DNA of 64,000 nucleotides from assembly GCF_029201445.1 (NCBI RefSeq), contig NZ_CP102381.1, positions 1,612,001 through 1,676,000 of the forward strand, given 5' to 3'. The translations under genes and the position numbers were made by a program. The stretch is from Thiomicrorhabdus lithotrophica. GTDB taxonomy: Bacteria > Pseudomonadota > Gammaproteobacteria > Thiomicrospirales > Thiomicrospiraceae. Within the stretch, counting starts at the first letter, position 1. Every line of letters begins with the position of its first letter. Shown one piece after another: positions 1 through 64,000 of this stretch. The notes beneath the pieces are model-generated. The model was not told where the DNA came from. It made no database searches and worked only from the letters and a program-made list of their open reading frames with translations.

Positions 1-769
1 ATTGTTGCGTTTCATGTCGATAGTCTTGTAACGCAACTTGATATTGCGGTTCTTTTGCCTGGCTTTGTAAACGGTTAATTGCAAAATCTCGCTGCTCTGT
101 AGATAAAGTCAAACCTTTAACCATTGCCCCTTTACTAACCGCGGCTTCCATAAACCCGCCCCAACCACAGCCAATTTCAAGCACACTTTGACCTGCTTTT
201 AAATCAATTTCATCAATCAATCTTTGGTATTTATTATGCTGAGCAGATGCTAAATCTTGTTCCGAATCGGTAAAAATAGCACTCGAATAAGACATCGTTT
301 GATCTAACCACTTTTGGTAAAAGTCGTTACCTAAATCATAATGATAAGAGATATTTTTACGGCTATTTTCTACCGAGTTATGACGCTTACGATGTTGCCA
401 AAGGTGCCATAAATTGAATTTTTTATTCGCCAGCAAGTCATCTAATACCGTTTGGTTTTGATAGACCAATTGCATCAGGCTGTATAGCGAATTCGTTTCT
501 ACTGCATGTTCAAAATAAGCTTGCGCAAAGCCAAGCTCACCTTGGGTTTTCATTAACCAATAAGCTCTAAAAGGATTTTTTAGAATTAACTCAGCATGTG
601 GCCCAAACTCTGCCCCTTGAAAACGGTGTGTTTCACCAAATAACTCTAACGTTAAGCTCCCCTTAACCAACTTATTAAAAGGGAGTTTTAGTATCATTTT
701 TTGAACAAAGGATGGTGTCACCATTTTTTCTAATAAGGTGAATCCACTATTTGAAATAGCCTTTAACAT
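1..769 (-). CDS. cfa: Cyclopropane-fatty-acyl-phospholipid synthase, C-terminus outside window
   Basis: AdoMet-dependent enzyme that adds a methylene bridge to unsaturated acyl chains of membrane phospholipids. About 256 N-terminal residues are visible and the frame stays open at the window edge. The reverse strand reads YHYDLGNDFYQKWLD followed by MSYSSAIF, then the AdoMet-binding motif LEIGCGWGG, all typical of the family. I place the start at the ATG at 769, which overlaps the end of the upstream DUF1365 gene by 7 bp, so the two are probably translationally coupled. It is the third gene of a leftward operon with DUF1365 and an FAD oxidoreductase, a grouping known from photo-oxidative stress regulons. 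A more specific product such as a furan fatty acid enzyme cannot be excluded. Confidence 0.9.
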   Translation of the reverse strand, partial: MLKAISNSGFTLLEKMVTPSFVQKMILKLPFNKLVKGSLTLELFGETHRFQGAEFGPHAELILKNPFRAYWLMKTQGELGFAQAYFEHAVETNSLYSLMQLVYQNQTVLDDLLANKKFNLWHLWQHRKRHNSVENSRKNISYHYDLGNDFYQKWLDQTMSYSSAIFTDSEQDLASAQHNKYQRLIDEIDLKAGQSVLEIGCGWGGFMEAAVSKGAMVKGLTLSTEQRDFAINRLQSQAKEPQYQVALQDYRHETQQ

Positions 770-1548
770 AGGTTCATCTCCGTGTGACTGTAATCAATTT
801 TTTCTAACTGTTTTGGCGTGCTATGGAATTTACCGCCTTTTACCCAAATCTTGATTGCCCACCAATGAATCATCCATAAAACTTTTAATGTATTAAAAGG
901 ATGTTTGATAGCGGCTTTAATCAAATTTTTGTTGGTTAATTCCTGTGCTTGTCCCACCTGCGTAGAGGTCAAAACCGATTGGTTATTTTCGGTCTGATAT
1001 ATGCCAATTTTGTAGAGTTCACCTGGCTTGCTAAAACGAAACTGATACTGGCAATCCATGCCAATAAAAGGCGAAACATGAAAGACTTTTTTAGCTTGTG
1101 CCTTAACGTTATCCGCTAAGGGCTCACCCTGATTAGTTAACACATAGTGATGCCACTGCCCAAAGGTATTACTGACTTCACCAATAATGGCAATCATCTC
1201 GCCTTGTGCATTGTAGGCATACCACATTGCCAACGGGTTAAATGTAATGTTCATAAACCTTGGGAAACACACCAATTCAATTTTGTGTGCAACTTCTGGC
1301 AAACCATATTGTGCTAATAAGTCATCTGCCCAAATACGCCAGGCCTGGTCTTTTTTACGTGCGCCATAATCTTTAAAGTGCAGACTAAAAAGGTTAAAAC
1401 GGTTTAAAGAAAACCACGTCAAAGATTTTGCTTCATGCTCAATTTGGTCAATGTCCACTTTTAAACTCATTACGCCATAGCGAAACTGATATTGCATAGG
1501 AAAAAACCGTTGATGCATTACCTGACCAAGATAGATTTGACTAGCCAT
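763..1548 (-). CDS. DUF1365 family protein
   Basis: Protein of 261 aa matching DUF1365, a family almost always encoded beside an FAD-dependent amine oxidase-like protein and a CFA synthase. Its biochemical role is unproven; association with fatty acid modification is inferred from context. Typical motifs are visible: YLGQVMHQRFFP at the N-terminus, CFPRFMNITFNPLAMWY in the middle and FGQWHHYVL. I prefer the ATG at 1548 because a GGAG box lies 9 nt upstream; a longer TTG start at 1563 is possible. It overlaps the upstream oxidoreductase by 8 bp and cfa by 7 bp, which supports one operon. Confidence 0.85.
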   Translation of the reverse strand: MASQIYLGQVMHQRFFPMQYQFRYGVMSLKVDIDQIEHEAKSLTWFSLNRFNLFSLHFKDYGARKKDQAWRIWADDLLAQYGLPEVAHKIELVCFPRFMNITFNPLAMWYAYNAQGEMIAIIGEVSNTFGQWHHYVLTNQGEPLADNVKAQAKKVFHVSPFIGMDCQYQFRFSKPGELYKIGIYQTENNQSVLTSTQVGQAQELTNKNLIKAAIKHPFNTLKVLWMIHWWAIKIWVKGGKFHSTPKQLEKIDYSHTEMNLC

Positions 1549-2908
1549 TTTTAACTTCTCCAAGCTCGTTTAAAGCTTGTTTTTCAGCAATACCATTTAA
1601 CTCATTCGAAACCTGTTCACTCGGCTCCTTTTCCCATGGCAAATCAATATTCCATAATTTCGCTAAATTGACCGAACTGGTTAAACCATCTTCATGAAAA
1701 CCATAACCGAAGTAACTTCCGCAGAACCATAGGTTATGATTACCTTGTAAGCTGCCTAACTTAGATTGAGATGACATAGCGGCTGCATCAAACACTGGAT
1801 GTTCATAGACAATACGTTGATGCGTCAGGGATTTTAAAGGTGGATGACTAGGGTTTAAAGTGACGAGTAAAGGTGTTTTGATTTTAATGTTTTGTAATAA
1901 GTTCATCCAGTATGTAACAGCAACAGGACTCTCTTTGGATTGAGTATCTCGTAAGTAATTCCAAGCAGCCCAGGCTAATTTTCGTTTCGGCATTAAACTT
2001 GAATCGCTATGTAGATAGGCAATGTTTTCTTGGTACTTAAAATTTTCTAGAATGTGAAAATCAGCTTTAAGACTTTCATCTAACATACGATAAGTTTCAT
2101 CTGCATGAGAGGCAAAAACAACATCGTCAAAAACAGTTTCATCACCACTTTGTGTACGAACTGCCATGCCAAAATCGGTTTTATAGACCTTTTCAACGGG
2201 ACTGGCTAACTTAACCTTAAATGCGTCTTTTTCCAGGATGGCTTTTAGGTATTGTTCAGAACCATTAACAACCGATTCCCACTGCGGGCGATCTTCAATA
2301 TTTAGTAGACCGTGGTTTTCAAAGAACTGCAAGAAGCTTCCTATTGGGAACAACATCATCGTTTCTAAAGGACAAGACCAAATAGCCGCCGCCATCGGCA
2401 ACAGATAATAATCACGCATACGCTGACTGAAACCATGTTGATTTAAGTAATCCCCCAGGCTTAAAGTAAGCGGCAGATCCGCATCCAAATCTTTCTTGGC
2501 TTGCTTATTAAAACGCAATATCTCAGAAATCATTTTCCAATGCGCAACCGACAGCAGATTGCGACGCTGAGCAAACAGCGTGTTTAGGTTATTACCTGAG
2601 TATTCCATTCGACCGCCATCGGCGGTGACTGAAAAACTCATCTCTGTTTCCTGAGTCTGAACATTAAGATTTTTTAACATCGCGGTTAGGTTTGGGTAAT
2701 TAGGCGTATTAAAAACAATAAAACCTGTATCAACTGGCTGTTTCTTACCCTCAATATCTAACGTAATGGTGTTGGTATGACCGCCAATTTTTTCATTTTT
2801 TTCAAACAGCGTTACTTCGTGTTTCTGGCTCAAAAACCAGGCGGCACTGATTCCACTGATACCGCTACCTACTACCGCTATTTTTTTTCGCTCGTTTAAA
2901 ATCTTCAT
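1541..2908 (-). CDS. FAD-dependent amine oxidase-like oxidoreductase
   Basis: Protein of about 455 aa with a Rossmann dinucleotide-binding motif close to the N-terminus (VVGSGISGISAAWFLS, then FEKNEKIGGHTNT), as in NAD(P)/FAD flavin amine oxidase and desaturase relatives. It ends with a typical FAD-closing segment (WFCGSYFGYGFHEDG). Members encoded with DUF1365 and cfa are thought to act on lipids, but the substrate is not known. I prefer the ATG at 2908, preceded by a GGTGAG box, over the upstream GTG at 2917. This is the first gene of the leftward operon; its promoter must lie in the region shared with the divergent SDR gene. Confidence 0.85.
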   Translation of the reverse strand: MKILNERKKIAVVGSGISGISAAWFLSQKHEVTLFEKNEKIGGHTNTITLDIEGKKQPVDTGFIVFNTPNYPNLTAMLKNLNVQTQETEMSFSVTADGGRMEYSGNNLNTLFAQRRNLLSVAHWKMISEILRFNKQAKKDLDADLPLTLSLGDYLNQHGFSQRMRDYYLLPMAAAIWSCPLETMMLFPIGSFLQFFENHGLLNIEDRPQWESVVNGSEQYLKAILEKDAFKVKLASPVEKVYKTDFGMAVRTQSGDETVFDDVVFASHADETYRMLDESLKADFHILENFKYQENIAYLHSDSSLMPKRKLAWAAWNYLRDTQSKESPVAVTYWMNLLQNIKIKTPLLVTLNPSHPPLKSLTHQRIVYEHPVFDAAAMSSQSKLGSLQGNHNLWFCGSYFGYGFHEDGLTSSVNLAKLWNIDLPWEKEPSEQVSNELNGIAEKQALNELGEVKNG

Positions 2909-2942
2909 ATTTCTCACCCTTTATGTGGCCTTTTTAATAACT

Positions 2943-2981
2943 TATACAAAATATGTACACAGTGCAATAAAAAGCTATACA
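2943..2981. promoter_or_regulatory. Candidate LitR/CarH-type operator, TRTACA boxes on an 11-bp grid
   Basis: The 93-bp divergent intergenic region contains TATACA at 2943, TGTACA at 2954 and TATACA at 2976. The spacing is exactly 11 and 22 bp, with a degenerate box in the slot at 2965. Light-responsive MerR-family regulators of the LitR/CarH type bind 11-bp direct repeats. Known targets in other proteobacteria include cfa-type and neighbouring redox genes. The repeats are seen; the assignment to a regulator is inference. Confidence 0.5.
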
Positions 2982-3001
2982 ATAAGACGAAATAAACGAG
3001 A

Positions 3002-3802
3002 ATGACCATGACAGAGAATAATAAAACTCAAAAACGTATTTGGCTTGTTGGCGGATCAGAAGGTATCGGCCTTGCATTAGTTATGCAACTACTAGAAGAA
3101 AACTACCAACTAGTGGTCTCTTCTAGAAATGCCCAACAAAGCCCTGAGCTAATGACTTTGCAAGATGAAAACCCTAACAATCTGTCTTTATTGGATTGTG
3201 ATGTCACTAAAAAAAATTCATTAGCTGAAACAAGTTACCAGGCCTGGTCAGTTTATGATGGCTTAGATATTTGGATATATAACGCTGGGATTTATCACCC
3301 AATGAAATTACAAGATTGGAATATCGATGCTTTTGACACGATGAATCAAGTCAATTATTTAGGTGCCGTCTATTTAATGAATCACCTTTTACCTTTATTC
3401 ACAGCCGTTAAAACCGCAAACACAACAAATCAACCACAATGGCTTTGGAATATTAGCCTAGCATCCGATTTTGGATTGCCTTATGGAGGTGGTTATTCAG
3501 CCCCTAAAGCGGCATTGCAAAATTTGGCAGAGTCACTGCAACCAGAACTATCCAAAACAGGTATCGAATTAAAAGTGGTCAATCACGGTTTTGTGAAAAC
3601 GCGCTTGACCGCAAAGAATGACTTTGAGATGCTGGGTTTAATGGAAGCTGAAGACGCTGCCCAAAAAATCAAACAGGCCTTGATTCATAATCGTTTTGAA
3701 ACGCGTTTTCCATTTAATTTGGCTTTGGTTTTGGGCACAATAAAACGACTACCCAAATCTTGGGCATTAGCCATAACCAAAAGGATGCTTAAAGATGGAT
3801 AG
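3002..3802 (+). CDS. Short-chain dehydrogenase/reductase (SDR)
   Basis: Classical SDR of 266 aa with the NAD(P)-binding glycine motif at about residues 16-24 (VGGSEGIGLAL), the NAG motif in WIYNAGIYHP, and a YSAPKAAL segment carrying the catalytic Tyr and Lys. The substrate is unknown. Start could be 3002 or the second ATG at 3008; neither has a strong ribosome binding site. It overlaps the next gene by 8 bp and heads a rightward operon with a SnoaL-like protein and an MFS-type transporter. The divergent arrangement with the cfa group suggests shared control through the 11-bp repeats between them. Confidence 0.85.
   Translation: MTMTENNKTQKRIWLVGGSEGIGLALVMQLLEENYQLVVSSRNAQQSPELMTLQDENPNNLSLLDCDVTKKNSLAETSYQAWSVYDGLDIWIYNAGIYHPMKLQDWNIDAFDTMNQVNYLGAVYLMNHLLPLFTAVKTANTTNQPQWLWNISLASDFGLPYGGGYSAPKAALQNLAESLQPELSKTGIELKVVNHGFVKTRLTAKNDFEMLGLMEAEDAAQKIKQALIHNRFETRFPFNLALVLGTIKRLPKSWALAITKRMLKDG
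3237..3248. repeat. ACCAGGCCTGGT palindrome
   Basis: Exact copy inside the SDR gene of the 12-bp palindrome that recurs through the window. Confidence 0.8.
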
Positions 3803-4241
3803 ACCTCAAAGATTACAGTCCTACATTGAAGCTTTTGAACAACTCACCCCTGAAAGCTTATCTAAACTGGGTGAGCTATTTAGTGAAGAGGTGTATTTCA
3901 AAGACCCATTTAATGCAGTAAATGGCAAACCAGCCACAATCGCAATTTTTCAACACATGTTTGCGACAACCCAAAACCCTAAATTCATTGTCATTGATGC
4001 TGCAATGGAGGGTGATATGGCGATGCTCTACTGGAAGTTCCATTTCCAACTTCCTTCAAAAAACAGCTCTAATCCAAAAGAACAAATGATAGAAGGAATG
4101 AGTCGAGTTTGCTTTGATGAACAGGACTTAGTAAAAGAACACATCGACTATTGGGATCCTGCTGAGCAAATCTATAGCCAAGTACCTGTGATTAGCTGGT
4201 TGCTTAACTTGATACGTAAACGTCTATCCGTTCCAACATAA
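3795..4241 (+). CDS. SnoaL/NTF2-like fold protein
   Basis: Small protein of 148 aa with the layout of a nuclear-transport-factor-2-like (SnoaL) domain: an N-terminal helix, then EEVYFKDPFN, the HMF segment and alternating strands near DMAMLYWKFHF. These folds act as small enzymes or binding proteins and no specific function can be read here. It overlaps the SDR by 8 bp and lies 7 bp before the transporter, so it is co-transcribed with both. Homologues next to SDR and cfa clusters are usually annotated only as nuclear transport factor 2 family. Confidence 0.7.
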   Translation: MDRPQRLQSYIEAFEQLTPESLSKLGELFSEEVYFKDPFNAVNGKPATIAIFQHMFATTQNPKFIVIDAAMEGDMAMLYWKFHFQLPSKNSSNPKEQMIEGMSRVCFDEQDLVKEHIDYWDPAEQIYSQVPVISWLLNLIRKRLSVPT

Positions 4242-4248
4242 AAACATC

Positions 4249-5526
4249 ATGAGAGATACGGCAATAAATACAGCCATAAACGCACCACTATCAAAGCCAT
4301 TGTTCATTCGCTATGGCTGGCTAGGTTTTACACTGGCTATGTTGGGTATCCCGCTGTATGTCTACCTCCCTACCTATTATGCTCAACAAAGTGCCTTTAG
4401 TTTTACGGCTGTAGGTACCGCATTATTGTTAGCCAGATCATTAGACGTCATTACTGACCCTTTAATTGGATGGTGGAGTGATTGGCTTCAAGCCAAGGTT
4501 TCACGAAGCCTACAAATAGCCCTGTCTAACCTAGTGCTCGCCATAGGCGTTTATCATCTTTGGCTGCCAAATTTAGATGAACTAAACACAACAGAACTTT
4601 TTGTATGGAGCTTTATCACCTATTTAGCCTGGACGTGGATGTCTATTCCCTATTTGGCTCTAGCGGCAGAAATTAGCACACAAGCACACGCTAAAACTCA
4701 ATTGTCTGGTGCACGTGAAGGTTTTGCCATTGTTGGCGTTGTCACGGTTTTAGTGTTACCTATTTTAAGTGGTTTAAATTCACAGAGCGTTGAGTTTTAT
4801 CAACTTCTATTTATCGTGTTTGCCATTACCTTAGCTACCGCTGTATTAGCGCTTATTAAACTACCCACTTTAGCCATACAACCCGCTAAACCCATTGCGC
4901 CTTGGAAATTACTCCTAACCTTGAAACAGAAGCATCCACATACCTTTAGCATTATGCCGAGCTATTTTTTAAATAACTTTGCTAACGCTTTACCCGCCAC
5001 CCTATTTTTGGTATTTGTATCTGACTACCTGCAACTAGAAGAGCAAACTGGATTGTTTTTAATGACCTATTTTCTAGCAGGCCTGGTAGCTTTACCTTTT
5101 TGGATAAAACTCTCAAAACACATTGGCAAATATAAGACTTGGCAACTCTCTATGCTCTTAGCCAGCATTAGTTTTATTGGCGTATTTTTCCTAAATCCAG
5201 GAGACAGCACTGGTTTTTTAGTGATTAGTATCCTCACAGGATTAAGCCTAGGCATCGATGTGGCCATGCCTGCGTCAATTCAGAGTGATCTAACCCAAAG
5301 GGTAGTTAAACAAGAGATACAAGCGACAGGACTGTTATTTGGACTTTGGGGAATGCTAACTAAGCTAGCTTTGGCATTAGCAGTAGGTGTTGCCTTTCCA
5401 ATATTGGACTGGAGCGCAACCTTAAGTAACCAAGCTCTAGCTTTAGTGTGGCTTTATGCAGGCCTGCCCATTATCTTAAAGTTAATGGCATGGGGATTAC
5501 TAATCAAACAACAGGCTAAAAACTGA
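4249..5526 (+). CDS. MFS transporter, GPH (MelB-like) type
   Basis: Integral membrane protein of 425 aa with about 12 hydrophobic segments. Early in the protein the segment DPLIGWWSDWLQ resembles the conserved aspartate-containing loop of the glycoside-pentoside-hexuronide:cation symporter family. Homologues in these redox and lipid clusters are annotated as MFS transporters without known substrate. It is the last gene of the rightward operon, 7 bp after the SnoaL-like gene. The native chromosome ends just past it, where the island boundary repeat begins. Confidence 0.75.
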   Translation: MRDTAINTAINAPLSKPLFIRYGWLGFTLAMLGIPLYVYLPTYYAQQSAFSFTAVGTALLLARSLDVITDPLIGWWSDWLQAKVSRSLQIALSNLVLAIGVYHLWLPNLDELNTTELFVWSFITYLAWTWMSIPYLALAAEISTQAHAKTQLSGAREGFAIVGVVTVLVLPILSGLNSQSVEFYQLLFIVFAITLATAVLALIKLPTLAIQPAKPIAPWKLLLTLKQKHPHTFSIMPSYFLNNFANALPATLFLVFVSDYLQLEEQTGLFLMTYFLAGLVALPFWIKLSKHIGKYKTWQLSMLLASISFIGVFFLNPGDSTGFLVISILTGLSLGIDVAMPASIQSDLTQRVVKQEIQATGLLFGLWGMLTKLALALAVGVAFPILDWSATLSNQALALVWLYAGLPIILKLMAWGLLIKQQAKN

Positions 5527-5966
5527 GAACAACAAGCCTTTAACGATGTACGCTTTTATATTAGGTATGGAAGTAAACAATAAGCTAGAAAGAATAAAAC
5601 ATAGCAGCATTTATGAATGACATAAAATCAGCTACATTAGCTTTCGCTAGGCAATAAAAAAGCCAGACCTCATTCACTCGTAAGTGTTTGAAAAATCTGG
5701 CTTTAGAATGTGGTAGCGGGGGCTGGATTTGAACCAACGACCTTCGGGTTATGAGCCACTTTATACAACAATATCAACAACTTAACAACAATACCAGCAA
5801 CCCGAATAGTCGGTTAAACTACTTTAACCGACTTTATCAAAAGCTATGAAAATTTGTTAGCTCAACTACTAGAATCTTCAAGATTCCGGCAATAAATTGC
5901 ACATACGTAAATAAACCAATAAACTGTCCAGTACAAAATGTTAATTTGAAGTTAGGATTCTTATCC
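5527..5966. other. Intergenic region, left island junction
   Basis: About 440 bp between the MFS gene and the first island gene. Apart from the att repeat and its arm, which has short CAACAAYTTAAC-like repeats and an AGTCGGTTAAA / TTTAACCGACT inverted repeat at about 5808-5836, I see no gene. Confidence 0.6.
5653..5757. repeat. Left island boundary repeat (att copy 1)
   Basis: Perfect 105-bp direct repeat of 29258-29362. It holds the last 47 nt of the initiator tRNA (5711-5757, from the anticodon loop to CCA) and the hairpin terminator that follows the tRNA (5660-5703). Identity stops at 5758, where the tRNA sequence ends and island sequence begins. It marks the outer junction of the whole composite island. 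The A/C-rich arm that follows (to about 5850) is shared with the copy at 13.7 kb. Confidence 0.9.
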
Positions 5967-6221
5967 ATGAAGACAATTATATTACTTCTTGTTATAACCA
6001 TAAGTACTTGGGGCTATTTCAAAAAATCTAATAGTGCAGCTGTACATACAGAAGTTTCAGAAAATCCCTACAAAATGGCTTATGAATGTGACGGACGAGA
6101 ATATTGTAGTCAAATGACATCGTATGAAGAGGCTAAATTCTTTACAGAAAACTGCCCTAATACAAAAATGGATGGCGACAATGATGGTAAACCATGTGAA
6201 AGCCAGTTCAATGCTTATTAA
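5967..6221 (+). CDS. Small exported excalibur-domain protein
   Basis: Protein of 84 aa from the ATG at 5967, which has an AGGA box 9 nt upstream; a TTG-initiated form could begin at 5946. An N-terminal hydrophobic segment ([16 protein letters not shown]) suggests a signal peptide or membrane anchor. The C-terminal half has the excalibur pattern: a pair of Cys residues, then CPNTKMDGDNDGKPCE, where Asp-rich DxDxDG binds calcium in related domains. Excalibur domains occur in extracytoplasmic proteins, often with nucleases. Here the domain stands alone and the function is unknown. It is the first gene of the left island module. Confidence 0.7.
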   Translation: MKTIILLLVITISTWGYFKKSNSAAVHTEVSENPYKMAYECDGREYCSQMTSYEEAKFFTENCPNTKMDGDNDGKPCESQFNAY

Positions 6222-6275
6222 AAATATTTACTTTTGAAATACACATAATTAGTAAATTAAAGAAGGTTTTATTGA

Positions 6276-7574
6276 ATGACTATCGAAGCAAATCAAACTG
6301 AAAATACAGAACCTGATACCTTACCTGAAGAACAACACCCTATCAAAGTTGTCATTAATTCATTCGTACATAAAATTCTTGATATTCATGAATGCGCAGC
6401 AACATTCATCCCTATGGCAGCAATAGAGCACAATCAAAATATAGAAAATATTGAAAGTGCACTGGAAAAAGCAAGTAAGCACTTTGAGGATAGCGATCAA
6501 CAAATTAAATTGTCTGCGATTAAAGATATTAGAGAAGTTGATCGAAAAGCAAAAAGAATCATAAATTCAAATTTAACTGAGACACTTGAAAAAAGCTTAT
6601 ACGTAAATATTTTCAGTGCATTTGATCAATTTACTGGAGATTTGATAAGCATTCTTTACCATAAAAAACCCGAACTATTTAATTCCATCAATAAAGAAAT
6701 AAAATTATCAGAGGCACTTCAATTCAATTCATTAGATGAACTTCGAATGGTTGTATTAGAAAAAGAAATTGAAACATTAAAAAGAAAAAGTTATTCAGAA
6801 CAGTTTAAAGAAATGGAGAAGATGTTCTCAGTCTCTTTAACAAAGTTTGAAGACTGGCCTCACTTTATTGAAAACTCACAACGACGAAATTTATTCACTC
6901 ATTGCGATGGTATTGTTAGTGAACAGTACATTCAAATCTGCAAAGACATTGGAGCACCTCTAATTAAAGATTTGTCAGTAGGCTCACAACTTGAAATTGG
7001 TGCCAGTTATTTTAACGATGCTTGCGAACGCATAACCGAGGTAGCGGTTATGCTTGCCCAAACACTTTGGAGAAAAATGTTCCCCGAAGAAATTGAAATT
7101 GCTGACAATCAACTCCATGAACTAATTTTTGATTTTCTACATATGGAGTACTGGGGACTATCAATTAAATTAAGCAAGTTCGCAACTACACTTCCAAATA
7201 TATCTTCAGAACAAATTAATAGAATCAATATCGTTAATTATGCAATCGCTCTTTATGGTAGCGATAGAAAACAAGAAGCGATATCTTTATTGAATAAAAC
7301 TGATTGGAGTGCTTCCACCTACGACTTTAAATTAGCTTTCGCAGTTTTAACTGATGACTATCAAGAATCACGAAAACTTATGTTACTTATCGGGAAACAA
7401 GGTGAACTAATTAGTGAATTATCCTATATAGATTGGCCGTTATTTAAGTATTTTAGAGAAAATAAATATTTCCTTGAAACATATGAAGAAATTTATGGTT
7501 ACCCTTATATTTCAAAAGCTCTAAAAGAAGCTGAGAAAACTAAGGAAGAAGCACAAACAGTCAATAATTCATAA
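6276..7574 (+). CDS. HEPN-like hypothetical protein
   Basis: Largely helical protein of 432 aa. Around residues 200-225 it reads ENSQRRNLFTHCDGIVSEQY, which contains an R-x4-H motif (RNLFTH) of the type that forms the ribonuclease active site in HEPN domains. It is preceded by helices around SAFDQFTGDL that also fit the fold. Many HEPN proteins are RNases in toxin or abortive-infection systems. The C-terminal region has TPR-like helical pairs. I cannot name the family; the HEPN reading is inference from one motif and its context. The gene follows the excalibur gene by 54 bp and is followed by a truncated reading frame and an IS. Confidence 0.55.
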   Translation: MTIEANQTENTEPDTLPEEQHPIKVVINSFVHKILDIHECAATFIPMAAIEHNQNIENIESALEKASKHFEDSDQQIKLSAIKDIREVDRKAKRIINSNLTETLEKSLYVNIFSAFDQFTGDLISILYHKKPELFNSINKEIKLSEALQFNSLDELRMVVLEKEIETLKRKSYSEQFKEMEKMFSVSLTKFEDWPHFIENSQRRNLFTHCDGIVSEQYIQICKDIGAPLIKDLSVGSQLEIGASYFNDACERITEVAVMLAQTLWRKMFPEEIEIADNQLHELIFDFLHMEYWGLSIKLSKFATTLPNISSEQINRINIVNYAIALYGSDRKQEAISLLNKTDWSASTYDFKLAFAVLTDDYQESRKLMLLIGKQGELISELSYIDWPLFKYFRENKYFLETYEEIYGYPYISKALKEAEKTKEEAQTVNNS

Positions 7575-7581
7575 AAATGTT

Positions 7582-7655
7582 ATGAACAGAAATACAACTT
7601 CTGAAAAAAATACATTAGAAGCTTCTTTTCATAAAATTATTCAAAACATAGTACC
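7582..7655 (+). pseudogene. Gene start truncated by IS insertion
   Basis: An ATG 7 bp after the HEPN-like gene opens a frame of about 24 codons (MNRNTTSEKN..., ending near IVP) that runs straight into the left inverted repeat of the IS. It looks like the 5' end of a lost gene. No continuation is recognisable on the other side of the IS, so the rest was probably deleted. Confidence 0.45.
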
Positions 7656-7999
7656 TGTAGTGGTAAAGTGAAATTGGCCACCTAATTAGAGATGCTAAAA
7701 TGCATCTATTGATAAAGGTGACTCAAAATGATAAAAACAAGAAAAACATTTTCAGCAGAATTTAAGCTTGAATCTGCTCACTTAGTAGTCGATCAAGGTT
7801 ACTCTTGCCGCGAAGCGGCTGGAGCAATGGGTGTTGGTTTATCCACCATGAATAAGTGGGTGAAATAACTCAAAGAAGAACGCCAAGGCACCACACTAAA
7901 AGCCAGTGCGTTAACGCCTGAACAGATTGAAATCCAGCAACTTAAAAAACGTATCAAGTACCTTGGAGAAGAAAAGGACATATTAAAAAAGGCTACCGC

Positions 8000-8889
<890 letters not shown>

Positions 8890-8904
8890 CCACTACAGAA
8901 CGAC

Positions 8905-9092
8905 CATCATCACATTCTAGAAACGGTGGAAACAGCGAACACTTGAAGAACGTTGAGTGGATTGCGAGTAACAGCGCGACAAACTGGCATCAATTTGCGA
9001 AGCACAAGCTCAGCTAATTAACTACTTGAGAGACCAATTGAGTGACTCCAAAAATGGCATTATCAAGCCGATTAATATTAAATAGCTACCTT
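8905..9092 (+). pseudogene. Relic of miniprotein gene and another short coding tail
   Basis: Directly right of the IS, 8906-8935 matches the miniprotein gene at 14831-14861 almost base for base (translated RPSSHSRNGGN against QPSSHPGNGGN). Its start codon is gone. Further on, another frame reads LASICEAQAQLINYLRDQLS up to a TAG at 9086, like the end of a small helical protein. Neither is intact. The rest of the gap to 9166 holds no gene. Confidence 0.5.
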
Positions 9093-9166
9093 AACAAATA
9101 AAAATAAGTAAATAAGCATATGCTGCACTTAAAAATAACCAAAATTAAAGTGGGGAAAAACATTTA

Positions 9167-11425
9167 ATGATTAACGATTTTAAACAAATAGATTCACTTA
9201 GCCCCTCTGATTTTGAATTTTTTGTAAAAGAGGTTTTTGAAGATGCTGGGTGGAGTGATGCTGTAATAACTCAAGTGGGAAAAGAATATTCCCATGGCGA
9301 CGGTGGAGTTGATATCTTTGCTTATAAGAATCGAAGAAAGTTTGCCATTGAGGTAAAGCAAAGAAATATAAGGAATGCGGTAGATACCAAAGCTTTAAAT
9401 CAATTAGTTACTGGTGCAAGGCTTGCTAGCGTACAAAACATGATTCTTGTCACTAACTCCTACTTTACTTCCGAGGTAAAGGTACGAGCATTGAAGTTAG
9501 GCGTTGAATTATTTGATCGTGATGGGCTACAAAACTTGTGGATTGAAAAGCATTCTGAGGTTGGTCGGAACATTAAAATGCGCCAATATCAACAGACGAT
9601 AAATGATGAAGCATATGCCAAAATTAAAGAACAGAAAACCAAACTACTTATCGAAATGGCAACAGGGCTAGGCAAAACCTACACTGTGGCAAACCTTGTA
9701 AAGACATTGATAAAAGATGAAAGTTCTTACATAAAAAAAGTATTATTTTTAGCTCACCAAGTTGAAATCCTTCTTCAGTCGGTAACTGCATTCAAAAACA
9801 TTCTAGGCATTGGCACCTACTCATTCTCAGCTTGCTTTAATGGCGCCTCACCTGAAAACACTGACTTTGTATTTGGTTCGTTTGACACTTTCTACTCCAA
9901 AATTAATGAACTTAAAGAGGATGAGTTTGATCTTGTCATCGTAGATGAAGCACACCATGTACCAGCAAGAACATATTCACAAGTTGTTGATTTCTTACAA
10001 CCACAGATACTTATTGGTCTAACAGCGACACCATTTAGAGAAGACTTAAAAAGTGTTACGGAATTTTTTGGAGGTAATGATGGCCATATCGGGAAGTATG
10101 ATTTAGCTTGGGCTCTAAAACATAACAAGTTAGCGTTCCCTAAATACAAAGTTATGCTTGATGACTTGAATAACGGACAGCTTGAAATGCTTAAAAATGG
10201 AATGTCTGTATCTGATGTAGATAAGTCATTATTTTTGCATAAAAAAGATGAAGAAATAGTCCGATTGATAGAAAAGGAAGTTTCTCAAGAGAACCTTCAA
10301 ATTCCAAAGGGAATCGTTTTCTGTAAAAGCATTGAACATATGCAATACATGATTAAATTCTTTAAACCAGGTGCAGCGACACTGGTCCATTCTAAAATGC
10401 CCGATTCTCAACGAAGAGAAAATATACGCTCCTTTCGAGAAGGAGACCATAGTTACATACTTGTTTGCGACCTCTTTAATGAAGGGATTGATATTCCAGA
10501 AACGAACCTACTTGTTTTTATTAGATATACAGGCTCAAAAACTGTTTGGCTTCAACAATTAGGGCGAGGTTTGAGAAAAACAAAATCTAAAGAATTTGTA
10601 GTAGTATTAGACTTTGTAGGTTCTTTAGAAAGGCTCAATGAAGTTCATTCATTGGCTGAAAGCATCAGAAGCACACCTATTGACAAGAATAATTACGAAG
10701 AAAGATATAAACCAGAAAAACAAGAAAGGGGAAAAAAATCTGTAATTCATAATGACTATATAGAAGTTACATACAACGAAGCAGCCGCAGACGTCCTCGA
10801 ACTAATAAAAAACCTTAATTACAGGTTGAACTTCAGAGCGGAAGCTTTAAACCTCATCAGACATTTCTATGAAACTGAAGGTCATTTTCCTGATTTCTAT
10901 AAGATAGAAGAGGTACTTAAAGGCCTGACCCGAGACCAAATCAATACTCTATTTGGTTCTTATTTATCTTTTCTTATAATAGCCTTCAATCTAAGCACTT
11001 TCGACTCAAAATTAGCATTCATACATGAAAAACTCCATAACATTTTAAGAAAATTTGAAGAAAGTGGTTTCACTCCAAGCCATAAAGCTATTAGTCAGGA
11101 ATCAATTTTTCAGCACCTTCCACTGTTCACAGAGAAGGAGGTAAATAGCATTTTGAAGCGAAACACTGCTCATAAAGAACGTCACATAGCAGAAATCACA
11201 GAACACACTGAAATCGCCTCTAAGAAAATTCACGAAGCTGCAGTTTTAAAAAACCCTATTCAACAAAAAGAAACTGACATCGAAAAAATAGTACTTTTAG
11301 AAAAATACAAACATCTTGAAAAAGTATCTGACTTGAGAAATGTACCAGATACTGACATGAAAAACATTAAACGTCTTTTTAAATCAAAACTTCTATTTTT
11401 AAAGGTAATCGAAAATGCAAAATAA
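9167..11425 (+). CDS. Mrr-type nuclease/SF2 helicase fusion
   Basis: Protein of 752 aa. Residues 1-110 form an Mrr-like PD-(D/E)xK nuclease domain: HGDGGVDIF (D49) and AIEVKQR (E62, K64). An SF2 helicase follows: Walker A-like ATGLGKT at about 165, DEAH at 260-263, LTATP at 285-289, and the arginine-finger motif QQLGRGLRK at about 462. The last 250 residues are helical and of unknown function. Such fusions cleave or remodel foreign DNA in restriction-like defence; the specific target is unknown. It overlaps the next gene by 11 bp, so the two proteins probably act together. No methyltransferase is adjacent, which argues against a standard modification-dependent pair. Confidence 0.85.
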   Translation: MINDFKQIDSLSPSDFEFFVKEVFEDAGWSDAVITQVGKEYSHGDGGVDIFAYKNRRKFAIEVKQRNIRNAVDTKALNQLVTGARLASVQNMILVTNSYFTSEVKVRALKLGVELFDRDGLQNLWIEKHSEVGRNIKMRQYQQTINDEAYAKIKEQKTKLLIEMATGLGKTYTVANLVKTLIKDESSYIKKVLFLAHQVEILLQSVTAFKNILGIGTYSFSACFNGASPENTDFVFGSFDTFYSKINELKEDEFDLVIVDEAHHVPARTYSQVVDFLQPQILIGLTATPFREDLKSVTEFFGGNDGHIGKYDLAWALKHNKLAFPKYKVMLDDLNNGQLEMLKNGMSVSDVDKSLFLHKKDEEIVRLIEKEVSQENLQIPKGIVFCKSIEHMQYMIKFFKPGAATLVHSKMPDSQRRENIRSFREGDHSYILVCDLFNEGIDIPETNLLVFIRYTGSKTVWLQQLGRGLRKTKSKEFVVVLDFVGSLERLNEVHSLAESIRSTPIDKNNYEERYKPEKQERGKKSVIHNDYIEVTYNEAAADVLELIKNLNYRLNFRAEALNLIRHFYETEGHFPDFYKIEEVLKGLTRDQINTLFGSYLSFLIIAFNLSTFDSKLAFIHEKLHNILRKFEESGFTPSHKAISQESIFQHLPLFTEKEVNSILKRNTAHKERHIAEITEHTEIASKKIHEAAVLKNPIQQKETDIEKIVLLEKYKHLEKVSDLRNVPDTDMKNIKRLFKSKLLFLKVIENAK

Positions 11426-13547
11426 ATCTTTTTCAGATTATATTGAATTGTGTGAATTCGTTAAAAAATTTGATGTTGTTGTGGACCATAACTTTGAAAA
11501 ATTAACAAAAAAGATTTTTGCATTAGTGGATTCAAGAGTCTTGCCTATAAAAACAGTGACTATTGAAGCAATACTAGAGCTTTCCGCAATAAACCTAATA
11601 AAAATAAAAGGCTTGGGTTCAGGGTATGCATTCCTACTTGAAGAAGTGCAGAAGAAACTTTCTAACAAAAAATTTGACCCCCTTGAAGTATTAAATGCTT
11701 CTCAGAAGATATGCTTCTGTCAATCATTAATCAGAGATTTGCGGATAAGTCATAAGGGTCTCAATTCCCAAGAAAATAAATACCTAAATAATCTGGTCAA
11801 AGATGTGGGAGATTTAGGGTTAATTGACATTCTAGAACTAGACAAGGAACTACTTCAACAGCAAAAAGGCTATGGAAAAGCTAAAATCCAAATAATTTCT
11901 GAGTTAAAAGATAAAGTCTTCTTAGAGATGTTGGCCGTTTCAAAATTAGGTAGAAATTTCAAGTACGGTCAGTCTGACTTAATTATATCTATGAAATCTA
12001 GCTTTTATTCGGAGTTAGATCTTGAAGAAGCCATAATTGACGAAATTGAAGACTTTGCTCTTGATTTACCTGACAAAGAAAGTCAGATATTCCTTTCAAG
12101 ACTAGGATTTAATCATAAAATTGTCACCTTGGAAGAATTAGGCCAGAAATATGGTCTTACAAGGGAAAGAGTTCGACAGGTTGACAAAAAATTATTTAAT
12201 CAATTTATTAAAAGATTCACAATTTCTTTGGAGTTCATCAAGAATAGAATTCTTTATGAAACTGAAGATAAATTTCTTACCATGCCTATTTTGTATTCTC
12301 TTTTTGATCGAGAACAAAGCTTTTATGCATTTTTTTCACGGCTTCTACAAAAGAATGACGAGTTCGATGTAGATGAATTTAAACCATTAACAAACCAGAC
12401 ATTACTTGAAGATTTCTGTACTCAAAATAAATCACCATATGATAAAGACCACCTAATCAATGAACTGATTTCTAACACTGGAATGAACTTTATCAAGGCT
12501 TCCATTACCGTAGACTATCTTTTAGATCAAGGTATATTTACTCAAAACGTCGATGGTCGATACCAACCATCAAAATTAGGAAAAAAAGAAGCTTTAGCAC
12601 ATGTGCTATTAAGCTTTCCTAATGGTCTACCCTGGAAAGATGCGGCCCTTGTGACAAATAGCAAACAGTATTCCAGAAGTAATATATACACAGATAGGCT
12701 AGATAGTGCTTTTATTTCATCTGAATATATCTACCAATCTGGAAGTGGAACTTATAGGCACGTAATTTTTTCTGATTTGAATGATGTAGATATCGATCAA
12801 ATCATTCTTGATTCAAAATATTTTCTCGAGGCACTTCCTGAGAAATCCTGCCATTTAAATGAGTTCTTTAAAACCTATGACAGTAAAATTGGCTATTTTG
12901 AATTAAGACACTTACTTAGAGAATACGGTAATGTTCATGGAATATACTTCAACGGACGCTCTAATAAAGATAGTATTTCATTGAATGAAAATGCCAACCT
13001 TGGTGGTCAGCGAGAATTAATCGTAAATCTGCTAAATAATGCCTCTGGGCCTCTTTCTAAGACTGAAATTGCTCAACAGATTCGAAGTCAAAGCTTAAAG
13101 CATGCAAACTTTTACATACATGAGCTAATGAATGAAAAGAAAGTCATTCGTGTTGAAAACATGCAATATTCAACACCTGAAAAAATGTTCAAAGATATTA
13201 ATATTGATACTCTTCTTTCTCAAATTAAAGAACTCGTAACTCATGCATCCACCCCTGTTGAAGCAGATGTAGTTCGACAAAAATTAAACGCCAAAAACAA
13301 CTTAAGCTATTCCAAATATTTTTATTTATCGTTAGCCGATGTATACTTGGATGTAGTAAATTTATATAGAGTCAAAGGCTTTCTATCTTCAACTCCTATC
13401 GAATTTAATGGTTTATCAGGATTAACCAATCTTGTATGTGATAAAGAACTTTCGTTCAGAGAGAATACTGAGATTGTTAAAAACAAGGTTCTAATCACAA
13501 ATACTGTGGCAGACTCCGCTGTCTCTCAATTCTATTACATTAGGTAG
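11415..13547 (+). CDS. Protein with sigma-70 region-4-like HTH and alpha-CTD-like HhH
   Basis: Protein of 710 aa. Residues 47-82 (ILELSAINLIKIKGLGSG...) resemble the helix-hairpin-helix of the RNA polymerase alpha C-terminal domain, and a second HhH-like stretch lies near 147-169 (QQKGYGKAKIQII). Residues 220-262 match sigma-70 region 4: DKESQIFLSRLGF, then TLEELGQKYGLTRERVRQV. Further winged-helix-like segments lie toward the C-terminus (about 535-600). NCBI-style names for such proteins are 'sigma factor-like helix-turn-helix DNA-binding protein'. It overlaps the Mrr-helicase by 11 bp. I infer a DNA-recognition or transcription-sensing partner of the helicase. No characterised defence system with this pairing comes to mind. 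Confidence 0.7.
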   Translation: MQNKSFSDYIELCEFVKKFDVVVDHNFEKLTKKIFALVDSRVLPIKTVTIEAILELSAINLIKIKGLGSGYAFLLEEVQKKLSNKKFDPLEVLNASQKICFCQSLIRDLRISHKGLNSQENKYLNNLVKDVGDLGLIDILELDKELLQQQKGYGKAKIQIISELKDKVFLEMLAVSKLGRNFKYGQSDLIISMKSSFYSELDLEEAIIDEIEDFALDLPDKESQIFLSRLGFNHKIVTLEELGQKYGLTRERVRQVDKKLFNQFIKRFTISLEFIKNRILYETEDKFLTMPILYSLFDREQSFYAFFSRLLQKNDEFDVDEFKPLTNQTLLEDFCTQNKSPYDKDHLINELISNTGMNFIKASITVDYLLDQGIFTQNVDGRYQPSKLGKKEALAHVLLSFPNGLPWKDAALVTNSKQYSRSNIYTDRLDSAFISSEYIYQSGSGTYRHVIFSDLNDVDIDQIILDSKYFLEALPEKSCHLNEFFKTYDSKIGYFELRHLLREYGNVHGIYFNGRSNKDSISLNENANLGGQRELIVNLLNNASGPLSKTEIAQQIRSQSLKHANFYIHELMNEKKVIRVENMQYSTPEKMFKDINIDTLLSQIKELVTHASTPVEADVVRQKLNAKNNLSYSKYFYLSLADVYLDVVNLYRVKGFLSSTPIEFNGLSGLTNLVCDKELSFRENTEIVKNKVLITNTVADSAVSQFYYIR

Positions 13548-13576
13548 TAACTCCTATGAACCAAGAATGGATTCTT

Positions 13577-13618
13577 CAAGAATAATTGGGGGCAGAGTAA
13601 AATTAATTTTTATTCTTG
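13577..13618. repeat. Hairpin with GGGGCAGAGTAAA core
   Basis: A 9-bp perfect inverted repeat (CAAGAATAA at 13577, TTATTCTTG at 13610) encloses TTGGGGGCAGAGTAAAATT. Related cores, on the opposite strand, occur at 18941 and 19451. It sits just after the 710-aa gene and may terminate it or be a REP/MITE-type remnant. Confidence 0.5.
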
Positions 13619-13636
13619 AGAAAAATGAGCGAATTC

Positions 13637-13648
13637 ACCAGGCCTGGT
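13637..13648. repeat. ACCAGGCCTGGT palindrome
   Basis: Exact intergenic copy, extended by one base pair to CACCAGGCCTGGTG. It is the only exact copy inside the island. Confidence 0.8.
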
Positions 13649-13673
13649 GTAATTTAAGCTAAATAACAGGCAT

Positions 13674-13767
13674 AAAAAAACCAGACATCTCATAAGAGAA
13701 TATCTGGCTTTAGAATGTGGTAGCGGGGGCTGGATTTGAACCAACGACCTTCGGGTTATGAGCCACT
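13674..13767. repeat. Internal island boundary repeat (att copy 2)
   Basis: Second copy of the tRNA-derived att sequence. Positions 13703-13765 match att copy 1 exactly over the end of the terminator and the 47-nt tRNA fragment. The left arm of the terminator hairpin has diverged (CCAGACATCTC...) but still pairs. The A/C-rich arm to about 13840 resembles that of copy 1. It separates the left and right island modules. Confidence 0.85.
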
Positions 13768-13901
13768 ATTTATAACAATATCAATAACTTAACAGCACTT
13801 TCAACAACCCGAACAATTGTTAATCCTACTTTAATCAACTTTAAAGACAAACATTCAATATAATAATCAATAAATCTTATTTATGGCTCAACTTATTAAT
13901 C

Positions 13902-14528
13902 ATGGAAAAACTAATTACTCGTTCTCAAGAATTCCATGAATTAATGGAAGGATTGTTAAATTATTCGCCTTATGAAGCTTGCCTTCGAGGAGACATTAGT
14001 AGAGTACTTAGTAGTGCGGCATTTGAACATGCCGAAAGCATTCGAGGGCTTTTGTTAATTGGCAACGCAAGTTCAGCAGCTTCGCTACTTAGATTACAGT
14101 ATGAGTATTTAGTCAGAGCTATTTGGATTACCCATAGTGCTCCCGATTTAATCGTTGAAAAGCTGAGTGCTGAATTAAATTCAGAGAATGCAAAAAAAGC
14201 CAACAAATTACCAATGCTTTCAAAAATGTTAGAAGACCTTGAAAAAACAGGCCCCAAAAATGCTGTTGACCCTTTAATAGAATTTAAAACATATTTATGG
14301 AAAGAATTGAGTTCATTTGTGCATGGTGGCTTTCACCTTATTCATAGACACGGTGATGGGTATCCAGACTGGCTGGTAGAAACCATATTACGATCATCGA
14401 ACAACCTTAATGGCATGAACGGTTATTTCATTTCAATTATGACTGGAGACATACCATTGTCTAAAAGTGTCCATGCTTCTTTTGAAGATTTCATGGATTG
14501 TTGCATACCAAAACCGAAAACCCAGTAA
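13902..14528 (+). CDS. DUF6988-like helical protein
   Basis: Helical protein of 208 aa. Segments such as AAFEHAESIRGLLLIGNASS, LLRLQYEYLVRAIWI and SFVHGGFHLIHRHGDG resemble proteins grouped as DUF6988. I am only moderately sure of the family name. Function is unknown; members often occur in islands and near defence genes, and the conserved SFVHGG segment could be an active or binding site. No close operon partner: it stands alone on the plus strand after att copy 2, with a degenerate att copy following it. Confidence 0.55.
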   Translation: MEKLITRSQEFHELMEGLLNYSPYEACLRGDISRVLSSAAFEHAESIRGLLLIGNASSAASLLRLQYEYLVRAIWITHSAPDLIVEKLSAELNSENAKKANKLPMLSKMLEDLEKTGPKNAVDPLIEFKTYLWKELSSFVHGGFHLIHRHGDGYPDWLVETILRSSNNLNGMNGYFISIMTGDIPLSKSVHASFEDFMDCCIPKPKTQ

Positions 14529-14565
14529 AACCCTATAAATCAATTGGTCAAAAACAAAACATTCT

Positions 14566-14650
14566 TCGATTTATGAGATGCTTCATGCAATCAAATCAAC
14601 AACCTAACAATATTATCGATAACCCAAATGCCCAATAAAATTATTTAACG
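14566..14650. repeat. Degenerate att-like remnant (copy 3)
   Basis: Reads CGATTTATGAG, then ATCAACAACCTAACAAT and GATAACCCAAA. These elements keep the order and spacing of CGGGTTATGAG, ATCAACAACTTAACAAC and GCAACCCGAA in att copy 1. The acceptor end of the tRNA is lost. Probably the scar of an older insertion. Confidence 0.4.
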
Positions 14651-14804
14651 CAACTTAAGCCTTTTCTGCTAAAAGTTAATTTTCATCTACCATAGCCCAA
14701 ACAACTATTTTTACCAAACCGCGTCACTTATTTTTGATTGCTCAATTTCTGATAATAAAGGTGTAGCAAGAAAGCTACTTATTCAATTTAAATGGAGAAT
14801 ATTC

Positions 14805-14927
14805 ATGTCAAAAGCTAATCAATCAGGACAACCATCATCACACCCAGGAAACGGTGGAAATTGGCCTAGTACAACAGGTAATTCATCAGGAAGTGGCAGA
14901 GGAAACGCTCCTACAAAAGGTAAATAA
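14805..14927 (+). CDS. 40-aa Gly/Ser/Pro-rich miniprotein
   Basis: Starts MSKANQSGQPSS, contains HPGNGGNWP and ends with a basic tail of SGSGRGNAPTKGK type. It has a good ribosome binding site (TGGAG, 8 nt before the ATG) and a strong terminator 12 bp after the stop, which supports real expression. The composition suggests an unstructured peptide. A fragment of a second copy survives next to the IS at 8.9 kb. I recall similar short PSSTGKPSGGGRGN-type peptides in proteobacterial islands, but none with a known function. Too short to be found by most gene callers. Confidence 0.65.
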   Translation: MSKANQSGQPSSHPGNGGNWPSTTGNSSGSGRGNAPTKGK

Positions 14928-14938
14928 TTATCTTTCTA

Positions 14939-14968
14939 GAGGGAGCTAATTTATTGCTCCCTCTTTTT
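14939..14968 (+). terminator. Rho-independent terminator after the miniprotein gene
   Basis: GAGGGAGC (14939-14946) pairs with GCTCCCTC (14956-14963) around a 9-nt loop, followed by TTTTT. It overlaps the 3' end of the convergent 353-aa gene. Confidence 0.85.
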
Positions 14969-16012
14969 ATAGATTTCATAGTTTTTAAGGAAGTGGTATT
15001 CGTATGTATTAAATACTTCTTGAGGAATTTTTGCTAGACCATTTGGCTTACCCGATACCTTGTTCATCCATCTCAAGACTTCCTGCAAAGCAAACGTTAT
15101 GTTTAGCTTAATCAACTCCCGCAATATTAGATCTTTACTTTGGCTTTTAGTAATCGCTTTCAACCAGTCCAAGGTATCATCAGATATAAGTAAATCTAAA
15201 CTTGGTCGATGCTGCCCTGCTAACCATTTTTTTAATTTTCTAGCTCTATCTTCTATATCGGTCTCAGACTTTGTAGGAATCACGTCAGCAACCTCTTCCT
15301 GAGAATTAATATCAAATCTATTTTGCCAATCAACTACTAACTTTTTAAATGGCAAGACCCATTTACCATCAACATATTCTGGTAAATATGAAATCACATC
15401 AGATTTGTCGGTTACTTGCAGTTCGTATGACGACTTTAAATCAATTTCCCATGCTGCGATTAAGTGCAAAATAACAGACAGTTGACCCAAAAACTGATAT
15501 TGCTTCATATTTTCTATAGATGGAATATATGAAAGTTTATATGGTGCTAAAATAAATTCAACAGCATATTGTGAACTCCAAAAGTGCAAGTTTTTGTCTG
15601 TAGAATCTCTTTCAGGTTGAAAGCATCTACAACTAAGCTGACTATCTTTTATCAATAATTCATAGGCTCTAGACAAAAAGAAATCTTCTGAACCATTACC
15701 TTTAAAAGACAGATTCACATACTCCCAAAGTACGTGAAAAAATGAACATTTATCTGGTAGTTGGCTCTGGCTCTTAACTTTCGGCACATCAAGATTAGAT
15801 AGGCGCTTCATCATCGTCTTAGTTATATCACCTGTCATCATTTTTCTATAAGTTTTTTCTACAAAAGGGTCAATACCAGTACTTTCAAGGGCAGTGATAT
15901 GGCTCTTATGAGGAAATAAATCTTTGAACCCAAGAAAGCTGAAGAAAACATTGGGGTGGATAAAAAAAGAATATTCTGCAGAATAAATTAATTTTTGTTT
16001 TTTATTTGCCAT
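14951..16012 (-). CDS. Hypothetical protein, no family recognised
   Basis: Protein of 353 aa, mixed composition, no signal peptide or transmembrane segment. Visible features are an aromatic N-terminus (YSAEYSFFIHPNVFFSFLGF), a Cys-containing stretch (SQLSCRCFQPERD) and a C-terminal helical half ending EIYKKREQ. I cannot identify a catalytic motif. It is convergent with the miniprotein gene, whose terminator overlaps its stop codon, and is transcribed in the same direction as the Septu genes further right. An att-like remnant lies just upstream, so this gene with its neighbours at 13.9-15 kb may be a separate insertion. Confidence 0.6.
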   Translation of the reverse strand: MANKKQKLIYSAEYSFFIHPNVFFSFLGFKDLFPHKSHITALESTGIDPFVEKTYRKMMTGDITKTMMKRLSNLDVPKVKSQSQLPDKCSFFHVLWEYVNLSFKGNGSEDFFLSRAYELLIKDSQLSCRCFQPERDSTDKNLHFWSSQYAVEFILAPYKLSYIPSIENMKQYQFLGQLSVILHLIAAWEIDLKSSYELQVTDKSDVISYLPEYVDGKWVLPFKKLVVDWQNRFDINSQEEVADVIPTKSETDIEDRARKLKKWLAGQHRPSLDLLISDDTLDWLKAITKSQSKDLILRELIKLNITFALQEVLRWMNKVSGKPNGLAKIPQEVFNTYEYHFLKNYEIYKKREQ

Positions 16013-16099
16013 CTACCTAAAGCATCCAAGAAAGTAAAAAGGAGAATTAATATTCTTACTTAATTTTCAATAAATTACGACTTATCCCTACTTTAAAAA

Positions 16100-16205
16100 A
16101 CCTACGAATTATGAGCCATCATTTTCAATATTTTCAATAAGTTAACAACCCTCTCAGCCATTCTTAATATGTTAAACATAATTAACACTACTTTAGATTC
16201 TTTTA
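16100..16205. repeat. Degenerate att-like remnant (copy 4)
   Basis: CGAATTATGAGCCATC, TTTCAATAAGTTAACAAC and ATTAACACTACTTTAGA follow the layout of att copies 1 and 2 (CGGGTTATGAGCCACT, ATCAATAACTTAACA, ATCCTACTTTAAT). Only the central tRNA part and the arm are left. Confidence 0.45.
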
Positions 16206-16560
16206 GCCCTAGAGAAACGTTGGTCATATTTTTTTGACAAAATGTTCGCATGCTGAAACAACTACCGGATTTTTCGTTTCTTGATATAACTGTAAAACTA
16301 GATTTTTAGCTTCTTTGGATGAACTCTTCGTAACCATTTCAACTATATCTTCTTCAAATAATTGAACTTCTAGCTTAGCTGATTAAATACCTTTCAAGAT
16401 TTCACCTAGCTTTCTCGGTGAAACTGTATTTTTAAAAGAATGATCAAACCTTCCATTTTTAAGAGCTCTTTTATAGCATTTCTTACCTTAAGCTTTTCCA
16501 TTAGCGTTTCTAAAAACGAGGCTAGTACTGCTAACTCTACAATCAATGTGGTTACATAAA
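16199..16560 (-). pseudogene. Decayed coding remnant
   Basis: On the minus strand an open stretch reads SAKLEVQLFEEDIVEMVTKS, continues through KEAKNLVLQLYQETKNPVVV and reaches ACEHFVKK. It then shifts frame within an A-run before YDQRFSRAKRI. Upstream, in other frames, further coding-like helices appear (ASFLETLMEKLKVRNAIK). Stops and frameshifts break it. The parent gene is not recognised. Confidence 0.4.
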
Positions 16561-16574
16561 TGTACGTTTTTCCA

Positions 16575-17204
16575 CTAATTCCAATTTTTAGCTATACTGA
16601 TAGCAACAGGTGAAAAGCTCTCTAGCCTGCCAAGCTTAGCAGTGCTCAATTCATCAATTAATAAACTAACTATTTCATCATCCTCTAAGTCATTAGATGG
16701 ATTATTAATCCCGCTAGTTAAAAAAAGAGCTTCAATAAAACGCTTTCTCTTTTCGATTAATACTCTATTATTAACTTCCAAATCACCAAGGTTAAGAATT
16801 CTTACAGCCTCAATAGCATCATCATCCAAACCTTTTATTCGCCCACTTAAAAAGTATTTAAACCTGTCCTCCCAATCATTATCAAGTGGAGTCAACGGAA
16901 GCAATTGAGAACCATGAGAAGAGTCACATTGATTCCGATTAGTGCAACTTGCAACAATATTGCTAAAATCCAAAGCTAGAGTAGGGTTAGCATTTCTAGG
17001 AATAACATGCTCATTCATACAATCTTTGTTTTCACCAGTTATACTCTGACAACAATAAGCACATAAATAATGCTGCTCTTCCAAACATTTCAGTCGAATA
17101 TCTTCCCTTTCAACATGAGTTAAATTGTCATAAGTTCCCCTTGGATTTGCTCGCCTCCAATTAGTCAAACTTGTAGGTTCAATACTCTTAATTATTTTTT
17201 TCAT
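16575..17204 (-). CDS. ptuB: Septu HNH nuclease PtuB
   Basis: HNH endonuclease of 209 aa in the TIGR02646/PtuB group. It begins IKSIEPTSLTNWRRANP and has the zinc and catalytic pattern CAYCCQSI, NEHVIPRN, FSNIVASCTNRNQCD, then LLPLTP. In Septu the PtuB nuclease works with the PtuA ATPase to degrade phage DNA. The start overlaps ptuA by 17 bp, which supports a coupled two-gene operon. TIGR02646 nucleases also occur in some retrons, but I see no reverse transcriptase or msr/msd-like RNA nearby, so plain Septu is the better reading. Confidence 0.85.
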   Translation of the reverse strand: MKKIIKSIEPTSLTNWRRANPRGTYDNLTHVEREDIRLKCLEEQHYLCAYCCQSITGENKDCMNEHVIPRNANPTLALDFSNIVASCTNRNQCDSSHGSQLLPLTPLDNDWEDRFKYFLSGRIKGLDDDAIEAVRILNLGDLEVNNRVLIEKRKRFIEALFLTSGINNPSNDLEDDEIVSLLIDELSTAKLGRLESFSPVAISIAKNWN

Positions 17205-18555
17205 GTCTTAGTATTTGTTTTTTTAAGAAAAGTTTAGCCTTTATCAACTCAATATTTGTCGGTGAAATATCTGATTCCAGTTCGCTTATCAATGAAGACG
17301 ATAGATCAAATTTTGAATCTTGAATGGCATCCAACAAGTCTTTAAGCTTACGGTCTACACTTTCATTTCGAATACTAGTATCCATCACCCCAAGAAGAAC
17401 TTCATTGGCGTCTAAACCATATAACTCAGACTCTTCAATCAATTCTCCATCATCCAAAACATAACAAAGAACGTCCTTATAATCACTAATAACCAAAGGA
17501 GAATGTGTCGTCAATACAAATTGACAGTTTTTAAAAGTGCCCGTCAACCTAGAAATAAGAGTTCTTTGCCATTTCGGATGTAAATGCAAATCGACTTCAT
17601 CAATTAATACTATCCCATCACCTAAAAGTGGGTTTTCTAAGGATGGATTCATCATTGCTAATCGCCTTGCAATATCTCCCACTAACGCCATCAATGATTT
17701 TTCACCTTGCGATAGCTGGGCAACGTTTAGAGTTTCACCATCCTTATTAATTGCCATATGTAAGCGAGGTTTTCTTTGCACCCTTAAATTATCAAAACCA
17801 GGCATAAATTCTTTAATAGCCTCTCTAACGGCTACCAATTGAACATCTCTAGATGATGCATTTAGTTCATTCAGTTTATCCCATATCAGATTATTTTCAC
17901 CAAACATTTCCGACATTTTCTTCAGCACATCAGAGGACAGTCCTGCTTCATTTTCAGAATCTTCCCTTTCCCGAAACCATTCGAAAAACCTTCTAAAATC
18001 AACACCTCTATTCAGTGAATTGTCATAACCGTCAATTTGAGAGAAGGTATGCTTACTCCTGATTTTTAGGGGAATGTCTAAAACAGTTCTTTCTACAGGA
18101 TAATACGCAATCAGAGGTAGAGATTCATCAGGAGAAGCCTCTAAAATATCACGATACAAATTCGCAAGTTCAGAAGCATCTTTTAATTCGCTAACATACT
18201 CAGCTTTACGGCTCCTTTTAGTTTTTGCAACAACCCACTCAAAATTACGCTTACACTCACCTCCAAAGAAATCAATCCCTTTCTTATCAGAAACTTCAAT
18301 AGTAATCGAAGATGAAGATTTTCCATTCTTGATTATCATCTCACTAATAGGACTGCCATTTCCTTTTTCAGTTTTGAGCCTTGCAACAAACCAACTCAAA
18401 GAAGTTGATAATGATTTAAGCAATGACGTCTTACCAGCCCCGTTCCCCCCAACGAAAACAGTTACATTGGAGGTCTTTGTTATAGTTGGAGCTAAAGGGA
18501 CATCAATCTCTGAAAATCGACCAATATTTTTTAATCTAAACTTAATAATATCCAT
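17188..18555 (-). CDS. ptuA: Septu ATPase PtuA
   Basis: AAA/ABC-type ATPase of 455 aa: Walker A FVGGNGAGKTSLLKS near the N-terminus, ABC-like signature LSQGEKSLMALVGD, Walker B GIVLIDEVDLHLHPKWQR, and switch histidine segment LTTHSPLVI. It forms the sensor or ATPase half of Septu with PtuB. I start it at the ATG at 18555 (MDIIKFRLKNIGRF), the canonical N-terminus of the family. An open frame continues upstream to 18687, but that stretch is the HsdR relic read in the wrong frame. The ribosome binding site is weak. Confidence 0.85.
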   Translation of the reverse strand: MDIIKFRLKNIGRFSEIDVPLAPTITKTSNVTVFVGGNGAGKTSLLKSLSTSLSWFVARLKTEKGNGSPISEMIIKNGKSSSSITIEVSDKKGIDFFGGECKRNFEWVVAKTKRSRKAEYVSELKDASELANLYRDILEASPDESLPLIAYYPVERTVLDIPLKIRSKHTFSQIDGYDNSLNRGVDFRRFFEWFREREDSENEAGLSSDVLKKMSEMFGENNLIWDKLNELNASSRDVQLVAVREAIKEFMPGFDNLRVQRKPRLHMAINKDGETLNVAQLSQGEKSLMALVGDIARRLAMMNPSLENPLLGDGIVLIDEVDLHLHPKWQRTLISRLTGTFKNCQFVLTTHSPLVISDYKDVLCYVLDDGELIEESELYGLDANEVLLGVMDTSIRNESVDRKLKDLLDAIQDSKFDLSSSLISELESDISPTNIELIKAKLFLKKQILRHEKNN

Positions 18556-18610
18556 AATCACTTTTTCTATTTGATGCGTGTTAATGTTTTTTATTCTACA
18601 GCCCAGATAT

Positions 18611-18880
18611 TTAAGCATACAAATACTTCTGACACCCAACAAACGTTTCCCGATTGATTGCTCTCGAACCAAAGTAATTCGCGGCATCCGTCAGCCTATC
18701 GTATTTCAATTCAAGTAATGTGCGCATCTTGCTTGGTGATAACATCCACTCACCATCTTGAACATACTTACTAAAAATAAAGTCTTGCTATTTTTTATCT
18801 GAGAAATGGCTTTCAATGGAGTCATGCGCTTTTTGCTCTCGCTGCATAGACAAAAAACGCCAATACATCGTATATATCAT
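18611..18880 (-). pseudogene. C-terminal relic of a type I restriction subunit HsdR
   Basis: The minus strand reads FIFSKYVQDGEWMLSPSKM, then LLELKYDRLTDAANYFGS, and ends NRETFVGCQKYLYA before a stop. This fits the C-terminal tail of HsdR proteins (FVLxxYV, LLxLKYxxxxDA, FxGFQKYLY). One in-frame stop (near 18794) and the loss of everything upstream of about 18880 show it is dead. It ends 56 bp before the ptuA start. Confidence 0.65.
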
Positions 18881-18908
18881 TATCCTAGGCATCGATAGGT
18901 AAAAAGTA

Positions 18909-18929
18909 AAAAGGGGCTGCCCCTTTTTT
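18909..18929. terminator. Bidirectional terminator-like hairpin
   Basis: AAAAGGGG-CTG-CCCCTTTTTT: a GC stem with a 3-nt loop, flanked by an A-run on one side and a T-run on the other. It could stop transcription arriving from either side between the four-gene set and the Septu genes. Confidence 0.6.
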
Positions 18930-18940
18930 CCAATTAAGTA

Positions 18941-18965
18941 TATTTAAGTTTACTCCGACCCCAGT
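18941..18965 (-). repeat. GGGTCGGAGTAAACTTAAATA repeat, copy A
   Basis: Read on the minus strand it is AACTGGGGTCGGAGTAAACT. A direct relative lies at 19451-19475 and a third, inverted, at about 13586. Such GGGTCAGAGTAA boxes are often ends of small REP- or MITE-like elements. Confidence 0.45.
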
Positions 18966-18971
18966 TACTTT

Positions 18972-18988
18972 TGTAGTGGTCAACTAAA
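18972..18988 (+). repeat. Solo IS3-type inverted-repeat end
   Basis: TGTAGTGGTCAACTAAA matches the right terminal repeat of the IS at 7656-8897 (TGTAGTGGTCAAGTAAA) with one mismatch. No transposase is attached. Probably the scar of a lost related IS. Confidence 0.4.
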
Positions 18989-19083
18989 GGGTAGCGCCCC
19001 CTTTTCCCTAGTTTATCTGTCATAAAACACTTTATATTTCGTTAAATTCACACAAAAATCCATTAAAAACTCTCTCAAAAAAA

Positions 19084-19332
19084 CTACAAGGCCTGGTAAG
19101 TTTTACTTTTAACATCTGAAGCTAGCCACAAAAACCAACCCTCTCCCCTTGCAATAAATTGTGCAAATTTCTTAACGAAATGAACCATAAAAATCTCGTC
19201 TGCCCGAAGATGAACCTGCTCATCAAGTTTCCAGATTTCAGTGAATAAATTTAGAACTTGTCTATTTATGGAGCGGGGTTCATTTTTTGGGTTACTATTT
19301 TGTTGAAAGACAAAAAAGTAACGTGAAGCCAA
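19084..19332 (-). CDS. Doubtful small reading frame
   Basis: An 82-codon frame beginning MASRYFFVFQQNSNPKNEPRS. It has no recognisable domain and sits in a repeat-rich gap between two related GGGTCAGAGTAA boxes. Similar stretches turn up as spurious ORFs in repeat DNA. I include it only because the gap of about 670 bp contains nothing more convincing. Confidence 0.2.
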   Translation of the reverse strand: MASRYFFVFQQNSNPKNEPRSINRQVLNLFTEIWKLDEQVHLRADEIFMVHFVKKFAQFIARGEGWFLWLASDVKSKTYQAL

Positions 19333-19450
19333 TAGATAACATTAAGGTATATAAATATTAAAATGGCTTCGCAATTTCGTAGCTTAAAAAAGTAAGTTCC
19401 CCTTTTGCACACAAGTTACCATGCCTGGTAACTTCTTAATTAATTCCGTT

Positions 19451-19475
19451 TATTTAATGTTACTCTGACCCTAAT
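19451..19475 (-). repeat. GGGTCAGAGTAACATTAAATA repeat, copy B
   Basis: Direct relative of 18941-18965, 510 bp apart. Together they may delimit a small non-autonomous element. Confidence 0.45.
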
Positions 19476-19560
19476 TTTTTGATAATGCCTCTGAAACTTT
19501 CTTGAAAAAATCGAGAAGATTCAGATTGATGAGAGAACAGATATACGACTTTGCTAATAA

Positions 19561-20559
19561 CTAATCCACTTTTGAATACTGCCTATTTAATGAGACATAG
19601 AACTTTTTGGGTCTTTTATTCCATTTAATAGAATCCATAAAAACACTTTTATATGGATTCTGAATTATTTCTGGTACATAACCTTCACTCTCCATCTCAT
19701 CGCGGTTAACAAGATAAAGAAAGTATTCATCAGCCTTTTGTTTAGATACGTCTATTTCATTATCTGACCAAAAGAAGTTATACTCCCCAATGTATGATTT
19801 AACTTCAATAAACCTATCATGTAATGCAGACTCATGGTTATTAAAAGACACCACATCATAGCCAGCGTTAACATCATATTCAGAAATTTGCACAACCTTT
19901 TTGTAGTTTGATGAATGCCTAAGACGCTTTTTTTCAAACTCAACAACGAACTTCTCTGCCTCTTCACCGTAAAGCCTTTGTCTATGAAGTATTTCATCCA
20001 GTTCATCCAACCCCATTATTCCGCGTTTTTTTTGGGGTAAGATTGATTTATCGAACAACTTCTTATACTCATTGTTGATGAAGTATTTTTGAATTCTTTT
20101 ATCTGGATGAGCATTTAAAAAACTGAAATCTATTAAGAGCTGTTTAAAATTAGAATATTTAAATGTAAACGCAGAATTGTCTATTTGAACATGATTATAA
20201 ATAACATCGAAAGAGATATATTGATTACTAAATATTCGATGAAAAGCATCATCAGATGCTAAGATTATAAAAATTCTATCCAAAATTATGTTACTTAAAT
20301 AAGCCTTATTGACGAGGTTTGACTGAATTACCGTATCAACTTGTACATAACCATTTTCATCAAAACTTATTAAACGACAAGCTTGCAGAAAAGGAACACA
20401 TCCATCAAAATTTTTCTTTCCATCTATAACTCGATTATAGAAGAAGTTAGCAAAATCCTCATCGTTCCAGCCAGATTCAGAAGCCAATATATTATTTAAT
20501 AATTCCCAATAGATTGAAGGACTTCCTAAACTCTGAAATTTACTAACTTCTTCGAGCAT
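19561..20559 (-). CDS. DUF3883 domain protein (nuclease-like)
   Basis: Protein of 332 aa. The C-terminal 90 residues match DUF3883: HDRFIEVKSYIGEYNFFWSD, NEIDVSKQKADEYFLYLVNR. The E-x-K in IEVKS and the upstream Asp of GYDVVSF fit a PD-(D/E)xK nuclease core. The N-terminal 230 residues are helical and unassigned. DUF3883 domains are common in restriction-like systems and may cut DNA. It overlaps the SNF2 helicase gene by 17 bp and is the last gene of a leftward set with that helicase, a ParB-like protein and a C5 methyltransferase. Confidence 0.75.
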   Translation of the reverse strand: MLEEVSKFQSLGSPSIYWELLNNILASESGWNDEDFANFFYNRVIDGKKNFDGCVPFLQACRLISFDENGYVQVDTVIQSNLVNKAYLSNIILDRIFIILASDDAFHRIFSNQYISFDVIYNHVQIDNSAFTFKYSNFKQLLIDFSFLNAHPDKRIQKYFINNEYKKLFDKSILPQKKRGIMGLDELDEILHRQRLYGEEAEKFVVEFEKKRLRHSSNYKKVVQISEYDVNAGYDVVSFNNHESALHDRFIEVKSYIGEYNFFWSDNEIDVSKQKADEYFLYLVNRDEMESEGYVPEIIQNPYKSVFMDSIKWNKRPKKFYVSLNRQYSKVD

Positions 20560-22516
20560 AATCCTCCATCAATGCTTTAACTAAGTCACTCTCATCTTCA
20601 TCATCTATACGTGCAAACAACGGAATATCATCATCTATAATCTTAGACATCCTTTCAGCTTTAATCGCCAAACGTTTATTGATAACTCCATCAATTGAAT
20701 TCGTTGAAACAACGTAGTAATAATGAGTTTCTTGGCCGTCAGGTAAACCATAGCGATGGATACGATCCTTTGATTGTAAAAACATAGAACAGTTGTAATC
20801 ACGTTCCATATAAATAGCATTATGGCAACCTTTGTGTAAAGAGATTGACTCAGACACTGAAAACGGGTTAGCAATAACGACTTGAAAATCCATATTAGAT
20901 GGGTCATTAAACTTTTCTATCGTTTGTTCGCGTTCATCTTGAGCAACTTCACCAATCAGTAGTTTTGAAGAAATATTTTCAGCCAATAGAAATTCTTGTA
21001 ATTGTTTAGCGTTCTGGATAAATATAGTCCAAATTATTACCTTACCATCAGATGGAAAGACCCTATCAACAATCAAACTTTTGATTTTACTGAACTTTAC
21101 AGGAACTCTATTTGCAAAACTTTCTATTTTAGTAAATATTTCTGAATCATCTAGGTATTCATTAATGCCCTCAGTGTAGCGAACATTTGGGTCGACCTCG
21201 TCGAGCAAGTAATTATGCTCAAGGGCATCTTTTAAAGGTTTTAACAATAGAGAAGGATTTGTCGATGCTTGGCGTAATCGTATTAACTTTGCTTTATTCA
21301 AAACATCGTGAACCGTAGCCGCCCCATTTTCTTGAAATAATTTGATATATTTACTTTCAATATAGTCATATATCTCACGCTGATAAGCATCCATATCTAC
21401 TTCAACAATATGCTCTATTGGAGAAGCAAGTCCTAAATCCTTTTTCTTTATACGGATAAAATAAGGGGATATGTTTTTCTTAAACTGAAGAACTCTTGCA
21501 CTATCCGTATCAGAGTTCTTAGTCATATCTTTCAAGTTATGCCTATGAAATTTTAAAACTTCCATATGTTTGTGTGGATAAATAAATTTGTATAGATTGA
21601 AGAGGTCTTCATAACCATTAGGCACTGGAGTCCCAGTTAAAATAATCCTAGATGCGGCTTCTTTGGAAATTTCCATAATACTGTTCGCTGCAACTCCATA
21701 CTGGCTTTTAATTCGATGCGCTTCATCCACAACAATCATTGTCTTATGCCTTTTTAGGTAATCCGTGATTGCTTCTATTAGAGGCTCCACTCCTGCATGG
21801 GTTATAATTGTAATCTCGGCAGGATTACCAGAGTATAAATGCTGTAACCTTTCAGATTTAACTACATCACCAGAGATTCGTTGAATCGATGGATTACACC
21901 CATAACACTCAAGGTATTCATTTTCCCATGGCGCAAAAGCGGATAAAGGGCCTATAACCATAAGTTTATCAACATGCTTAGGGTTATCATTGGGTAGACT
22001 TTTTAAATAAGTATATGCTCCATATACTATTGAGGTTTTACCGGCACCTGGTACAGCAAAATTACAAGCATTTTGAGCAAATGCCATATGAAAAGCTGAG
22101 AGTAATTGTATTGGATACAAAGACCTCACCATATCCCTACTCAAAACATCTTTAAACTTTTTAAAATCTTCAACCAACTCTTCATTATTACCAAAAGCAT
22201 TATCTCGGATTAACCTTGCTTTTTCTGTAAACTCTTGGAATGTATTAATTTCTCGGTTATAACTTTCAATATCTTTTTTTGCATCTGCTGAAAGTTCAAC
22301 AATGAAATTGTATTCAGCGAGAAGGCTTGTCAACTCATCAATTACCTCAACCTTTTCATCTTCATCATAAGGGACAGATACAAACCCCTCATTTAGCTCT
22401 CCACCAAGCTTTTTTAAAGAGAAAGACAAACGACGGTCATCAATAATAGATTCTATTGCCCCTGTAAGAAGAAACTTTCCTTCCTTACTATTAAGAGTTA
22501 ATTGATGACTATTCAC
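20543..22516 (-). CDS. SNF2-family DEAH helicase/translocase
   Basis: SF2 ATPase of 657 aa. Motif I VPGAGKTSIVYGAYTYL lies near residue 157, motif II DEAH (VVDEAHRIKS) near 260, motif III LTGTPVPNGYEDLFNLYKFI near 292, and motif VI QSKDRIHRYGLPDGQ near 587. The TGTPxxN and DRxHRxG forms are typical of SNF2 translocases. It would supply DNA translocation for the set. It starts 2 bp after the ParB-like gene stop and overlaps the DUF3883 gene by 17 bp, so the three are tightly coupled. Confidence 0.85.
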   Translation of the reverse strand: MNSHQLTLNSKEGKFLLTGAIESIIDDRRLSFSLKKLGGELNEGFVSVPYDEDEKVEVIDELTSLLAEYNFIVELSADAKKDIESYNREINTFQEFTEKARLIRDNAFGNNEELVEDFKKFKDVLSRDMVRSLYPIQLLSAFHMAFAQNACNFAVPGAGKTSIVYGAYTYLKSLPNDNPKHVDKLMVIGPLSAFAPWENEYLECYGCNPSIQRISGDVVKSERLQHLYSGNPAEITIITHAGVEPLIEAITDYLKRHKTMIVVDEAHRIKSQYGVAANSIMEISKEAASRIILTGTPVPNGYEDLFNLYKFIYPHKHMEVLKFHRHNLKDMTKNSDTDSARVLQFKKNISPYFIRIKKKDLGLASPIEHIVEVDMDAYQREIYDYIESKYIKLFQENGAATVHDVLNKAKLIRLRQASTNPSLLLKPLKDALEHNYLLDEVDPNVRYTEGINEYLDDSEIFTKIESFANRVPVKFSKIKSLIVDRVFPSDGKVIIWTIFIQNAKQLQEFLLAENISSKLLIGEVAQDEREQTIEKFNDPSNMDFQVVIANPFSVSESISLHKGCHNAIYMERDYNCSMFLQSKDRIHRYGLPDGQETHYYYVVSTNSIDGVINKRLAIKAERMSKIIDDDIPLFARIDDEDESDLVKALMEDYARRS

Positions 22517-22518
22517 GC

Positions 22519-23934
22519 TTATTTATCCAACTTTTTTCTGATTTCCTCAGACAGTCTTGAAATTTCAACAATCAACTCTTTTGAAGAACTTAATTTTTCA
22601 ACAGCCCCAGAGTCATGAATGGACTTCAGTGAATTCTTCACTTCCATTAATAATTGATCTAAATCCTTTTCTTGCAATATAGATAACGCTGTTTCTATTA
22701 AAGAACCCACCTGCCCTAGAACGTCGGGCCGAGAAAAAGCCTCTTGCTCTTTATCAATTGCTTCCAAGGCTTGAACAGCCCTATTTACAAGCTTTATTGG
22801 TTGATTTGATTCTTGCTTATTCTTCAACTTATCAGTGTATAGCTCAAGATTATCTGTAAGACACTCAAGTGCATTATTTTTAAATTTATGATCACGGTCA
22901 TTTAGGTGAGAAACAATATCCTCAGAGTTATAGTCAATTTCTTGTTCTGATTTTAGAATTGGGTTAATTTTTTGAAAATGACTATCTCTGAATTCTATCC
23001 AAAGATTTCTGTCCCCAAAAATATGACTTTCCCTTCGCCCATGTGCTAAAACTCTGAACTTTTTACCCTCATATTTAACGCGAATATAGTCAAAAGCAAT
23101 CATTTGTAAATCTGCTACATCTTTTTTCTTATACCCGTCAAAACCTTTGGCACTTGGTTCACTTCCTCCCATAGCTTTAAGCCACTTAGTGAGATTTATA
23201 AACTGGTCTTCTCGCCCATCTAATTGAGTATAAATCCCCTCATAACCAAGGTAATCAAGATATTCATCCATTGTTTGGACGACATCAAGATATTCTATAA
23301 CTGTTGACTCATCTTCTCCCATCCAGTCATATATTTTTCCTATTGCTACTTTATTTGGCTTCTTACTATCATAAGGTTTCTCACCATTTAACCTTTTATA
23401 TAACCCTTTTGCCTTAAGATATTTCTCTATTGGATTATAACCAAGCTTCTCGTCCTCTCCCATTTGATATGAGGTCTCAAGCTTCTCAATTTCCAAGGGG
23501 TTTTCATCTAAGGTAACTGGTAATATTACGGCTTTAAAATAATCATACTTTTTGAGTCTGCTTAATAACATTGCCCGTCTATTACCATCAATGATTATTC
23601 CATCTTTAGTAATAATTCCAATTTTTTCTTGACCAAAACGTTCTAGACTTTTAAGAGTCTTATCATTCCTATCTTTTTTTGATTTATATAAAAGCTCTGC
23701 AATCTTGGCTCTTCCCTCTTTAGAGTACTCATCAATACTATGCCCTTGCTGTTCAAGCGACAAGGTTCTACTCAGAATGCGACCGTTATACTTGTTATAA
23801 ACTAAATACTCCAAAGGAATCTTATAAACATCAAAGCCTACTAACTCACCCATCCAAGGTAGTTCTTGAAAACCAATACGGTTAGCTTCGATTCGTAAAC
23901 CTTCAATATTTTTCGTTCGCAATTCTGGGTTCAT
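22519..23934 (-). CDS. ParB/sulfiredoxin-like domain protein
   Basis: Protein of 471 aa. Around residues 105-130 it reads KDGIIIDGNRRAMLLSRLKK, the core of the ParB N-terminal (sulfiredoxin-fold) domain, whose relatives hydrolyse CTP or cut DNA. It is preceded by SLEQQGHSIDEY-type elements and followed by helices (KVAIGKIYDWMGEDESTVIEY) that could be an HTH. The last 100 residues look coiled. It is not a chromosome-partition ParB: no ParA is near, and it sits with a methyltransferase and a helicase. In that setting I infer a DNA-binding or nicking component. A 190-bp gap separates it from the methyltransferase. Confidence 0.7.
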   Translation of the reverse strand: MNPELRTKNIEGLRIEANRIGFQELPWMGELVGFDVYKIPLEYLVYNKYNGRILSRTLSLEQQGHSIDEYSKEGRAKIAELLYKSKKDRNDKTLKSLERFGQEKIGIITKDGIIIDGNRRAMLLSRLKKYDYFKAVILPVTLDENPLEIEKLETSYQMGEDEKLGYNPIEKYLKAKGLYKRLNGEKPYDSKKPNKVAIGKIYDWMGEDESTVIEYLDVVQTMDEYLDYLGYEGIYTQLDGREDQFINLTKWLKAMGGSEPSAKGFDGYKKKDVADLQMIAFDYIRVKYEGKKFRVLAHGRRESHIFGDRNLWIEFRDSHFQKINPILKSEQEIDYNSEDIVSHLNDRDHKFKNNALECLTDNLELYTDKLKNKQESNQPIKLVNRAVQALEAIDKEQEAFSRPDVLGQVGSLIETALSILQEKDLDQLLMEVKNSLKSIHDSGAVEKLSSSKELIVEISRLSEEIRKKLDK

Positions 23935-24124
23935 AAATAACCTTTTAAAATTTTGTAAAATTAAACTTGCCTAATATCAATTACCGTTAGAAAACAGGTT
24001 TCACTTAGTTCGTAAAACCTTTAAACAGAAATCATCTTTAGGTCTTCTTTTTATAGATTGACTTTTCCTCTAAACAAACCCTGATTTACTCCGGATTCTA
24101 AAAGCTTTTGTTATATGGCTTAAT

Positions 24125-25822
24125 TCATCTTTTTTTGGAATCATCTTTGTAATCGTTTATCAGCCAAAGTAAGGCATAAGCCATAACAACCTGAATAACT
24201 GGCACCCTACCCTTAGGTAAAATATCGCATTTAATATACCCAAGTTCATCAAAATTGTAAAACTCATTCGATTTTATACGTATAGATTTAACAATATTTA
24301 TAGGATTGTTTGAGTCAATCAAGTCTAAATCGGTTTCATAGAGTTCTTGAAGGCTTATACCTTGCAACCCCTCTACAAGTCCATGCATATATTTATTCAG
24401 CATTGTTAAATCTACATTATTGTTTTTTAAAGCACTCTCCAGTACCTCGAAGTCTTTAGCTTTAAACTCATATACTCCATGACCTACTCCAGTCCCGAAA
24501 TAGGCAACAACAAACCATTTAGATGTATCTTTTACTCCGTAAGTATCGTTAAAGTTCTGTAAATCTACTGTCATATTACCAAGCTTAACGGGATGCCTTC
24601 TAAACTTAGCATTACTTAATCTTGTCTTTGGGGTCTCAAAAGTGCATACGTCAAAAGAATTCAGGTTAATGATTTTAAGGTAATTACCTTTTAGCTTACT
24701 GAAGCCTCTTTTTCGAGGTGTTTTACCTTTTAAACAAGCTTTTATCGCTCTAGCAAGTGCTGCACTAAGATGGGGAGAAACTGAATTGCCAATTTGTTTC
24801 CACTTTGTTGATTCGGTTCCAGTGAATTGGTAAACGAATGGATACCCCATCAATGTCGCTGCTTCTCTTATTGTAGGTAAACGATATTCTCCATTTTCCT
24901 CACGATTCAATTCTGATTTGAAAATCAAAGACTCTCGGGTTGATGCAGACCTTGTAGCCATAATTGTTCGACAGCTTCTATCTTCATTTTCAGGGAATGA
25001 CATTTTTCCCATATAAGGGTGATTTGTTTTTAGATGTTGCGCTTTTTCCCATTCAATCTTGTATAACCCTGTGTCGTAAAAGTGGTCTGTCAGTTCAGAC
25101 ATTTTCACTTTTAATTTTGGATAGTTAGGATCAACAAATTCACTATTATCATTTCTTTTCAGATAAGGTGAAGGAAGTCTAGATTTAATATATCCAAGAG
25201 TTTTATGATTCAACCAATTTGATATTGGTTTTGGAAATTCACCAGTTTCAATAAATTCACCAGCAATAAATCTCCTCCTAGATTGAGGAGCACCATAATC
25301 AGCTGCATTAAGAACATAACCTTTAGTTTGAATAGCAATATCATCGGCCTTTTTGCCAAGAGCTCTAGCCCAGCGACTAAGATTCAAATCTGAAAAAGTA
25401 TAGTTAGGTTGGATAAACTTTTCTGATTGCGGTACATTTTCCAAATACCATGCCTGCAATATCGATTTTTTTTGATGTTTTTTGACACAAATGACTCTAA
25501 GAAATGAAAGAATCAATTGAATCCCTGATATTTTGCAGGCTTTTCCGGCTTTATTGGACATTGAAAATGAAACACACGAAGGGCTTCCAATCAATATTTC
25601 AGTATCAGGAATCCCATCAATTTCTAGTACATCCCCAGAGTCCTCACCCCAGAAATCCATTACATCTTTTACAGAATCTTCTAAACCATGATTCAAGTTA
25701 TGTGAATCAATAGCTGGCTGCCAGAAATCAATTCCCATTACAACCTCAAAACCTTCCTGACGAAAGCCTTCGGAAAACCCTCCTGCACCACAGAAAAAAT
25801 CGATTACTCTTAACTTCACCAT
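24125..25822 (-). CDS. C5 DNA cytosine methyltransferase with long C-terminal extension
   Basis: Protein of 565 aa. Motif I DFFCGAGGFSEGF at residues 8-20; motif IV GSPSCVSFS with the catalytic Cys; motif VI WYLENVPQ; motif VIII APQSRRRFIAGE; motifs IX-X LMGYPFVYQF and QIGNSVSPHLSAALARAI. The core ends near residue 365. About 200 further residues, including KWFVVAYFGTGVGHGVYEF, are not part of a standard methyltransferase. The target sequence cannot be read. As the first gene of a leftward set with ParB-like, SNF2 and DUF3883 proteins, it probably protects host DNA from the others. Confidence 0.85.
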   Translation of the reverse strand: MVKLRVIDFFCGAGGFSEGFRQEGFEVVMGIDFWQPAIDSHNLNHGLEDSVKDVMDFWGEDSGDVLEIDGIPDTEILIGSPSCVSFSMSNKAGKACKISGIQLILSFLRVICVKKHQKKSILQAWYLENVPQSEKFIQPNYTFSDLNLSRWARALGKKADDIAIQTKGYVLNAADYGAPQSRRRFIAGEFIETGEFPKPISNWLNHKTLGYIKSRLPSPYLKRNDNSEFVDPNYPKLKVKMSELTDHFYDTGLYKIEWEKAQHLKTNHPYMGKMSFPENEDRSCRTIMATRSASTRESLIFKSELNREENGEYRLPTIREAATLMGYPFVYQFTGTESTKWKQIGNSVSPHLSAALARAIKACLKGKTPRKRGFSKLKGNYLKIINLNSFDVCTFETPKTRLSNAKFRRHPVKLGNMTVDLQNFNDTYGVKDTSKWFVVAYFGTGVGHGVYEFKAKDFEVLESALKNNNVDLTMLNKYMHGLVEGLQGISLQELYETDLDLIDSNNPINIVKSIRIKSNEFYNFDELGYIKCDILPKGRVPVIQVVMAYALLWLINDYKDDSKKR

Positions 25823-26118
25823 TACATACCTAATAAATACTTCTAATACTTTAAATGATAACTAGTGCTTATCTGAAAGCCCACAGTACATTGTGAATTT
25901 TAAACAATCTACAATAACGGATTAAATACAAAAAAGGTATTCTACTTAATATACACTCCAATTGTAGCTATAAAGAATACAAACTAAGTTTATCAACCCC
26001 CCACCATATACTTATAGTCAGCTGTAACATTTTTTAACTGTCCAAAATTGAAAGCATCTGCCTAACTTTTAAATCAAATCCCCAATTAGTTCCCAAAATT
26101 TTATAGATTGAATAAGAA
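25823..26118. other. Divergent intergenic region, no gene seen
   Basis: AT-rich, about 300 bp between the start of the methyltransferase gene and the structured element before mobV. Promoters for both directions must lie here, but I see no clear operator. Confidence 0.4.
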
Positions 26119-26211
26119 GGCCGCAGGCAGGTTTCGAAAGGAGTTTACTCCTTCGCCTAATAGTAGTTGTCGAAGACAGCTGCTAGTAGGTTATAGACTA
26201 ACCATGCGGTC
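26119..26211 (+). ncRNA. Four-way-junction-like structured element upstream of mobV (oriT or RNA candidate)
   Basis: A 7-bp closing stem (GGCCGCA at 26119, TGCGGTC at 26205, one G-T wobble) encloses three hairpins. The first is CGAAAGGAG-TTTA-CTCCTTCG (26135-26155, one bulge). The second is GTAGTTGTC-GAA-GACAGCTGC (26163-26183, two wobbles). The third is GGTTA-TAGAC-TAACC (26189-26203). A T-run follows (GATTTTTTAG). It lies 30 bp before the relaxase start. It may be the oriT, or a structured leader or small RNA controlling mobV. The wobble pairs favour RNA. Confidence 0.45.
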
Positions 26212-26241
26212 ATTCGATTTTTTAGATTTTAGGAGTTGAAT

Positions 26242-27882
26242 ATGACTGGCACAGTAATCGTAAGACTGAAAGGAATTAAAGACGAAGGTAATCTCACACA
26301 TGATTTGGGTGAACGGAATGGACTAAATTATGTAGACCACACAAAGTCTCATCTTAACATGATTGTAATCGGACAACCTTTTGCGGAATCAAAACAAAAA
26401 TTCAAAGAACAGAAGAAATTCATCGTAAACGATTTTAACCAAGAAAAAGCGCAGCAACGACAATTCATTATGCCTGATTTTTTGGATGAGAAAGAGTATG
26501 TAAAAGAAAGGCGTAAGGTTCGTAACTGGCAATCACATATGAAAAGCCATCTTGCAGGATTTATTGGCTTTGGGCATGATGCCCAAGCCAACTCTCTTGA
26601 CCGTGAAAAGATGGATGCGTGTGCCAAAGAATATGTTAAAACTTTGTGTGACCGACATGGTATCGAATTGCTGTATTTAATACGTCATGAAGATGAGACA
26701 ACACCACACTATCACTTTCTTACAACAAACTATAACCCTGCAACAAAGCATACCATTCGATTAGATAGAAACCTCTTACGTAAAGAACAGGATAAGATTG
26801 GTGAGTCTTTTTCCTCAATGGGGTTAACTCGTGGTTTGGACAAACAAGAACGTTTAAAGCTCGCTGCTGAAAAACTGAATCAGCCGATGATAGACGGCCG
26901 TTATAGTGCAGAAGTTTGGAAAGAATCGAATGTCATTCATCGTTCAGTCAAACAACTGCATGAGGACTTACCCTTAGAAATTGAAGATAAAAAAGAAGAG
27001 ATACAACAAATCCAAGCTCAAATCTCAAAACAACAAGCGAAGATTGAAAAGAATCAAAAACTCATTGCCAAGAATGAACATACACTACTTCAACTTGCCA
27101 TCAAAGAAGCAAGTTCACAAGTAAAGCAAGAGAAGATAGAGAAACGTCTGAAAATCTATCAAAAACGCATCAACGATGCTCAGGCTGAAATAGACAGATT
27201 GTCTGTTGAATTCGCCCCACCCAAAACCTCAATCATTGAATACGTGTCTGGGTATGAAAAACCCCTAATAGGTCCGCCTAAACCCACTATCAAAAAAACC
27301 AAAGTGGTGAGCGTTAAGAATGCCAATGCTAGTTACAAAGCCGCTGAAGCTTATAAAAGAAAATTGGAGCAACAAGAGTTTGAGCTTAAAAACCAAAAGG
27401 CCAAAGCAAAGCAGGAACAGTTAGTCATTGAAGAAGAACTGAAAGCCTTCTTCGCTAAACTGGCTTATAAACACATGATGGTCTTTGGCAAACCGTTTGA
27501 TAGCCAAGATGAGATGTTAGATTTTATTAAATGGTTTGATCAAGATACCGGTTGGGTGACCACCAACATTGGAACACGCTTTAAAACCCAAACTGAAAAC
27601 AACCAAGTGGTTCGAGTAGTTGTGGAACATAGCGAAGGAATAAGTGCTAAACAAAAAGCAAAAACCCTACTGTTTGCAACGCATAAAGCAGAAATGACAA
27701 AAGGACACTTTAAAGGACTTGATGAGGTGTTAATCGAATTTTGCAAAATGATGAAACAATCACCAGGAAAATACGACTTTGAGTTAATACTCTCTGATGA
27801 ACAGAAAACCACTTTAACGAAAAATGGGATTTTTGAAGAAGATAATCTACAAGAGTTAGTCTTACCTGGAATGGGCTTGTGA
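26242..27882 (+). CDS. mobV: MobV-family relaxase (Mob_Pre)
   Basis: Protein of 546 aa. It starts MTGTVIVRLKGIKDEGNLTH at the ATG at 26242, placed 6 nt after an AGGAG box. The relaxase signature RHEDETTPHYHFLTT at about residues 150-165 has the metal-binding HxDExxPHxHF pattern of Mob_Pre proteins, which nick oriT to begin conjugative transfer in trans. From about residue 240 it is a long coiled coil (KKEEIQQIQAQISKQQAKIE). No type IV secretion genes are present, so the island would need a helper element. The structured element just upstream is a candidate oriT. Confidence 0.9.
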   Translation: MTGTVIVRLKGIKDEGNLTHDLGERNGLNYVDHTKSHLNMIVIGQPFAESKQKFKEQKKFIVNDFNQEKAQQRQFIMPDFLDEKEYVKERRKVRNWQSHMKSHLAGFIGFGHDAQANSLDREKMDACAKEYVKTLCDRHGIELLYLIRHEDETTPHYHFLTTNYNPATKHTIRLDRNLLRKEQDKIGESFSSMGLTRGLDKQERLKLAAEKLNQPMIDGRYSAEVWKESNVIHRSVKQLHEDLPLEIEDKKEEIQQIQAQISKQQAKIEKNQKLIAKNEHTLLQLAIKEASSQVKQEKIEKRLKIYQKRINDAQAEIDRLSVEFAPPKTSIIEYVSGYEKPLIGPPKPTIKKTKVVSVKNANASYKAAEAYKRKLEQQEFELKNQKAKAKQEQLVIEEELKAFFAKLAYKHMMVFGKPFDSQDEMLDFIKWFDQDTGWVTTNIGTRFKTQTENNQVVRVVVEHSEGISAKQKAKTLLFATHKAEMTKGHFKGLDEVLIEFCKMMKQSPGKYDFELILSDEQKTTLTKNGIFEEDNLQELVLPGMGL

Positions 27883-28015
27883 TGGATTTTTAGGGTAAAA
27901 ATCTATCAAATATTGGGTTTTGTTATGAATGTCGGAAAAAATAAAAAAAACTATATTTATTAATTCGTTGATTTTATACATTGAGGTTGAGCTCACAAAT
28001 TAGGAATCAATTTTT

Positions 28016-28342
28016 ATGAATACAACATCAACAACTTTAAGTCTTGACCAAGCGGCTAGTTATCTGAACTGCAATAAAGAAACAGTTAGAAGATTAGCAC
28101 AAGCTAACAGATTACCTGCGGGTAAAGTCGGTCGTAAATGGATTTATATCCAAAGGGACCTTGAAAACTATATCCGAAAACAATACTCTACTTATGAGAG
28201 TGTTGTGCAAGTTGTTGACAACGATGAGGAATCATTATGTCAATATACCTTAGAAACGACATCTGGTGGATTGAATTCACTTCACCAGATGGAACAAGAA
28301 TACGACGCTCTGCTGCGACTGAAGACAGACAACAAGCGTTAG
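28016..28342 (+). CDS. Excisionase-type DNA-binding protein
   Basis: Protein of 108 aa. Residues 8-60 match the excisionase/MerR-like winged HTH: LDQAASYLNCNKETVRRLAQ, then LPAGKVGRKWIYIQRDLENYI. Such proteins help the integrase excise the element and often repress their own operon. The integrase gene starts inside it, giving a 106-bp overlap, so the C-terminal third of this protein is encoded by DNA that also encodes the integrase N-terminus in another frame. Confidence 0.8.
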   Translation: MNTTSTTLSLDQAASYLNCNKETVRRLAQANRLPAGKVGRKWIYIQRDLENYIRKQYSTYESVVQVVDNDEESLCQYTLETTSGGLNSLHQMEQEYDALLRLKTDNKR

Positions 28343-29257
28343 AATTAGAAGCAAAGCTAAAACACGATTTATGGCGAGTTTATCATTTAGGTGAAAAACC
28401 TCGCATGTTGTGGAAAAAAGCAGTGGTTCGATTCATGCGTGAAAAACAGAACAAAGACTCAAGTAATGAAATAAGTATCTTCAAATACTTGGACCCCTAT
28501 TTTGGCCATTTGTATGTCGATGAAATTCGTCGTATGCACATTGACGACATCATTCAACAACGTTTGAAAGAAGGCGTTACTAATGCAACGGTTAATCGAC
28601 TACTTCAGAAACTCAGAGCGGTATTAAACAAAGCACACAAAGAGTGGGAAGTGAAATGCGACCCACCATATATAAAACTCTTGAAGGAACCTAAAAAGCG
28701 AGTGCGATGGTTGGCAGAACCCGAAGCGCTTAGATTGATTAATGCTTTACCTTCACATATTGCAGATATGGCAACCCTAGCTCTTGAGACAGGATTAAGA
28801 GAATCGAATGTCACCCTACTTCGTTGGGAACAAGTTGATTTCTCGCAACGCATTATCTACATTGAAGGTGATGACATTTTGAAGTCTGAGCAAGCTTTTG
28901 TTGTGCCGTTATCAGATGCCGCTGTGGACGTTATTAAAAGACAAGTAGGCAATCACCCTATCCGGGTGTTTACTTACAAAGGCAACCCTATTAAGCGTGC
29001 CAATACAAAAGTCTTTAAAAACGCCTGTGCTGAATTAGGGATAGAGAATTTTCGTTGGCATGACTTTCGTCATACATGGGCGACATGGCATGTTCAACGA
29101 GGAACACCTTTAGAAGTCCTTCAAGAGCTTGGTGGATGGTCTGATTATAAAATGGTTAAGCGTTACGCTCATTTTACCCATCAGCACCTTCAACAGTATG
29201 TAAACCGCTCCCCTAGCGACGTTCCCACAATTTTCCCCACAAAGGTAAATTTTGGGT

Positions 29258-29259
<2 letters not shown>
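28237..29259 (+). CDS. int: Tyrosine recombinase integrase
   Basis: Site-specific recombinase of 340 aa. The catalytic residues are visible: R188 in LETGLRESNVTLLRW, H275-x-x-R278 in WHDFRHTWATWH, and the nucleophile Y310 in MVKRYAHF. The N-terminus SIYLRNDIWWIEFTSPDGTR is the usual integrase arm/SAM-like start. A ribosome binding site (AGGAATC) precedes the ATG inside the excisionase gene. The gene ends two bases into the att repeat at the initiator tRNA, the usual position for an integrase that inserts at that tRNA. Confidence 0.92.
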
Positions 29260-29392
<133 letters not shown>

Positions 29393-29478
29393 ACAATTTT
29401 TATTTCGTAACGTTTCCGTTTCGATGTGGCGTATTATAGGGAGTTACAGAAATATTACAACCCCCTAATATGCTTTAT

Positions 29479-29799
29479 TTACGCTTTATTTTTTTTAATG
29501 AATTGCTTGAGGTTATAACGATATATAAAACCTGGAAAAGCAAAGATCATAAACATGAAAAAGGCAATGGCATAAAACTCCCATTCTTGGGCAGCCACAT
29601 GTCCCATACTCTTGTTTTCAAGTAGATAGGCAAATAGACCCGTCACTATAAAATACAGGAACCATTCTGCAAAGTTGATCCATACAGATTTTTCTGGAAC
29701 TTTAATAAACACAAGAATTCTATTTGAAAGAATAAATGGAATATTCGATAGAACGATTGCAGTTACTAATAATAACCAAACGGCTTGACTTAAATCCAT
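29479..29799 (-). CDS. DUF2818 membrane protein
   Basis: Membrane protein of 106 aa from the ATG at 29799 (MDLSQAVWLLLVTAIVLSNI), with three hydrophobic segments and the family motif NIPFILSNRI. DUF2818 genes lie directly after nuoN in many proteobacteria, so a role linked to complex I is suspected but unproven. A hairpin terminator after nuoN lies just before its start, so it may have lower or separate expression. Confidence 0.8.
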   Translation of the reverse strand: MDLSQAVWLLLVTAIVLSNIPFILSNRILVFIKVPEKSVWINFAEWFLYFIVTGLFAYLLENKSMGHVAAQEWEFYAIAFFMFMIFAFPGFIYRYNLKQFIKKNKA

Positions 29800-29817
29800 G
29801 CTATATCCTAAAACGTA

Positions 29818-29837
29818 AAAAGCCCGCAGCACGGGCT
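29818..29837 (-). terminator. Terminator after nuoN
   Basis: Minus strand AGCCCG-TGCTG-CGGGCT followed by TTTT; it closes the nuo operon before the DUF2818 gene. Confidence 0.75.
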
Positions 29838-29860
29838 CTTATTAATCTAAATGTATGTAT

Positions 29861-31306
29861 TTATAAAGATGTAAGACTCTGATAAGTTAAGTTTATTAAT
29901 GAACTTGGAACTAGACCAAGAACTAATAAAGCCAAGGCAAAGAAACTGACTGCCAAGTTAGAACCAGAGCTTGTTGTTTCAATTGGTGAAGTATCTTCAG
30001 GTTTATCGAAATACATCGCTTTAACCACTTTTAAGTAGTAGAAAGCACTGATTACAGCCATGATGACACCTAGTACAGCAATCCAAACAAACCCTGCTTT
30101 AATAACTTCTTCAATAACAATGATTTTAGCCCAGAAACCGATAAACGGTGGAATACCAGCCATTGAGAACAGAATAATTAACATCATGAAGGCTAACCAA
30201 GGGCTACGAGCGTTTAATCCAACAAAGTCAGAAATTTTATCAAATTCATTACCTGTTTTAGATAGCGCTACAATCATACCAAAACCTGCCACACCGGTAA
30301 TTGCGTAAACGATGACATAAAACATTGATGCCGCGTAGCCTTCTGGAGTAGCTGCGATAACACCTAACAACAAGAAACCAACGTGACCAATACCTGAATA
30401 AGCCAGCATACGCTTTAGATTATCTTGCACAATCGCAATGAGTGAACCTACAACCATTGATAAAACTGAAATCATGATAATAAGTGATTGCCAATCTTCT
30501 ACCAGGCCTGGTAAAGCTTCTTCTAGCAAACGGTATAGCATTGCAAAACCAGCTATTTTAGGCGCCGTACCTAAATAAAGTGTTACCGCTGATGGTGCAC
30601 CCTGGTATACGTCTGGCATCCACATATGGAATGGAACCGCACCTAGTTTAAAGGCTAAACCAATGACTACAAATACAACACCAAAAGATAATACAACCTT
30701 ATCAACATTGCCTGATTCTATTATTTTCGCCATTTCTGGGAATGTGATTGAACCTGTCGCGCCATAAAGCATAGAAAAACCATACAACAACATACCTGTT
30801 GCTAGCGCACCTAATACGAAGTACTTTATGGCGGCTTCAAGACCTTGTCGATAGTCCTTTCTTAATGCAATCATTGCGTACATTGCTAGAGACATGATTT
30901 CAAGACCAATGAACATAGTAATCATGTTATGAGCAGAAATCATAACAAACATACCTAGCACACCAAACAGCCCTAGTATGAAGAATTCACCACTATAGAA
31001 TTTGTGTTGCAGCAAATATTCACGAGAGAATAGGAATATCCCTAAACTGACAAGAACAGTGAATAACTTAAGTACATCAGCGAAACTGTCTCGAACAAAA
31101 CTACCATCAAAAGTAATGACTTGAACGGTAGTAAAGCTTGAAAGAACTAAATAACCAACCACAACCAAACTAATTTGAGTTGCGTAGTAGGTTGCAAATT
31201 GATAGCGTTTAGACCAAAAAGTATCTGCTATCAAAATAAAGGAAATGAGTCCTAAAAGCACCATTTCTGGAATAGCTGGTGCGAAAGACGGAATAACAAA
31301 ATTCAT
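29861..31306 (-). CDS. nuoN: NADH-quinone oxidoreductase subunit N
   Basis: Membrane subunit of 481 aa of complex I, one of three antiporter-like proton channels. It has about 14 hydrophobic segments and the Proton_antipo_M blocks FKLGAVPFHMWMPDVYQGAP, with the conserved lysine, and NLKRMLAYSGIGHVGF. Last core gene of the 14-gene nuo operon, 23 bp after nuoM and followed by a terminator. Confidence 0.97.
   Translation of the reverse strand: MNFVIPSFAPAIPEMVLLGLISFILIADTFWSKRYQFATYYATQISLVVVGYLVLSSFTTVQVITFDGSFVRDSFADVLKLFTVLVSLGIFLFSREYLLQHKFYSGEFFILGLFGVLGMFVMISAHNMITMFIGLEIMSLAMYAMIALRKDYRQGLEAAIKYFVLGALATGMLLYGFSMLYGATGSITFPEMAKIIESGNVDKVVLSFGVVFVVIGLAFKLGAVPFHMWMPDVYQGAPSAVTLYLGTAPKIAGFAMLYRLLEEALPGLVEDWQSLIIMISVLSMVVGSLIAIVQDNLKRMLAYSGIGHVGFLLLGVIAATPEGYAASMFYVIVYAITGVAGFGMIVALSKTGNEFDKISDFVGLNARSPWLAFMMLIILFSMAGIPPFIGFWAKIIVIEEVIKAGFVWIAVLGVIMAVISAFYYLKVVKAMYFDKPEDTSPIETTSSGSNLAVSFFALALLVLGLVPSSLINLTYQSLTSL
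30501..30512. repeat. ACCAGGCCTGGT palindrome
   Basis: Exact copy inside nuoN, in the segment encoding LPGLVED. Confidence 0.8.
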
Positions 31307-31329
31307 ATAATTAACTCACCTATATCCGA

Positions 31330-32844
31330 TTAAAGTTTAGACGTTGTTGCTTGAACTAATAAGTTCTCTACAGAAGTGTGCATCACTTCCATAAGAGGTC
31401 CAGGGTATACCCCTAACCCAACAACAGCTATTGCTAGAACAGCCATAATGGCAAATTCACGTTTGTTTAGATCGGACAATTGTTCGACATTTTCGTTGGT
31501 AACAGCGCCAAAGAATACACGCTTAACCATCCATAAGGTATAAGCTGCACCAATAACTAAAGTTAAGGCTGCTAAAGTACCGTACCAAAGGTTCGCTTTA
31601 AACGAACTGATGATAACCATGAATTCTCCAACAAAGCCTGAAGTACCTGGTAGACCCACGTTTGCCATAGCAAATAGAACGGCAAAGAATACAAACCATG
31701 GCATTTTGTTAACCACACCACCATAAGCAGAAATTTCACGGGTATGCATACGGTCATATAAAACACCAATAGCAAGGAACATAGCACCAGAGATGAATCC
31801 GTGTGAAATCATCTGAACCATTGCACCTTCCATACCGATTTGTGCGCCCTGCATGGTGCCTGTGTTTTGCATGATGTCATATACTAAGAACATACCTAGT
31901 GTTACAAACCCCATGTGTGAAATTGAAGAGTATGCAACCAGTTTTTTCATATCACTTTGAACCATCGCAACAATACCGATGTATACGATCGCAATTAGAG
32001 ATAAACCAATAATTAGCCAGTCTAAAGTCATTGATGCATCAGGCGTAATTGGTAGGCTGAAACGAACAAAACCGTAACCCCCCATCTTAAGCATGATTGC
32101 CGCTAGTACTACAGAACCTGCTGTAGGAGCTTCAACGTGAGCATCTGGTAACCAAGTATGTACTGGAAACATTGGAATCTTTACAGCAAATGCGAGTAAG
32201 AAAGCGATAAAAATTAAGATTTGAACCGTCATACCTAGCTGCATTGTATGGAAATCTAAAATCGCGAAGCTTCCAGACTGGTAATACATGTAGATGAATG
32301 AAATTAACATAAATACCGAACCAAAGAAGGTATACAGGAAAAATTTCATTGTTGCATATACACGTCTTGGTCCACCCCATTTACCAATTACGATAAACAT
32401 TGGAATCAGTAACGCTTCCCAGAAAACATAGAACAAAATTGAGTCTAATGCGACAAAGACACCAACCATGATTCCGCCCATAATAAGGAAGGCACCCATG
32501 TATTGTTCAACACGGTCTTTAATAACATCCCATGCAGAAGCAATAACTAATACTTGTGTAAAAGTCGTTAAAAGCACTAAAGGCATTGAAAGTCCATCTA
32601 CCGCCAAATGGTAGTAGATATTAAACATTGGAATCCAAGCCACTTTCTCTTCAAACTGCATAGCAGAAGTTGTGGTATCAAAATTTAGCCACAAAGGTAT
32701 TGAAAGAATAAATGTTAACCCTGCAACAGCAAGAGATAACCACTTAGCGACTGATGGGTTATTTCGCCCAGCAAATAAAACTAGTAGACCACCAATAATT
32801 GGTAGCCACACTAGTGTGCTTAAAATAGGATAGCTTGATAGCAT
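31330..32844 (-). CDS. nuoM: NADH-quinone oxidoreductase subunit M
   Basis: Antiporter-like subunit of 504 aa in the complex I membrane arm. Typical blocks: FWEALLIPMFIVIGKWGG, FAVKIPMFPVHTWLPDAHVEAP with the channel lysine, and MKKLVAYSSISHMGFV. Normal length for the family. It lies between nuoL and nuoN with short gaps (31 and 23 bp). Confidence 0.97.
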   Translation of the reverse strand: MLSSYPILSTLVWLPIIGGLLVLFAGRNNPSVAKWLSLAVAGLTFILSIPLWLNFDTTTSAMQFEEKVAWIPMFNIYYHLAVDGLSMPLVLLTTFTQVLVIASAWDVIKDRVEQYMGAFLIMGGIMVGVFVALDSILFYVFWEALLIPMFIVIGKWGGPRRVYATMKFFLYTFFGSVFMLISFIYMYYQSGSFAILDFHTMQLGMTVQILIFIAFLLAFAVKIPMFPVHTWLPDAHVEAPTAGSVVLAAIMLKMGGYGFVRFSLPITPDASMTLDWLIIGLSLIAIVYIGIVAMVQSDMKKLVAYSSISHMGFVTLGMFLVYDIMQNTGTMQGAQIGMEGAMVQMISHGFISGAMFLAIGVLYDRMHTREISAYGGVVNKMPWFVFFAVLFAMANVGLPGTSGFVGEFMVIISSFKANLWYGTLAALTLVIGAAYTLWMVKRVFFGAVTNENVEQLSDLNKREFAIMAVLAIAVVGLGVYPGPLMEVMHTSVENLLVQATTSKL

Positions 32845-32875
32845 GTAGTCTATTCCCTTCTTCTTATTCTTTTAA

Positions 32876-34849
32876 TTACCACAGAGTCCAAACTAGCATC
32901 GCTAGCAGACCAAAAATCATCACAAACGCATAGTGGTACATCAAGCCAGTCTGAGACTGACGTAATGCACTTGCAGAGTTAGCAACCGCCATAAATGTAT
33001 TTGTAACCATTCCTACATCAATCAATTTGACATCAATTGCACGTGTAAAGAACTTACCAAGTTTTTGACCACCTTCTACAAAGATGATTTCATTCAGACG
33101 ATCAAAACCGTATGCATTGTCTAACACGTAGAATCCACGAGGACACATATCTTTTAACCTACCAGGGATACTTGGCACCTTGATATACATCAACCAGGCT
33201 AAGAACACACCAGACAATGCCAAGAATACAGGTAGAGTCATGAACGAATGAACAATCATGTCTACAACACCATGATAGTAGTTGTTGTATACAGCTAGCA
33301 TTGTGTCATTTTCTGGAAGAATCTTAATCGCTTCACCAAAATAAGTACCATTCAGCATTGGCTCAATCATAGGTAAGCCCATTACAGCAGCCGGAATTGC
33401 TAACAGTACAAGCGGTAATGTAACAACCCATGGAGATTCTTTAATTTGATGAGTCTTAACGTATTCGCTCTCTTGGCCATGGAAGACTAAGAAGAACATA
33501 CGGAAGCTATAGAATGCTGTAACAAGAACACCTGCTAACAACAATACATAGGCAAAAGTAGCACCAAAACGTTGTGATTCATCAAGTGACAGTAAAATAC
33601 TGTCTTTAGAGAAGAATCCAGAGAAACCAGGGAAACCAATTAACGCTAAAGAACCGATTAACATTGCTGCATAAGTAATTGGCATATATTTACGTAAGCC
33701 ACCCATATCACGAATATCTTGCTTATGATGCATCGCGATAATGACAGAACCTGCTGCTAAGAATAACAATGCCTTGAAGAATGCGTGCGTCAATACATGG
33801 AACATACCTGCTGCATAAGCTGAAGCACCCATAGCCGCTGTCATGTAACCTAGCTGAGATAGGGTTGAATAAGCAACAACACGTTTAATATCGTTTTGAA
33901 TTAAACCCAACAAGCCCATCATGAATGCCGTTAACGCACCGATAATTAATACAAAACTTAAGGCCGTTTCTGACATTTCAAATGCAGGAGATAAACGCGC
34001 TACCATAAAGATACCCGCTGTTACCATCGTTGCAGCGTGAATCAAGGCTGAAATAGGTGTAGGACCTTCCATCGACTCAGGTAACCACACATGTAAAGGC
34101 ATCTGTGCTGATTTACCCATAGCACCAACAAACAGTAGGATTAACATCAGAGTAATCATTGACCATTCAACACCAGGAATGATTTCAATCATCACGTCAC
34201 CCTTAGATGACAACTGTGCAAAAAACACGTTGTAGTCCATAGTATTGAAGTATACAAATACAACAGCAATACCCAGGATGAACCCAAAGTCACCAACACG
34301 GTTCACTAAGAATGCTTTTAAGTTAGCTTGAATCGCAGACTCACGTTTCATGTAGAAACCAATCAATAGGTATGAGACTAAACCTACAGCTTCCCAACCA
34401 AAGAAAAGTTGTAAGAAGTTATTAGCCATGACCAAAGATAGCATTGAGAATGTGAATAAAGAGATATAACTGAAGAAACGCTGATAATAAGGATTATCAT
34501 GATCGTAATCTTCATCATGATCCATATAACCGATTGTGTAGATATGCACCATTAATGAAACAAATGTCACAACTAACATCATAGTTGCTGATAGTTCATC
34601 AATCATGAATCCTAATTCAAATTTAACACCATCACTGACAAACCAGGTATATAGACTAGCGTTATAAGCAGCAGCTCCATTTAAAACGAATTCAACAAAT
34701 ACATAAGCAGCTAAAACAGTTGAAACTGCGACACCAGCGATAGTTGAATAGTGAGCACCTTTGCGCCCAACTTGTCGGCCAAATAAACCGGCAATGATTG
34801 AACCAACCAGTGGTGCAATCAGAATAACAGTAAGAATCGTATGCAACAT
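32876..34849 (-). CDS. nuoL: NADH-quinone oxidoreductase subunit L
   Basis: Largest antiporter-like subunit of complex I, 657 aa, which carries the long lateral helix at its C-terminus. Blocks seen: FFGWEAVGLVSYLLIGFY, MGKSAQMPLHVWLPESMEGP, HAATMVTAGIFMVARLSP and DIKRVVAYSTLSQLGYM. I prefer the ATG at 34849, with an AGGGG box 9 nt upstream, to the TTG at 34855. The start lies 7 bp after the nuoK stop. Confidence 0.97.
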   Translation of the reverse strand: MLHTILTVILIAPLVGSIIAGLFGRQVGRKGAHYSTIAGVAVSTVLAAYVFVEFVLNGAAAYNASLYTWFVSDGVKFELGFMIDELSATMMLVVTFVSLMVHIYTIGYMDHDEDYDHDNPYYQRFFSYISLFTFSMLSLVMANNFLQLFFGWEAVGLVSYLLIGFYMKRESAIQANLKAFLVNRVGDFGFILGIAVVFVYFNTMDYNVFFAQLSSKGDVMIEIIPGVEWSMITLMLILLFVGAMGKSAQMPLHVWLPESMEGPTPISALIHAATMVTAGIFMVARLSPAFEMSETALSFVLIIGALTAFMMGLLGLIQNDIKRVVAYSTLSQLGYMTAAMGASAYAAGMFHVLTHAFFKALLFLAAGSVIIAMHHKQDIRDMGGLRKYMPITYAAMLIGSLALIGFPGFSGFFSKDSILLSLDESQRFGATFAYVLLLAGVLVTAFYSFRMFFLVFHGQESEYVKTHQIKESPWVVTLPLVLLAIPAAVMGLPMIEPMLNGTYFGEAIKILPENDTMLAVYNNYYHGVVDMIVHSFMTLPVFLALSGVFLAWLMYIKVPSIPGRLKDMCPRGFYVLDNAYGFDRLNEIIFVEGGQKLGKFFTRAIDVKLIDVGMVTNTFMAVANSASALRQSQTGLMYHYAFVMIFGLLAMLVWTLW

Positions 34850-34855
34850 CAACAA

Positions 34856-35161
34856 CTACCCCTTCAGTGATCCAAGATCATCAACATTGATGCTCTTACG
34901 ATTACGGAATACTAGAACAATAATAGCCAGACCAATTGCTGCTTCAGCAGCGGCAACAGTAAGGATAAAGAAAACAAATATTTGTCCTGTCACATCGTTT
35001 AAATAATGTGAAAAAGCTACTAAGTTAGTATTAACAGCTAGGAGTAATAATTCGATTGACATAAGCAGCACGATGACATTTTTTCTGTTTAGAAAAATAC
35101 CCGCCATACTAATCATAAAAAGTACTGCACCAAAGATTAGGTAATCAGATAAAGCAATCAT
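34856..35161 (-). CDS. nuoK: NADH-quinone oxidoreductase subunit K
   Basis: Small membrane subunit of 101 aa with three transmembrane helices. The buried Glu residues of the proton path are in [15 protein letters not shown] and [13 protein letters not shown]. The start overlaps the nuoJ stop by 4 bp (ATGA type), indicating coupled translation. Confidence 0.96.
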
Positions 35162-35799
35162 TTGTCATCCTCCTCTTTAGAAACAATGTCTTTTTCAATA
35201 ACGGTTTCCATCTTAACCATGCGGAAACGATCAGCTGCTAATGTTTTAACCTGCTTATCAATATCTTGATAACGAACTTCAGTAGTTGGTCGGCGGCGTA
35301 ATGTTAAAGCGATGGCTGCAACAATACCTAAAAGTAAAAGTACAGCAGCTAGAACAAATGCATAAGCGTGCGTTGTGTATAAAGGGATAGCAATCGCTTC
35401 AGTGTTGCTATAGTTAGCAGGATGAACTACTGGTGAACCTGTCACCTCTAAACCAAAATGTTCTGGTCCAATGACCATATACATTAAGGCAAAAATAGCG
35501 GCTGCAGCCATAGCTCCTAAAGGTAAATATCTAGTAAAACCTTCTTTCAAAATTGCCATATTGATGTCTAACATCATGACAACAAATAAGAAAAGCACCA
35601 TTACTGCACCTACATAAACCAATATCAGTACCAAGCCTAAGAATTCAGCTTGAGCCATAATCCATATACCTGCGGTAGATATAAACGCAAGTACTAACCA
35701 AAGCGCTGCCTTAACAGGGTTTTTAACTGAAATCATCATCAAGCCAGCAATTGTTGCAATCGTAGCTAGAAGATAAAAGATGAATTGTTCAAATGTCAT
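35158..35799 (-). CDS. nuoJ: NADH-quinone oxidoreductase subunit J
   Basis: Membrane subunit of 213 aa with five hydrophobic segments and the family block [23 protein letters not shown] charged C-terminal tail ([13 protein letters not shown]) extends into the cytoplasm. It lies 17 bp after nuoI and overlaps nuoK by 4 bp. Confidence 0.96.
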
Positions 35800-35816
35800 A
35801 GCAATCTCTCTTTCTA

Positions 35817-36308
35817 TTAACGATATTTAGCATCAACTGCTCTATCGGCAGCAATTTGCTCTTCATGTTCATCACCAAAAGCCAATAAATCTTCTTTAGT
35901 ACGAATATGTGGTCCACGCTCTTGGAACTCATATTCAAAAACACGTGTTTCAACAATTGCATCTACAGGGCAGGCTTCTTCACAGAAACCGCAGTAGATG
36001 CACTTAAACATATCAATATCGTATTGCGTAGTACGTCGAGAACCATCATCACGCTCTTCAGACTCAATTGTAATTGCGTTTGCAGGGCAAACCGCTTCAC
36101 ATAACTTACAAGCGATACAACGCTCTTCACCATTTTCGTAACGACGTAAAGCATGGTGACCTCTAAAACGAGGAGATAGAGGCGTTTTTTCTTCCGGATA
36201 ACGTACTGTTATCTTTCTTTTAAAGAGGTATTTTCCTGTAACTGAAAGCCCTTTGAAAAGCTCAGTAAGACCCCAGGTTTTTATTTGATGTTTTAAAAAT
36301 TTACCCAT
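35817..36308 (-). CDS. nuoI: NADH-quinone oxidoreductase subunit I
   Basis: Ferredoxin-like subunit of 163 aa carrying two [4Fe-4S] clusters (N6a/N6b): [15 protein letters not shown] and [15 protein letters not shown]. It passes electrons to NuoB. The N-terminal amphipathic helices ([13 protein letters not shown]) contact the membrane arm. Confidence 0.97.
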
Positions 36309-36319
36309 GTCTGCCTCTA

Positions 36320-37381
36320 TTAATTAAACCAAGGACCAAAGCTGAAGTATTGCATTGCACCAACAACGAATACCCAAACAATGGTAAGTGGAATCAGTAC
36401 TTTCCAACCTAAACGCATTAGTTGGTCATAACGGTAACGCGGGAATGTCGCACGTAACCATAAAAACACGAATAACAAGAACGATACTTTAAATGCTAAC
36501 CAACCAAGCTGTGGAACCCAAGCAAACATTGATTCTAATCCTGGAATTCCTTCAAATGGTGATAACCAACCACCTAAGAACATGATAGATGTCATGAATG
36601 AAATCAAAATCATCATCGCGTATTCAGCTAGCATGAAAACACCAAACGTCATACCTGAATAATCAACGTGGAAACCAGCAACAATCTCTGCTTCACCTTC
36701 GATTACATCAAAAGGCGTACGGTTTGTTTCAGCTAAACCAGAAATAAAGTAAACAAAGAACATTGGCAATAAAGGTAGTAAATACCAATGAAGCACACCA
36801 CCCTTCTGACCATTAACAATTTCTGTTAAGTTCATACTACCAGCGATCATTAATACCGTTACTAAAGCAAAACCCATTGCAATTTCATAAGAAATCTTTT
36901 GTGCAGAACCACGTAATGCACCTAAAAAAGCATACTTAGAGTTAGATGCCCAACCCGCAATGATAATTCCATAAACTAAAATAGATGACACCGCTAGAAC
37001 GTATAAAACACCCGCGTTAATATCAGAAACCACCATTCCATCTGAAAAAGGAATAACAGCCCATGCTGCTACAGCAGGTGCTAACGCTAAAACTGGAGCA
37101 ATGATAAATAGATATTTATTAGATTGCGCAGGAAAAATAACTTCTTTAGTCATTAGTTTTAAGGCATCGGCAATGGGTTGCAATAAACCAATTGGACCAA
37201 CACGGTTAGGGCCCATACGAACCTGCATATAACCGATTACTTTACGTTCTGCGTAAGTTAACCAAGCAACAACTAACATGATTGGTAAAACAACCGAAAC
37301 AGCCTGTAACACTAAGGTAATTACAATAGCTAACCATTCGAATAAAAAGCCAGATAAAAAGGCTTGTAGCGTATCAAACAT
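36320..37381 (-). CDS. nuoH: NADH-quinone oxidoreductase subunit H
   Basis: Membrane subunit of 353 aa that forms the quinone-binding entry. Hallmark loops: [20 protein letters not shown] and [20 protein letters not shown], with the charged residues that line the E-channel. Typical length. It lies 4 bp after nuoG. Confidence 0.97.
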
Positions 37382-37385
37382 CTAT

Positions 37386-39494
37386 TTACCCTCTTTCCAT
37401 TGATTTAATATCTGCATCAGGAGTCGCCTGCAATGATGGTGAACGTCGAACAACCGAATCAACCTGATAAGGTGACACAAGCTGTACTGATGAATCATTA
37501 TTACTAGTTGGCAAATCACAAGACAATTCAACCAAGTTAAGTTCTGTAGTAGTGTTATCTAATACTTCACTTAATACTTCATTGGAGTGAGTGTAATCAA
37601 AACCTTCTACGTTAAACATATTGCCTAATACACGCAGAACTTTCCAAGCGGCTTTTGCTTCACCTTTAGGTTCAACTGTCATTTTGAATGACTGCTTTAG
37701 ACCATTGGCATTAACAAATGTACCAGCCGTTTCAGCAAAGGTTGCAATGGGTAACATTACATCAGCGTATTCACGTTGAGTCTGGCTATCAAAAGCCGTT
37801 AAGTTAACATTAAATTCAGAATTAGATAAACTGACTAATGCTGCTTCGCCATTTACACTGTCAAGCTCAGGTTCGACATTCATATTAATAAATGCTTTCA
37901 TACCGTCAGATAGCATTGCTGAACTATTTTTACCTGCTGTTGGCAAGAAATTCACCAGATGAGCACCCACTTCGTTAGCCGCTAAAGGTAATACATTAAG
38001 TTCTGAATCCGTTGCTTGAGCGATAATATTTGCAAGCTTTTGTAAAACTGAGAAGTCAGCATGACCTTGAGCAATCTGACCTAACATAATGCTTGAATTT
38101 GACGCTTCAGCTAATGACTGAGCAATTTGCTTTTGCTCATCAGAAGCAGAAATATCATTTAACCAGGCCTGGTCAATACCCTTGATATCACAAATGGCTT
38201 TCGCAATACCCGCTAACTCAAACACCATTCCATTACTTGATTGGGCATTGGATACTTTATAGTTAAAATCAAACTCCAATGGATTCAACACAAACGCTTT
38301 AGCACCTGCTTGAACCGCTTTACGAACACGGTGATTTAGAATTGGCAGTTCTTTACGTAGATAAGAACCAACGATTAATAATCCGTTTAGTTTTTCTACA
38401 TCCGCTAAAGAGTGTTTTAAAGATGGTGCGTTAAAACCAGCAACATCAGAACTAAAGTCAACCTGACGATGGCGATAATCTATATTTTCTACACCAATTC
38501 CACGAGCGAGTTTTTGAAGGAGATGTAATTCTTCAACAGTCGACGTAGCCGATGCTAAAACACCCACTTCTTTTGAATTATTTAATACTTTTTGAAGTCC
38601 TGAAACGGTAAACTCTAATGCTGTTTCCCAGTCAGTCTCTTGCCATTGACCATTCTTTTTAATCATTGGCTGAGTTAGACGTGATTCACAGTTAATCCCT
38701 TCATAAGAGAAGCGATCACGGTCTGATAACCAAACTTCATTAATGGATTCATTCTCACGAGGTACAACACGCTTAACATCTTGCCCTTTGGTGTGAATAG
38801 TAATGTGTGACCCGATACTATCGTGGGCTGCAATTGATTTGTGAGCCTTAAGTTCCCAAGATCGTGCGGTATAACGGAAAGGTTTTGAAGTTAAAGCACC
38901 TACTGGACATAAATCAATCATATTTCCAGACATTTCTGAAGTGATCGACTTTTCAATATAGGTTCCAATTTCCATCCACTCACTTCTTCCTGTAGCTCCA
39001 AGCTCCATCATTCCAGCCACTTCTTGGCCAAAACGAACGCAGCGCGTACAGTGAATACAGCGAGTCATATCTGTTTTGATTAATGAGCCAGCATCTCTGT
39101 CACTTACAACACGCTTAGCTTCAGTATAACGAGAAACATCATCACCATAATCCATCGCAACGTCTTGTAACTCACACTCACCACCTTGGTCACAGATTGG
39201 ACAATCTAGTGGATGGTTAATTAACAAGAATTCCATAACAGATTTTTGTGCAGCAATCGCTTTAGCAGATTTGGTATGAACCTTCATACCATCTGTAACA
39301 GGCGTTGCGCAAGCAGGAAGCGCTTTCCATGCACCTTCAACTTCAACTAAGCACATACGACAGTTTGCCGCAATCGTTAGTTTCTTGTGGTAACAAAAAC
39401 GGGGAATGGCAATTTGAGCATCATCGGCAACATCAATTAACATGTCACCTTCATGTGCTTCAATAACTTGTCCGTTTATTTCAACTTTTACCAT
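37386..39494 (-). CDS. nuoG: NADH-quinone oxidoreductase subunit G
   Basis: Peripheral-arm subunit of 702 aa. The N-terminal [2Fe-2S] domain has CYHKKLTIAANCRMCLVE; the HxxxCxxCxxxxxC region is HPLDCPICDQGGEC; a [4Fe-4S] site is CIHCTRCVRFG. The molybdopterin-oxidoreductase-like remainder is shorter than the 900-residue enterobacterial form, as is usual in operons with separate nuoC and nuoD. It carries one ACCAGGCCTGGT palindrome. Confidence 0.96.
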   Translation of the reverse strand: MVKVEINGQVIEAHEGDMLIDVADDAQIAIPRFCYHKKLTIAANCRMCLVEVEGAWKALPACATPVTDGMKVHTKSAKAIAAQKSVMEFLLINHPLDCPICDQGGECELQDVAMDYGDDVSRYTEAKRVVSDRDAGSLIKTDMTRCIHCTRCVRFGQEVAGMMELGATGRSEWMEIGTYIEKSITSEMSGNMIDLCPVGALTSKPFRYTARSWELKAHKSIAAHDSIGSHITIHTKGQDVKRVVPRENESINEVWLSDRDRFSYEGINCESRLTQPMIKKNGQWQETDWETALEFTVSGLQKVLNNSKEVGVLASATSTVEELHLLQKLARGIGVENIDYRHRQVDFSSDVAGFNAPSLKHSLADVEKLNGLLIVGSYLRKELPILNHRVRKAVQAGAKAFVLNPLEFDFNYKVSNAQSSNGMVFELAGIAKAICDIKGIDQAWLNDISASDEQKQIAQSLAEASNSSIMLGQIAQGHADFSVLQKLANIIAQATDSELNVLPLAANEVGAHLVNFLPTAGKNSSAMLSDGMKAFINMNVEPELDSVNGEAALVSLSNSEFNVNLTAFDSQTQREYADVMLPIATFAETAGTFVNANGLKQSFKMTVEPKGEAKAAWKVLRVLGNMFNVEGFDYTHSNEVLSEVLDNTTTELNLVELSCDLPTSNNDSSVQLVSPYQVDSVVRRSPSLQATPDADIKSMERG
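38162..38173. repeat. ACCAGGCCTGGT palindrome
   Basis: Exact copy inside nuoG, encoding part of IDQAWLND. Confidence 0.8.
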
Positions 39495-39546
39495 AATTCT
39501 TAACCTAAGTTTTCTAACTTATTTGTTTGTATCTAATCGACAGTGA

Positions 39547-40827
39547 TTAGGTACGATCGAAAATACTGCAACCATGCTCAATATAGTGCTGGAATTCGTG
39601 CTCATAGTGCTCTAATGCACTCGTTAAACCAATTGTTGCTGCATCACCTAAACCACAAATAACGTTCCCCATGATTTTACCTGATACATCTTTTAAAGCA
39701 TCGATGTCCTCTGGACGCCCTTTGCCTTCAACAATACGTGTCAATACACGATATAACCAACCGGTACCCTCACGACAAGGCGTACACTGACCACAAGATT
39801 CATCCCAATAGAAATGGGCTAAGTTCTGCATGACTTTAACTATGTCTGTTTGATCATCCATAATAATGACTGAACCAGCACCTAAAAATGAACCCGCTTT
39901 AGCAATAGAATCATAATCCATGTTCATTTTCAGTGCTTTTTCTGCAGGAATAATCGCTGTTGAAGCCCCACCTGGAATAACCGCTTTGAATTGGCGACCT
40001 TTCCAAATTCCACCAGCCATCTCAAGTAAGTCTTTAAAAGGAGTTCCCATTCTGACTTCAAAATTACCAGGTGAATTAATGTGACCAGATAATGAGTAGC
40101 ACTTTGTACCACCAGCATTCTCAACACCTAGGTCATTAAACCATTCACCGCCTTTAGCAAGAATCATTGGTATTGATGCCAAAGTTTCAGTGTTATTAAT
40201 TGTTGTTGGTTTACCATATAGACCATAACTTGCTGGGAAAGGTGGTTTAAAACGTGGTTGACCTTTCTTACCTTCAATTGATTCGATAAGAGCCGTTTCT
40301 TCACCACAGATATATGCACCTGCACCGAGGTGGGTATATAAATCAAAATTCCAACCAGTGCCAAGAATATCATCACCTAGCAGACCTGCTTCACGAGCTT
40401 GTTTAACTGCATTGTTAAAACGCTGATATGGCTCCCAAAATTCTCCACGGATATAGTTATAACCAGCAGAAGCTCCAATAACGTAAGCGGCAATTGCCAT
40501 ACCTTCGACTAAAGCATGGGGGTTATAACGTAAAATATCACGATCTTTAAAAGTGCCAGGTTCACCCTCATCAGAATTACATACTATGTATTTCTGACCT
40601 GGTGCAAAGCGATTCATAAAGCTCCACTTCAACCCTGTTGGGAAGCCAGCTCCACCACGTCCACGGATATTTGAAGTTTTAACTTCTTCAATAATCTCAT
40701 TTGGTTCAATCTCACCTGCAACGACTTTTTTCCAAACTTCATAACCACCATTGGCGATATAAACGTCAATATCCCAAGAGTTATCTAAGTGATTTAAGCG
40801 GAAACAATTTTCATTTTGAACGACCAT
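39547..40827 (-). CDS. nuoF: NADH-quinone oxidoreductase subunit F
   Basis: NADH- and FMN-binding subunit of 426 aa. The NADH site is in [17 protein letters not shown], the FMN region follows ([15 protein letters not shown]), and the [4Fe-4S] N3 cluster is bound by [15 protein letters not shown] plus a later Cys. It oxidises NADH and passes electrons to the peripheral arm chain. It starts directly after nuoE. Confidence 0.97.
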
Positions 40828-41334
40828 CTATTTCCCCCACTCTTCTAACAGTAAATCGATTGAGTTTTCAGTAAGGTTTTCATGATAGTCTTTTCCAACT
40901 TGCATCATTGGAGCACCACCACAAGCACCTAAACACTCAACCATTTTGATTGAAAAACGACCATCTGGAGTAGTTTGTCCTGGCTTAATACCTAGTCTAT
41001 TTTCAAGGTGCTTAAGAATGTCATCACGACCACGCAACATACAAGAAATACTGTTACAGATGCACAACTTAATCTCACCAACTGGAGCATGCTCATAGTT
41101 CCCATAAAAGGTTGCTACTTCATACACTTCCATTGGTGTAATTTCTAGATATTCTGCGATCTGGTCCATTAAATCATTGGTCAAATAACCATTGTGCGTT
41201 TCTTGAACAATTCTTAACGCAGGCATAACCGCTGATTTCTTTTGATCTACTGGATAATTTGCTATCCATTTATCAATACGGGTTTTTACATCACCCTGAA
41301 TAAAATTTGCTGTATTTGTGATTGTCGAACTCAT
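40828..41334 (-). CDS. nuoE: NADH-quinone oxidoreductase subunit E
   Basis: Thioredoxin-fold subunit of 168 aa with the [2Fe-2S] N1a ligands in [12 protein letters not shown] and [12 protein letters not shown]. It is paired with NuoF in the NADH dehydrogenase module. The start overlaps nuoD by 4 bp and the stop abuts nuoF. Confidence 0.96.
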
Positions 41335-42584
41335 CGATCCACCTCTCCGAATACAATATCTTGAGTACCAATGATAGAAACAACATCGGCAATCATATGA
41401 CCTTTAACCATTTCATCTAATGATGCTAAGTGAGGGAAGCCTGGAGCTCTAACTTTCATGCGATAGGGTTTATTGGCCCCATCAGACACCATATAAATAC
41501 CAAACTCACCTTTAGGATGTTCAACAGCGGAATATACTTCACTCTCTGGAACCGTATAACCTTCAGTATAAAGTTTAAAATGATGGATAAGAGCTTCCAT
41601 ATTGGATTTAGCATCTTCTCTTGAAGGAGGCGCTACTTTATTGTCATCAGACATCACCGCACCTGGATTAGCTTTAAGCCAATCCACGCACTGCTTAATA
41701 ATTTTGTTAGATTCACGCATCTCTGCAACACGAACAAGATAACGATCATAACAATCACCAGTAGCGCCGACAGGAATATCAAAATCCATTTTGTCATACA
41801 CTTCGTATGGTTGCTTTTTGCGTAAATCCCATTCGATACCTGAACCACGAAGCATAGGACCTGTAAAGCCTAATTGCAGAGCGCGTTCAGGAGAGACAAT
41901 TCCAATATCAACAGTACGTTGCTTCCAAATACGATTATCTGTCAGCAGTGTTTCATACTCATCGATGTACCCTGGAAAACGTTCTGTAAATGCTTCAATA
42001 AAATCAAGTAAAGAACCTTCACGAGTTTCATTTAATTTATCTAGTTTTTTACCTGAATTCCATTTTGAAGCTTCATACTTAGCCATCGTGTCTGGAAGAT
42101 CACGGTAAACCCCACCAGGACGATAATATGTTGCATGCATACGAGCACCAGAAACAGCTTCATAACAATCCATTAAATCTTCACGCTCACGGAAAGCATA
42201 AAGAAAGACTGTCATAGCTCCGATATCTAATGCGTGCGCACCAAGCCACATTAAGTGATTAAGAACACGAGTGATTTCATCAAACATCACACGAATATAC
42301 TGGGCACGCTCAGGCACTTCCACACCTAGCATTTTTTCAATCGACATGACATAAGCATGTTCATTGGCCATCATTGATACGTAATCAAGACGATCCATGT
42401 AACCAATTGATTGATTATAAGGTTTATATTCAGCTAATTTTTCTGTACCACGGTGTAATAAACCGATATGCGGATCTGAACGAACAATCGTCTCACCATC
42501 TAATTCTAAAACCAGACGTAAAACACCATGCGCTGAAGGGTGCTGTGGACCAAAGTTAAGGGTATAGTTACGAATTTCAGCCAT
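41331..42584 (-). CDS. nuoD: NADH-quinone oxidoreductase subunit D
   Basis: 49-kDa-type subunit of 417 aa that forms the quinone site with NuoB. Blocks: [32 protein letters not shown] and a C-terminal DIVFGEVDR. It is separate from nuoC (12-bp gap), unlike the fused nuoCD of enterobacteria. Confidence 0.97.
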
Positions 42585-42596
42585 TTTTATTCCTAA

Positions 42597-43271
42597 TTAC
42601 ACGTTGCTTGGTGATTTTTGACGAATCACTCGAGGGACGTTAACTCTATTCTCAATAGAGACAGGCTCATAAATAACACGGCCTTTATCTGCGTCATAAC
42701 GCATTTCAACATTACCCACTAATGGGAAATCTTTACGAAGTGGATGCCCAACAAAACCATAATCTGTCAAAATTCGGCGTAAATCAGGATGACCTTTAAA
42801 AAGAATACCAAACAAATCAAATGCTTCACGCTCAAACCAGTTAGCAACATTCCAAACATCAATAACACTATCAACCGTTGGCATTTGAGTCGTTTCTGGA
42901 AAAACTTTTACACGAATACGTAAATTGTTTTGAACTGACAACAAGTGGTAAACCACGGCAAAACGTCTTTCCATAGTCTCTGCTTCAGATGAATCCTCTT
43001 CTTCAGCAAAATCAAAAACCCCACGGCTAAAACCACTGTTTACTGCCGTCATGGTCTCCCAGTTTGCTTGACCATAATCAAGATAATCCACACCGCAAAG
43101 ATCAATAAGTTGCTCAAAACCTAAATCATTACGCAACTTTAGAAAAGCATCTAGTGCTAAATCAGGTGAAAGCTCAATCGTGAGTTCATCTAATGCGATA
43201 TTAGAAGAAACAACAGCTTCTCCAAGTGCTTGATTAACATTGCTTTGCAAATCTAATACTGACTGTTTCAT
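42597..43271 (-). CDS. nuoC: NADH-quinone oxidoreductase subunit C
   Basis: 30-kDa-type subunit of 224 aa. It has the conserved [20 protein letters not shown] and [20 protein letters not shown] blocks. It is a structural subunit linking NuoD and NuoB in the peripheral arm. Confidence 0.97.
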
Positions 43272-43295
43272 AGTAATGTCTACTTTCTTTTATTC

Positions 43296-43772
43296 TTAAC
43301 GAGCAATCGTGTTAGTACGTTTGATCTTATTCTGAAGTTGAATAATGCCATATAACAAGGCCTCAGCAGTTGGAGGACATCCCGGAACATAAACATCGAC
43401 AGGTACAATACGATCACATCCACGAACAACAGAATAGGAGTAATGGTAATAACCACCACCATTTGCACATGAACCCATTGAGATTACCCAACGAGGCTCA
43501 GCCATTTGGTCATATACTTTTCGTAAAGCGGGTGCCATTTTATTTACTAATGTTCCAGCAACAACCATTACATCTGATTGACGCGGACTTGGTCTGAAAA
43601 TAATACCAAAGCGGTCTAAATCATAACGAGAAGCACCCGCATGCATCATCTCAACAGCACAACAAGCCAAGCCAAATGTCATAGGCCAAAGAGAACCAGT
43701 ACGTGCCCAGTTAATTAGCTTGTCTGCAGAAGTGGTGACAACCCCTTCTTTTAAAACGCCTTCTACTCCCAT
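43296..43772 (-). CDS. nuoB: NADH-quinone oxidoreductase subunit B
   Basis: Subunit of 158 aa binding the terminal [4Fe-4S] cluster N2. Ligands are the adjacent cysteines of [12 protein letters not shown], the Cys of [20 protein letters not shown] and that of [12 protein letters not shown]. It hands electrons to quinone. The start overlaps nuoA by 10 bp. Confidence 0.97.
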
Positions 43773-44119
43773 TCAAGCGCTCCTTTTTTCCACTCGTAAA
43801 TAAATCCAACTACTAGTAAAGATAAAAACACACCCATTGCCAGTAACCCAAATGTGCCAACTTCATCTAGCACAATTGCCCAAGGGAACAGAAATGCGAT
43901 TTCCAAATCAAAGATGATGAACAAGATAGCCACGAGATAAAAACGTACATCAAACTTCATACGTGCATCTTCAAAAGCTTCAAAACCACACTCATAGGGT
44001 GAGTTTTTTTCTGCATCAGGTTTTTGCGGCCCTAAAAGGTAACCGATTAATATTGGACCGACTCCGAAAAGAGCCCCTAGAACAATAAAAACTAGGACTG
44101 GAAGATAATTTTCTAGCAT
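43763..44119 (-). CDS. nuoA: NADH-quinone oxidoreductase subunit A
   Basis: Membrane subunit of 118 aa with three helices and the conserved loop [24 protein letters not shown]. First gene of the nuo operon; the promoter should lie in the 60 bp between it and tRNA-Leu, or transcription may read through from secG. Confidence 0.96.
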
Positions 44120-44179
44120 GGGTTTTAGGCCTCGTCTAGCGTTTGATTAACTACCGCTTCATGCAGTAGCATTTTAAAA

Positions 44180-44264
44180 TGGTGCCGATGGCCGGAGTCG
44201 AACCGGCACAGCTTGCGCCACTACCCCCTCAAGGTAGCGTGTCTACCAATTTCACCACATCGGC
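44180..44264 (-). tRNA. tRNA-Leu (GAG)
   Basis: 85-nt type II tRNA with a long variable arm, acceptor GCCGATG/CATCGGC, encoded CCA and anticodon loop CTTGAGG (GAG). It follows secG by 10 bp, the same neighbour as in Escherichia coli, and so is probably processed from the secG transcript. Confidence 0.95.
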
Positions 44265-44274
44265 AAAGTAAACT

Positions 44275-44589
44275 TTACTGAGGTACGACAGGTGCCTTAG
44301 TATCTTCTTCAGTCACTGCTTCAACAGGTGTTTGAGTAACACTCTGATAGCCTTTCGCTTGCTGACTTCCAATATAAGCCAGAACCAAGCTTGTGATAAA
44401 AAAGATAGTTGCAACAATCGCTGTCATTCTTGACAGAAAGGTTGCTGACCCACCGCTACCAAATACTGACTGTGAAGAACCACCGCCAAAATTAGCACCA
44501 GCATCTGCACCCTTACCGTGCTGAATAAGAACAAGCACAACAAGAAGTAATGCAATAATTAAATGTATTGTTAGAACAATTCCAAACAT
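44275..44589 (-). CDS. secG: Preprotein translocase subunit SecG
   Basis: Protein of 104 aa with two hydrophobic helices and the family block [20 protein letters not shown] then [17 protein letters not shown]. It assists SecYE in protein export. A charged, acidic C-terminal tail follows the second helix. It starts 2 bp after tpiA and precedes tRNA-Leu. Confidence 0.95.
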
Positions 44590-44591
44590 GT

Positions 44592-45347
44592 TTAGCCCGC
44601 CGCTTTACAAATTGCGATGAAATCATCGGCGTTCAGCGAGGCTCCACCAATTAATCCACCGTCGATATCTGCCTGACCAAATAACTCTTTTGCATTATCT
44701 GGTTTAACACTACCACCGTATTGAATAATAACTTTTTCAGCTATCGCTGAATTAAGTCCTGCTAATTTTCCACGAATAAATTCGTGTACATCTTGTGCCT
44801 GCGCTGGAGAAGCTGTAACACCAGTACCAATAGCCCAAATTGGCTCATAAGCGATAACTATGTCAGCAAAGCTATCAATACCAACCACATCAAGAACGGC
44901 ATCTAACTGTGATGCAATAACTGACTCCATCACACCTGACTCACGCTCCTCAAGTGTTTCACCCACACATAAAATTGGGGTTATGTTAGCTGTTAAAGCA
45001 ACTTTAACTTTCTGAGCAACTTCAGCATCTGTTTCACCATAAATAGCGCGGCGTTCAGAGTGACCCAAAATCACATAATCACAAGCAAAATCTTTTAACA
45101 TTTCAACAGAGATTTCACCTGTAAAAGCACCTTGAACAGGCTCCGCTGCTACATTTTGAGCACCAACTGAAATCGCGTTACTAGACAAACTACGCTTTAC
45201 GTAATCAATATAGATAGCAGGTGGACAAACAGCAACGTCAACATTCCCAAGTTGGTCAGCTTGAGCATTAAGCCCTGTTACCAAACTTAAAATAGATGCC
45301 TTTGAACCATGCATTTTCCAGTTCCCTGCAACAAATGGCTTTCTCAT
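44592..45347 (-). CDS. tpiA: Triosephosphate isomerase
   Basis: Glycolytic TIM-barrel enzyme of 251 aa that interconverts dihydroxyacetone phosphate and glyceraldehyde 3-phosphate. Catalytic residues: Asn and Lys in [10 protein letters not shown], His in ILGHSERR, and Glu in [12 protein letters not shown], followed by the phosphate loop [10 protein letters not shown]. Placed between glmM and secG. Confidence 0.97.
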
Positions 45348-45415
45348 TTACTAATCTCCAACACAAAAGTTTTACAATATTAGCTTTTTCTTTTACGAAA
45401 AACAATATTGCATTT

Positions 45416-46753
45416 TTATGAAATTTCTGATTTCACAACATTAATTAATTCATTTGCTAGGGTTTCTACCAAGACCCCGTCAGCACCTTCCACCATCACT
45501 CTAATTAATGGCTCTGTACCTGACGCTCTAACTAGAATTCTACCTTGGTTGCCAAGACGTTGTTCTGCTTCACTAATCGCGGAAGAAAGAACATTACTAG
45601 CCATGATCTTCTTTGCATCATCAACCATTTGATTCATCAGTACTTGAGGATAAAACTCAACGTCTGAAGTCAGTTCAGACAAAGATTTACCAGAACAAAC
45701 AATTGCTGACATTATTTGTAAAGAAGCAACAATTCCGTCACCTGTAGAGATTTTATTTAAACAGAGAACGTGTCCAGATGGTTCAGCACCAAAACTCCAA
45801 TCATTTTCAGTCAGTTTTTGCATCACGTAACGATCACCTACAGCAGAACGTTCAAAATCAATGCCTTGTGCTTTTAGTGCATTTTCAACACCAAGGTTAC
45901 TCATTACCGTTCCAACAACACCTTGGACATTTGATCCCGCATACAGAGCCAAGATGTAAAGAATCAAATCACCATCTACGACCTTGCCATTCTCATCAAC
46001 CATAATAACTCGGTCACCATCGCCATCATAAGCAATACCTAAATCTGCGCTTTGCTTTAACACTTCCGCTTGCAATGTTTCTATATGGGTAGCACCGCAA
46101 TTTTGATTAATATTGATTCCATCAGGTTCAACACCAATTGAAACAACCTCCGCGCCTAATTCCTCAAAGACGTGTGGAGCAATATGATAAGTAGCACCAT
46201 GAGAACAATCTAATACAACTTTAAAATCATCGAGCTTTGTCTGGGCATCATAAGTACTTTTACAGAATTCAATATATCTACCTGCAGCATCTTCAATACG
46301 TCTAGCTTTACCAAGATGTTCAGATGGCACAACCTCTATATCCATCTCAAAAGCTGCTTCTACCTCAAGCTCAATTTCATCACTTATTTTTCTACCTTGA
46401 GCAGAAAAAAACTTAATGCCATTATCATGATGAGGATTATGTGATGCACTGATAACAATGCCTGCATCAGCATGAAAAGTCTGGGTTAAGTACGCTACCG
46501 CTGGGGTTGGCATAGGCCCTAGCAACATGACATCAACCCCCGCTGCAATAAACCCAGCCTCTAAGGCAGATTCAAACATATACCCCGATATACGAGTATC
46601 TTTACCTATCATTACTTTAGACTCACCACGAGCCTTCATAACTTTGCCTGTAGCCCAACCTAATTTCAAAACCTGATCAGGACTAATCATTCCAGAACCA
46701 ACACGATTACGTATACCGTCTGTTCCAAAATATTTTTTTTGTGCTACTTTCAT
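45416..46753 (-). CDS. glmM: Phosphoglucosamine mutase
   Basis: Protein of 445 aa that converts glucosamine 6-phosphate to glucosamine 1-phosphate for peptidoglycan and LPS synthesis. N-terminus KYFGTDGIRNRVG; active serine in VISASHNPHHDNG; metal loop YDGDGDRVIMVD; substrate loop EPSGHVLCLN; and RASGTEPLIRVMVE near the end. Usual neighbour of folP and ftsH. Confidence 0.97.
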   Translation of the reverse strand: MKVAQKKYFGTDGIRNRVGSGMISPDQVLKLGWATGKVMKARGESKVMIGKDTRISGYMFESALEAGFIAAGVDVMLLGPMPTPAVAYLTQTFHADAGIVISASHNPHHDNGIKFFSAQGRKISDEIELEVEAAFEMDIEVVPSEHLGKARRIEDAAGRYIEFCKSTYDAQTKLDDFKVVLDCSHGATYHIAPHVFEELGAEVVSIGVEPDGININQNCGATHIETLQAEVLKQSADLGIAYDGDGDRVIMVDENGKVVDGDLILYILALYAGSNVQGVVGTVMSNLGVENALKAQGIDFERSAVGDRYVMQKLTENDWSFGAEPSGHVLCLNKISTGDGIVASLQIMSAIVCSGKSLSELTSDVEFYPQVLMNQMVDDAKKIMASNVLSSAISEAEQRLGNQGRILVRASGTEPLIRVMVEGADGVLVETLANELINVVKSEIS

Positions 46754-46785
46754 AAACTACCTATAAAACTCGACCCTAATGGCTA

Positions 46786-47622
46786 TTAGATGAGCTTTGC
46801 TACAACGTTTAAAGCATCAACCGTAGGACCCACATCGTGAACCCTTACAATTTTTGCATTTTTCATACCTGCTAAAAGCGCAGCCGCAACACTACCGTGC
46901 AAACGATTTTCTACTGGTGCACCATTCAACAACTCACCAATCATCCGTTTGCGTGAAACACCAACTAAAACTGGGTATTCTAAATTCGTAAATTCTGACA
47001 AATTTGTAAACAGCCCTTTATTATGCTCTAAAGTCTTACCAAATCCAAACCCAGGGTCCAAAATTATTCTTTTTTTATGAATGCCAACCTTCTCACATAA
47101 GCTCGCTCTTTCTAATAAAAATGCCTTAACCTCTTCAACCACATTTTCATAGCTTGGTTCTACCTGCATTGTGTTAGGATTTCCTTGTTTATGCATTAAG
47201 CATACGGAAGCATGGCTATTTGCAACACACTCAACTGCACCCGACTCTTGCAATGCATTGACATCATTAACCAATACAGCCCCAGCAGCAATAGCCTCGT
47301 ACATTACTTTTGTTTTATAGGTATCAACTGACAGTGGCGTATCAAATCTTTCTGATACCCACTCTATAACAGGGATAACCCTTTCCAGCTCAATCTCCAA
47401 TGCAACCTTATCAGCACCAGGCCTGGTAGATTCACCACCGATATCTAAAATATCGACACCCTCATCTATCATTTGAATAACCCGGCTTTCCATTACTTTT
47501 TTAGAGACAAACAACCCTCCATCTGAAAAAGAATCTGGTGTTACATTAAGAATACCCATAACCAACGGCATACCAGGCCTGGTCAAATGCACTCTTTGCA
47601 ACTCCTTTTCAATATCAAACAT
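46786..47622 (-). CDS. folP: Dihydropteroate synthase
   Basis: Folate pathway enzyme of 278 aa, the target of sulfonamides. Blocks: MGILNVTPDSFSDGG, DIGGESTRPGAD, LVNDVNALQ and ILDPGFGFGKTLEHN. The gene carries two exact ACCAGGCCTGGT palindromes, one encoding the TRPG of the conserved STRPGAD block. Placed between ftsH and glmM as usual. Confidence 0.97.
   Translation of the reverse strand: MFDIEKELQRVHLTRPGMPLVMGILNVTPDSFSDGGLFVSKKVMESRVIQMIDEGVDILDIGGESTRPGADKVALEIELERVIPVIEWVSERFDTPLSVDTYKTKVMYEAIAAGAVLVNDVNALQESGAVECVANSHASVCLMHKQGNPNTMQVEPSYENVVEEVKAFLLERASLCEKVGIHKKRIILDPGFGFGKTLEHNKGLFTNLSEFTNLEYPVLVGVSRKRMIGELLNGAPVENRLHGSVAAALLAGMKNAKIVRVHDVGPTVDALNVVAKLI
47416..47427. repeat. ACCAGGCCTGGT palindrome
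   Basis: Exact copy in folP, encoding the TRPG of a conserved motif. Confidence 0.8.
47572..47583. repeat. ACCAGGCCTGGT palindrome
   Basis: Exact copy near the folP start, encoding TRPG in LTRPGMP; 156 bp from the other copy. Confidence 0.8.
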
Positions 47623-47648
47623 AATCTATTCCTAATAAAGACTCATCC

Positions 47649-47675
47649 AAAAAAAAACCCCGATAGTACGGGGCT
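47649..47675 (-). terminator. Terminator after ftsH
   Basis: Minus strand AGCCCCG-TACTAT-CGGGGTT followed by a run of T. It lies between ftsH and folP, so folP probably has its own promoter or depends on readthrough. Confidence 0.85.
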
Positions 47676-47694
47676 TTAATCAAGCATAGTCATT

Positions 47695-49674
47695 CTAATG
47701 AAGTTTTGGCTCACCATTTTCTGCATCTTTTGCAGAATCTTCACCACTCAAATCATCTTTAACCAAATCTGCTTTTGATTCTTCAGCAATATCACCATCT
47801 GATGAATTTGCATCTAAAGTCGAATCAGAATCTTTATCATCAGAATCTTGCCAATCTTTCGGCTCTCCAGCAGGACGACCCTCCATGATATTTTTAATCT
47901 GCTCGGCATCAATTGTTTCATACTGCATAAGCGCTTCAGTCATTAGCTCAAGCTCTTTAGCATGCTCAGTCAAGATATCCTGCGCTCTTTTGTAATTACG
48001 ATCAATAAGGTTACGAATTTCATGGTCAATTTCTTTTGAAATCTCACCAGAAACGTTGGCGTTACGGGATGTCCCCATAAATCCACCCTTATCCTCCTCT
48101 TCGTACATCAAAGGACCAAGATTGTCAGACAAGCCCCACTTAGTAACCATGTTACGAGCAATTGAAGTTGCACGTTCGATATCATTACTAGCGCCAGTAG
48201 TCACCGCATCAGGACCATAAATTTGTTCTTCAGCAATACGACCACCATACAAGCTTGAAAGCTGGCTCTCTAACTTACGCTTGCTGTAGCTATAACTATC
48301 TTCCTCTGGAAGGTACATAGTAACACCCAGTGCGCGCCCGCGTGGCATGATACTGACTTTATAAACTGGGTCGTGCTCAGGCACTATCCAACCAACAATC
48401 GCATGCCCTGCTTCATGATAAGCCGTCATTCTGCGTTCTTTTTCACTCATCACCATGCTCTTACGTTCAACACCCATAAGAATCTTGTCTTTCGCTTTTT
48501 CAAAGTGCTTTTGAGTGACTAACTTATCATTGTTACGTGCTGCAAATAATGCGGCTTCATTAACCAGATTTGCCAAGTCAGCACCTGAAAAACCAGGTGT
48601 TCCACGAGCAATATAAGATGGATTAACATCATCAGCTAAAGGTACTTTGCGCATGTGAACTTTTAAAATTTGCTCACGACCGCGAATATCAGGAAGACCA
48701 ACTGTAACTTGACGGTCAAAACGACCTGGACGAAGTAGCGCCGGATCCAAAACATCTGCACGGTTGGTAGCTGCAATAACGATAATTCCTTCATTACCTT
48801 CAAAACCATCCATCTCTACGAGCATTTGGTTTAATGTCTGTTCACGTTCATCATTACCACCACCCATTCCTGAGCCACGACTACGACCTACCGCATCGAT
48901 TTCATCGATGAAAATAATACATGGGGAGTGTGCTTTAGCTTGCTCAAACATATCGCGAACACGTGATGCACCGACACCCACAAACATCTCAACAAAGTCA
49001 GAACCTGAAATGGTAAAAAAGGGTACTTGAGCTTCACCAGCAATGGCTTTGGCTAAAAGTGTTTTACCTGTTCCTGGAGGCCCCACCATTAACACGCCGC
49101 GCGGGATACTTCCGCCTAAGTTCTGATACTTAGCAGGATCTTTAAGGAAATCAACAATCTCACCAACTTCTTGCTTAGCCTCATCCGCTCCAGCAACATC
49201 ATCCAAGGTCACTTTAATTTGGTCATCTGTAAGCATTCTTGCCTTACTTTTACCAAAAGACATTGGACCGCCTTTACCACCCATGCCTCCGCCGACAGAC
49301 TTCATAAAGAATATCCACACACCAATCAGCAGCAACATTGGGAACCAAGAGATAAAGATTTGCATCAACACACTCTGTTGTTCAGGTGGCTGTGCACTTA
49401 CTTTAACTCGGTTATCTAACAAGTCACCCATGAGCCCTGGATCACCAGGATTATAGGTTGTAAATGCATCACCACTTACATAAACACCACGAATTGTTGC
49501 ACCTTCAATAGATACTTTACTAACCTGGCCTTGATGAACTTGCTCAATAAATTCTGAGTAGTCCAATTTACTAGATGAGCTTTGCCCTTGAGTACTAAAA
49601 TGATTAAAAACAGACATTAGCACCATAGCTACCACTGTCCAAATCAGTACATTTTTTAGCATATCATTCTTCAT
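47695..49674 (-). CDS. ftsH: ATP-dependent zinc metalloprotease FtsH
   Basis: Membrane-bound AAA protease of 659 aa. Two N-terminal transmembrane helices flank a periplasmic domain; Walker [14 protein letters not shown], Walker [13 protein letters not shown], second region of homology [19 protein letters not shown], and the zinc site HEAGH. It degrades unassembled membrane proteins and short-lived regulators. The acidic tail ([17 protein letters not shown]) is species-specific. It follows rlmE, the classical pair. Confidence 0.97.
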
Positions 49675-49763
49675 TATTAACCTTACTTATCTCTAACTAA
49701 GCACTTAAAAAGCACTCTAGATCTATTACATTTGAATAGTACAACTTTAACACATTTTTTCAT

Positions 49764-49800
49764 AAAAAAAACTTATAGAGCGATAGCCAACCTTATAAGA
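49764..49800 (-). terminator. Probable terminator after rlmE
   Basis: On the minus strand CTTATA and TATAAG form a stem around a GC-containing loop, followed by a long T-run; it begins right at the rlmE stop. Confidence 0.6.
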
Positions 49801-50421
49801 CTAGCTTTTTTTACCACGCGCTAATAGATAGATTTCTTTACTTCTCGCTCTTGAAGCCAACGGCTTACGAGTAATTACTTTACTGTATTTAGATTTCAGA
49901 TTAGCAATCAACTCGTTATACCCTTCTCCTTGAAAAACCTTCATTAGTAAATCTCCATCTTTTTTCAAGACTTGATCGGCTAAATCAACGCAAAGTTCAA
50001 CTAAGTACATTGCACGTGGAATATCAACACCCTTGTTTCCACTCATATTCGGCGCCATATCAGACATTACAACATCAACATCTCGCCCATCTAAAGCAGA
50101 GAGTAAACCGTTATACACATCGTCCTCTCTAAAATCACCTTGAATAAAAGTGACTCCTGCAAAAGGCTCAACAGGTAGGATATCTAAAGCAAAAACTTCT
50201 CCACTCCTACCAACTTTATGTGTTGTCCATTGAGACCAACCACCCGGAGCAGCCCCTAAATCGACCACACACATACCTGGTTTAAAAAGCTTATCCTTAT
50301 CGTCAACTTCTTGTAGCTTATACACCGCTCGCGAACGCCAACCTTCTTGCTTAGCCTTTAAAACATAAGGGTCGTTAAAATGCTCTTTTAACCACCCATC
50401 ACTCGATTTACTTCTCGCCAT
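49801..50421 (-). CDS. rlmE: 23S rRNA 2'-O-methyltransferase RlmE
   Basis: AdoMet enzyme of 206 aa that methylates U2552 of 23S rRNA. Motifs: DPYVLKAKQEGWRSRAVYKL, VVDLGAAPGGWSQWT, VMSDMAPNMSGN and LMKVFQGEGYNEL, giving the K-D-K-E tetrad. It is divergent from yhbY, the conserved arrangement in gammaproteobacteria. Confidence 0.97.
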   Translation of the reverse strand: MARSKSSDGWLKEHFNDPYVLKAKQEGWRSRAVYKLQEVDDKDKLFKPGMCVVDLGAAPGGWSQWTTHKVGRSGEVFALDILPVEPFAGVTFIQGDFREDDVYNGLLSALDGRDVDVVMSDMAPNMSGNKGVDIPRAMYLVELCVDLADQVLKKDGDLLMKVFQGEGYNELIANLKSKYSKVITRKPLASRARSKEIYLLARGKKS

Positions 50422-50487
50422 AATGCGTTTTCAACTACAATATATAAAACTTAAATTATTTAATAATGACTTCAACTGGAATATTCA

Positions 50488-50793
50488 ATGAGCCAACCTG
50501 AAAAATTAACAACAAATCAAAAGAAATATCTGCGCGGAATCGCTCACGGTTTAAACCCTATGATTATTATTGGTGCCAATGGTGTTACTGAAAGCTTAAT
50601 GGCTGAACTAGAGAGCACTCTTGAACACCATGAAATCTTAAAAATTAAAATGGCATCTGCTGATCGTGATGATAGAAAACAAATTGTAGACTACATCTTG
50701 GAACAGACAGGTGCTTTGCTAGTTCAAACCATTGGTAAAATTTGTGTCATCTACCGTCAAAGTGAAGAAACTGAACTTCCTTTACCTAAATAA
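50488..50793 (+). CDS. yhbY: YhbY, CRM-domain ribosome assembly factor
   Basis: RNA-binding protein of 101 aa associated with the large ribosomal subunit precursor. It shows the CRM pattern TTNQKKYLRGIAHGLNPMII, IGANGVTESLMAELE and HEILKIKM. Its promoter must lie in the 66 bp shared with rlmE. Confidence 0.94.
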   Translation: MSQPEKLTTNQKKYLRGIAHGLNPMIIIGANGVTESLMAELESTLEHHEILKIKMASADRDDRKQIVDYILEQTGALLVQTIGKICVIYRQSEETELPLPK

Positions 50794-50812
50794 CCCAGCA
50801 AAACACAGTAAC

Positions 50813-50842
50813 AAGTTAAGCCTTAACCGTTAGGCTTAACTT
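50813..50842. terminator. Convergent terminator between yhbY and metZ
   Basis: AAGTTAAGCC and GGCTTAACTT form a 10-bp stem with a 10-nt loop between two converging genes. T-tracts are weak on both sides. Confidence 0.6.
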
Positions 50843-50848
50843 ATCAGC

Positions 50849-52027
50849 TTAGACCAATAACGCTAAACCTCTTGCTAAATCCTTCTTAATATCATCAATT
50901 GATTCAAGACCAACCGAAATACGAATTAAATTATCAGAAATACCCGCTTTTATTCTTGCCTCAGGCTCAACACGACTATGCGTTGTAGTTGCTGGATGTG
51001 TAATACTGGTTTTTACATCACCCAAGTTAGCAGTAATAGAAAGCATTTCGGTACTATCGATAACTTTCCAAGCATCCTCTTTAGTGCCTTTCACTTTAAA
51101 ACTGACTAAACCACCACCAGAAGACTGCTGTTTATTGGCTAATTCAAACTGCGGATGAGATTCAAGCCCAGGATAAAAAACGTTTTCAACTGCAGGGTGC
51201 TCTGTTAACCACAAAGCTAGCTCTTTAGCATTTTCACAATGCGCTCGCATACGAACAGGAAGTGTTTCTAAGCCCTTTAAGAAAATCCATGCATTAAACG
51301 CACTCATTGTTGGACCAGCGGTTCGCATAAAACCACGAACAGGCTCTTCAATCAATTCTGCTGAACCTACAACAGCTCCACCAATTCCGCGCCCTTGACC
51401 ATCAATAAATTTGGTTGCTGAATGAATAACAATATCAGCACCCTGCTCAAGCGGTCTTTGTAATACAGGAGTACAAAAACAATTATCAACAATCAGTAAA
51501 CATTCGTTTGCTTTAGCTAAAGTACTCAAGGCATGCAAATCAGCTACTTCTGTAAGTGGGTTTGACGGTGTTTCTAAGAAAAAGGCTTTAGTATTTTTTT
51601 GAATTGCTGCTTGCCACTCAGAAACATCTGTCTGGGATACAAATGTTACGTCCACTCCAAACTTAGCTAAGTACTTCGTAAATAAAACCTTAGTCGTGCC
51701 AAAAATACTTTGAGAAGACACTATATGATCACCAGACTGACACAAACCCATAAAAGTTGATAGGATTGCAGACATGCCTGAGGCGGTACCCACACAAGAT
51801 TCACCACCCTCCATCAATGCAAGGCGGTTTTCAAAAGCTCTAACCGTAGGATTGGTAAAACGTGAGTATACATTTCCTGACTCTTCACCACTAAAACGTG
51901 CTGCAGCTTGCGCTGCAGATTTATAGCGAAAACTTGAGGTTGGGAAAATAGCCTCACTGTTCTCTTGTTCAGCTGTTTGCTGATAACCAGCTCTAACAGC
52001 TAAAGTTTCAATATCAAATTCATTCAC
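50849..52027 (-). CDS. metZ: O-succinylhomoserine sulfhydrylase
   Basis: PLP enzyme of 392 aa of the Cys/Met metabolism family that makes homocysteine from O-succinylhomoserine and sulfide. The N-terminus FDIETLAVRAGYQQTAEQENSE is typical of MetZ; the PLP lysine is in VIHSATKFIDGQGRGIGG. The position next to purF is the same as in Pseudomonas, which supports MetZ over MetB. Confidence 0.93.
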   Translation of the reverse strand: MNEFDIETLAVRAGYQQTAEQENSEAIFPTSSFRYKSAAQAAARFSGEESGNVYSRFTNPTVRAFENRLALMEGGESCVGTASGMSAILSTFMGLCQSGDHIVSSQSIFGTTKVLFTKYLAKFGVDVTFVSQTDVSEWQAAIQKNTKAFFLETPSNPLTEVADLHALSTLAKANECLLIVDNCFCTPVLQRPLEQGADIVIHSATKFIDGQGRGIGGAVVGSAELIEEPVRGFMRTAGPTMSAFNAWIFLKGLETLPVRMRAHCENAKELALWLTEHPAVENVFYPGLESHPQFELANKQQSSGGGLVSFKVKGTKEDAWKVIDSTEMLSITANLGDVKTSITHPATTTHSRVEPEARIKAGISDNLIRISVGLESIDDIKKDLARGLALLV

Positions 52028-52041
52028 AAGTTTATTACCAC

Positions 52042-53559
52042 TTAGCTACCGTTGTGTAGACCAACTGTTTCCTGGCCTGGTGCTTTTTTAGATGCTTGAG
52101 CATCATCATTACGACTCGTATCTAATGAAGCCAAATACTCAGGAGTAATATCACCCGTAACATACTCACCACTGAAGCATGATGTATCAAATTTTGGAAT
52201 ATTATCGTTACCCACACTCACCGCATCAATCAAGTCTTCTAAGTCTTGATAAATTAATTTATCAGCACCGATATACTCAGCAATCTCTTCAGTTGTTCTA
52301 TTATTTGCGACTAACTCAGATGCTGAAGGCATGTCTATACCATAAACATAAGGATATCTTACCGCTGGTGCTGCTGATGCAAAATACACTTTATTCGCAC
52401 CAGCTTCGCGAGCCATTTCAACGATTTGTCCTGATGTAGTACCACGAACAATAGAGTCATCAACGAGTAACACGTTCTTACCTTCAAACTCCAAGTCAAT
52501 AGGGTTTAATTTTTGACGCACTGATTTTTTACGCAACTGCTGACCCGGCATAATAAAAGTACGACCGATATAACGGTTTTTCATTAAACCTTCACGGTAA
52601 GGAACATTAAGCTTTGAAGCTAACTCTAATGCAGAAGTTCGGCTGGTATCGGGGATTGGCATAACAACATCGATATCATGCTCATCCCATTCTCTCTGAA
52701 TTTTTTCAGCTAACTTCTCACCCATACGTAAACGTGATTTATAAACAGAAATATCATCCATCATTGAATCTGGGCGTGCAAAGTATACATACTCAAATAT
52801 ACATGGCGTATATTGTGGGTTTTCAGCACACTGCTGATAATAGATTTCACCTTGTTCAGTGATAACAACAGCTTCACCTGGCGCTAAATCCTTTTCTAAG
52901 GTAAAACCAAGACCGCCTAGGGCAACTGATTCTGAAGCCACCATATAATCGGTACCTTTATCGGTGACACGCTTTCCAACAACAACCGGGCGTAATGCAT
53001 GAGGGTCACGGAAACCAACTACACCGATATTAGAAATAATACCTACCGCTGCATAACCACCTTTTACACGTTTATGAACAGAGCGAACAGCATTAAAAAC
53101 ATCTTCATGATCAATAAATAGCTTCTTTTGAACCATCAACTCATGCGCAAAAACGTTCAACAACACTTCTGAATCTGAGTTTGTATTTAAGTGACGCAAA
53201 TCAGTACGATAAATTTCCTCTGCAACCTCTTCGGCATTGGTTAAATTACCATTGTGACCCATTGCAATTCCGTATGGAGAATTTACATAAAATGGCTGAG
53301 CTTCTGCACTAGAAGAAGAACCCGCTGTAGGATAACGGACATGCCCAATCCCCATATTACCGTGCAGGTCGCGCATATGTCTTGTTCTAAAAACATCCTT
53401 AACCATTCCGTTATCTTTACGCTGATAAAAACGTCCGTCTTTACAGGTAACAATACCCGCTGCATCTTGACCACGATGCTGCAAAATAGTTAGGGAATCA
53501 TAGATTTCCTGATTAACATAATTTCCAGAACCTGAAACAATCCCAACAATACCGCACAT
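52042..53559 (-). CDS. purF: Amidophosphoribosyltransferase
   Basis: First enzyme of purine synthesis, 505 aa. The N-terminal glutamine amidotransferase begins with the nucleophile Cys (MCGIVGIV); the PRPP-binding loop is [14 protein letters not shown]. No propeptide is present, as in the proteobacterial type. cvpA, which usually precedes it, is missing: only 84 bp separate it from the SPOR gene. Confidence 0.97.
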
Positions 53560-53643
53560 CTTCGTACACTCTCTTACTTACAAATAGCTATCGATTAACC
53601 ATAATAAAAATGGCAATTCCCTTATTTAACTTAAATAAGGATC

Positions 53644-54225
53644 TTAAGGAAGTTGCACAACCTCACTTTTGGTATGCAACATTTTATCTAATTTAACCTT
53701 ATCTTTCTCAGCTTTAGCTTTAGAAAGATAAGGTCCTGTTCTTACTGAATACATTTTAGTCTTTTCAAAGTACTTAATATAAACATCATAACTTGAGTCT
53801 AAACGTCCAAGTAGGTTATTCGCAGCTTTTATATCTTGAAAAGCTTGTAATCTAACAATCCACTGCCCTTTATATTTAGTATTTTCTGAAACCTTATCAG
53901 CTGTTTCAATCTGTTTATGCAGCTGAATCTCTTCTGCTGTTTTCTGATTAGAATCAACCTTTAAATTTGTAGGTTCTGATTTATTAAGCTCATTTAAAGA
54001 CTGTTCTTTTTGATGCTGCACCTGACCATTTGTTTGAGGTTGCTCATTACTTTGAGGCAATCGATAAGCATGATCAACAATAGGTAGAGTGCTTTTGGGT
54101 TCCGTTTTTTGAATACCTTCTGGTACAAAGTTTACTGGTTCGCTATACCAGTTCGGCACAATAATGACCAACAAGCCAAGCCAAATAGCGGCACCAACTA
54201 AACGATACTTGCTAATTAAATCCAT
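53644..54225 (-). CDS. SPOR-domain cell division protein (DedD-like)
   Basis: Protein of 193 aa with one N-terminal transmembrane helix (YRLVGAAIWLGLLVIIVPNW), a low-complexity linker rich in Gln, Asn and Lys, and a C-terminal SPOR domain (KGQWIVRLQAFQDIKAANNL then YSVRTGPYLSKAKAEKDKVK) that binds denuded glycan at the septum. It starts directly at the folC stop, the position of dedD in many gammaproteobacteria. Confidence 0.88.
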   Translation of the reverse strand: MDLISKYRLVGAAIWLGLLVIIVPNWYSEPVNFVPEGIQKTEPKSTLPIVDHAYRLPQSNEQPQTNGQVQHQKEQSLNELNKSEPTNLKVDSNQKTAEEIQLHKQIETADKVSENTKYKGQWIVRLQAFQDIKAANNLLGRLDSSYDVYIKYFEKTKMYSVRTGPYLSKAKAEKDKVKLDKMLHTKSEVVQLP

Positions 54226-55527
54226 TTACTGGTTAACACCTTTTAGTACATTTAAAACTTGAGAAACTGTAAAAAAGGATCCCCAAACCAGTACATTTTG
54301 ATTTTTACTTTGCTGAACGTGATTAACCGCTTTAGCCATTGATTCAAATTCTAGAACATCATTTTCCTGGACTTCTGCAGACAACAAAATTTTTCTAAGC
54401 TCTTCAAGTTTTGTTGAACGCGGAATCTTTAAATCAGCAATCACCCACTTTTTAACAAATGGTGTAATCGCTTTTACCATTGGCAACATATCCTTATCGC
54501 TTAATGCTGAAAATACTGCGACTCTATCGTCATCAACTGGATGCTGATTAAGATAATCGGCTAAAGCTTGCGCAGACTGTGGGTTATGCGCCACGTCGAT
54601 TAACCAGGCCTGGTCATTCACTTGTAAAGACTGCATTCGGCCTGCATGCTCGACTTTTTGCAACCCGTCACTCATAGCTTCTAACGTAACTTCAAGTTTT
54701 TCTTTAATCTTTAACAGTAAAGCAATAACCCCTGAAGCATTCTGTATTTGAAACTCACCCTGTAAACCTGGTTTAGCAAAAGTAACAGGATCATCAGGGC
54801 TAACTAGATTGAGGAACTGCCAGACCTGGTTGTTCTCACTATTATTAGAGTATGAAAAATCACGAGTTAAACAAGAAAAATTAACTTTCAAATTTGAAGC
54901 ATAATCAAGCAAACTTTGTGGTGGCTTTGCATCTGAACACACACAAATACGACCCTCTCGCATAATCCCTGCTTTTTCAACCGCAATCACATTACGATCA
55001 TCACCCAACCAGTCAATATGATCTATATCTATCGCTGTAATTAATGCTGCATCGGCATCAACAACATTAACCGCATCTAAACGTCCACCCAAGCCAACTT
55101 CTAAAACGACCACATCCAGTTCCGCTTGATTAAAAATGGTCAAAGCGGCTAAGGTTGAAAACTCAAAATAAGTTAATTTAGTTTCTTGACGCTGATTTTC
55201 AATAGAATCAAATGCTTCTACAATTTGTTTATCCGTTACTGGCGTACCATTAATTTGAATTCGCTCATTAAACGCTAAAATATGCGGCGAAGCATAAGTA
55301 CCAACGTTATAACCTGCCTCTTTTAAAATAGAAGCTAACATGGCAACACTCGAACCTTTGCCATTGGTTCCTGCCACCGAGATAATGAATGGAGCAGGCC
55401 TGGTAACTTGCATTTTTTCAGCGACTATACGAATACGCTCTAGACCTAAATCAATCTCTTGAGCGTGTAAATGTAGCAACCAATCAACCCATTTATCAAG
55501 CGAAGACTGGCTATTAGGAATATTCAT
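54226..55527 (-). CDS. folC: Bifunctional folylpolyglutamate/dihydrofolate synthase
   Basis: Mur-ligase-family enzyme of 433 aa that adds glutamate to dihydropteroate and folates. ATP loop SVAGTNGKGSSVAML; YASPHILAFNERIQING; VVLEVGLGGRLDAVN; and WLIDVAHNPQSAQAL. It carries one exact and two near copies of the ACCAGGCCTGGT palindrome. It lies between accD and the SPOR gene. Confidence 0.96.
   Translation of the reverse strand: MNIPNSQSSLDKWVDWLLHLHAQEIDLGLERIRIVAEKMQVTRPAPFIISVAGTNGKGSSVAMLASILKEAGYNVGTYASPHILAFNERIQINGTPVTDKQIVEAFDSIENQRQETKLTYFEFSTLAALTIFNQAELDVVVLEVGLGGRLDAVNVVDADAALITAIDIDHIDWLGDDRNVIAVEKAGIMREGRICVCSDAKPPQSLLDYASNLKVNFSCLTRDFSYSNNSENNQVWQFLNLVSPDDPVTFAKPGLQGEFQIQNASGVIALLLKIKEKLEVTLEAMSDGLQKVEHAGRMQSLQVNDQAWLIDVAHNPQSAQALADYLNQHPVDDDRVAVFSALSDKDMLPMVKAITPFVKKWVIADLKIPRSTKLEELRKILLSAEVQENDVLEFESMAKAVNHVQQSKNQNVLVWGSFFTVSQVLNVLKGVNQ
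54603..54614. repeat. ACCAGGCCTGGT palindrome
   Basis: Exact copy in folC, encoding part of NDQAWLID. Confidence 0.8.
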
Positions 55528-55572
55528 CTATTATTTAAGCTTCTACTGTTTTAACAGGCATCTAGGCATTAA

Positions 55573-56427
55573 TTAAGCTGGCTTATTTTGCAAAATCTTA
55601 CAAATGTCAGCCAACTCATTTCTTAAGTCATGACGATGAATAATTCTATCTAAAGCGCCATGCTCTAACAAAAACTCACTACGTTGAAAACCTTCTGGTA
55701 ACTTTTCACGAACAGTTTGTTCGATAACACGTGGACCTGCAAAACCAATTAAAGCTTTAGGTTCAGCTACATTTAAATCACCTAGCATAGCAAAACTAGC
55801 AGAAACTCCACCCATAGTTGGGTCCGTTAATACTGAAATAAAAGGCAAACCTTGGGCTCTTAAACGACCTAAAGCGGCACTCGTTTTAGCCATTTGCATA
55901 AGTGAAAAAAGTGCTTCTTGCATTCGTGCACCGCCACTTGCAGAGAAACAGATAAAAGGTGTTTGACGCTCTATAGCTAAATCAACCGCACGGACAAACT
56001 TCTCACCTACAACAGACCCCATTGAACCACCCATGAATTTAAATTCAAATGCAGCCGTCATCACAGGCAAACCATTAATTGTTCCAGAACCGGTAATAAA
56101 AGAGTCTTTTTCCCCTGTCGCTTTTTGGGCCGCTGAAATTCTATCTTTATATTTTTTGATATCCTTAAACTTCAGTCTATCAACAGGAGAAATATCCGCA
56201 GAAGTTTCTACAAAGGTACCTTCATCCAAAAAGGTTTCTAGGCGCTGTCGGCCACCTAAACGCATATGATGATCACACTTAGGACACACTTCTTGGTTAC
56301 GCGAAACTTCTGAACGATACAAAGTACTTTCACATTTAGGGCATTTAGTCCAAAGGCCCTCTGGTACTGACTTTTTACGATCAGTTACTTGCTTAATACT
56401 TGGTAATATCTTTTCAAACCAATTCAT
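55573..56427 (-). CDS. accD: Acetyl-CoA carboxylase carboxyltransferase subunit beta
   Basis: Protein of 284 aa from the ATG at 56427 ([13 protein letters not shown]), which has an AGGAG box 5 nt upstream; the frame is open further 5' but that part is not conserved. The zinc ribbon is [20 protein letters not shown] followed by CDHH. The carboxyltransferase body includes [20 protein letters not shown]. It makes malonyl-CoA for fatty acid synthesis together with AccA. Confidence 0.96.
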
Positions 56428-56485
56428 ACTTACTCCTGCTGACGATGGCATGGCCATAATCATATTTCTTAACGTTTGGTATATT

Positions 56486-57307
56486 TTATTTTAATGAATC
56501 TGCTCGATTCAAAGCATCGCGAAATTCTGACATTTTCTCACCGATTGCCAGATGAATATCGTAAAGACCTTTTGACTCGTTTGCCTCTATTAAAGACACG
56601 AGTGATGACCCAACAATAACGGCATCACCTAACTTGGCCATTTCATAAGCGGTCTGGCCATCTTTGATACCAAAACCGATACCGATTGGGTATTGGATTA
56701 CGGACTTTAATCTCGTTAACTGTTTAGACACATCTTGCACATCCAACTCTTTAGAACCTGTTACACCTTTTAACGAGACATAGTAAACAAACCCACTGCC
56801 CTTTTCATTAACCGCATTCAAACGACTATTAGGCGTAGTTGGCGAAACCAAAAACACTCTATCCAAACCTTTAGACTCTAACGCTTCTCTATAACCAAAA
56901 GATTCTTCTGGTGGCATATCAACGGTAAGAACGGCATCAACACCGACTGAACTTGCTGCATTAGCAAAGGCTTCATAACCCATAGCTTCAATTGGATTTA
57001 AATACCCCATCAAGACAACAGGCGTTTTTTCGTCTTCTTCACGGAACACTCGTACAAACTCTAGAACATCATCTAAGCTTACATTATGTTTTAAAGCACG
57101 TTCTACTGCTTTTTGAATAACCGGTCCATCTGCCATAGGATCAGAAAAAGGTACGCCTAACTCGATAATATCAGCGCCTTTCTCAACCAATAAATGCATC
57201 AACTCAACAGTAGCATTCGGCTTCGGGTCGCCTGCAGTAATATAAGGAATCAATGCTGTTCTACCATTGGCTTTTAAACTAGCAAGTGTATTTTGTAATC
57301 TACTCAT
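56486..57307 (-). CDS. trpA: Tryptophan synthase alpha subunit
   Basis: TIM-barrel enzyme of 273 aa that cleaves indole-glycerol phosphate. Start taken at the ATG at 57307 ([12 protein letters not shown]); an upstream TTG start is unlikely. Catalytic Glu in [20 protein letters not shown] and Asp in [13 protein letters not shown]; phosphate loop [13 protein letters not shown]. It follows trpB by 63 bp. Confidence 0.96.
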
Positions 57308-57370
57308 GATTTTTCTCTTATTAAAGGACAGTAGCAAACGGTTACATTTAAAACCGCTTAGAAGCCATTC

Positions 57371-58576
57371 TTAAAATTCAAAGCCTTCAATTTGTGCAAT
57401 CGTATTCATATCTTTATCACCACGTCCTGATAAATTGATAATGATAGTTTGCTCTGGAGTCATTGTTGGTGCAAGCTTAGTTGCATAAGCTAAAGCATGG
57501 CTTGACTCTAATGCAGGAATAATCCCTTCATACTGAGTTAAATCTCTAAAGCCTTGCAGTGCCTCTTCATCATTAATAGCCACATAGTTTACACGACCAA
57601 TATCTTTCAGCCATGAATGCTCAGGCCCCACGCCGGGGTAATCTAAACCTGCTGAGATTGAATGGGTACCTAGAATCTGACCATTCTTATCTTGCATCAG
57701 ATAAGTGCGATTACCATGCAACACACCAGGAGTTCCCATAGATAAAGGCGCTGCATGCTCTCCAGTTTCTAGACCATGACCCGCAGGTTCTACACCATAA
57801 ATTTTCACCGATTCGTCCGCTAAAAACTTATGAAACAAACCAATCGCATTTGAACCGCCACCAACGCATGCAATCAATGCGTCGGGTAACTTGCCTTCTT
57901 TCTCTAAAATCTGTTCGCGCGCTTCACGGCCAATCACTACCTGAAAATCACGAACCATAGCTGGATAAGGATGCGGCCCAGCAACAGTACCAATAATATA
58001 AAAGGTATTGTCTACATTGGTAACCCAATCACGCATCGCTTCATTTAGAGCATCTTTTAAAGTACGTGAACCCGATTCAACAGCAACAACCGTTGCGCCT
58101 AACATTTTCATACGAGCCACGTTAGGTGCCTGGCGAACAACATCATCCGCTCCCATGTAAACGACACATTCCAAACCTAGTCGTGCCGCTACGGTAGCAC
58201 TAGCTACACCATGCTGTCCCGCACCAGTTTCTGCGATAATACGCGTCTTACCCAAACGTTTAGCCAATAAAGCCTGACCAATCGTATTGTTTACTTTATG
58301 CGCACCCGTATGATTTAAATCCTCACGTTTTAAATAAATTTTGGCGCCGCCTAACTCTTTAGACCAGCGCTCAGCATAATAAAGCGGTGTTGGTCGACCA
58401 ACATAGTCTTTTAAATCATCCGCTAACTCTTTTAAAAAGGCTGGATCATTCTTAACACTCTCATATTCTTGGTCCAACTGCTCCAAAGCAGCCATAAGGG
58501 TTTCTGGTGCAAAAATCCCACCAAACTGGCCAAAGTGACCATGCTTATCTGGAAATTTAGAAAAATCTGTTGTCAT
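57371..58576 (-). CDS. trpB: Tryptophan synthase beta subunit
   Basis: PLP enzyme of 401 aa joining indole and serine. PLP lysine in [20 protein letters not shown]; glycine-rich phosphate cup [11 protein letters not shown]-terminal [11 protein letters not shown]. The start overlaps the trpF stop by 4 bp, so the order trpF-trpB-trpA is translationally coupled. Confidence 0.97.
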
Positions 58577-59202
58577 TCAACTGTACTCATTACTTGCTGC
58601 ATAAATTTCTTAATCTTTTCTGGTGACTTCACACCTTTACTCATCTCCACCCCGCCACTGACATCAACGGCCCAAGGTGAAGCTGTTTTAATAGCCTGTT
58701 TAACATTGTCGGACGTTAATCCGCCAGCTAAAATCACAGGCACATCTAATTTTTCTGGAATCCAAGACCAATTAAATTGCTCTCCTGTTCCACCAGGTAC
58801 TCCTGGAATATAAGCATCAAGCAACAAACCTGATGCCTGACTAAACTCTTTTTCCAATATCTTTAAATCTGTTGTTTCCCGCATTCTTACAGCTTTTATA
58901 AAAGGCTTAGCGAACTGTTCACAAAACTTAGCTGGCTCATCACCATGAAACTGAATTAAATCAATATCGACTTCAGCTAAAACAGATTCAACATACTCAA
59001 TATTAGGATTAACGAATAAAGCTGTTTTAGTCACAAATGCTGGCAAGCTTTTCGCTATTTCTGCAGCCTGCTCAATCTCAACAAATCGAGGGCTTGGTCC
59101 ATAAAAAACTAAACCAATCGCATCTGCTCCTGCATTTACCGCAAGCAGCGCATCTTCAACTGAGGTTAAACCACAAATTTTAACACGAGTTCTAAACGCC
59201 AT
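58573..59202 (-). CDS. trpF: Phosphoribosylanthranilate isomerase
   Basis: TIM-barrel isomerase of 209 aa. The catalytic Cys is in [13 protein letters not shown] and the Asp in [16 protein letters not shown]-terminal [21 protein letters not shown] binds phosphate. It lies 49 bp after truA, as in Pseudomonas-like gene orders. Confidence 0.96.
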
Positions 59203-59251
59203 TTAGCCTTCAATCCTGTAAATTAAATTCATTTAATATAGTGAAGGCAAA

Positions 59252-60037
59252 TCACTGCCACAAAATCTCATTTAAAGAGACTCTAGGTATTTCAAACTGT
59301 TCAGGGTAAATTGCGTTCACAAAATATAGACCACATGCTGGTGCGGTTGGCGCAGCAATGGTTCTATCCTTAGCCAATAATAATTCAGCCACCCACTCAA
59401 CTGATTTTTTACACTTGCCTATTTCAATCAGTGTTCCAGCAATATTTCTTACCATGTGATGTAAAAAAGCATTCGCCTGAATATCAATAAAAACCATATC
59501 ACCCTTGCGTGACACTTCAATAGACTGAACTTCACGAACCGCATGACTGGCTTGGCAAGCAGAGGCTCTAAATGACGCATAATCATTCTCACCGAGCAAA
59601 CTTTGTGCAGCTTCATTCATTTTTGAAACATCTAACGGAGCGGGCTCCCAGGTAACACGATTGTGAAGTACAGCTGAATGTACCTCGCGATTAAAAATCA
59701 CATAACGATACTGGCGAGCTATCGCTGAGAAACGCGCGTGAAATTCATCATCAACACTCTTAGCCCAACTCACTCTTATATCACCAGGTAGTTTTGTATT
59801 AACCCCTCTCACCCAAGCAATTAAAGGCCTTTCAACGCTCGTTTCAAAATGAGCAATCTGACCAACTGAATGCACTCCTGTATCAGTTCGTCCCGCGCAT
59901 TGAATGGAGATAGGTTGAGCAGCAATATTCGACAGAGCTGCTTCAACATTAGCTTGAACGGACTCACAATGAATCTGTCTCTGCCAACCACAATAATGGG
60001 TGCCGAGATATTCAACACAAATTGCAATTCTGTTCAC
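59252..60037 (-). CDS. truA: tRNA pseudouridine(38-40) synthase
   Basis: Protein of 261 aa with the catalytic Asp in CAGRTDTGVHSVGQIAHFET and the partner blocks FHARFSAIARQYRYVI and NAFLHHMVRNIAGTLIEIG. It modifies the anticodon arm of many tRNAs. The fimV gene often found between asd and truA is absent; the two genes are 4 bp apart. Confidence 0.95.
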   Translation of the reverse strand: MNRIAICVEYLGTHYCGWQRQIHCESVQANVEAALSNIAAQPISIQCAGRTDTGVHSVGQIAHFETSVERPLIAWVRGVNTKLPGDIRVSWAKSVDDEFHARFSAIARQYRYVIFNREVHSAVLHNRVTWEPAPLDVSKMNEAAQSLLGENDYASFRASACQASHAVREVQSIEVSRKGDMVFIDIQANAFLHHMVRNIAGTLIEIGKCKKSVEWVAELLLAKDRTIAAPTAPACGLYFVNAIYPEQFEIPRVSLNEILWQ

Positions 60038-60041
60038 GGTT

Positions 60042-61067
60042 TTAGATGTAGTCTTTAATCAATACTTCAGCAATCTGCACAGTATTAGTTGCAGCGCCTT
60101 TTCGTACGTTATCAGCAACAACCCAAATATCAAGGCCATTTTCAATCGTAATATCTTCACGCACACGTCCAACATATACTGGGTCGGTGTTAGCCGCATC
60201 TGATACGGCTGTAGGGTATCCACCATCAACATGCTCATCAATGAGTACAATTCCATCCGCTTTTTCAAATAAAGCTTTTGCTTCTGCAGCAGTAATCTTT
60301 TTATCAGTTTCAATATGTACAGCTTCACTATGTCCAAAAAATACGGGTACACGAACCGCAGTCGGGTTTACTAAGATAGAATCATCACCCATAATTTTCT
60401 TAGTTTCCCAAACCATCTTCATCTCTTCTTTGGTATAGCCATTTTCCATGAACACATCAATTTGAGGAATGCAGTTAAACGCAATCTGCTTAGGGTAAAC
60501 TTTTGATTCAACCGTTTTCATATTTAACAAACTTGCCGTCTGTTTTGCTAACTCTTCAATTGCATCTTTACCTGTTCCTGATACTGCTTGATACGTTGCC
60601 ACGTTGATACGACTAATACCAACTGCGTCATAAATTGGCTTAAGAGCTACTAACATTTGAATAGTAGAGCAGTTTGGATTAGCAATAATTCCACGGTTTT
60701 TATAACCCGCAATAGCTTCAGGGTTTACCTCAGGAACCACCAACGGGATATCATCGTCATAGCGGAACTCTGAAGTGTTATCAATAACAATACAGCCTGC
60801 TTCTGCAGCCTTAGGTGCGTAAATTTTAGAAACACTTGCACCAGGCGAAAATAGACCAATCTGAGCTTTAGAAAAATCAAACGTTTCCAAATCTAAAACC
60901 TCAATCCATGCACCGTTAAACTCAATCTTTTTACCAGCAGAACGGCTACTTGCTAGAGGGTATAATTTACCAACTGGGAAATTACGCTCTTCAAGTACTT
61001 TTAAAATAGTTTCTCCAACTGCTCCAGTCGCACCTACAACCGCAATATCATATAACTTTGTCATCAT
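60042..61067 (-). CDS. asd: Aspartate-semialdehyde dehydrogenase
   Basis: Enzyme of 341 aa in lysine, threonine and methionine synthesis. NADP loop VVGATGAVGETILKVL; catalytic Cys in IIANPNCSTIQMLVAL; substrate-binding YQAVSGTGKDAIEEL and the His of VPVFFGHSEAVHIE. Start at the first of two adjacent ATG codons; the second, 3 bp later, has better spacing to an AAGGA box. Confidence 0.96.
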   Translation of the reverse strand: MMTKLYDIAVVGATGAVGETILKVLEERNFPVGKLYPLASSRSAGKKIEFNGAWIEVLDLETFDFSKAQIGLFSPGASVSKIYAPKAAEAGCIVIDNTSEFRYDDDIPLVVPEVNPEAIAGYKNRGIIANPNCSTIQMLVALKPIYDAVGISRINVATYQAVSGTGKDAIEELAKQTASLLNMKTVESKVYPKQIAFNCIPQIDVFMENGYTKEEMKMVWETKKIMGDDSILVNPTAVRVPVFFGHSEAVHIETDKKITAAEAKALFEKADGIVLIDEHVDGGYPTAVSDAANTDPVYVGRVREDITIENGLDIWVVADNVRKGAATNTVQIAEVLIKDYI

Positions 61068-61128
61068 TTTTCCTTAACATCACCAACCTTCCACGTCAGA
61101 TTGGAGTTAATTTAATTAATAAATTCTT

Positions 61129-61611
61129 TTATTCTGAATTTTTTTCAGAAGATTTACTTTCTGTTCTATTTATTAGGTTTTGAGGTTCAGATTTCTTTTC
61201 ATTCGTGATGTTTAATTGCGCAAAAGTTTCTGGCAAACTGACCACCATTCCACCCTCTGTCATCTCATGGCTTTGGCCAATAAACTTGCCTCCAGTCTCA
61301 ACCGTTAACTCGCCACTAATCAACTCACCAATAAGTTTACCTGCTCGTAAAATATCAATTTTTTCGCAAGCTACTTTACCTTCAAGTGTACCGCTTAGAA
61401 CAATAGCGCGGGCTTTAACTAAACCCGAAATTTGACCAGAAACCCCGATAGACACGTCAAATTGACTATCAATAATACCTTCTACATGGCCATCAATATG
61501 TAAAGGTCCTTTTAACTCACTCATTTCACCGCTGATAAAACAACCTTCTGCGATAATTGTTTTTCCACCTTCTTGACGACTTGATCGACTCTTAGACTTA
61601 AAGATCCCCAT
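61129..61611 (-). CDS. Bactofilin
   Basis: Protein of 160 aa with a bactofilin beta-helix core: TIIAEGCFISGEMSELKGPL, HIDGHVEGII, ISGLVKARAIVLSGTLEGKV. It forms polymers that organise cell shape and wall enzymes. Short disordered ends flank the core. Its first 91 bp overlap the end of the M23 peptidase gene in another frame. Bactofilins encoded next to M23 peptidases shape cell curvature in several bacteria. Confidence 0.92.
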   Translation of the reverse strand: MGIFKSKSRSSRQEGGKTIIAEGCFISGEMSELKGPLHIDGHVEGIIDSQFDVSIGVSGQISGLVKARAIVLSGTLEGKVACEKIDILRAGKLIGELISGELTVETGGKFIGQSHEMTEGGMVVSLPETFAQLNITNEKKSEPQNLINRTESKSSEKNSE

Positions 61612-62489
61612 GGTACCCCTTTTACCTTCTCAAAAATTCCATCATATTTTTCAATTGTCCACTGAGCAAAAGGCTGAGGATTCAATCGATGATGTAAAAA
61701 CCAAACTTCATAATGTAAATGCGGACCAGAAGATCTACCTGTAGATCCAACTTCGCCAATCTTCTGCCCCTTATAAACGACTTCACCAACCTTAACAGAA
61801 CGCTGACTCAAGTGCCCATATCTAGTTTTAAAACCACTTGGATGTAGAAGGGTAACCAAGTTCCCAAAACCGCTGTTTTTACTATAGGAAGAATACTGAA
61901 CTACGGCATCTGCTGTTGCAATAACATCACCTCCAGTTCTGGAGCGGTAATCAATACCACCATGCAGATGACGCTCCTTAGTAATGGGATGATTTCGATA
62001 TCCAAATTTGCTAGTTAAGCCTTTATAGTTAGCTATAGCATGACCACTAGGTATCATATTAAGCATAATACTTTTACCTAACGTGTTCAGCTGAACTTGC
62101 TTAACCCTCTCAACATATGGCAGTTTTTCAGGCTCTTCAGCATCAACACCTACCAAACGTTCTAAGCCTTGCAAAGACTGATCCAAAAAAGCAACTTCCG
62201 CACTTTTTTGTTCCAAATCAGCCTCTAAAGCCTGCTTTTCATCTAACAATCTTTCGTAATCAGAACGGGTTTTTTTTAACGTTTTATTAAAAGCAACTAC
62301 CGATTGTGCATTTTGAGTTTCTAGCTCTTGAGCTTCAGAAGCTAGCCACCATAAGGAGAACGCTCCAACACCCCAAATAAGAAAAAAAACAGCTAATACC
62401 CCCCAAGCAAACTTTCTAAAAAAATGCTTAAAGGAATAGTGACGTGAACCATGCACATCACTAATCGTGACTGTAAAGTAATTTCTCAT
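61521..62489 (-). CDS. M23 family metallopeptidase, membrane-anchored
   Basis: LytM-type protein of 322 aa. An N-terminal transmembrane helix (WGVLAVFFLIWGVGAF) is followed by a coiled coil (residues about 60-110) and the peptidase domain with zinc ligands in HLHGGIDYRS and SGPHLHYEVW. It would cut peptidoglycan cross-links in the periplasm, or act as a partner regulator. The overlap with the bactofilin gene suggests coupled function in cell shape. Confidence 0.92.
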   Translation of the reverse strand: MRNYFTVTISDVHGSRHYSFKHFFRKFAWGVLAVFFLIWGVGAFSLWWLASEAQELETQNAQSVVAFNKTLKKTRSDYERLLDEKQALEADLEQKSAEVAFLDQSLQGLERLVGVDAEEPEKLPYVERVKQVQLNTLGKSIMLNMIPSGHAIANYKGLTSKFGYRNHPITKERHLHGGIDYRSRTGGDVIATADAVVQYSSYSKNSGFGNLVTLLHPSGFKTRYGHLSQRSVKVGEVVYKGQKIGEVGSTGRSSGPHLHYEVWFLHHRLNPQPFAQWTIEKYDGIFEKVKGVPWGSLSLRVDQVVKKVEKQLSQKVVLSAVK

Positions 62490-62508
62490 TTGAAGTTATC
62501 TAAACCGT

Positions 62509-63582
62509 TTACAACGCTGCAACAACCGCATCACCCATTTCACTACATGAAACACGTGTCATACCGTCAGAGAAGATATCACCAGTACGTAAACCTTGAT
62601 CCAACACCTTACCTACAGCTGTTTCAATTTTTACCGCTAGGTCTTCGCGACCTAGAGAATAACGTAACATCATGGCAGCTGACAAAATAGTAGCCAGTGG
62701 GTTTGCTAAGTTTTGACCTGCAATATCAGGTGCTGAACCATGACTTGGCTCATACATACCTTTGTTATTTGCATCTAAAGATGCTGAAGCCAGCATACCA
62801 ATAGAACCCGTTAACATAGAAGCTTCATCAGATAAAATATCACCGAACATATTGCCCGTTACCATAACGTCAAACTGTTTAGGATTCAGAACCAACTGCA
62901 TCGCTGCGTTATCCACATACATGTGATTAACTTCCACTTCTGGATATTCAGGTGCAATTTGATCAACCACTTCTCGCCATAACTCTGTTACCTCAAGAAC
63001 GTTGGCTTTATCTACAGAAGTCAGTTTTTTATTACGCTTCATTGCCGCTTGGAAAGCTACATGCGCAATACGCTTGATTTCAGATTCTGAGTAGACATAA
63101 GTGTTATAACCTTGACGTTCACCATTTTCTAAAGTACGCACGCCACGAGGCTGACCGAAGTAGATACCACCTGTTAATTCACGAACAATAAGAATATCTA
63201 AACCTGCAACCACTTCTGGCTTAAGTGTAGATGCATCTGCAAGCTGAGGGTATAAAAATGCAGGACGTAAGTTAGCAAATAATTGCATTTCAGAACGTAG
63301 ACGTAATAGACCTTTTTCGGGACGAACTGAGATATCCAAAGACTCCCACTTGTATCCACCTACCGCGCCAAGAAGTACCGCATCTGCTGCGTGTGCTTTA
63401 GCCATAGTTTCATCCGCTAAAGGAACACCGTGTACGTCATAAGCCGCACCACCAACAAGATCTTCTGTTGTGTTAATGTCTAAATTATCAGACGCTTTTA
63501 AGGCTACTAATACTTTTACCGCTTCTGCAGTAATCTCAGGACCAATACCATCACCAGGTAAAATCAATACTTCTTGTGTCAT
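62509..63582 (-). CDS. leuB: 3-isopropylmalate dehydrogenase
   Basis: Leucine biosynthesis enzyme of 357 aa. N-terminus [20 protein letters not shown]; substrate loop [20 protein letters not shown] region [18 protein letters not shown] and [19 protein letters not shown]. It follows leuD by 85 bp, a gap that carries one ACCAGGCCTGGT palindrome. Confidence 0.97.
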
Positions 63583-63638
63583 TTTTAAATACTCTTAAAT
63601 TTTAAAATTTTAATCTTTGAATTCTGTTTTTTAAACCT

Positions 63639-63650
63639 ACCAGGCCTGGT
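63639..63650. repeat. ACCAGGCCTGGT palindrome
   Basis: Exact copy between leuD and leuB, extended by one more pair to TACCAGGCCTGGTA. It could form a small hairpin in the transcript. Confidence 0.8.
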
Positions 63651-63667
63651 AGATTTATTCTCTGAAC

Positions 63668-64000
63668 TTAACCAGCAAACAGCCAAGGTGCAGTTTTTTT
63701 GGTTTTTTCTTCGTAAGCTTTAATATCATCTTGGTATTGCAAAGTAAGACCAATATCATCTAAACCGTTAATTAAACAGTGACGTCGGAAACTATCTACT
63801 TCAAAATCAATCGTTTCACCGCTTGGCTTAATAATCTGCTGATTTTCTAAATCAACGGTTAACTCATAACCCTCAGTTGCAAAGACTTCCTGAAATAAAC
63901 CATCGACAATCGCTTCGTCTAAAACTATTGGCAATAGGCCATTTTTAAAACTGTTGTTAAAAAAGATATCGGCATAACTTGGGGCAATAATCACATCAAA
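63668..64000 (-). CDS. leuD: 3-isopropylmalate dehydratase small subunit, N-terminus outside window
   Basis: About 110 C-terminal residues are visible. They include [27 protein letters not shown], typical of LeuD (split here by the reader into [16 protein letters not shown]), and [13 protein letters not shown]-like sequence before the end at FAG. With LeuC it isomerises isopropylmalate. The frame is open to the window edge. Confidence 0.93.

Follow-up and report, generated by a model that had tools for sequence, protein, structure and literature searches.

What do a nuclease-helicase and a protein with a sigma-factor module do together when their genes overlap? The question is raised by positions 9167 to 13547 of the window, by which we mean the whole 64,000-nucleotide stretch of Thiomicrorhabdus lithotrophica DNA analysed here. 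As the initial annotation described, there are two open reading frames (9167-11425 and 11415-13547) overlapping by 11 bp, the second encoding 710 amino acids. The first, gene A, has the following parts.

9167-11425, forward strand: gene A, Mrr-type nuclease plus SF2 (DEAH) helicase; ATG open reading frame, 752 aa
9188-9538, forward strand: Mrr_cat PD-(D/E)xK nuclease domain, aa 8-124; Pfam PF04471, 4.9e-17
9572-10576, forward strand: SF2 helicase core, aa 136-470; Pfam ResIII and Helicase_C
10805-11422, forward strand: C-terminal extension, aa ~547-752; missing from three opened relatives that lack gene B

The fusion of an Mrr-like domain to a DEAH helicase, also read in the initial annotation, is borne out by Pfam, with both helicase halves recognised (ResIII 1.4e-34, aa 136-291; Helicase_C 9.9e-15, aa 368-470) behind Mrr_cat. 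A thus belongs with the Mrr-type PD-(D/E)xK nucleases, and the Walker A, DEAH, TAT and QxxGRxxR motifs of SF2 helicases are found in all three members aligned. The segments HGDGGVDIF, AIEVKQR, ATGLGKT, DEAHH, LTATP and QQLGRGLR are likewise kept in all three. D49, E62 and K64 of the nuclease domain (D...ExK) are invariant in the same alignment (3/3) and, judged by the motif, would be catalytic. The closest helicase cores in the PADLOC and PDB libraries are those of mREase_IV (Type IV, methyl-directed) and 7clg. The top PDB match of the helicase is 7clg_A, a 'putative helicase' (1.5e-38), and the mREase_IV model PDLC03659 is matched at 2.7e-48, but only partially, A lacking similarity to the whole model (aa 151-486 on model positions 234-568 of 945). 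The likeness to both is limited to aa ~151-512, whereas A adds an N-terminal Mrr domain and has a separate partner, B.

Plasmid-borne Mrr-helicases share the Mrr and SF2 order of A at 28-31% identity. In the three records opened of 61, these proteins are 557-565 aa long and alignable only to A aa 2-546, without the C-terminal extension and with no annotated B close by. Their neighbours are a C5 methylase (3/3), a Vsr nuclease (2/3) and an upstream ATP-binding protein (3/3), the last with weak HSP90/MzaB-type matches in two of the three. We propose that the extension of A could be the docking part for B. The plasmid Mrr-helicases, if functional, act without B, a point against the two-protein reading favoured below.

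Gene B carries the features listed here.

11415-13547, forward strand: gene B, sigma region-4 and winged-helix-like array protein; ATG open reading frame, 710 aa
11541-11915, forward strand: N-terminal part; aa 43-83 and 134-167 each hold a helix-hairpin-helix-like motif, by eye
12012-12206, forward strand: sigma-70 region-4 helix-turn-helix (HTH), aa 200-264, recognition helix TRERVRQ; Pfam, PDB profile and fold comparison
12252-13544, forward strand: winged-helix-like array, aa 280-710; low-confidence model (mean pLDDT 51.0), Foldseek matches
12996-13199, forward strand: winged helix with the best support in the array, aa ~528-595; VIA-align Z 9.7, rmsd 1.8, 63 residues aligned

The initial annotation saw in B an alpha-CTD-like helix-hairpin-helix combined with sigma-70 region 4; the sigma part stands and the alpha-CTD part does not. 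Sigma70_r4 is matched at aa 218-259 with 28.0 bits against a curated cut-off of 24.1 (1.6e-6), all three aligned members of the B family match it, and the recognition-helix residues RER[VI]RQ are kept in all three. A PDB profile search with the region gave 6.5e-9. Structure prediction, proposed at the outset for this protein, returned the region-4 fold, superimposable on SigA region 4 (6ono_B; VIA-align Z 6.9, rmsd 1.7, 67 residues aligned) and on a region-4/beta-flap chimera (Z 8.6). By sequence and fold, the sigma-70 region-4 HTH of B is genuine. At E<=1, Pfam recognises no other domain in B. Sigma70_r2, the model of region 2 (core binding, -10 recognition), and Sigma70_r3 have no match in B, and NCBIfam sigma models reach at most aa 143-275, via their model ends. 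The family ranges from 710 to 816 aa, and the E. coli record names its own copy a sigma factor-like HTH DNA-binding protein.

For the rest of B the models are of low confidence, with a mean pLDDT of 49.6 for the whole protein and 51.0 for the C-terminal part from a three-sequence alignment, and the whole model has no Foldseek match at E 0.001. At this low confidence, the part behind the sigma region is modelled as a winged-helix-like array. This stretch of about 430 aa had escaped the initial annotation.

The N-terminal part has G-x-G and G-K helix-hairpin motifs by eye (aa ~61-71 and ~149-158). RNA_pol_A_CTD has no match at E<=10 in B or in its N-terminal part, in a search where HMMER discards the majority of weak matches by filtering; B is likewise missing from the RNA_pol_A_CTD matches of its own genome at E<=0.001. 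With our own alpha-CTD HMM, the scores of the N-terminal parts of three members were equalled by 59, 118 and 35 of 500 shuffles; a second HMM, which included an Aurantiacibacter domain, gave 4, 3 and 35. Profile searches and shuffle tests therefore do not confirm an alpha-CTD, and a remote relation is possible in view of the 4 and 3 of 500 obtained with one HMM for two members. A likeness by eye of aa 386-455 to a HARE-HTH consensus found no support in hhalign, whose probabilities were below 5 for HARE and for the alpha-CTD. Profile searches with HARE-HTH (PF05066) found no match in B; with our own HARE HMM, 2, 0 and 6 of 500 shuffles scored as high as the three members, and its best places differed between them, none falling within aa 386-455.

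Conservation of the pairing among homologues had been set beforehand as a test, and it was found: A and B are contiguous, with their order unchanged, in four lineages, namely the window, Thiomicrospira, Lelliottia and E. coli. The genes overlap by 11 bp in the window and in Thiomicrospira and are separated by 1 bp in E. coli and Lelliottia. Between the window and the enterobacterial copies, A is 56-57% and B 30% identical; at such divergence the shared order and near-contact exceed chance. The E. coli copies had not been noticed in the initial annotation. At >=80% coverage the pair is present in 72 of 5426 complete E. coli genomes, some copies being split by IS elements; any match at all is found in 105 genomes, 33 of them below 80% coverage. 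Three plasmid records hold B without an A gene. In both of those opened, the last 19 codons of A lie beside IS1, so A has probably been lost there.

The family is rare, and this, like the frequency of partial or IS-split copies in E. coli, weighs against the reading favoured below. Within the order Thiomicrospirales, two of 62 genomes have the pair (our own and Thiomicrospira); in a class-wide search of 369 genomes at E<=1e-60, our own A stood alone among the matches listed, with no more than 2 candidates scored in each genome; and 295 genomes of a family taken for Enterobacteriaceae gave one truncated B. A scan of genome contigs with two short patterns yielded relatives in 2 of 131 matched stretches. 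Carriage by viruses or phages found no support: IMG/VR gave three protein queries no relative, one DNA pattern went unmatched, and the phage records yielded none; as the patterns are narrow, this is weak evidence of absence.

Around the pair, the window has these att copies and an integrase gene.

5650-5757, no strand: att copy 1, tRNA-Met 3' part and flank; 107/108 identical to 29255-29362
13672-13764, no strand: att copy 2, directly downstream of B; 86% identical to 29259-29362
28237-29259, forward strand: tyrosine integrase of the adjoining element; Phage_integrase 1.7e-31
29255-29362, no strand: att copy 3, where the tRNA-Met is intact (29316-29392, reverse strand)

The pair lies inside an 8-kb segment bounded by tRNA-Met att copies and makes up over half of it; copy 2 is 82% identical to copy 1 and its inner flank over 188 columns. 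The att copies on either side are a further observation absent from the initial annotation. Next to the segment lies a second element, which carries Septu and a methylase besides its integrase. Between copies of the pair the elements and sites differ (tRNA-Met island, ydeT region, IncHI1 plasmids), and two copies, one in E. coli and one on a plasmid, have genes annotated as site-specific integrases within ~10 kb. The expected defence-type surroundings were seen in every lineage, as some neighbours matching PADLOC families (Septu, PDC-S52, PDC-S31, AbiLi/PDC-M38A, HEC-06, PDC-M40B/C); the matches in E. coli are partial only, and the evidence comes from hand-chosen neighbours in four lineages without a background rate. 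A consensus scan gave 16 promoter-like sites against 17.8 in shuffles, no excess, and 4 terminator-like sites against 2.4.

The initial annotation knew of no described system with this pairing, and the same holds for the sources searched here. No system-specific model of PADLOC 2.0.0, whose output carries no cut-offs, or of NCBIfam 20.0 fits A or B above cut-off or at full length. Titles and abstract openings returned by literature text searches included no paper recognisable as being on the pair, and the two E. coli protein accessions were not mentioned in the literature searched; for Vassallo 2022 (PMC9519451) and DefensePredictor (PMC13092281) this covers text passages. The pair is probably an undescribed candidate defence system against invading DNA.

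We favour, with moderate confidence, a mobile two-protein, restriction-like defence that either cuts the invader immediately or releases its nuclease on all DNA. B would use its sigma region-4 HTH and winged helices to bind DNA and would recruit A, probably via the C-terminal extension; the SF2 motor would then act on the DNA by translocation and the Mrr nuclease would cut. B would be the specificity part of an analogue of a restriction complex, reading how DNA is modified or structured, or features that mark invading DNA. Specificity subunits often diverge fast, and this role is favoured because B diverges faster than A. Since the pair contains no methylase, self DNA would be spared through what B reads. 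The support consists of the domains, the kept motifs, the conserved gene pair and the mobile, defence-rich context; from these we infer complex formation, a DNA target, cutting and protection. If B is the specificity part, the pair would be a restriction-like complex with a transcription-factor module as DNA reader and no methylase of its own. The initial annotation suggested that the system could sense foreign transcription or transcribed DNA. That region 4 finds -35-like promoter elements on the invader, or RNA polymerase there, and brings in the nuclease-helicase is a rather unlikely version; were it true, the restriction 'site' would be a promoter, which is hard for a virus to lose. With B as the specificity part, the pair would allow the exploitation of promoters by defence systems to be tested directly, and the enterobacterial homologues make this easy.

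The same parts could act abortively, B sensing infection or an altered chromosome and freeing the nuclease of A on all DNA to the harm of the cell, a possible though doubtful reading that overlaps the favoured one. Hachiman, in which a helicase sensor releases a nuclease, is a known precedent (PMC12278908), and the frequency of IS-interrupted or truncated E. coli copies may signal a cost, but neutral cargo is commonly interrupted too. It is unlikely that B is instead a transcription factor or sigma-like regulator of A or of the host element, with A alone as a Type IV-like effector. Its single Pfam domain, the E. coli label and the existence of Mrr-helicases without B would suit such a regulator. 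Region 2 was not found, however, for which reason a sigma factor for A is ranked lower; region 3 is likewise unmatched, B is large and lies downstream of A, overlapping or nearly touching it, and the A linked to B has an extension missing in the three B-less relatives. Least probable, indeed very unlikely, is that the pair serves the integrative elements themselves, in maintenance, repair or exclusion, and not defence against phages: the large share of the att-flanked segment and the nearby integrase genes would fit it, but the pair sits on differing elements and sites and its neighbours are of defence type.

Proteins joining RNA polymerase alpha and sigma features in bacteria were reportedly already named in the 2012 paper on the HARE-HTH domain. 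Sigma-type HTHs or alpha-CTDs in defence proteins are also published for BrxL and PglW of BREX (PMC12839542) and for a DndH variant (PMC10853773). PglW, with an alpha-CTD followed by wHTHs, and BrxL, with a sigma-HTH, resemble B as DNA-binding parts when set side by side by description, but their enzymes differ from A.

In MZA, MzaA is a sigma-type protein of a defence system, and B matches its region 4 (1.6e-9) but covers only model positions 639-701. Membership of B in MzaA was rejected (NF041931, 37.2 bits against an 800-bit cut-off, B aa 203-264 only). The MzaA model was matched in 149 of 149 genomes, the matches listed lying mostly at ~233-716 in frames of ~600 aa or more, presumably RpoD; MzaA is therefore taken as a sigma factor beyond region 4.

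Searches with an Aurantiacibacter protein found no further plasmid record at 1e-12 and no match in 110 genomes at 1e-25, the latter without a positive control. Its PbeA/PbeC-methylase operon, which is of defence type, resembles the pair in having a sigma region 4 protein and a helicase side by side. That protein, however, has a clear alpha-CTD and sigma-4 in 437 aa, with 63-108 columns alignable to B, and its helicase is PbeA, weakly similar to A at 21%.

The pair formed by gene A (window 9167-11425, +, 752 aa) and gene B (11415-13547, +, 710 aa) is rated here as a new form of nuclease-helicase defence, because its parts are already known and its reader subunit and the pairing itself appear to be undescribed. 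Literature text searches yielded no published description that we recognised as this pair. Both open reading frames lie exactly where the initial annotation, which proposed a candidate new defence system, had placed them. Pfam places an Mrr_cat domain ahead of an SF2 helicase in A. The nearest solved structure to the helicase in a PDB search is the 'putative helicase' 7clg (1.5e-38), and the nearest PADLOC family is mREase_IV (2.7e-48); neither similarity reaches beyond the helicase core. In the A proteins of the window, Thiomicrospira and Lelliottia, six motifs of the nuclease and the helicase are identical and fall in invariant alignment columns.

Sigma70_r4 is the single Pfam domain of B and is matched by all three corresponding B proteins. 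A profile of these three members detected sigma factors in the PDB (best 6.5e-9), the sigma-factor matches among the 60 listed covering aa ~188-263. The B model was superposed on SigA region 4 (6ono_B; aa 205-271, Z 6.9, rmsd 1.7, 67 aligned) and on a region-4/beta-flap chimera (aa 201-312, Z 8.6, rmsd 2.5, 86 aligned), Z values near or below 8 not being strong taken alone. As recognition helix the three members have TRERVRQ, TRERIRQ and SRERIRQ. In primary sigma factors the R, E, R, R, Q positions contact the -35 element, and this motif is frequent in region 4. Residues 229-255 are among the best conserved of B, with 52% identity between the window and Lelliottia proteins against 30% for whole B; 421-447 (67%) and 541-567 (56%) are conserved more strongly, 615-641 and 385-411 equally.

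The alpha-CTD that had also been claimed for B found no support in profile searches and shuffle comparisons. The C-terminal 431 aa, modelled separately, gave a low-confidence model (51.0) with three Foldseek matches at E 0.001 or better: a SelB C-terminal fragment (4.0e-4), the human RNA polymerase III chain 7d58_O (4.7e-4) and TFIIIC tauB (6.1e-4). RPC62 (0.0036) and ESCRT-II (0.013) matched more weakly; all five are tandem winged-helix proteins. VIA-align supports a winged helix at aa ~529-592 (Z 9.7, rmsd 1.8, 63 aligned), and a few of its matches span two domains from aa ~452 (rmsd 6.7 to 20). Judged by eye, the modelled part would comprise four to five units, one alone well supported.

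Relatives of A were compared in three of 61 plasmid records, chosen for the match start nearest the Mrr domain. These Mrr-helicases are shorter than A (557-565 aa), and their alignment ends at A aa ~496-546. An ATP-binding protein gene precedes each, and a C5 methylase lies close by in all three, on the opposite strand in one. The C-terminal ~200 aa of A accompany B in the few sequences compared, which suggests from sequence a docking part for B. Next to one such Mrr-helicase-methylase operon, on a Deinococcus plasmid, lie genes annotated E2/UBC, Mov34/MPN and SAVED (CBASS-type), at L044:9829-13506.

The likeliest working, which we favour with some reserve, is restriction-like: B would read DNA, probably docked by the C-terminal ~200 aa of A, and A would move and cut. 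What B reads may be promoters. Abortive release, which overlaps with this restriction-like working, is considered a distinctly less probable outcome.

Bacterial proteins joining alpha subunit and sigma factor features are reportedly mentioned in the abstract of the HARE-HTH paper (Cell Cycle 2012). On an Aurantiacibacter plasmid (L037:3589-10591) a PbeA/PbeC-type operon with a methylase includes a protein with a clear alpha-CTD (1.3e-10) and sigma-4 (3.8e-11), so that at least one further operon of defence type joins RNA polymerase parts. Weaker alpha-CTD matches (G010:C15:8556-8717, G030:C118:10073-10237) lie in frames whose lengths, 1417 and 1457 aa, are not those of RpoA; at a guess these are possibly PglW-like. 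The passages seen of published work describe a sigma-HTH in BrxL and an alpha-CTD followed by three wHTHs in PglW (PMC12839542), a DndH variant of gammaproteobacteria whose HTH is related to that of sigma factors (PMC10853773) and the HARE-HTH as a proposed modification reader (PMC11037411).

Among 5426 complete E. coli genomes, A is found at >=80% in 82 (any match 105), B in 73 (83) and the pair in 72 (105); intact pairs are fewer than 72 because IS elements split some. The fimbrial genes ydeR/ydeS adjoin the locus in 4/4 chromosomal loci examined. B is present in three plasmid records; in the two examined (L031, L032) A persists as its final 19 codons between IS1 and B, and has therefore probably been lost. 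Lelliottia and Thiomicrospira possess the whole pair. It is otherwise rare: in the window organism's order 2/62 genomes have it, the organism's own and that of Thiomicrospira. Among 369 class genomes, A at 1e-60 finds its own copy alone and B at 1e-9 matches 39, 38 of them around the sigma region only. At E<=0.001, B matches 225/398 genomes of the phylum sample, its own match being the only full-length one among the matches listed. A presumed Enterobacteriaceae sample holds one truncated B (1/295 genomes), 91% identical to E. coli B. By these counts full-length B reaches at most a few percent of each sample. In E. coli C (L034) an IS interrupts A and B is truncated, the two lying upstream of hipBA.

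The window holds two tandem segments, marked off by three copies of the tRNA-Met 3' region.

Segments and gene groups of the island (window coordinates)
5.75-13.7 kb: segment 1, with a 432-aa ORF, a transposase remnant and A-B
13.76-29.3 kb: segment 2, with PDC-S52, Septu PtuB/PtuA, NOV_C protein, SNF2 helicase, C5 methylase and integrase
16575-18687, minus strand: Septu PtuB/PtuA (PADLOC 1.2e-77 and 4.1e-158)
19561-25822, minus strand: NOV_C protein, SNF2 helicase (ZorD/DpdE/DrmD-like), 471-aa protein without match, C5 methylase

Stretch 5650-29362 reads as two tandem integrations at tRNA-Met with three att copies. The single integrase recognised in it lies at 28237-29259; the first segment, that of A-B, yielded no recognisable one. 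GC is 33-40% inside the island (33-35% in 9/12 2-kb bins) against 38-42% outside. The 432-aa ORF upstream of A-B (6276-7574, +) has no convincing family match in Pfam, PADLOC or NCBIfam, and a 548-aa ORF within the island (26236-27882, +) none in Pfam or PADLOC. The gene group at 19561-25822 looks like a separate restriction-type system. Hand-picked neighbours, given as raw counts, matched PADLOC in the window in 3/5 cases in one scan and 3/8 in a second that included genes outside the island, in Thiomicrospira in 4/4 (PDC-S31, AbiLi/PDC-M38A, PDC-M38B, HEC-06), in Lelliottia in 2/2 (PDC-M40B, PDC-M40C) and in E. coli in 1/2 (Aga-associated model, partial).
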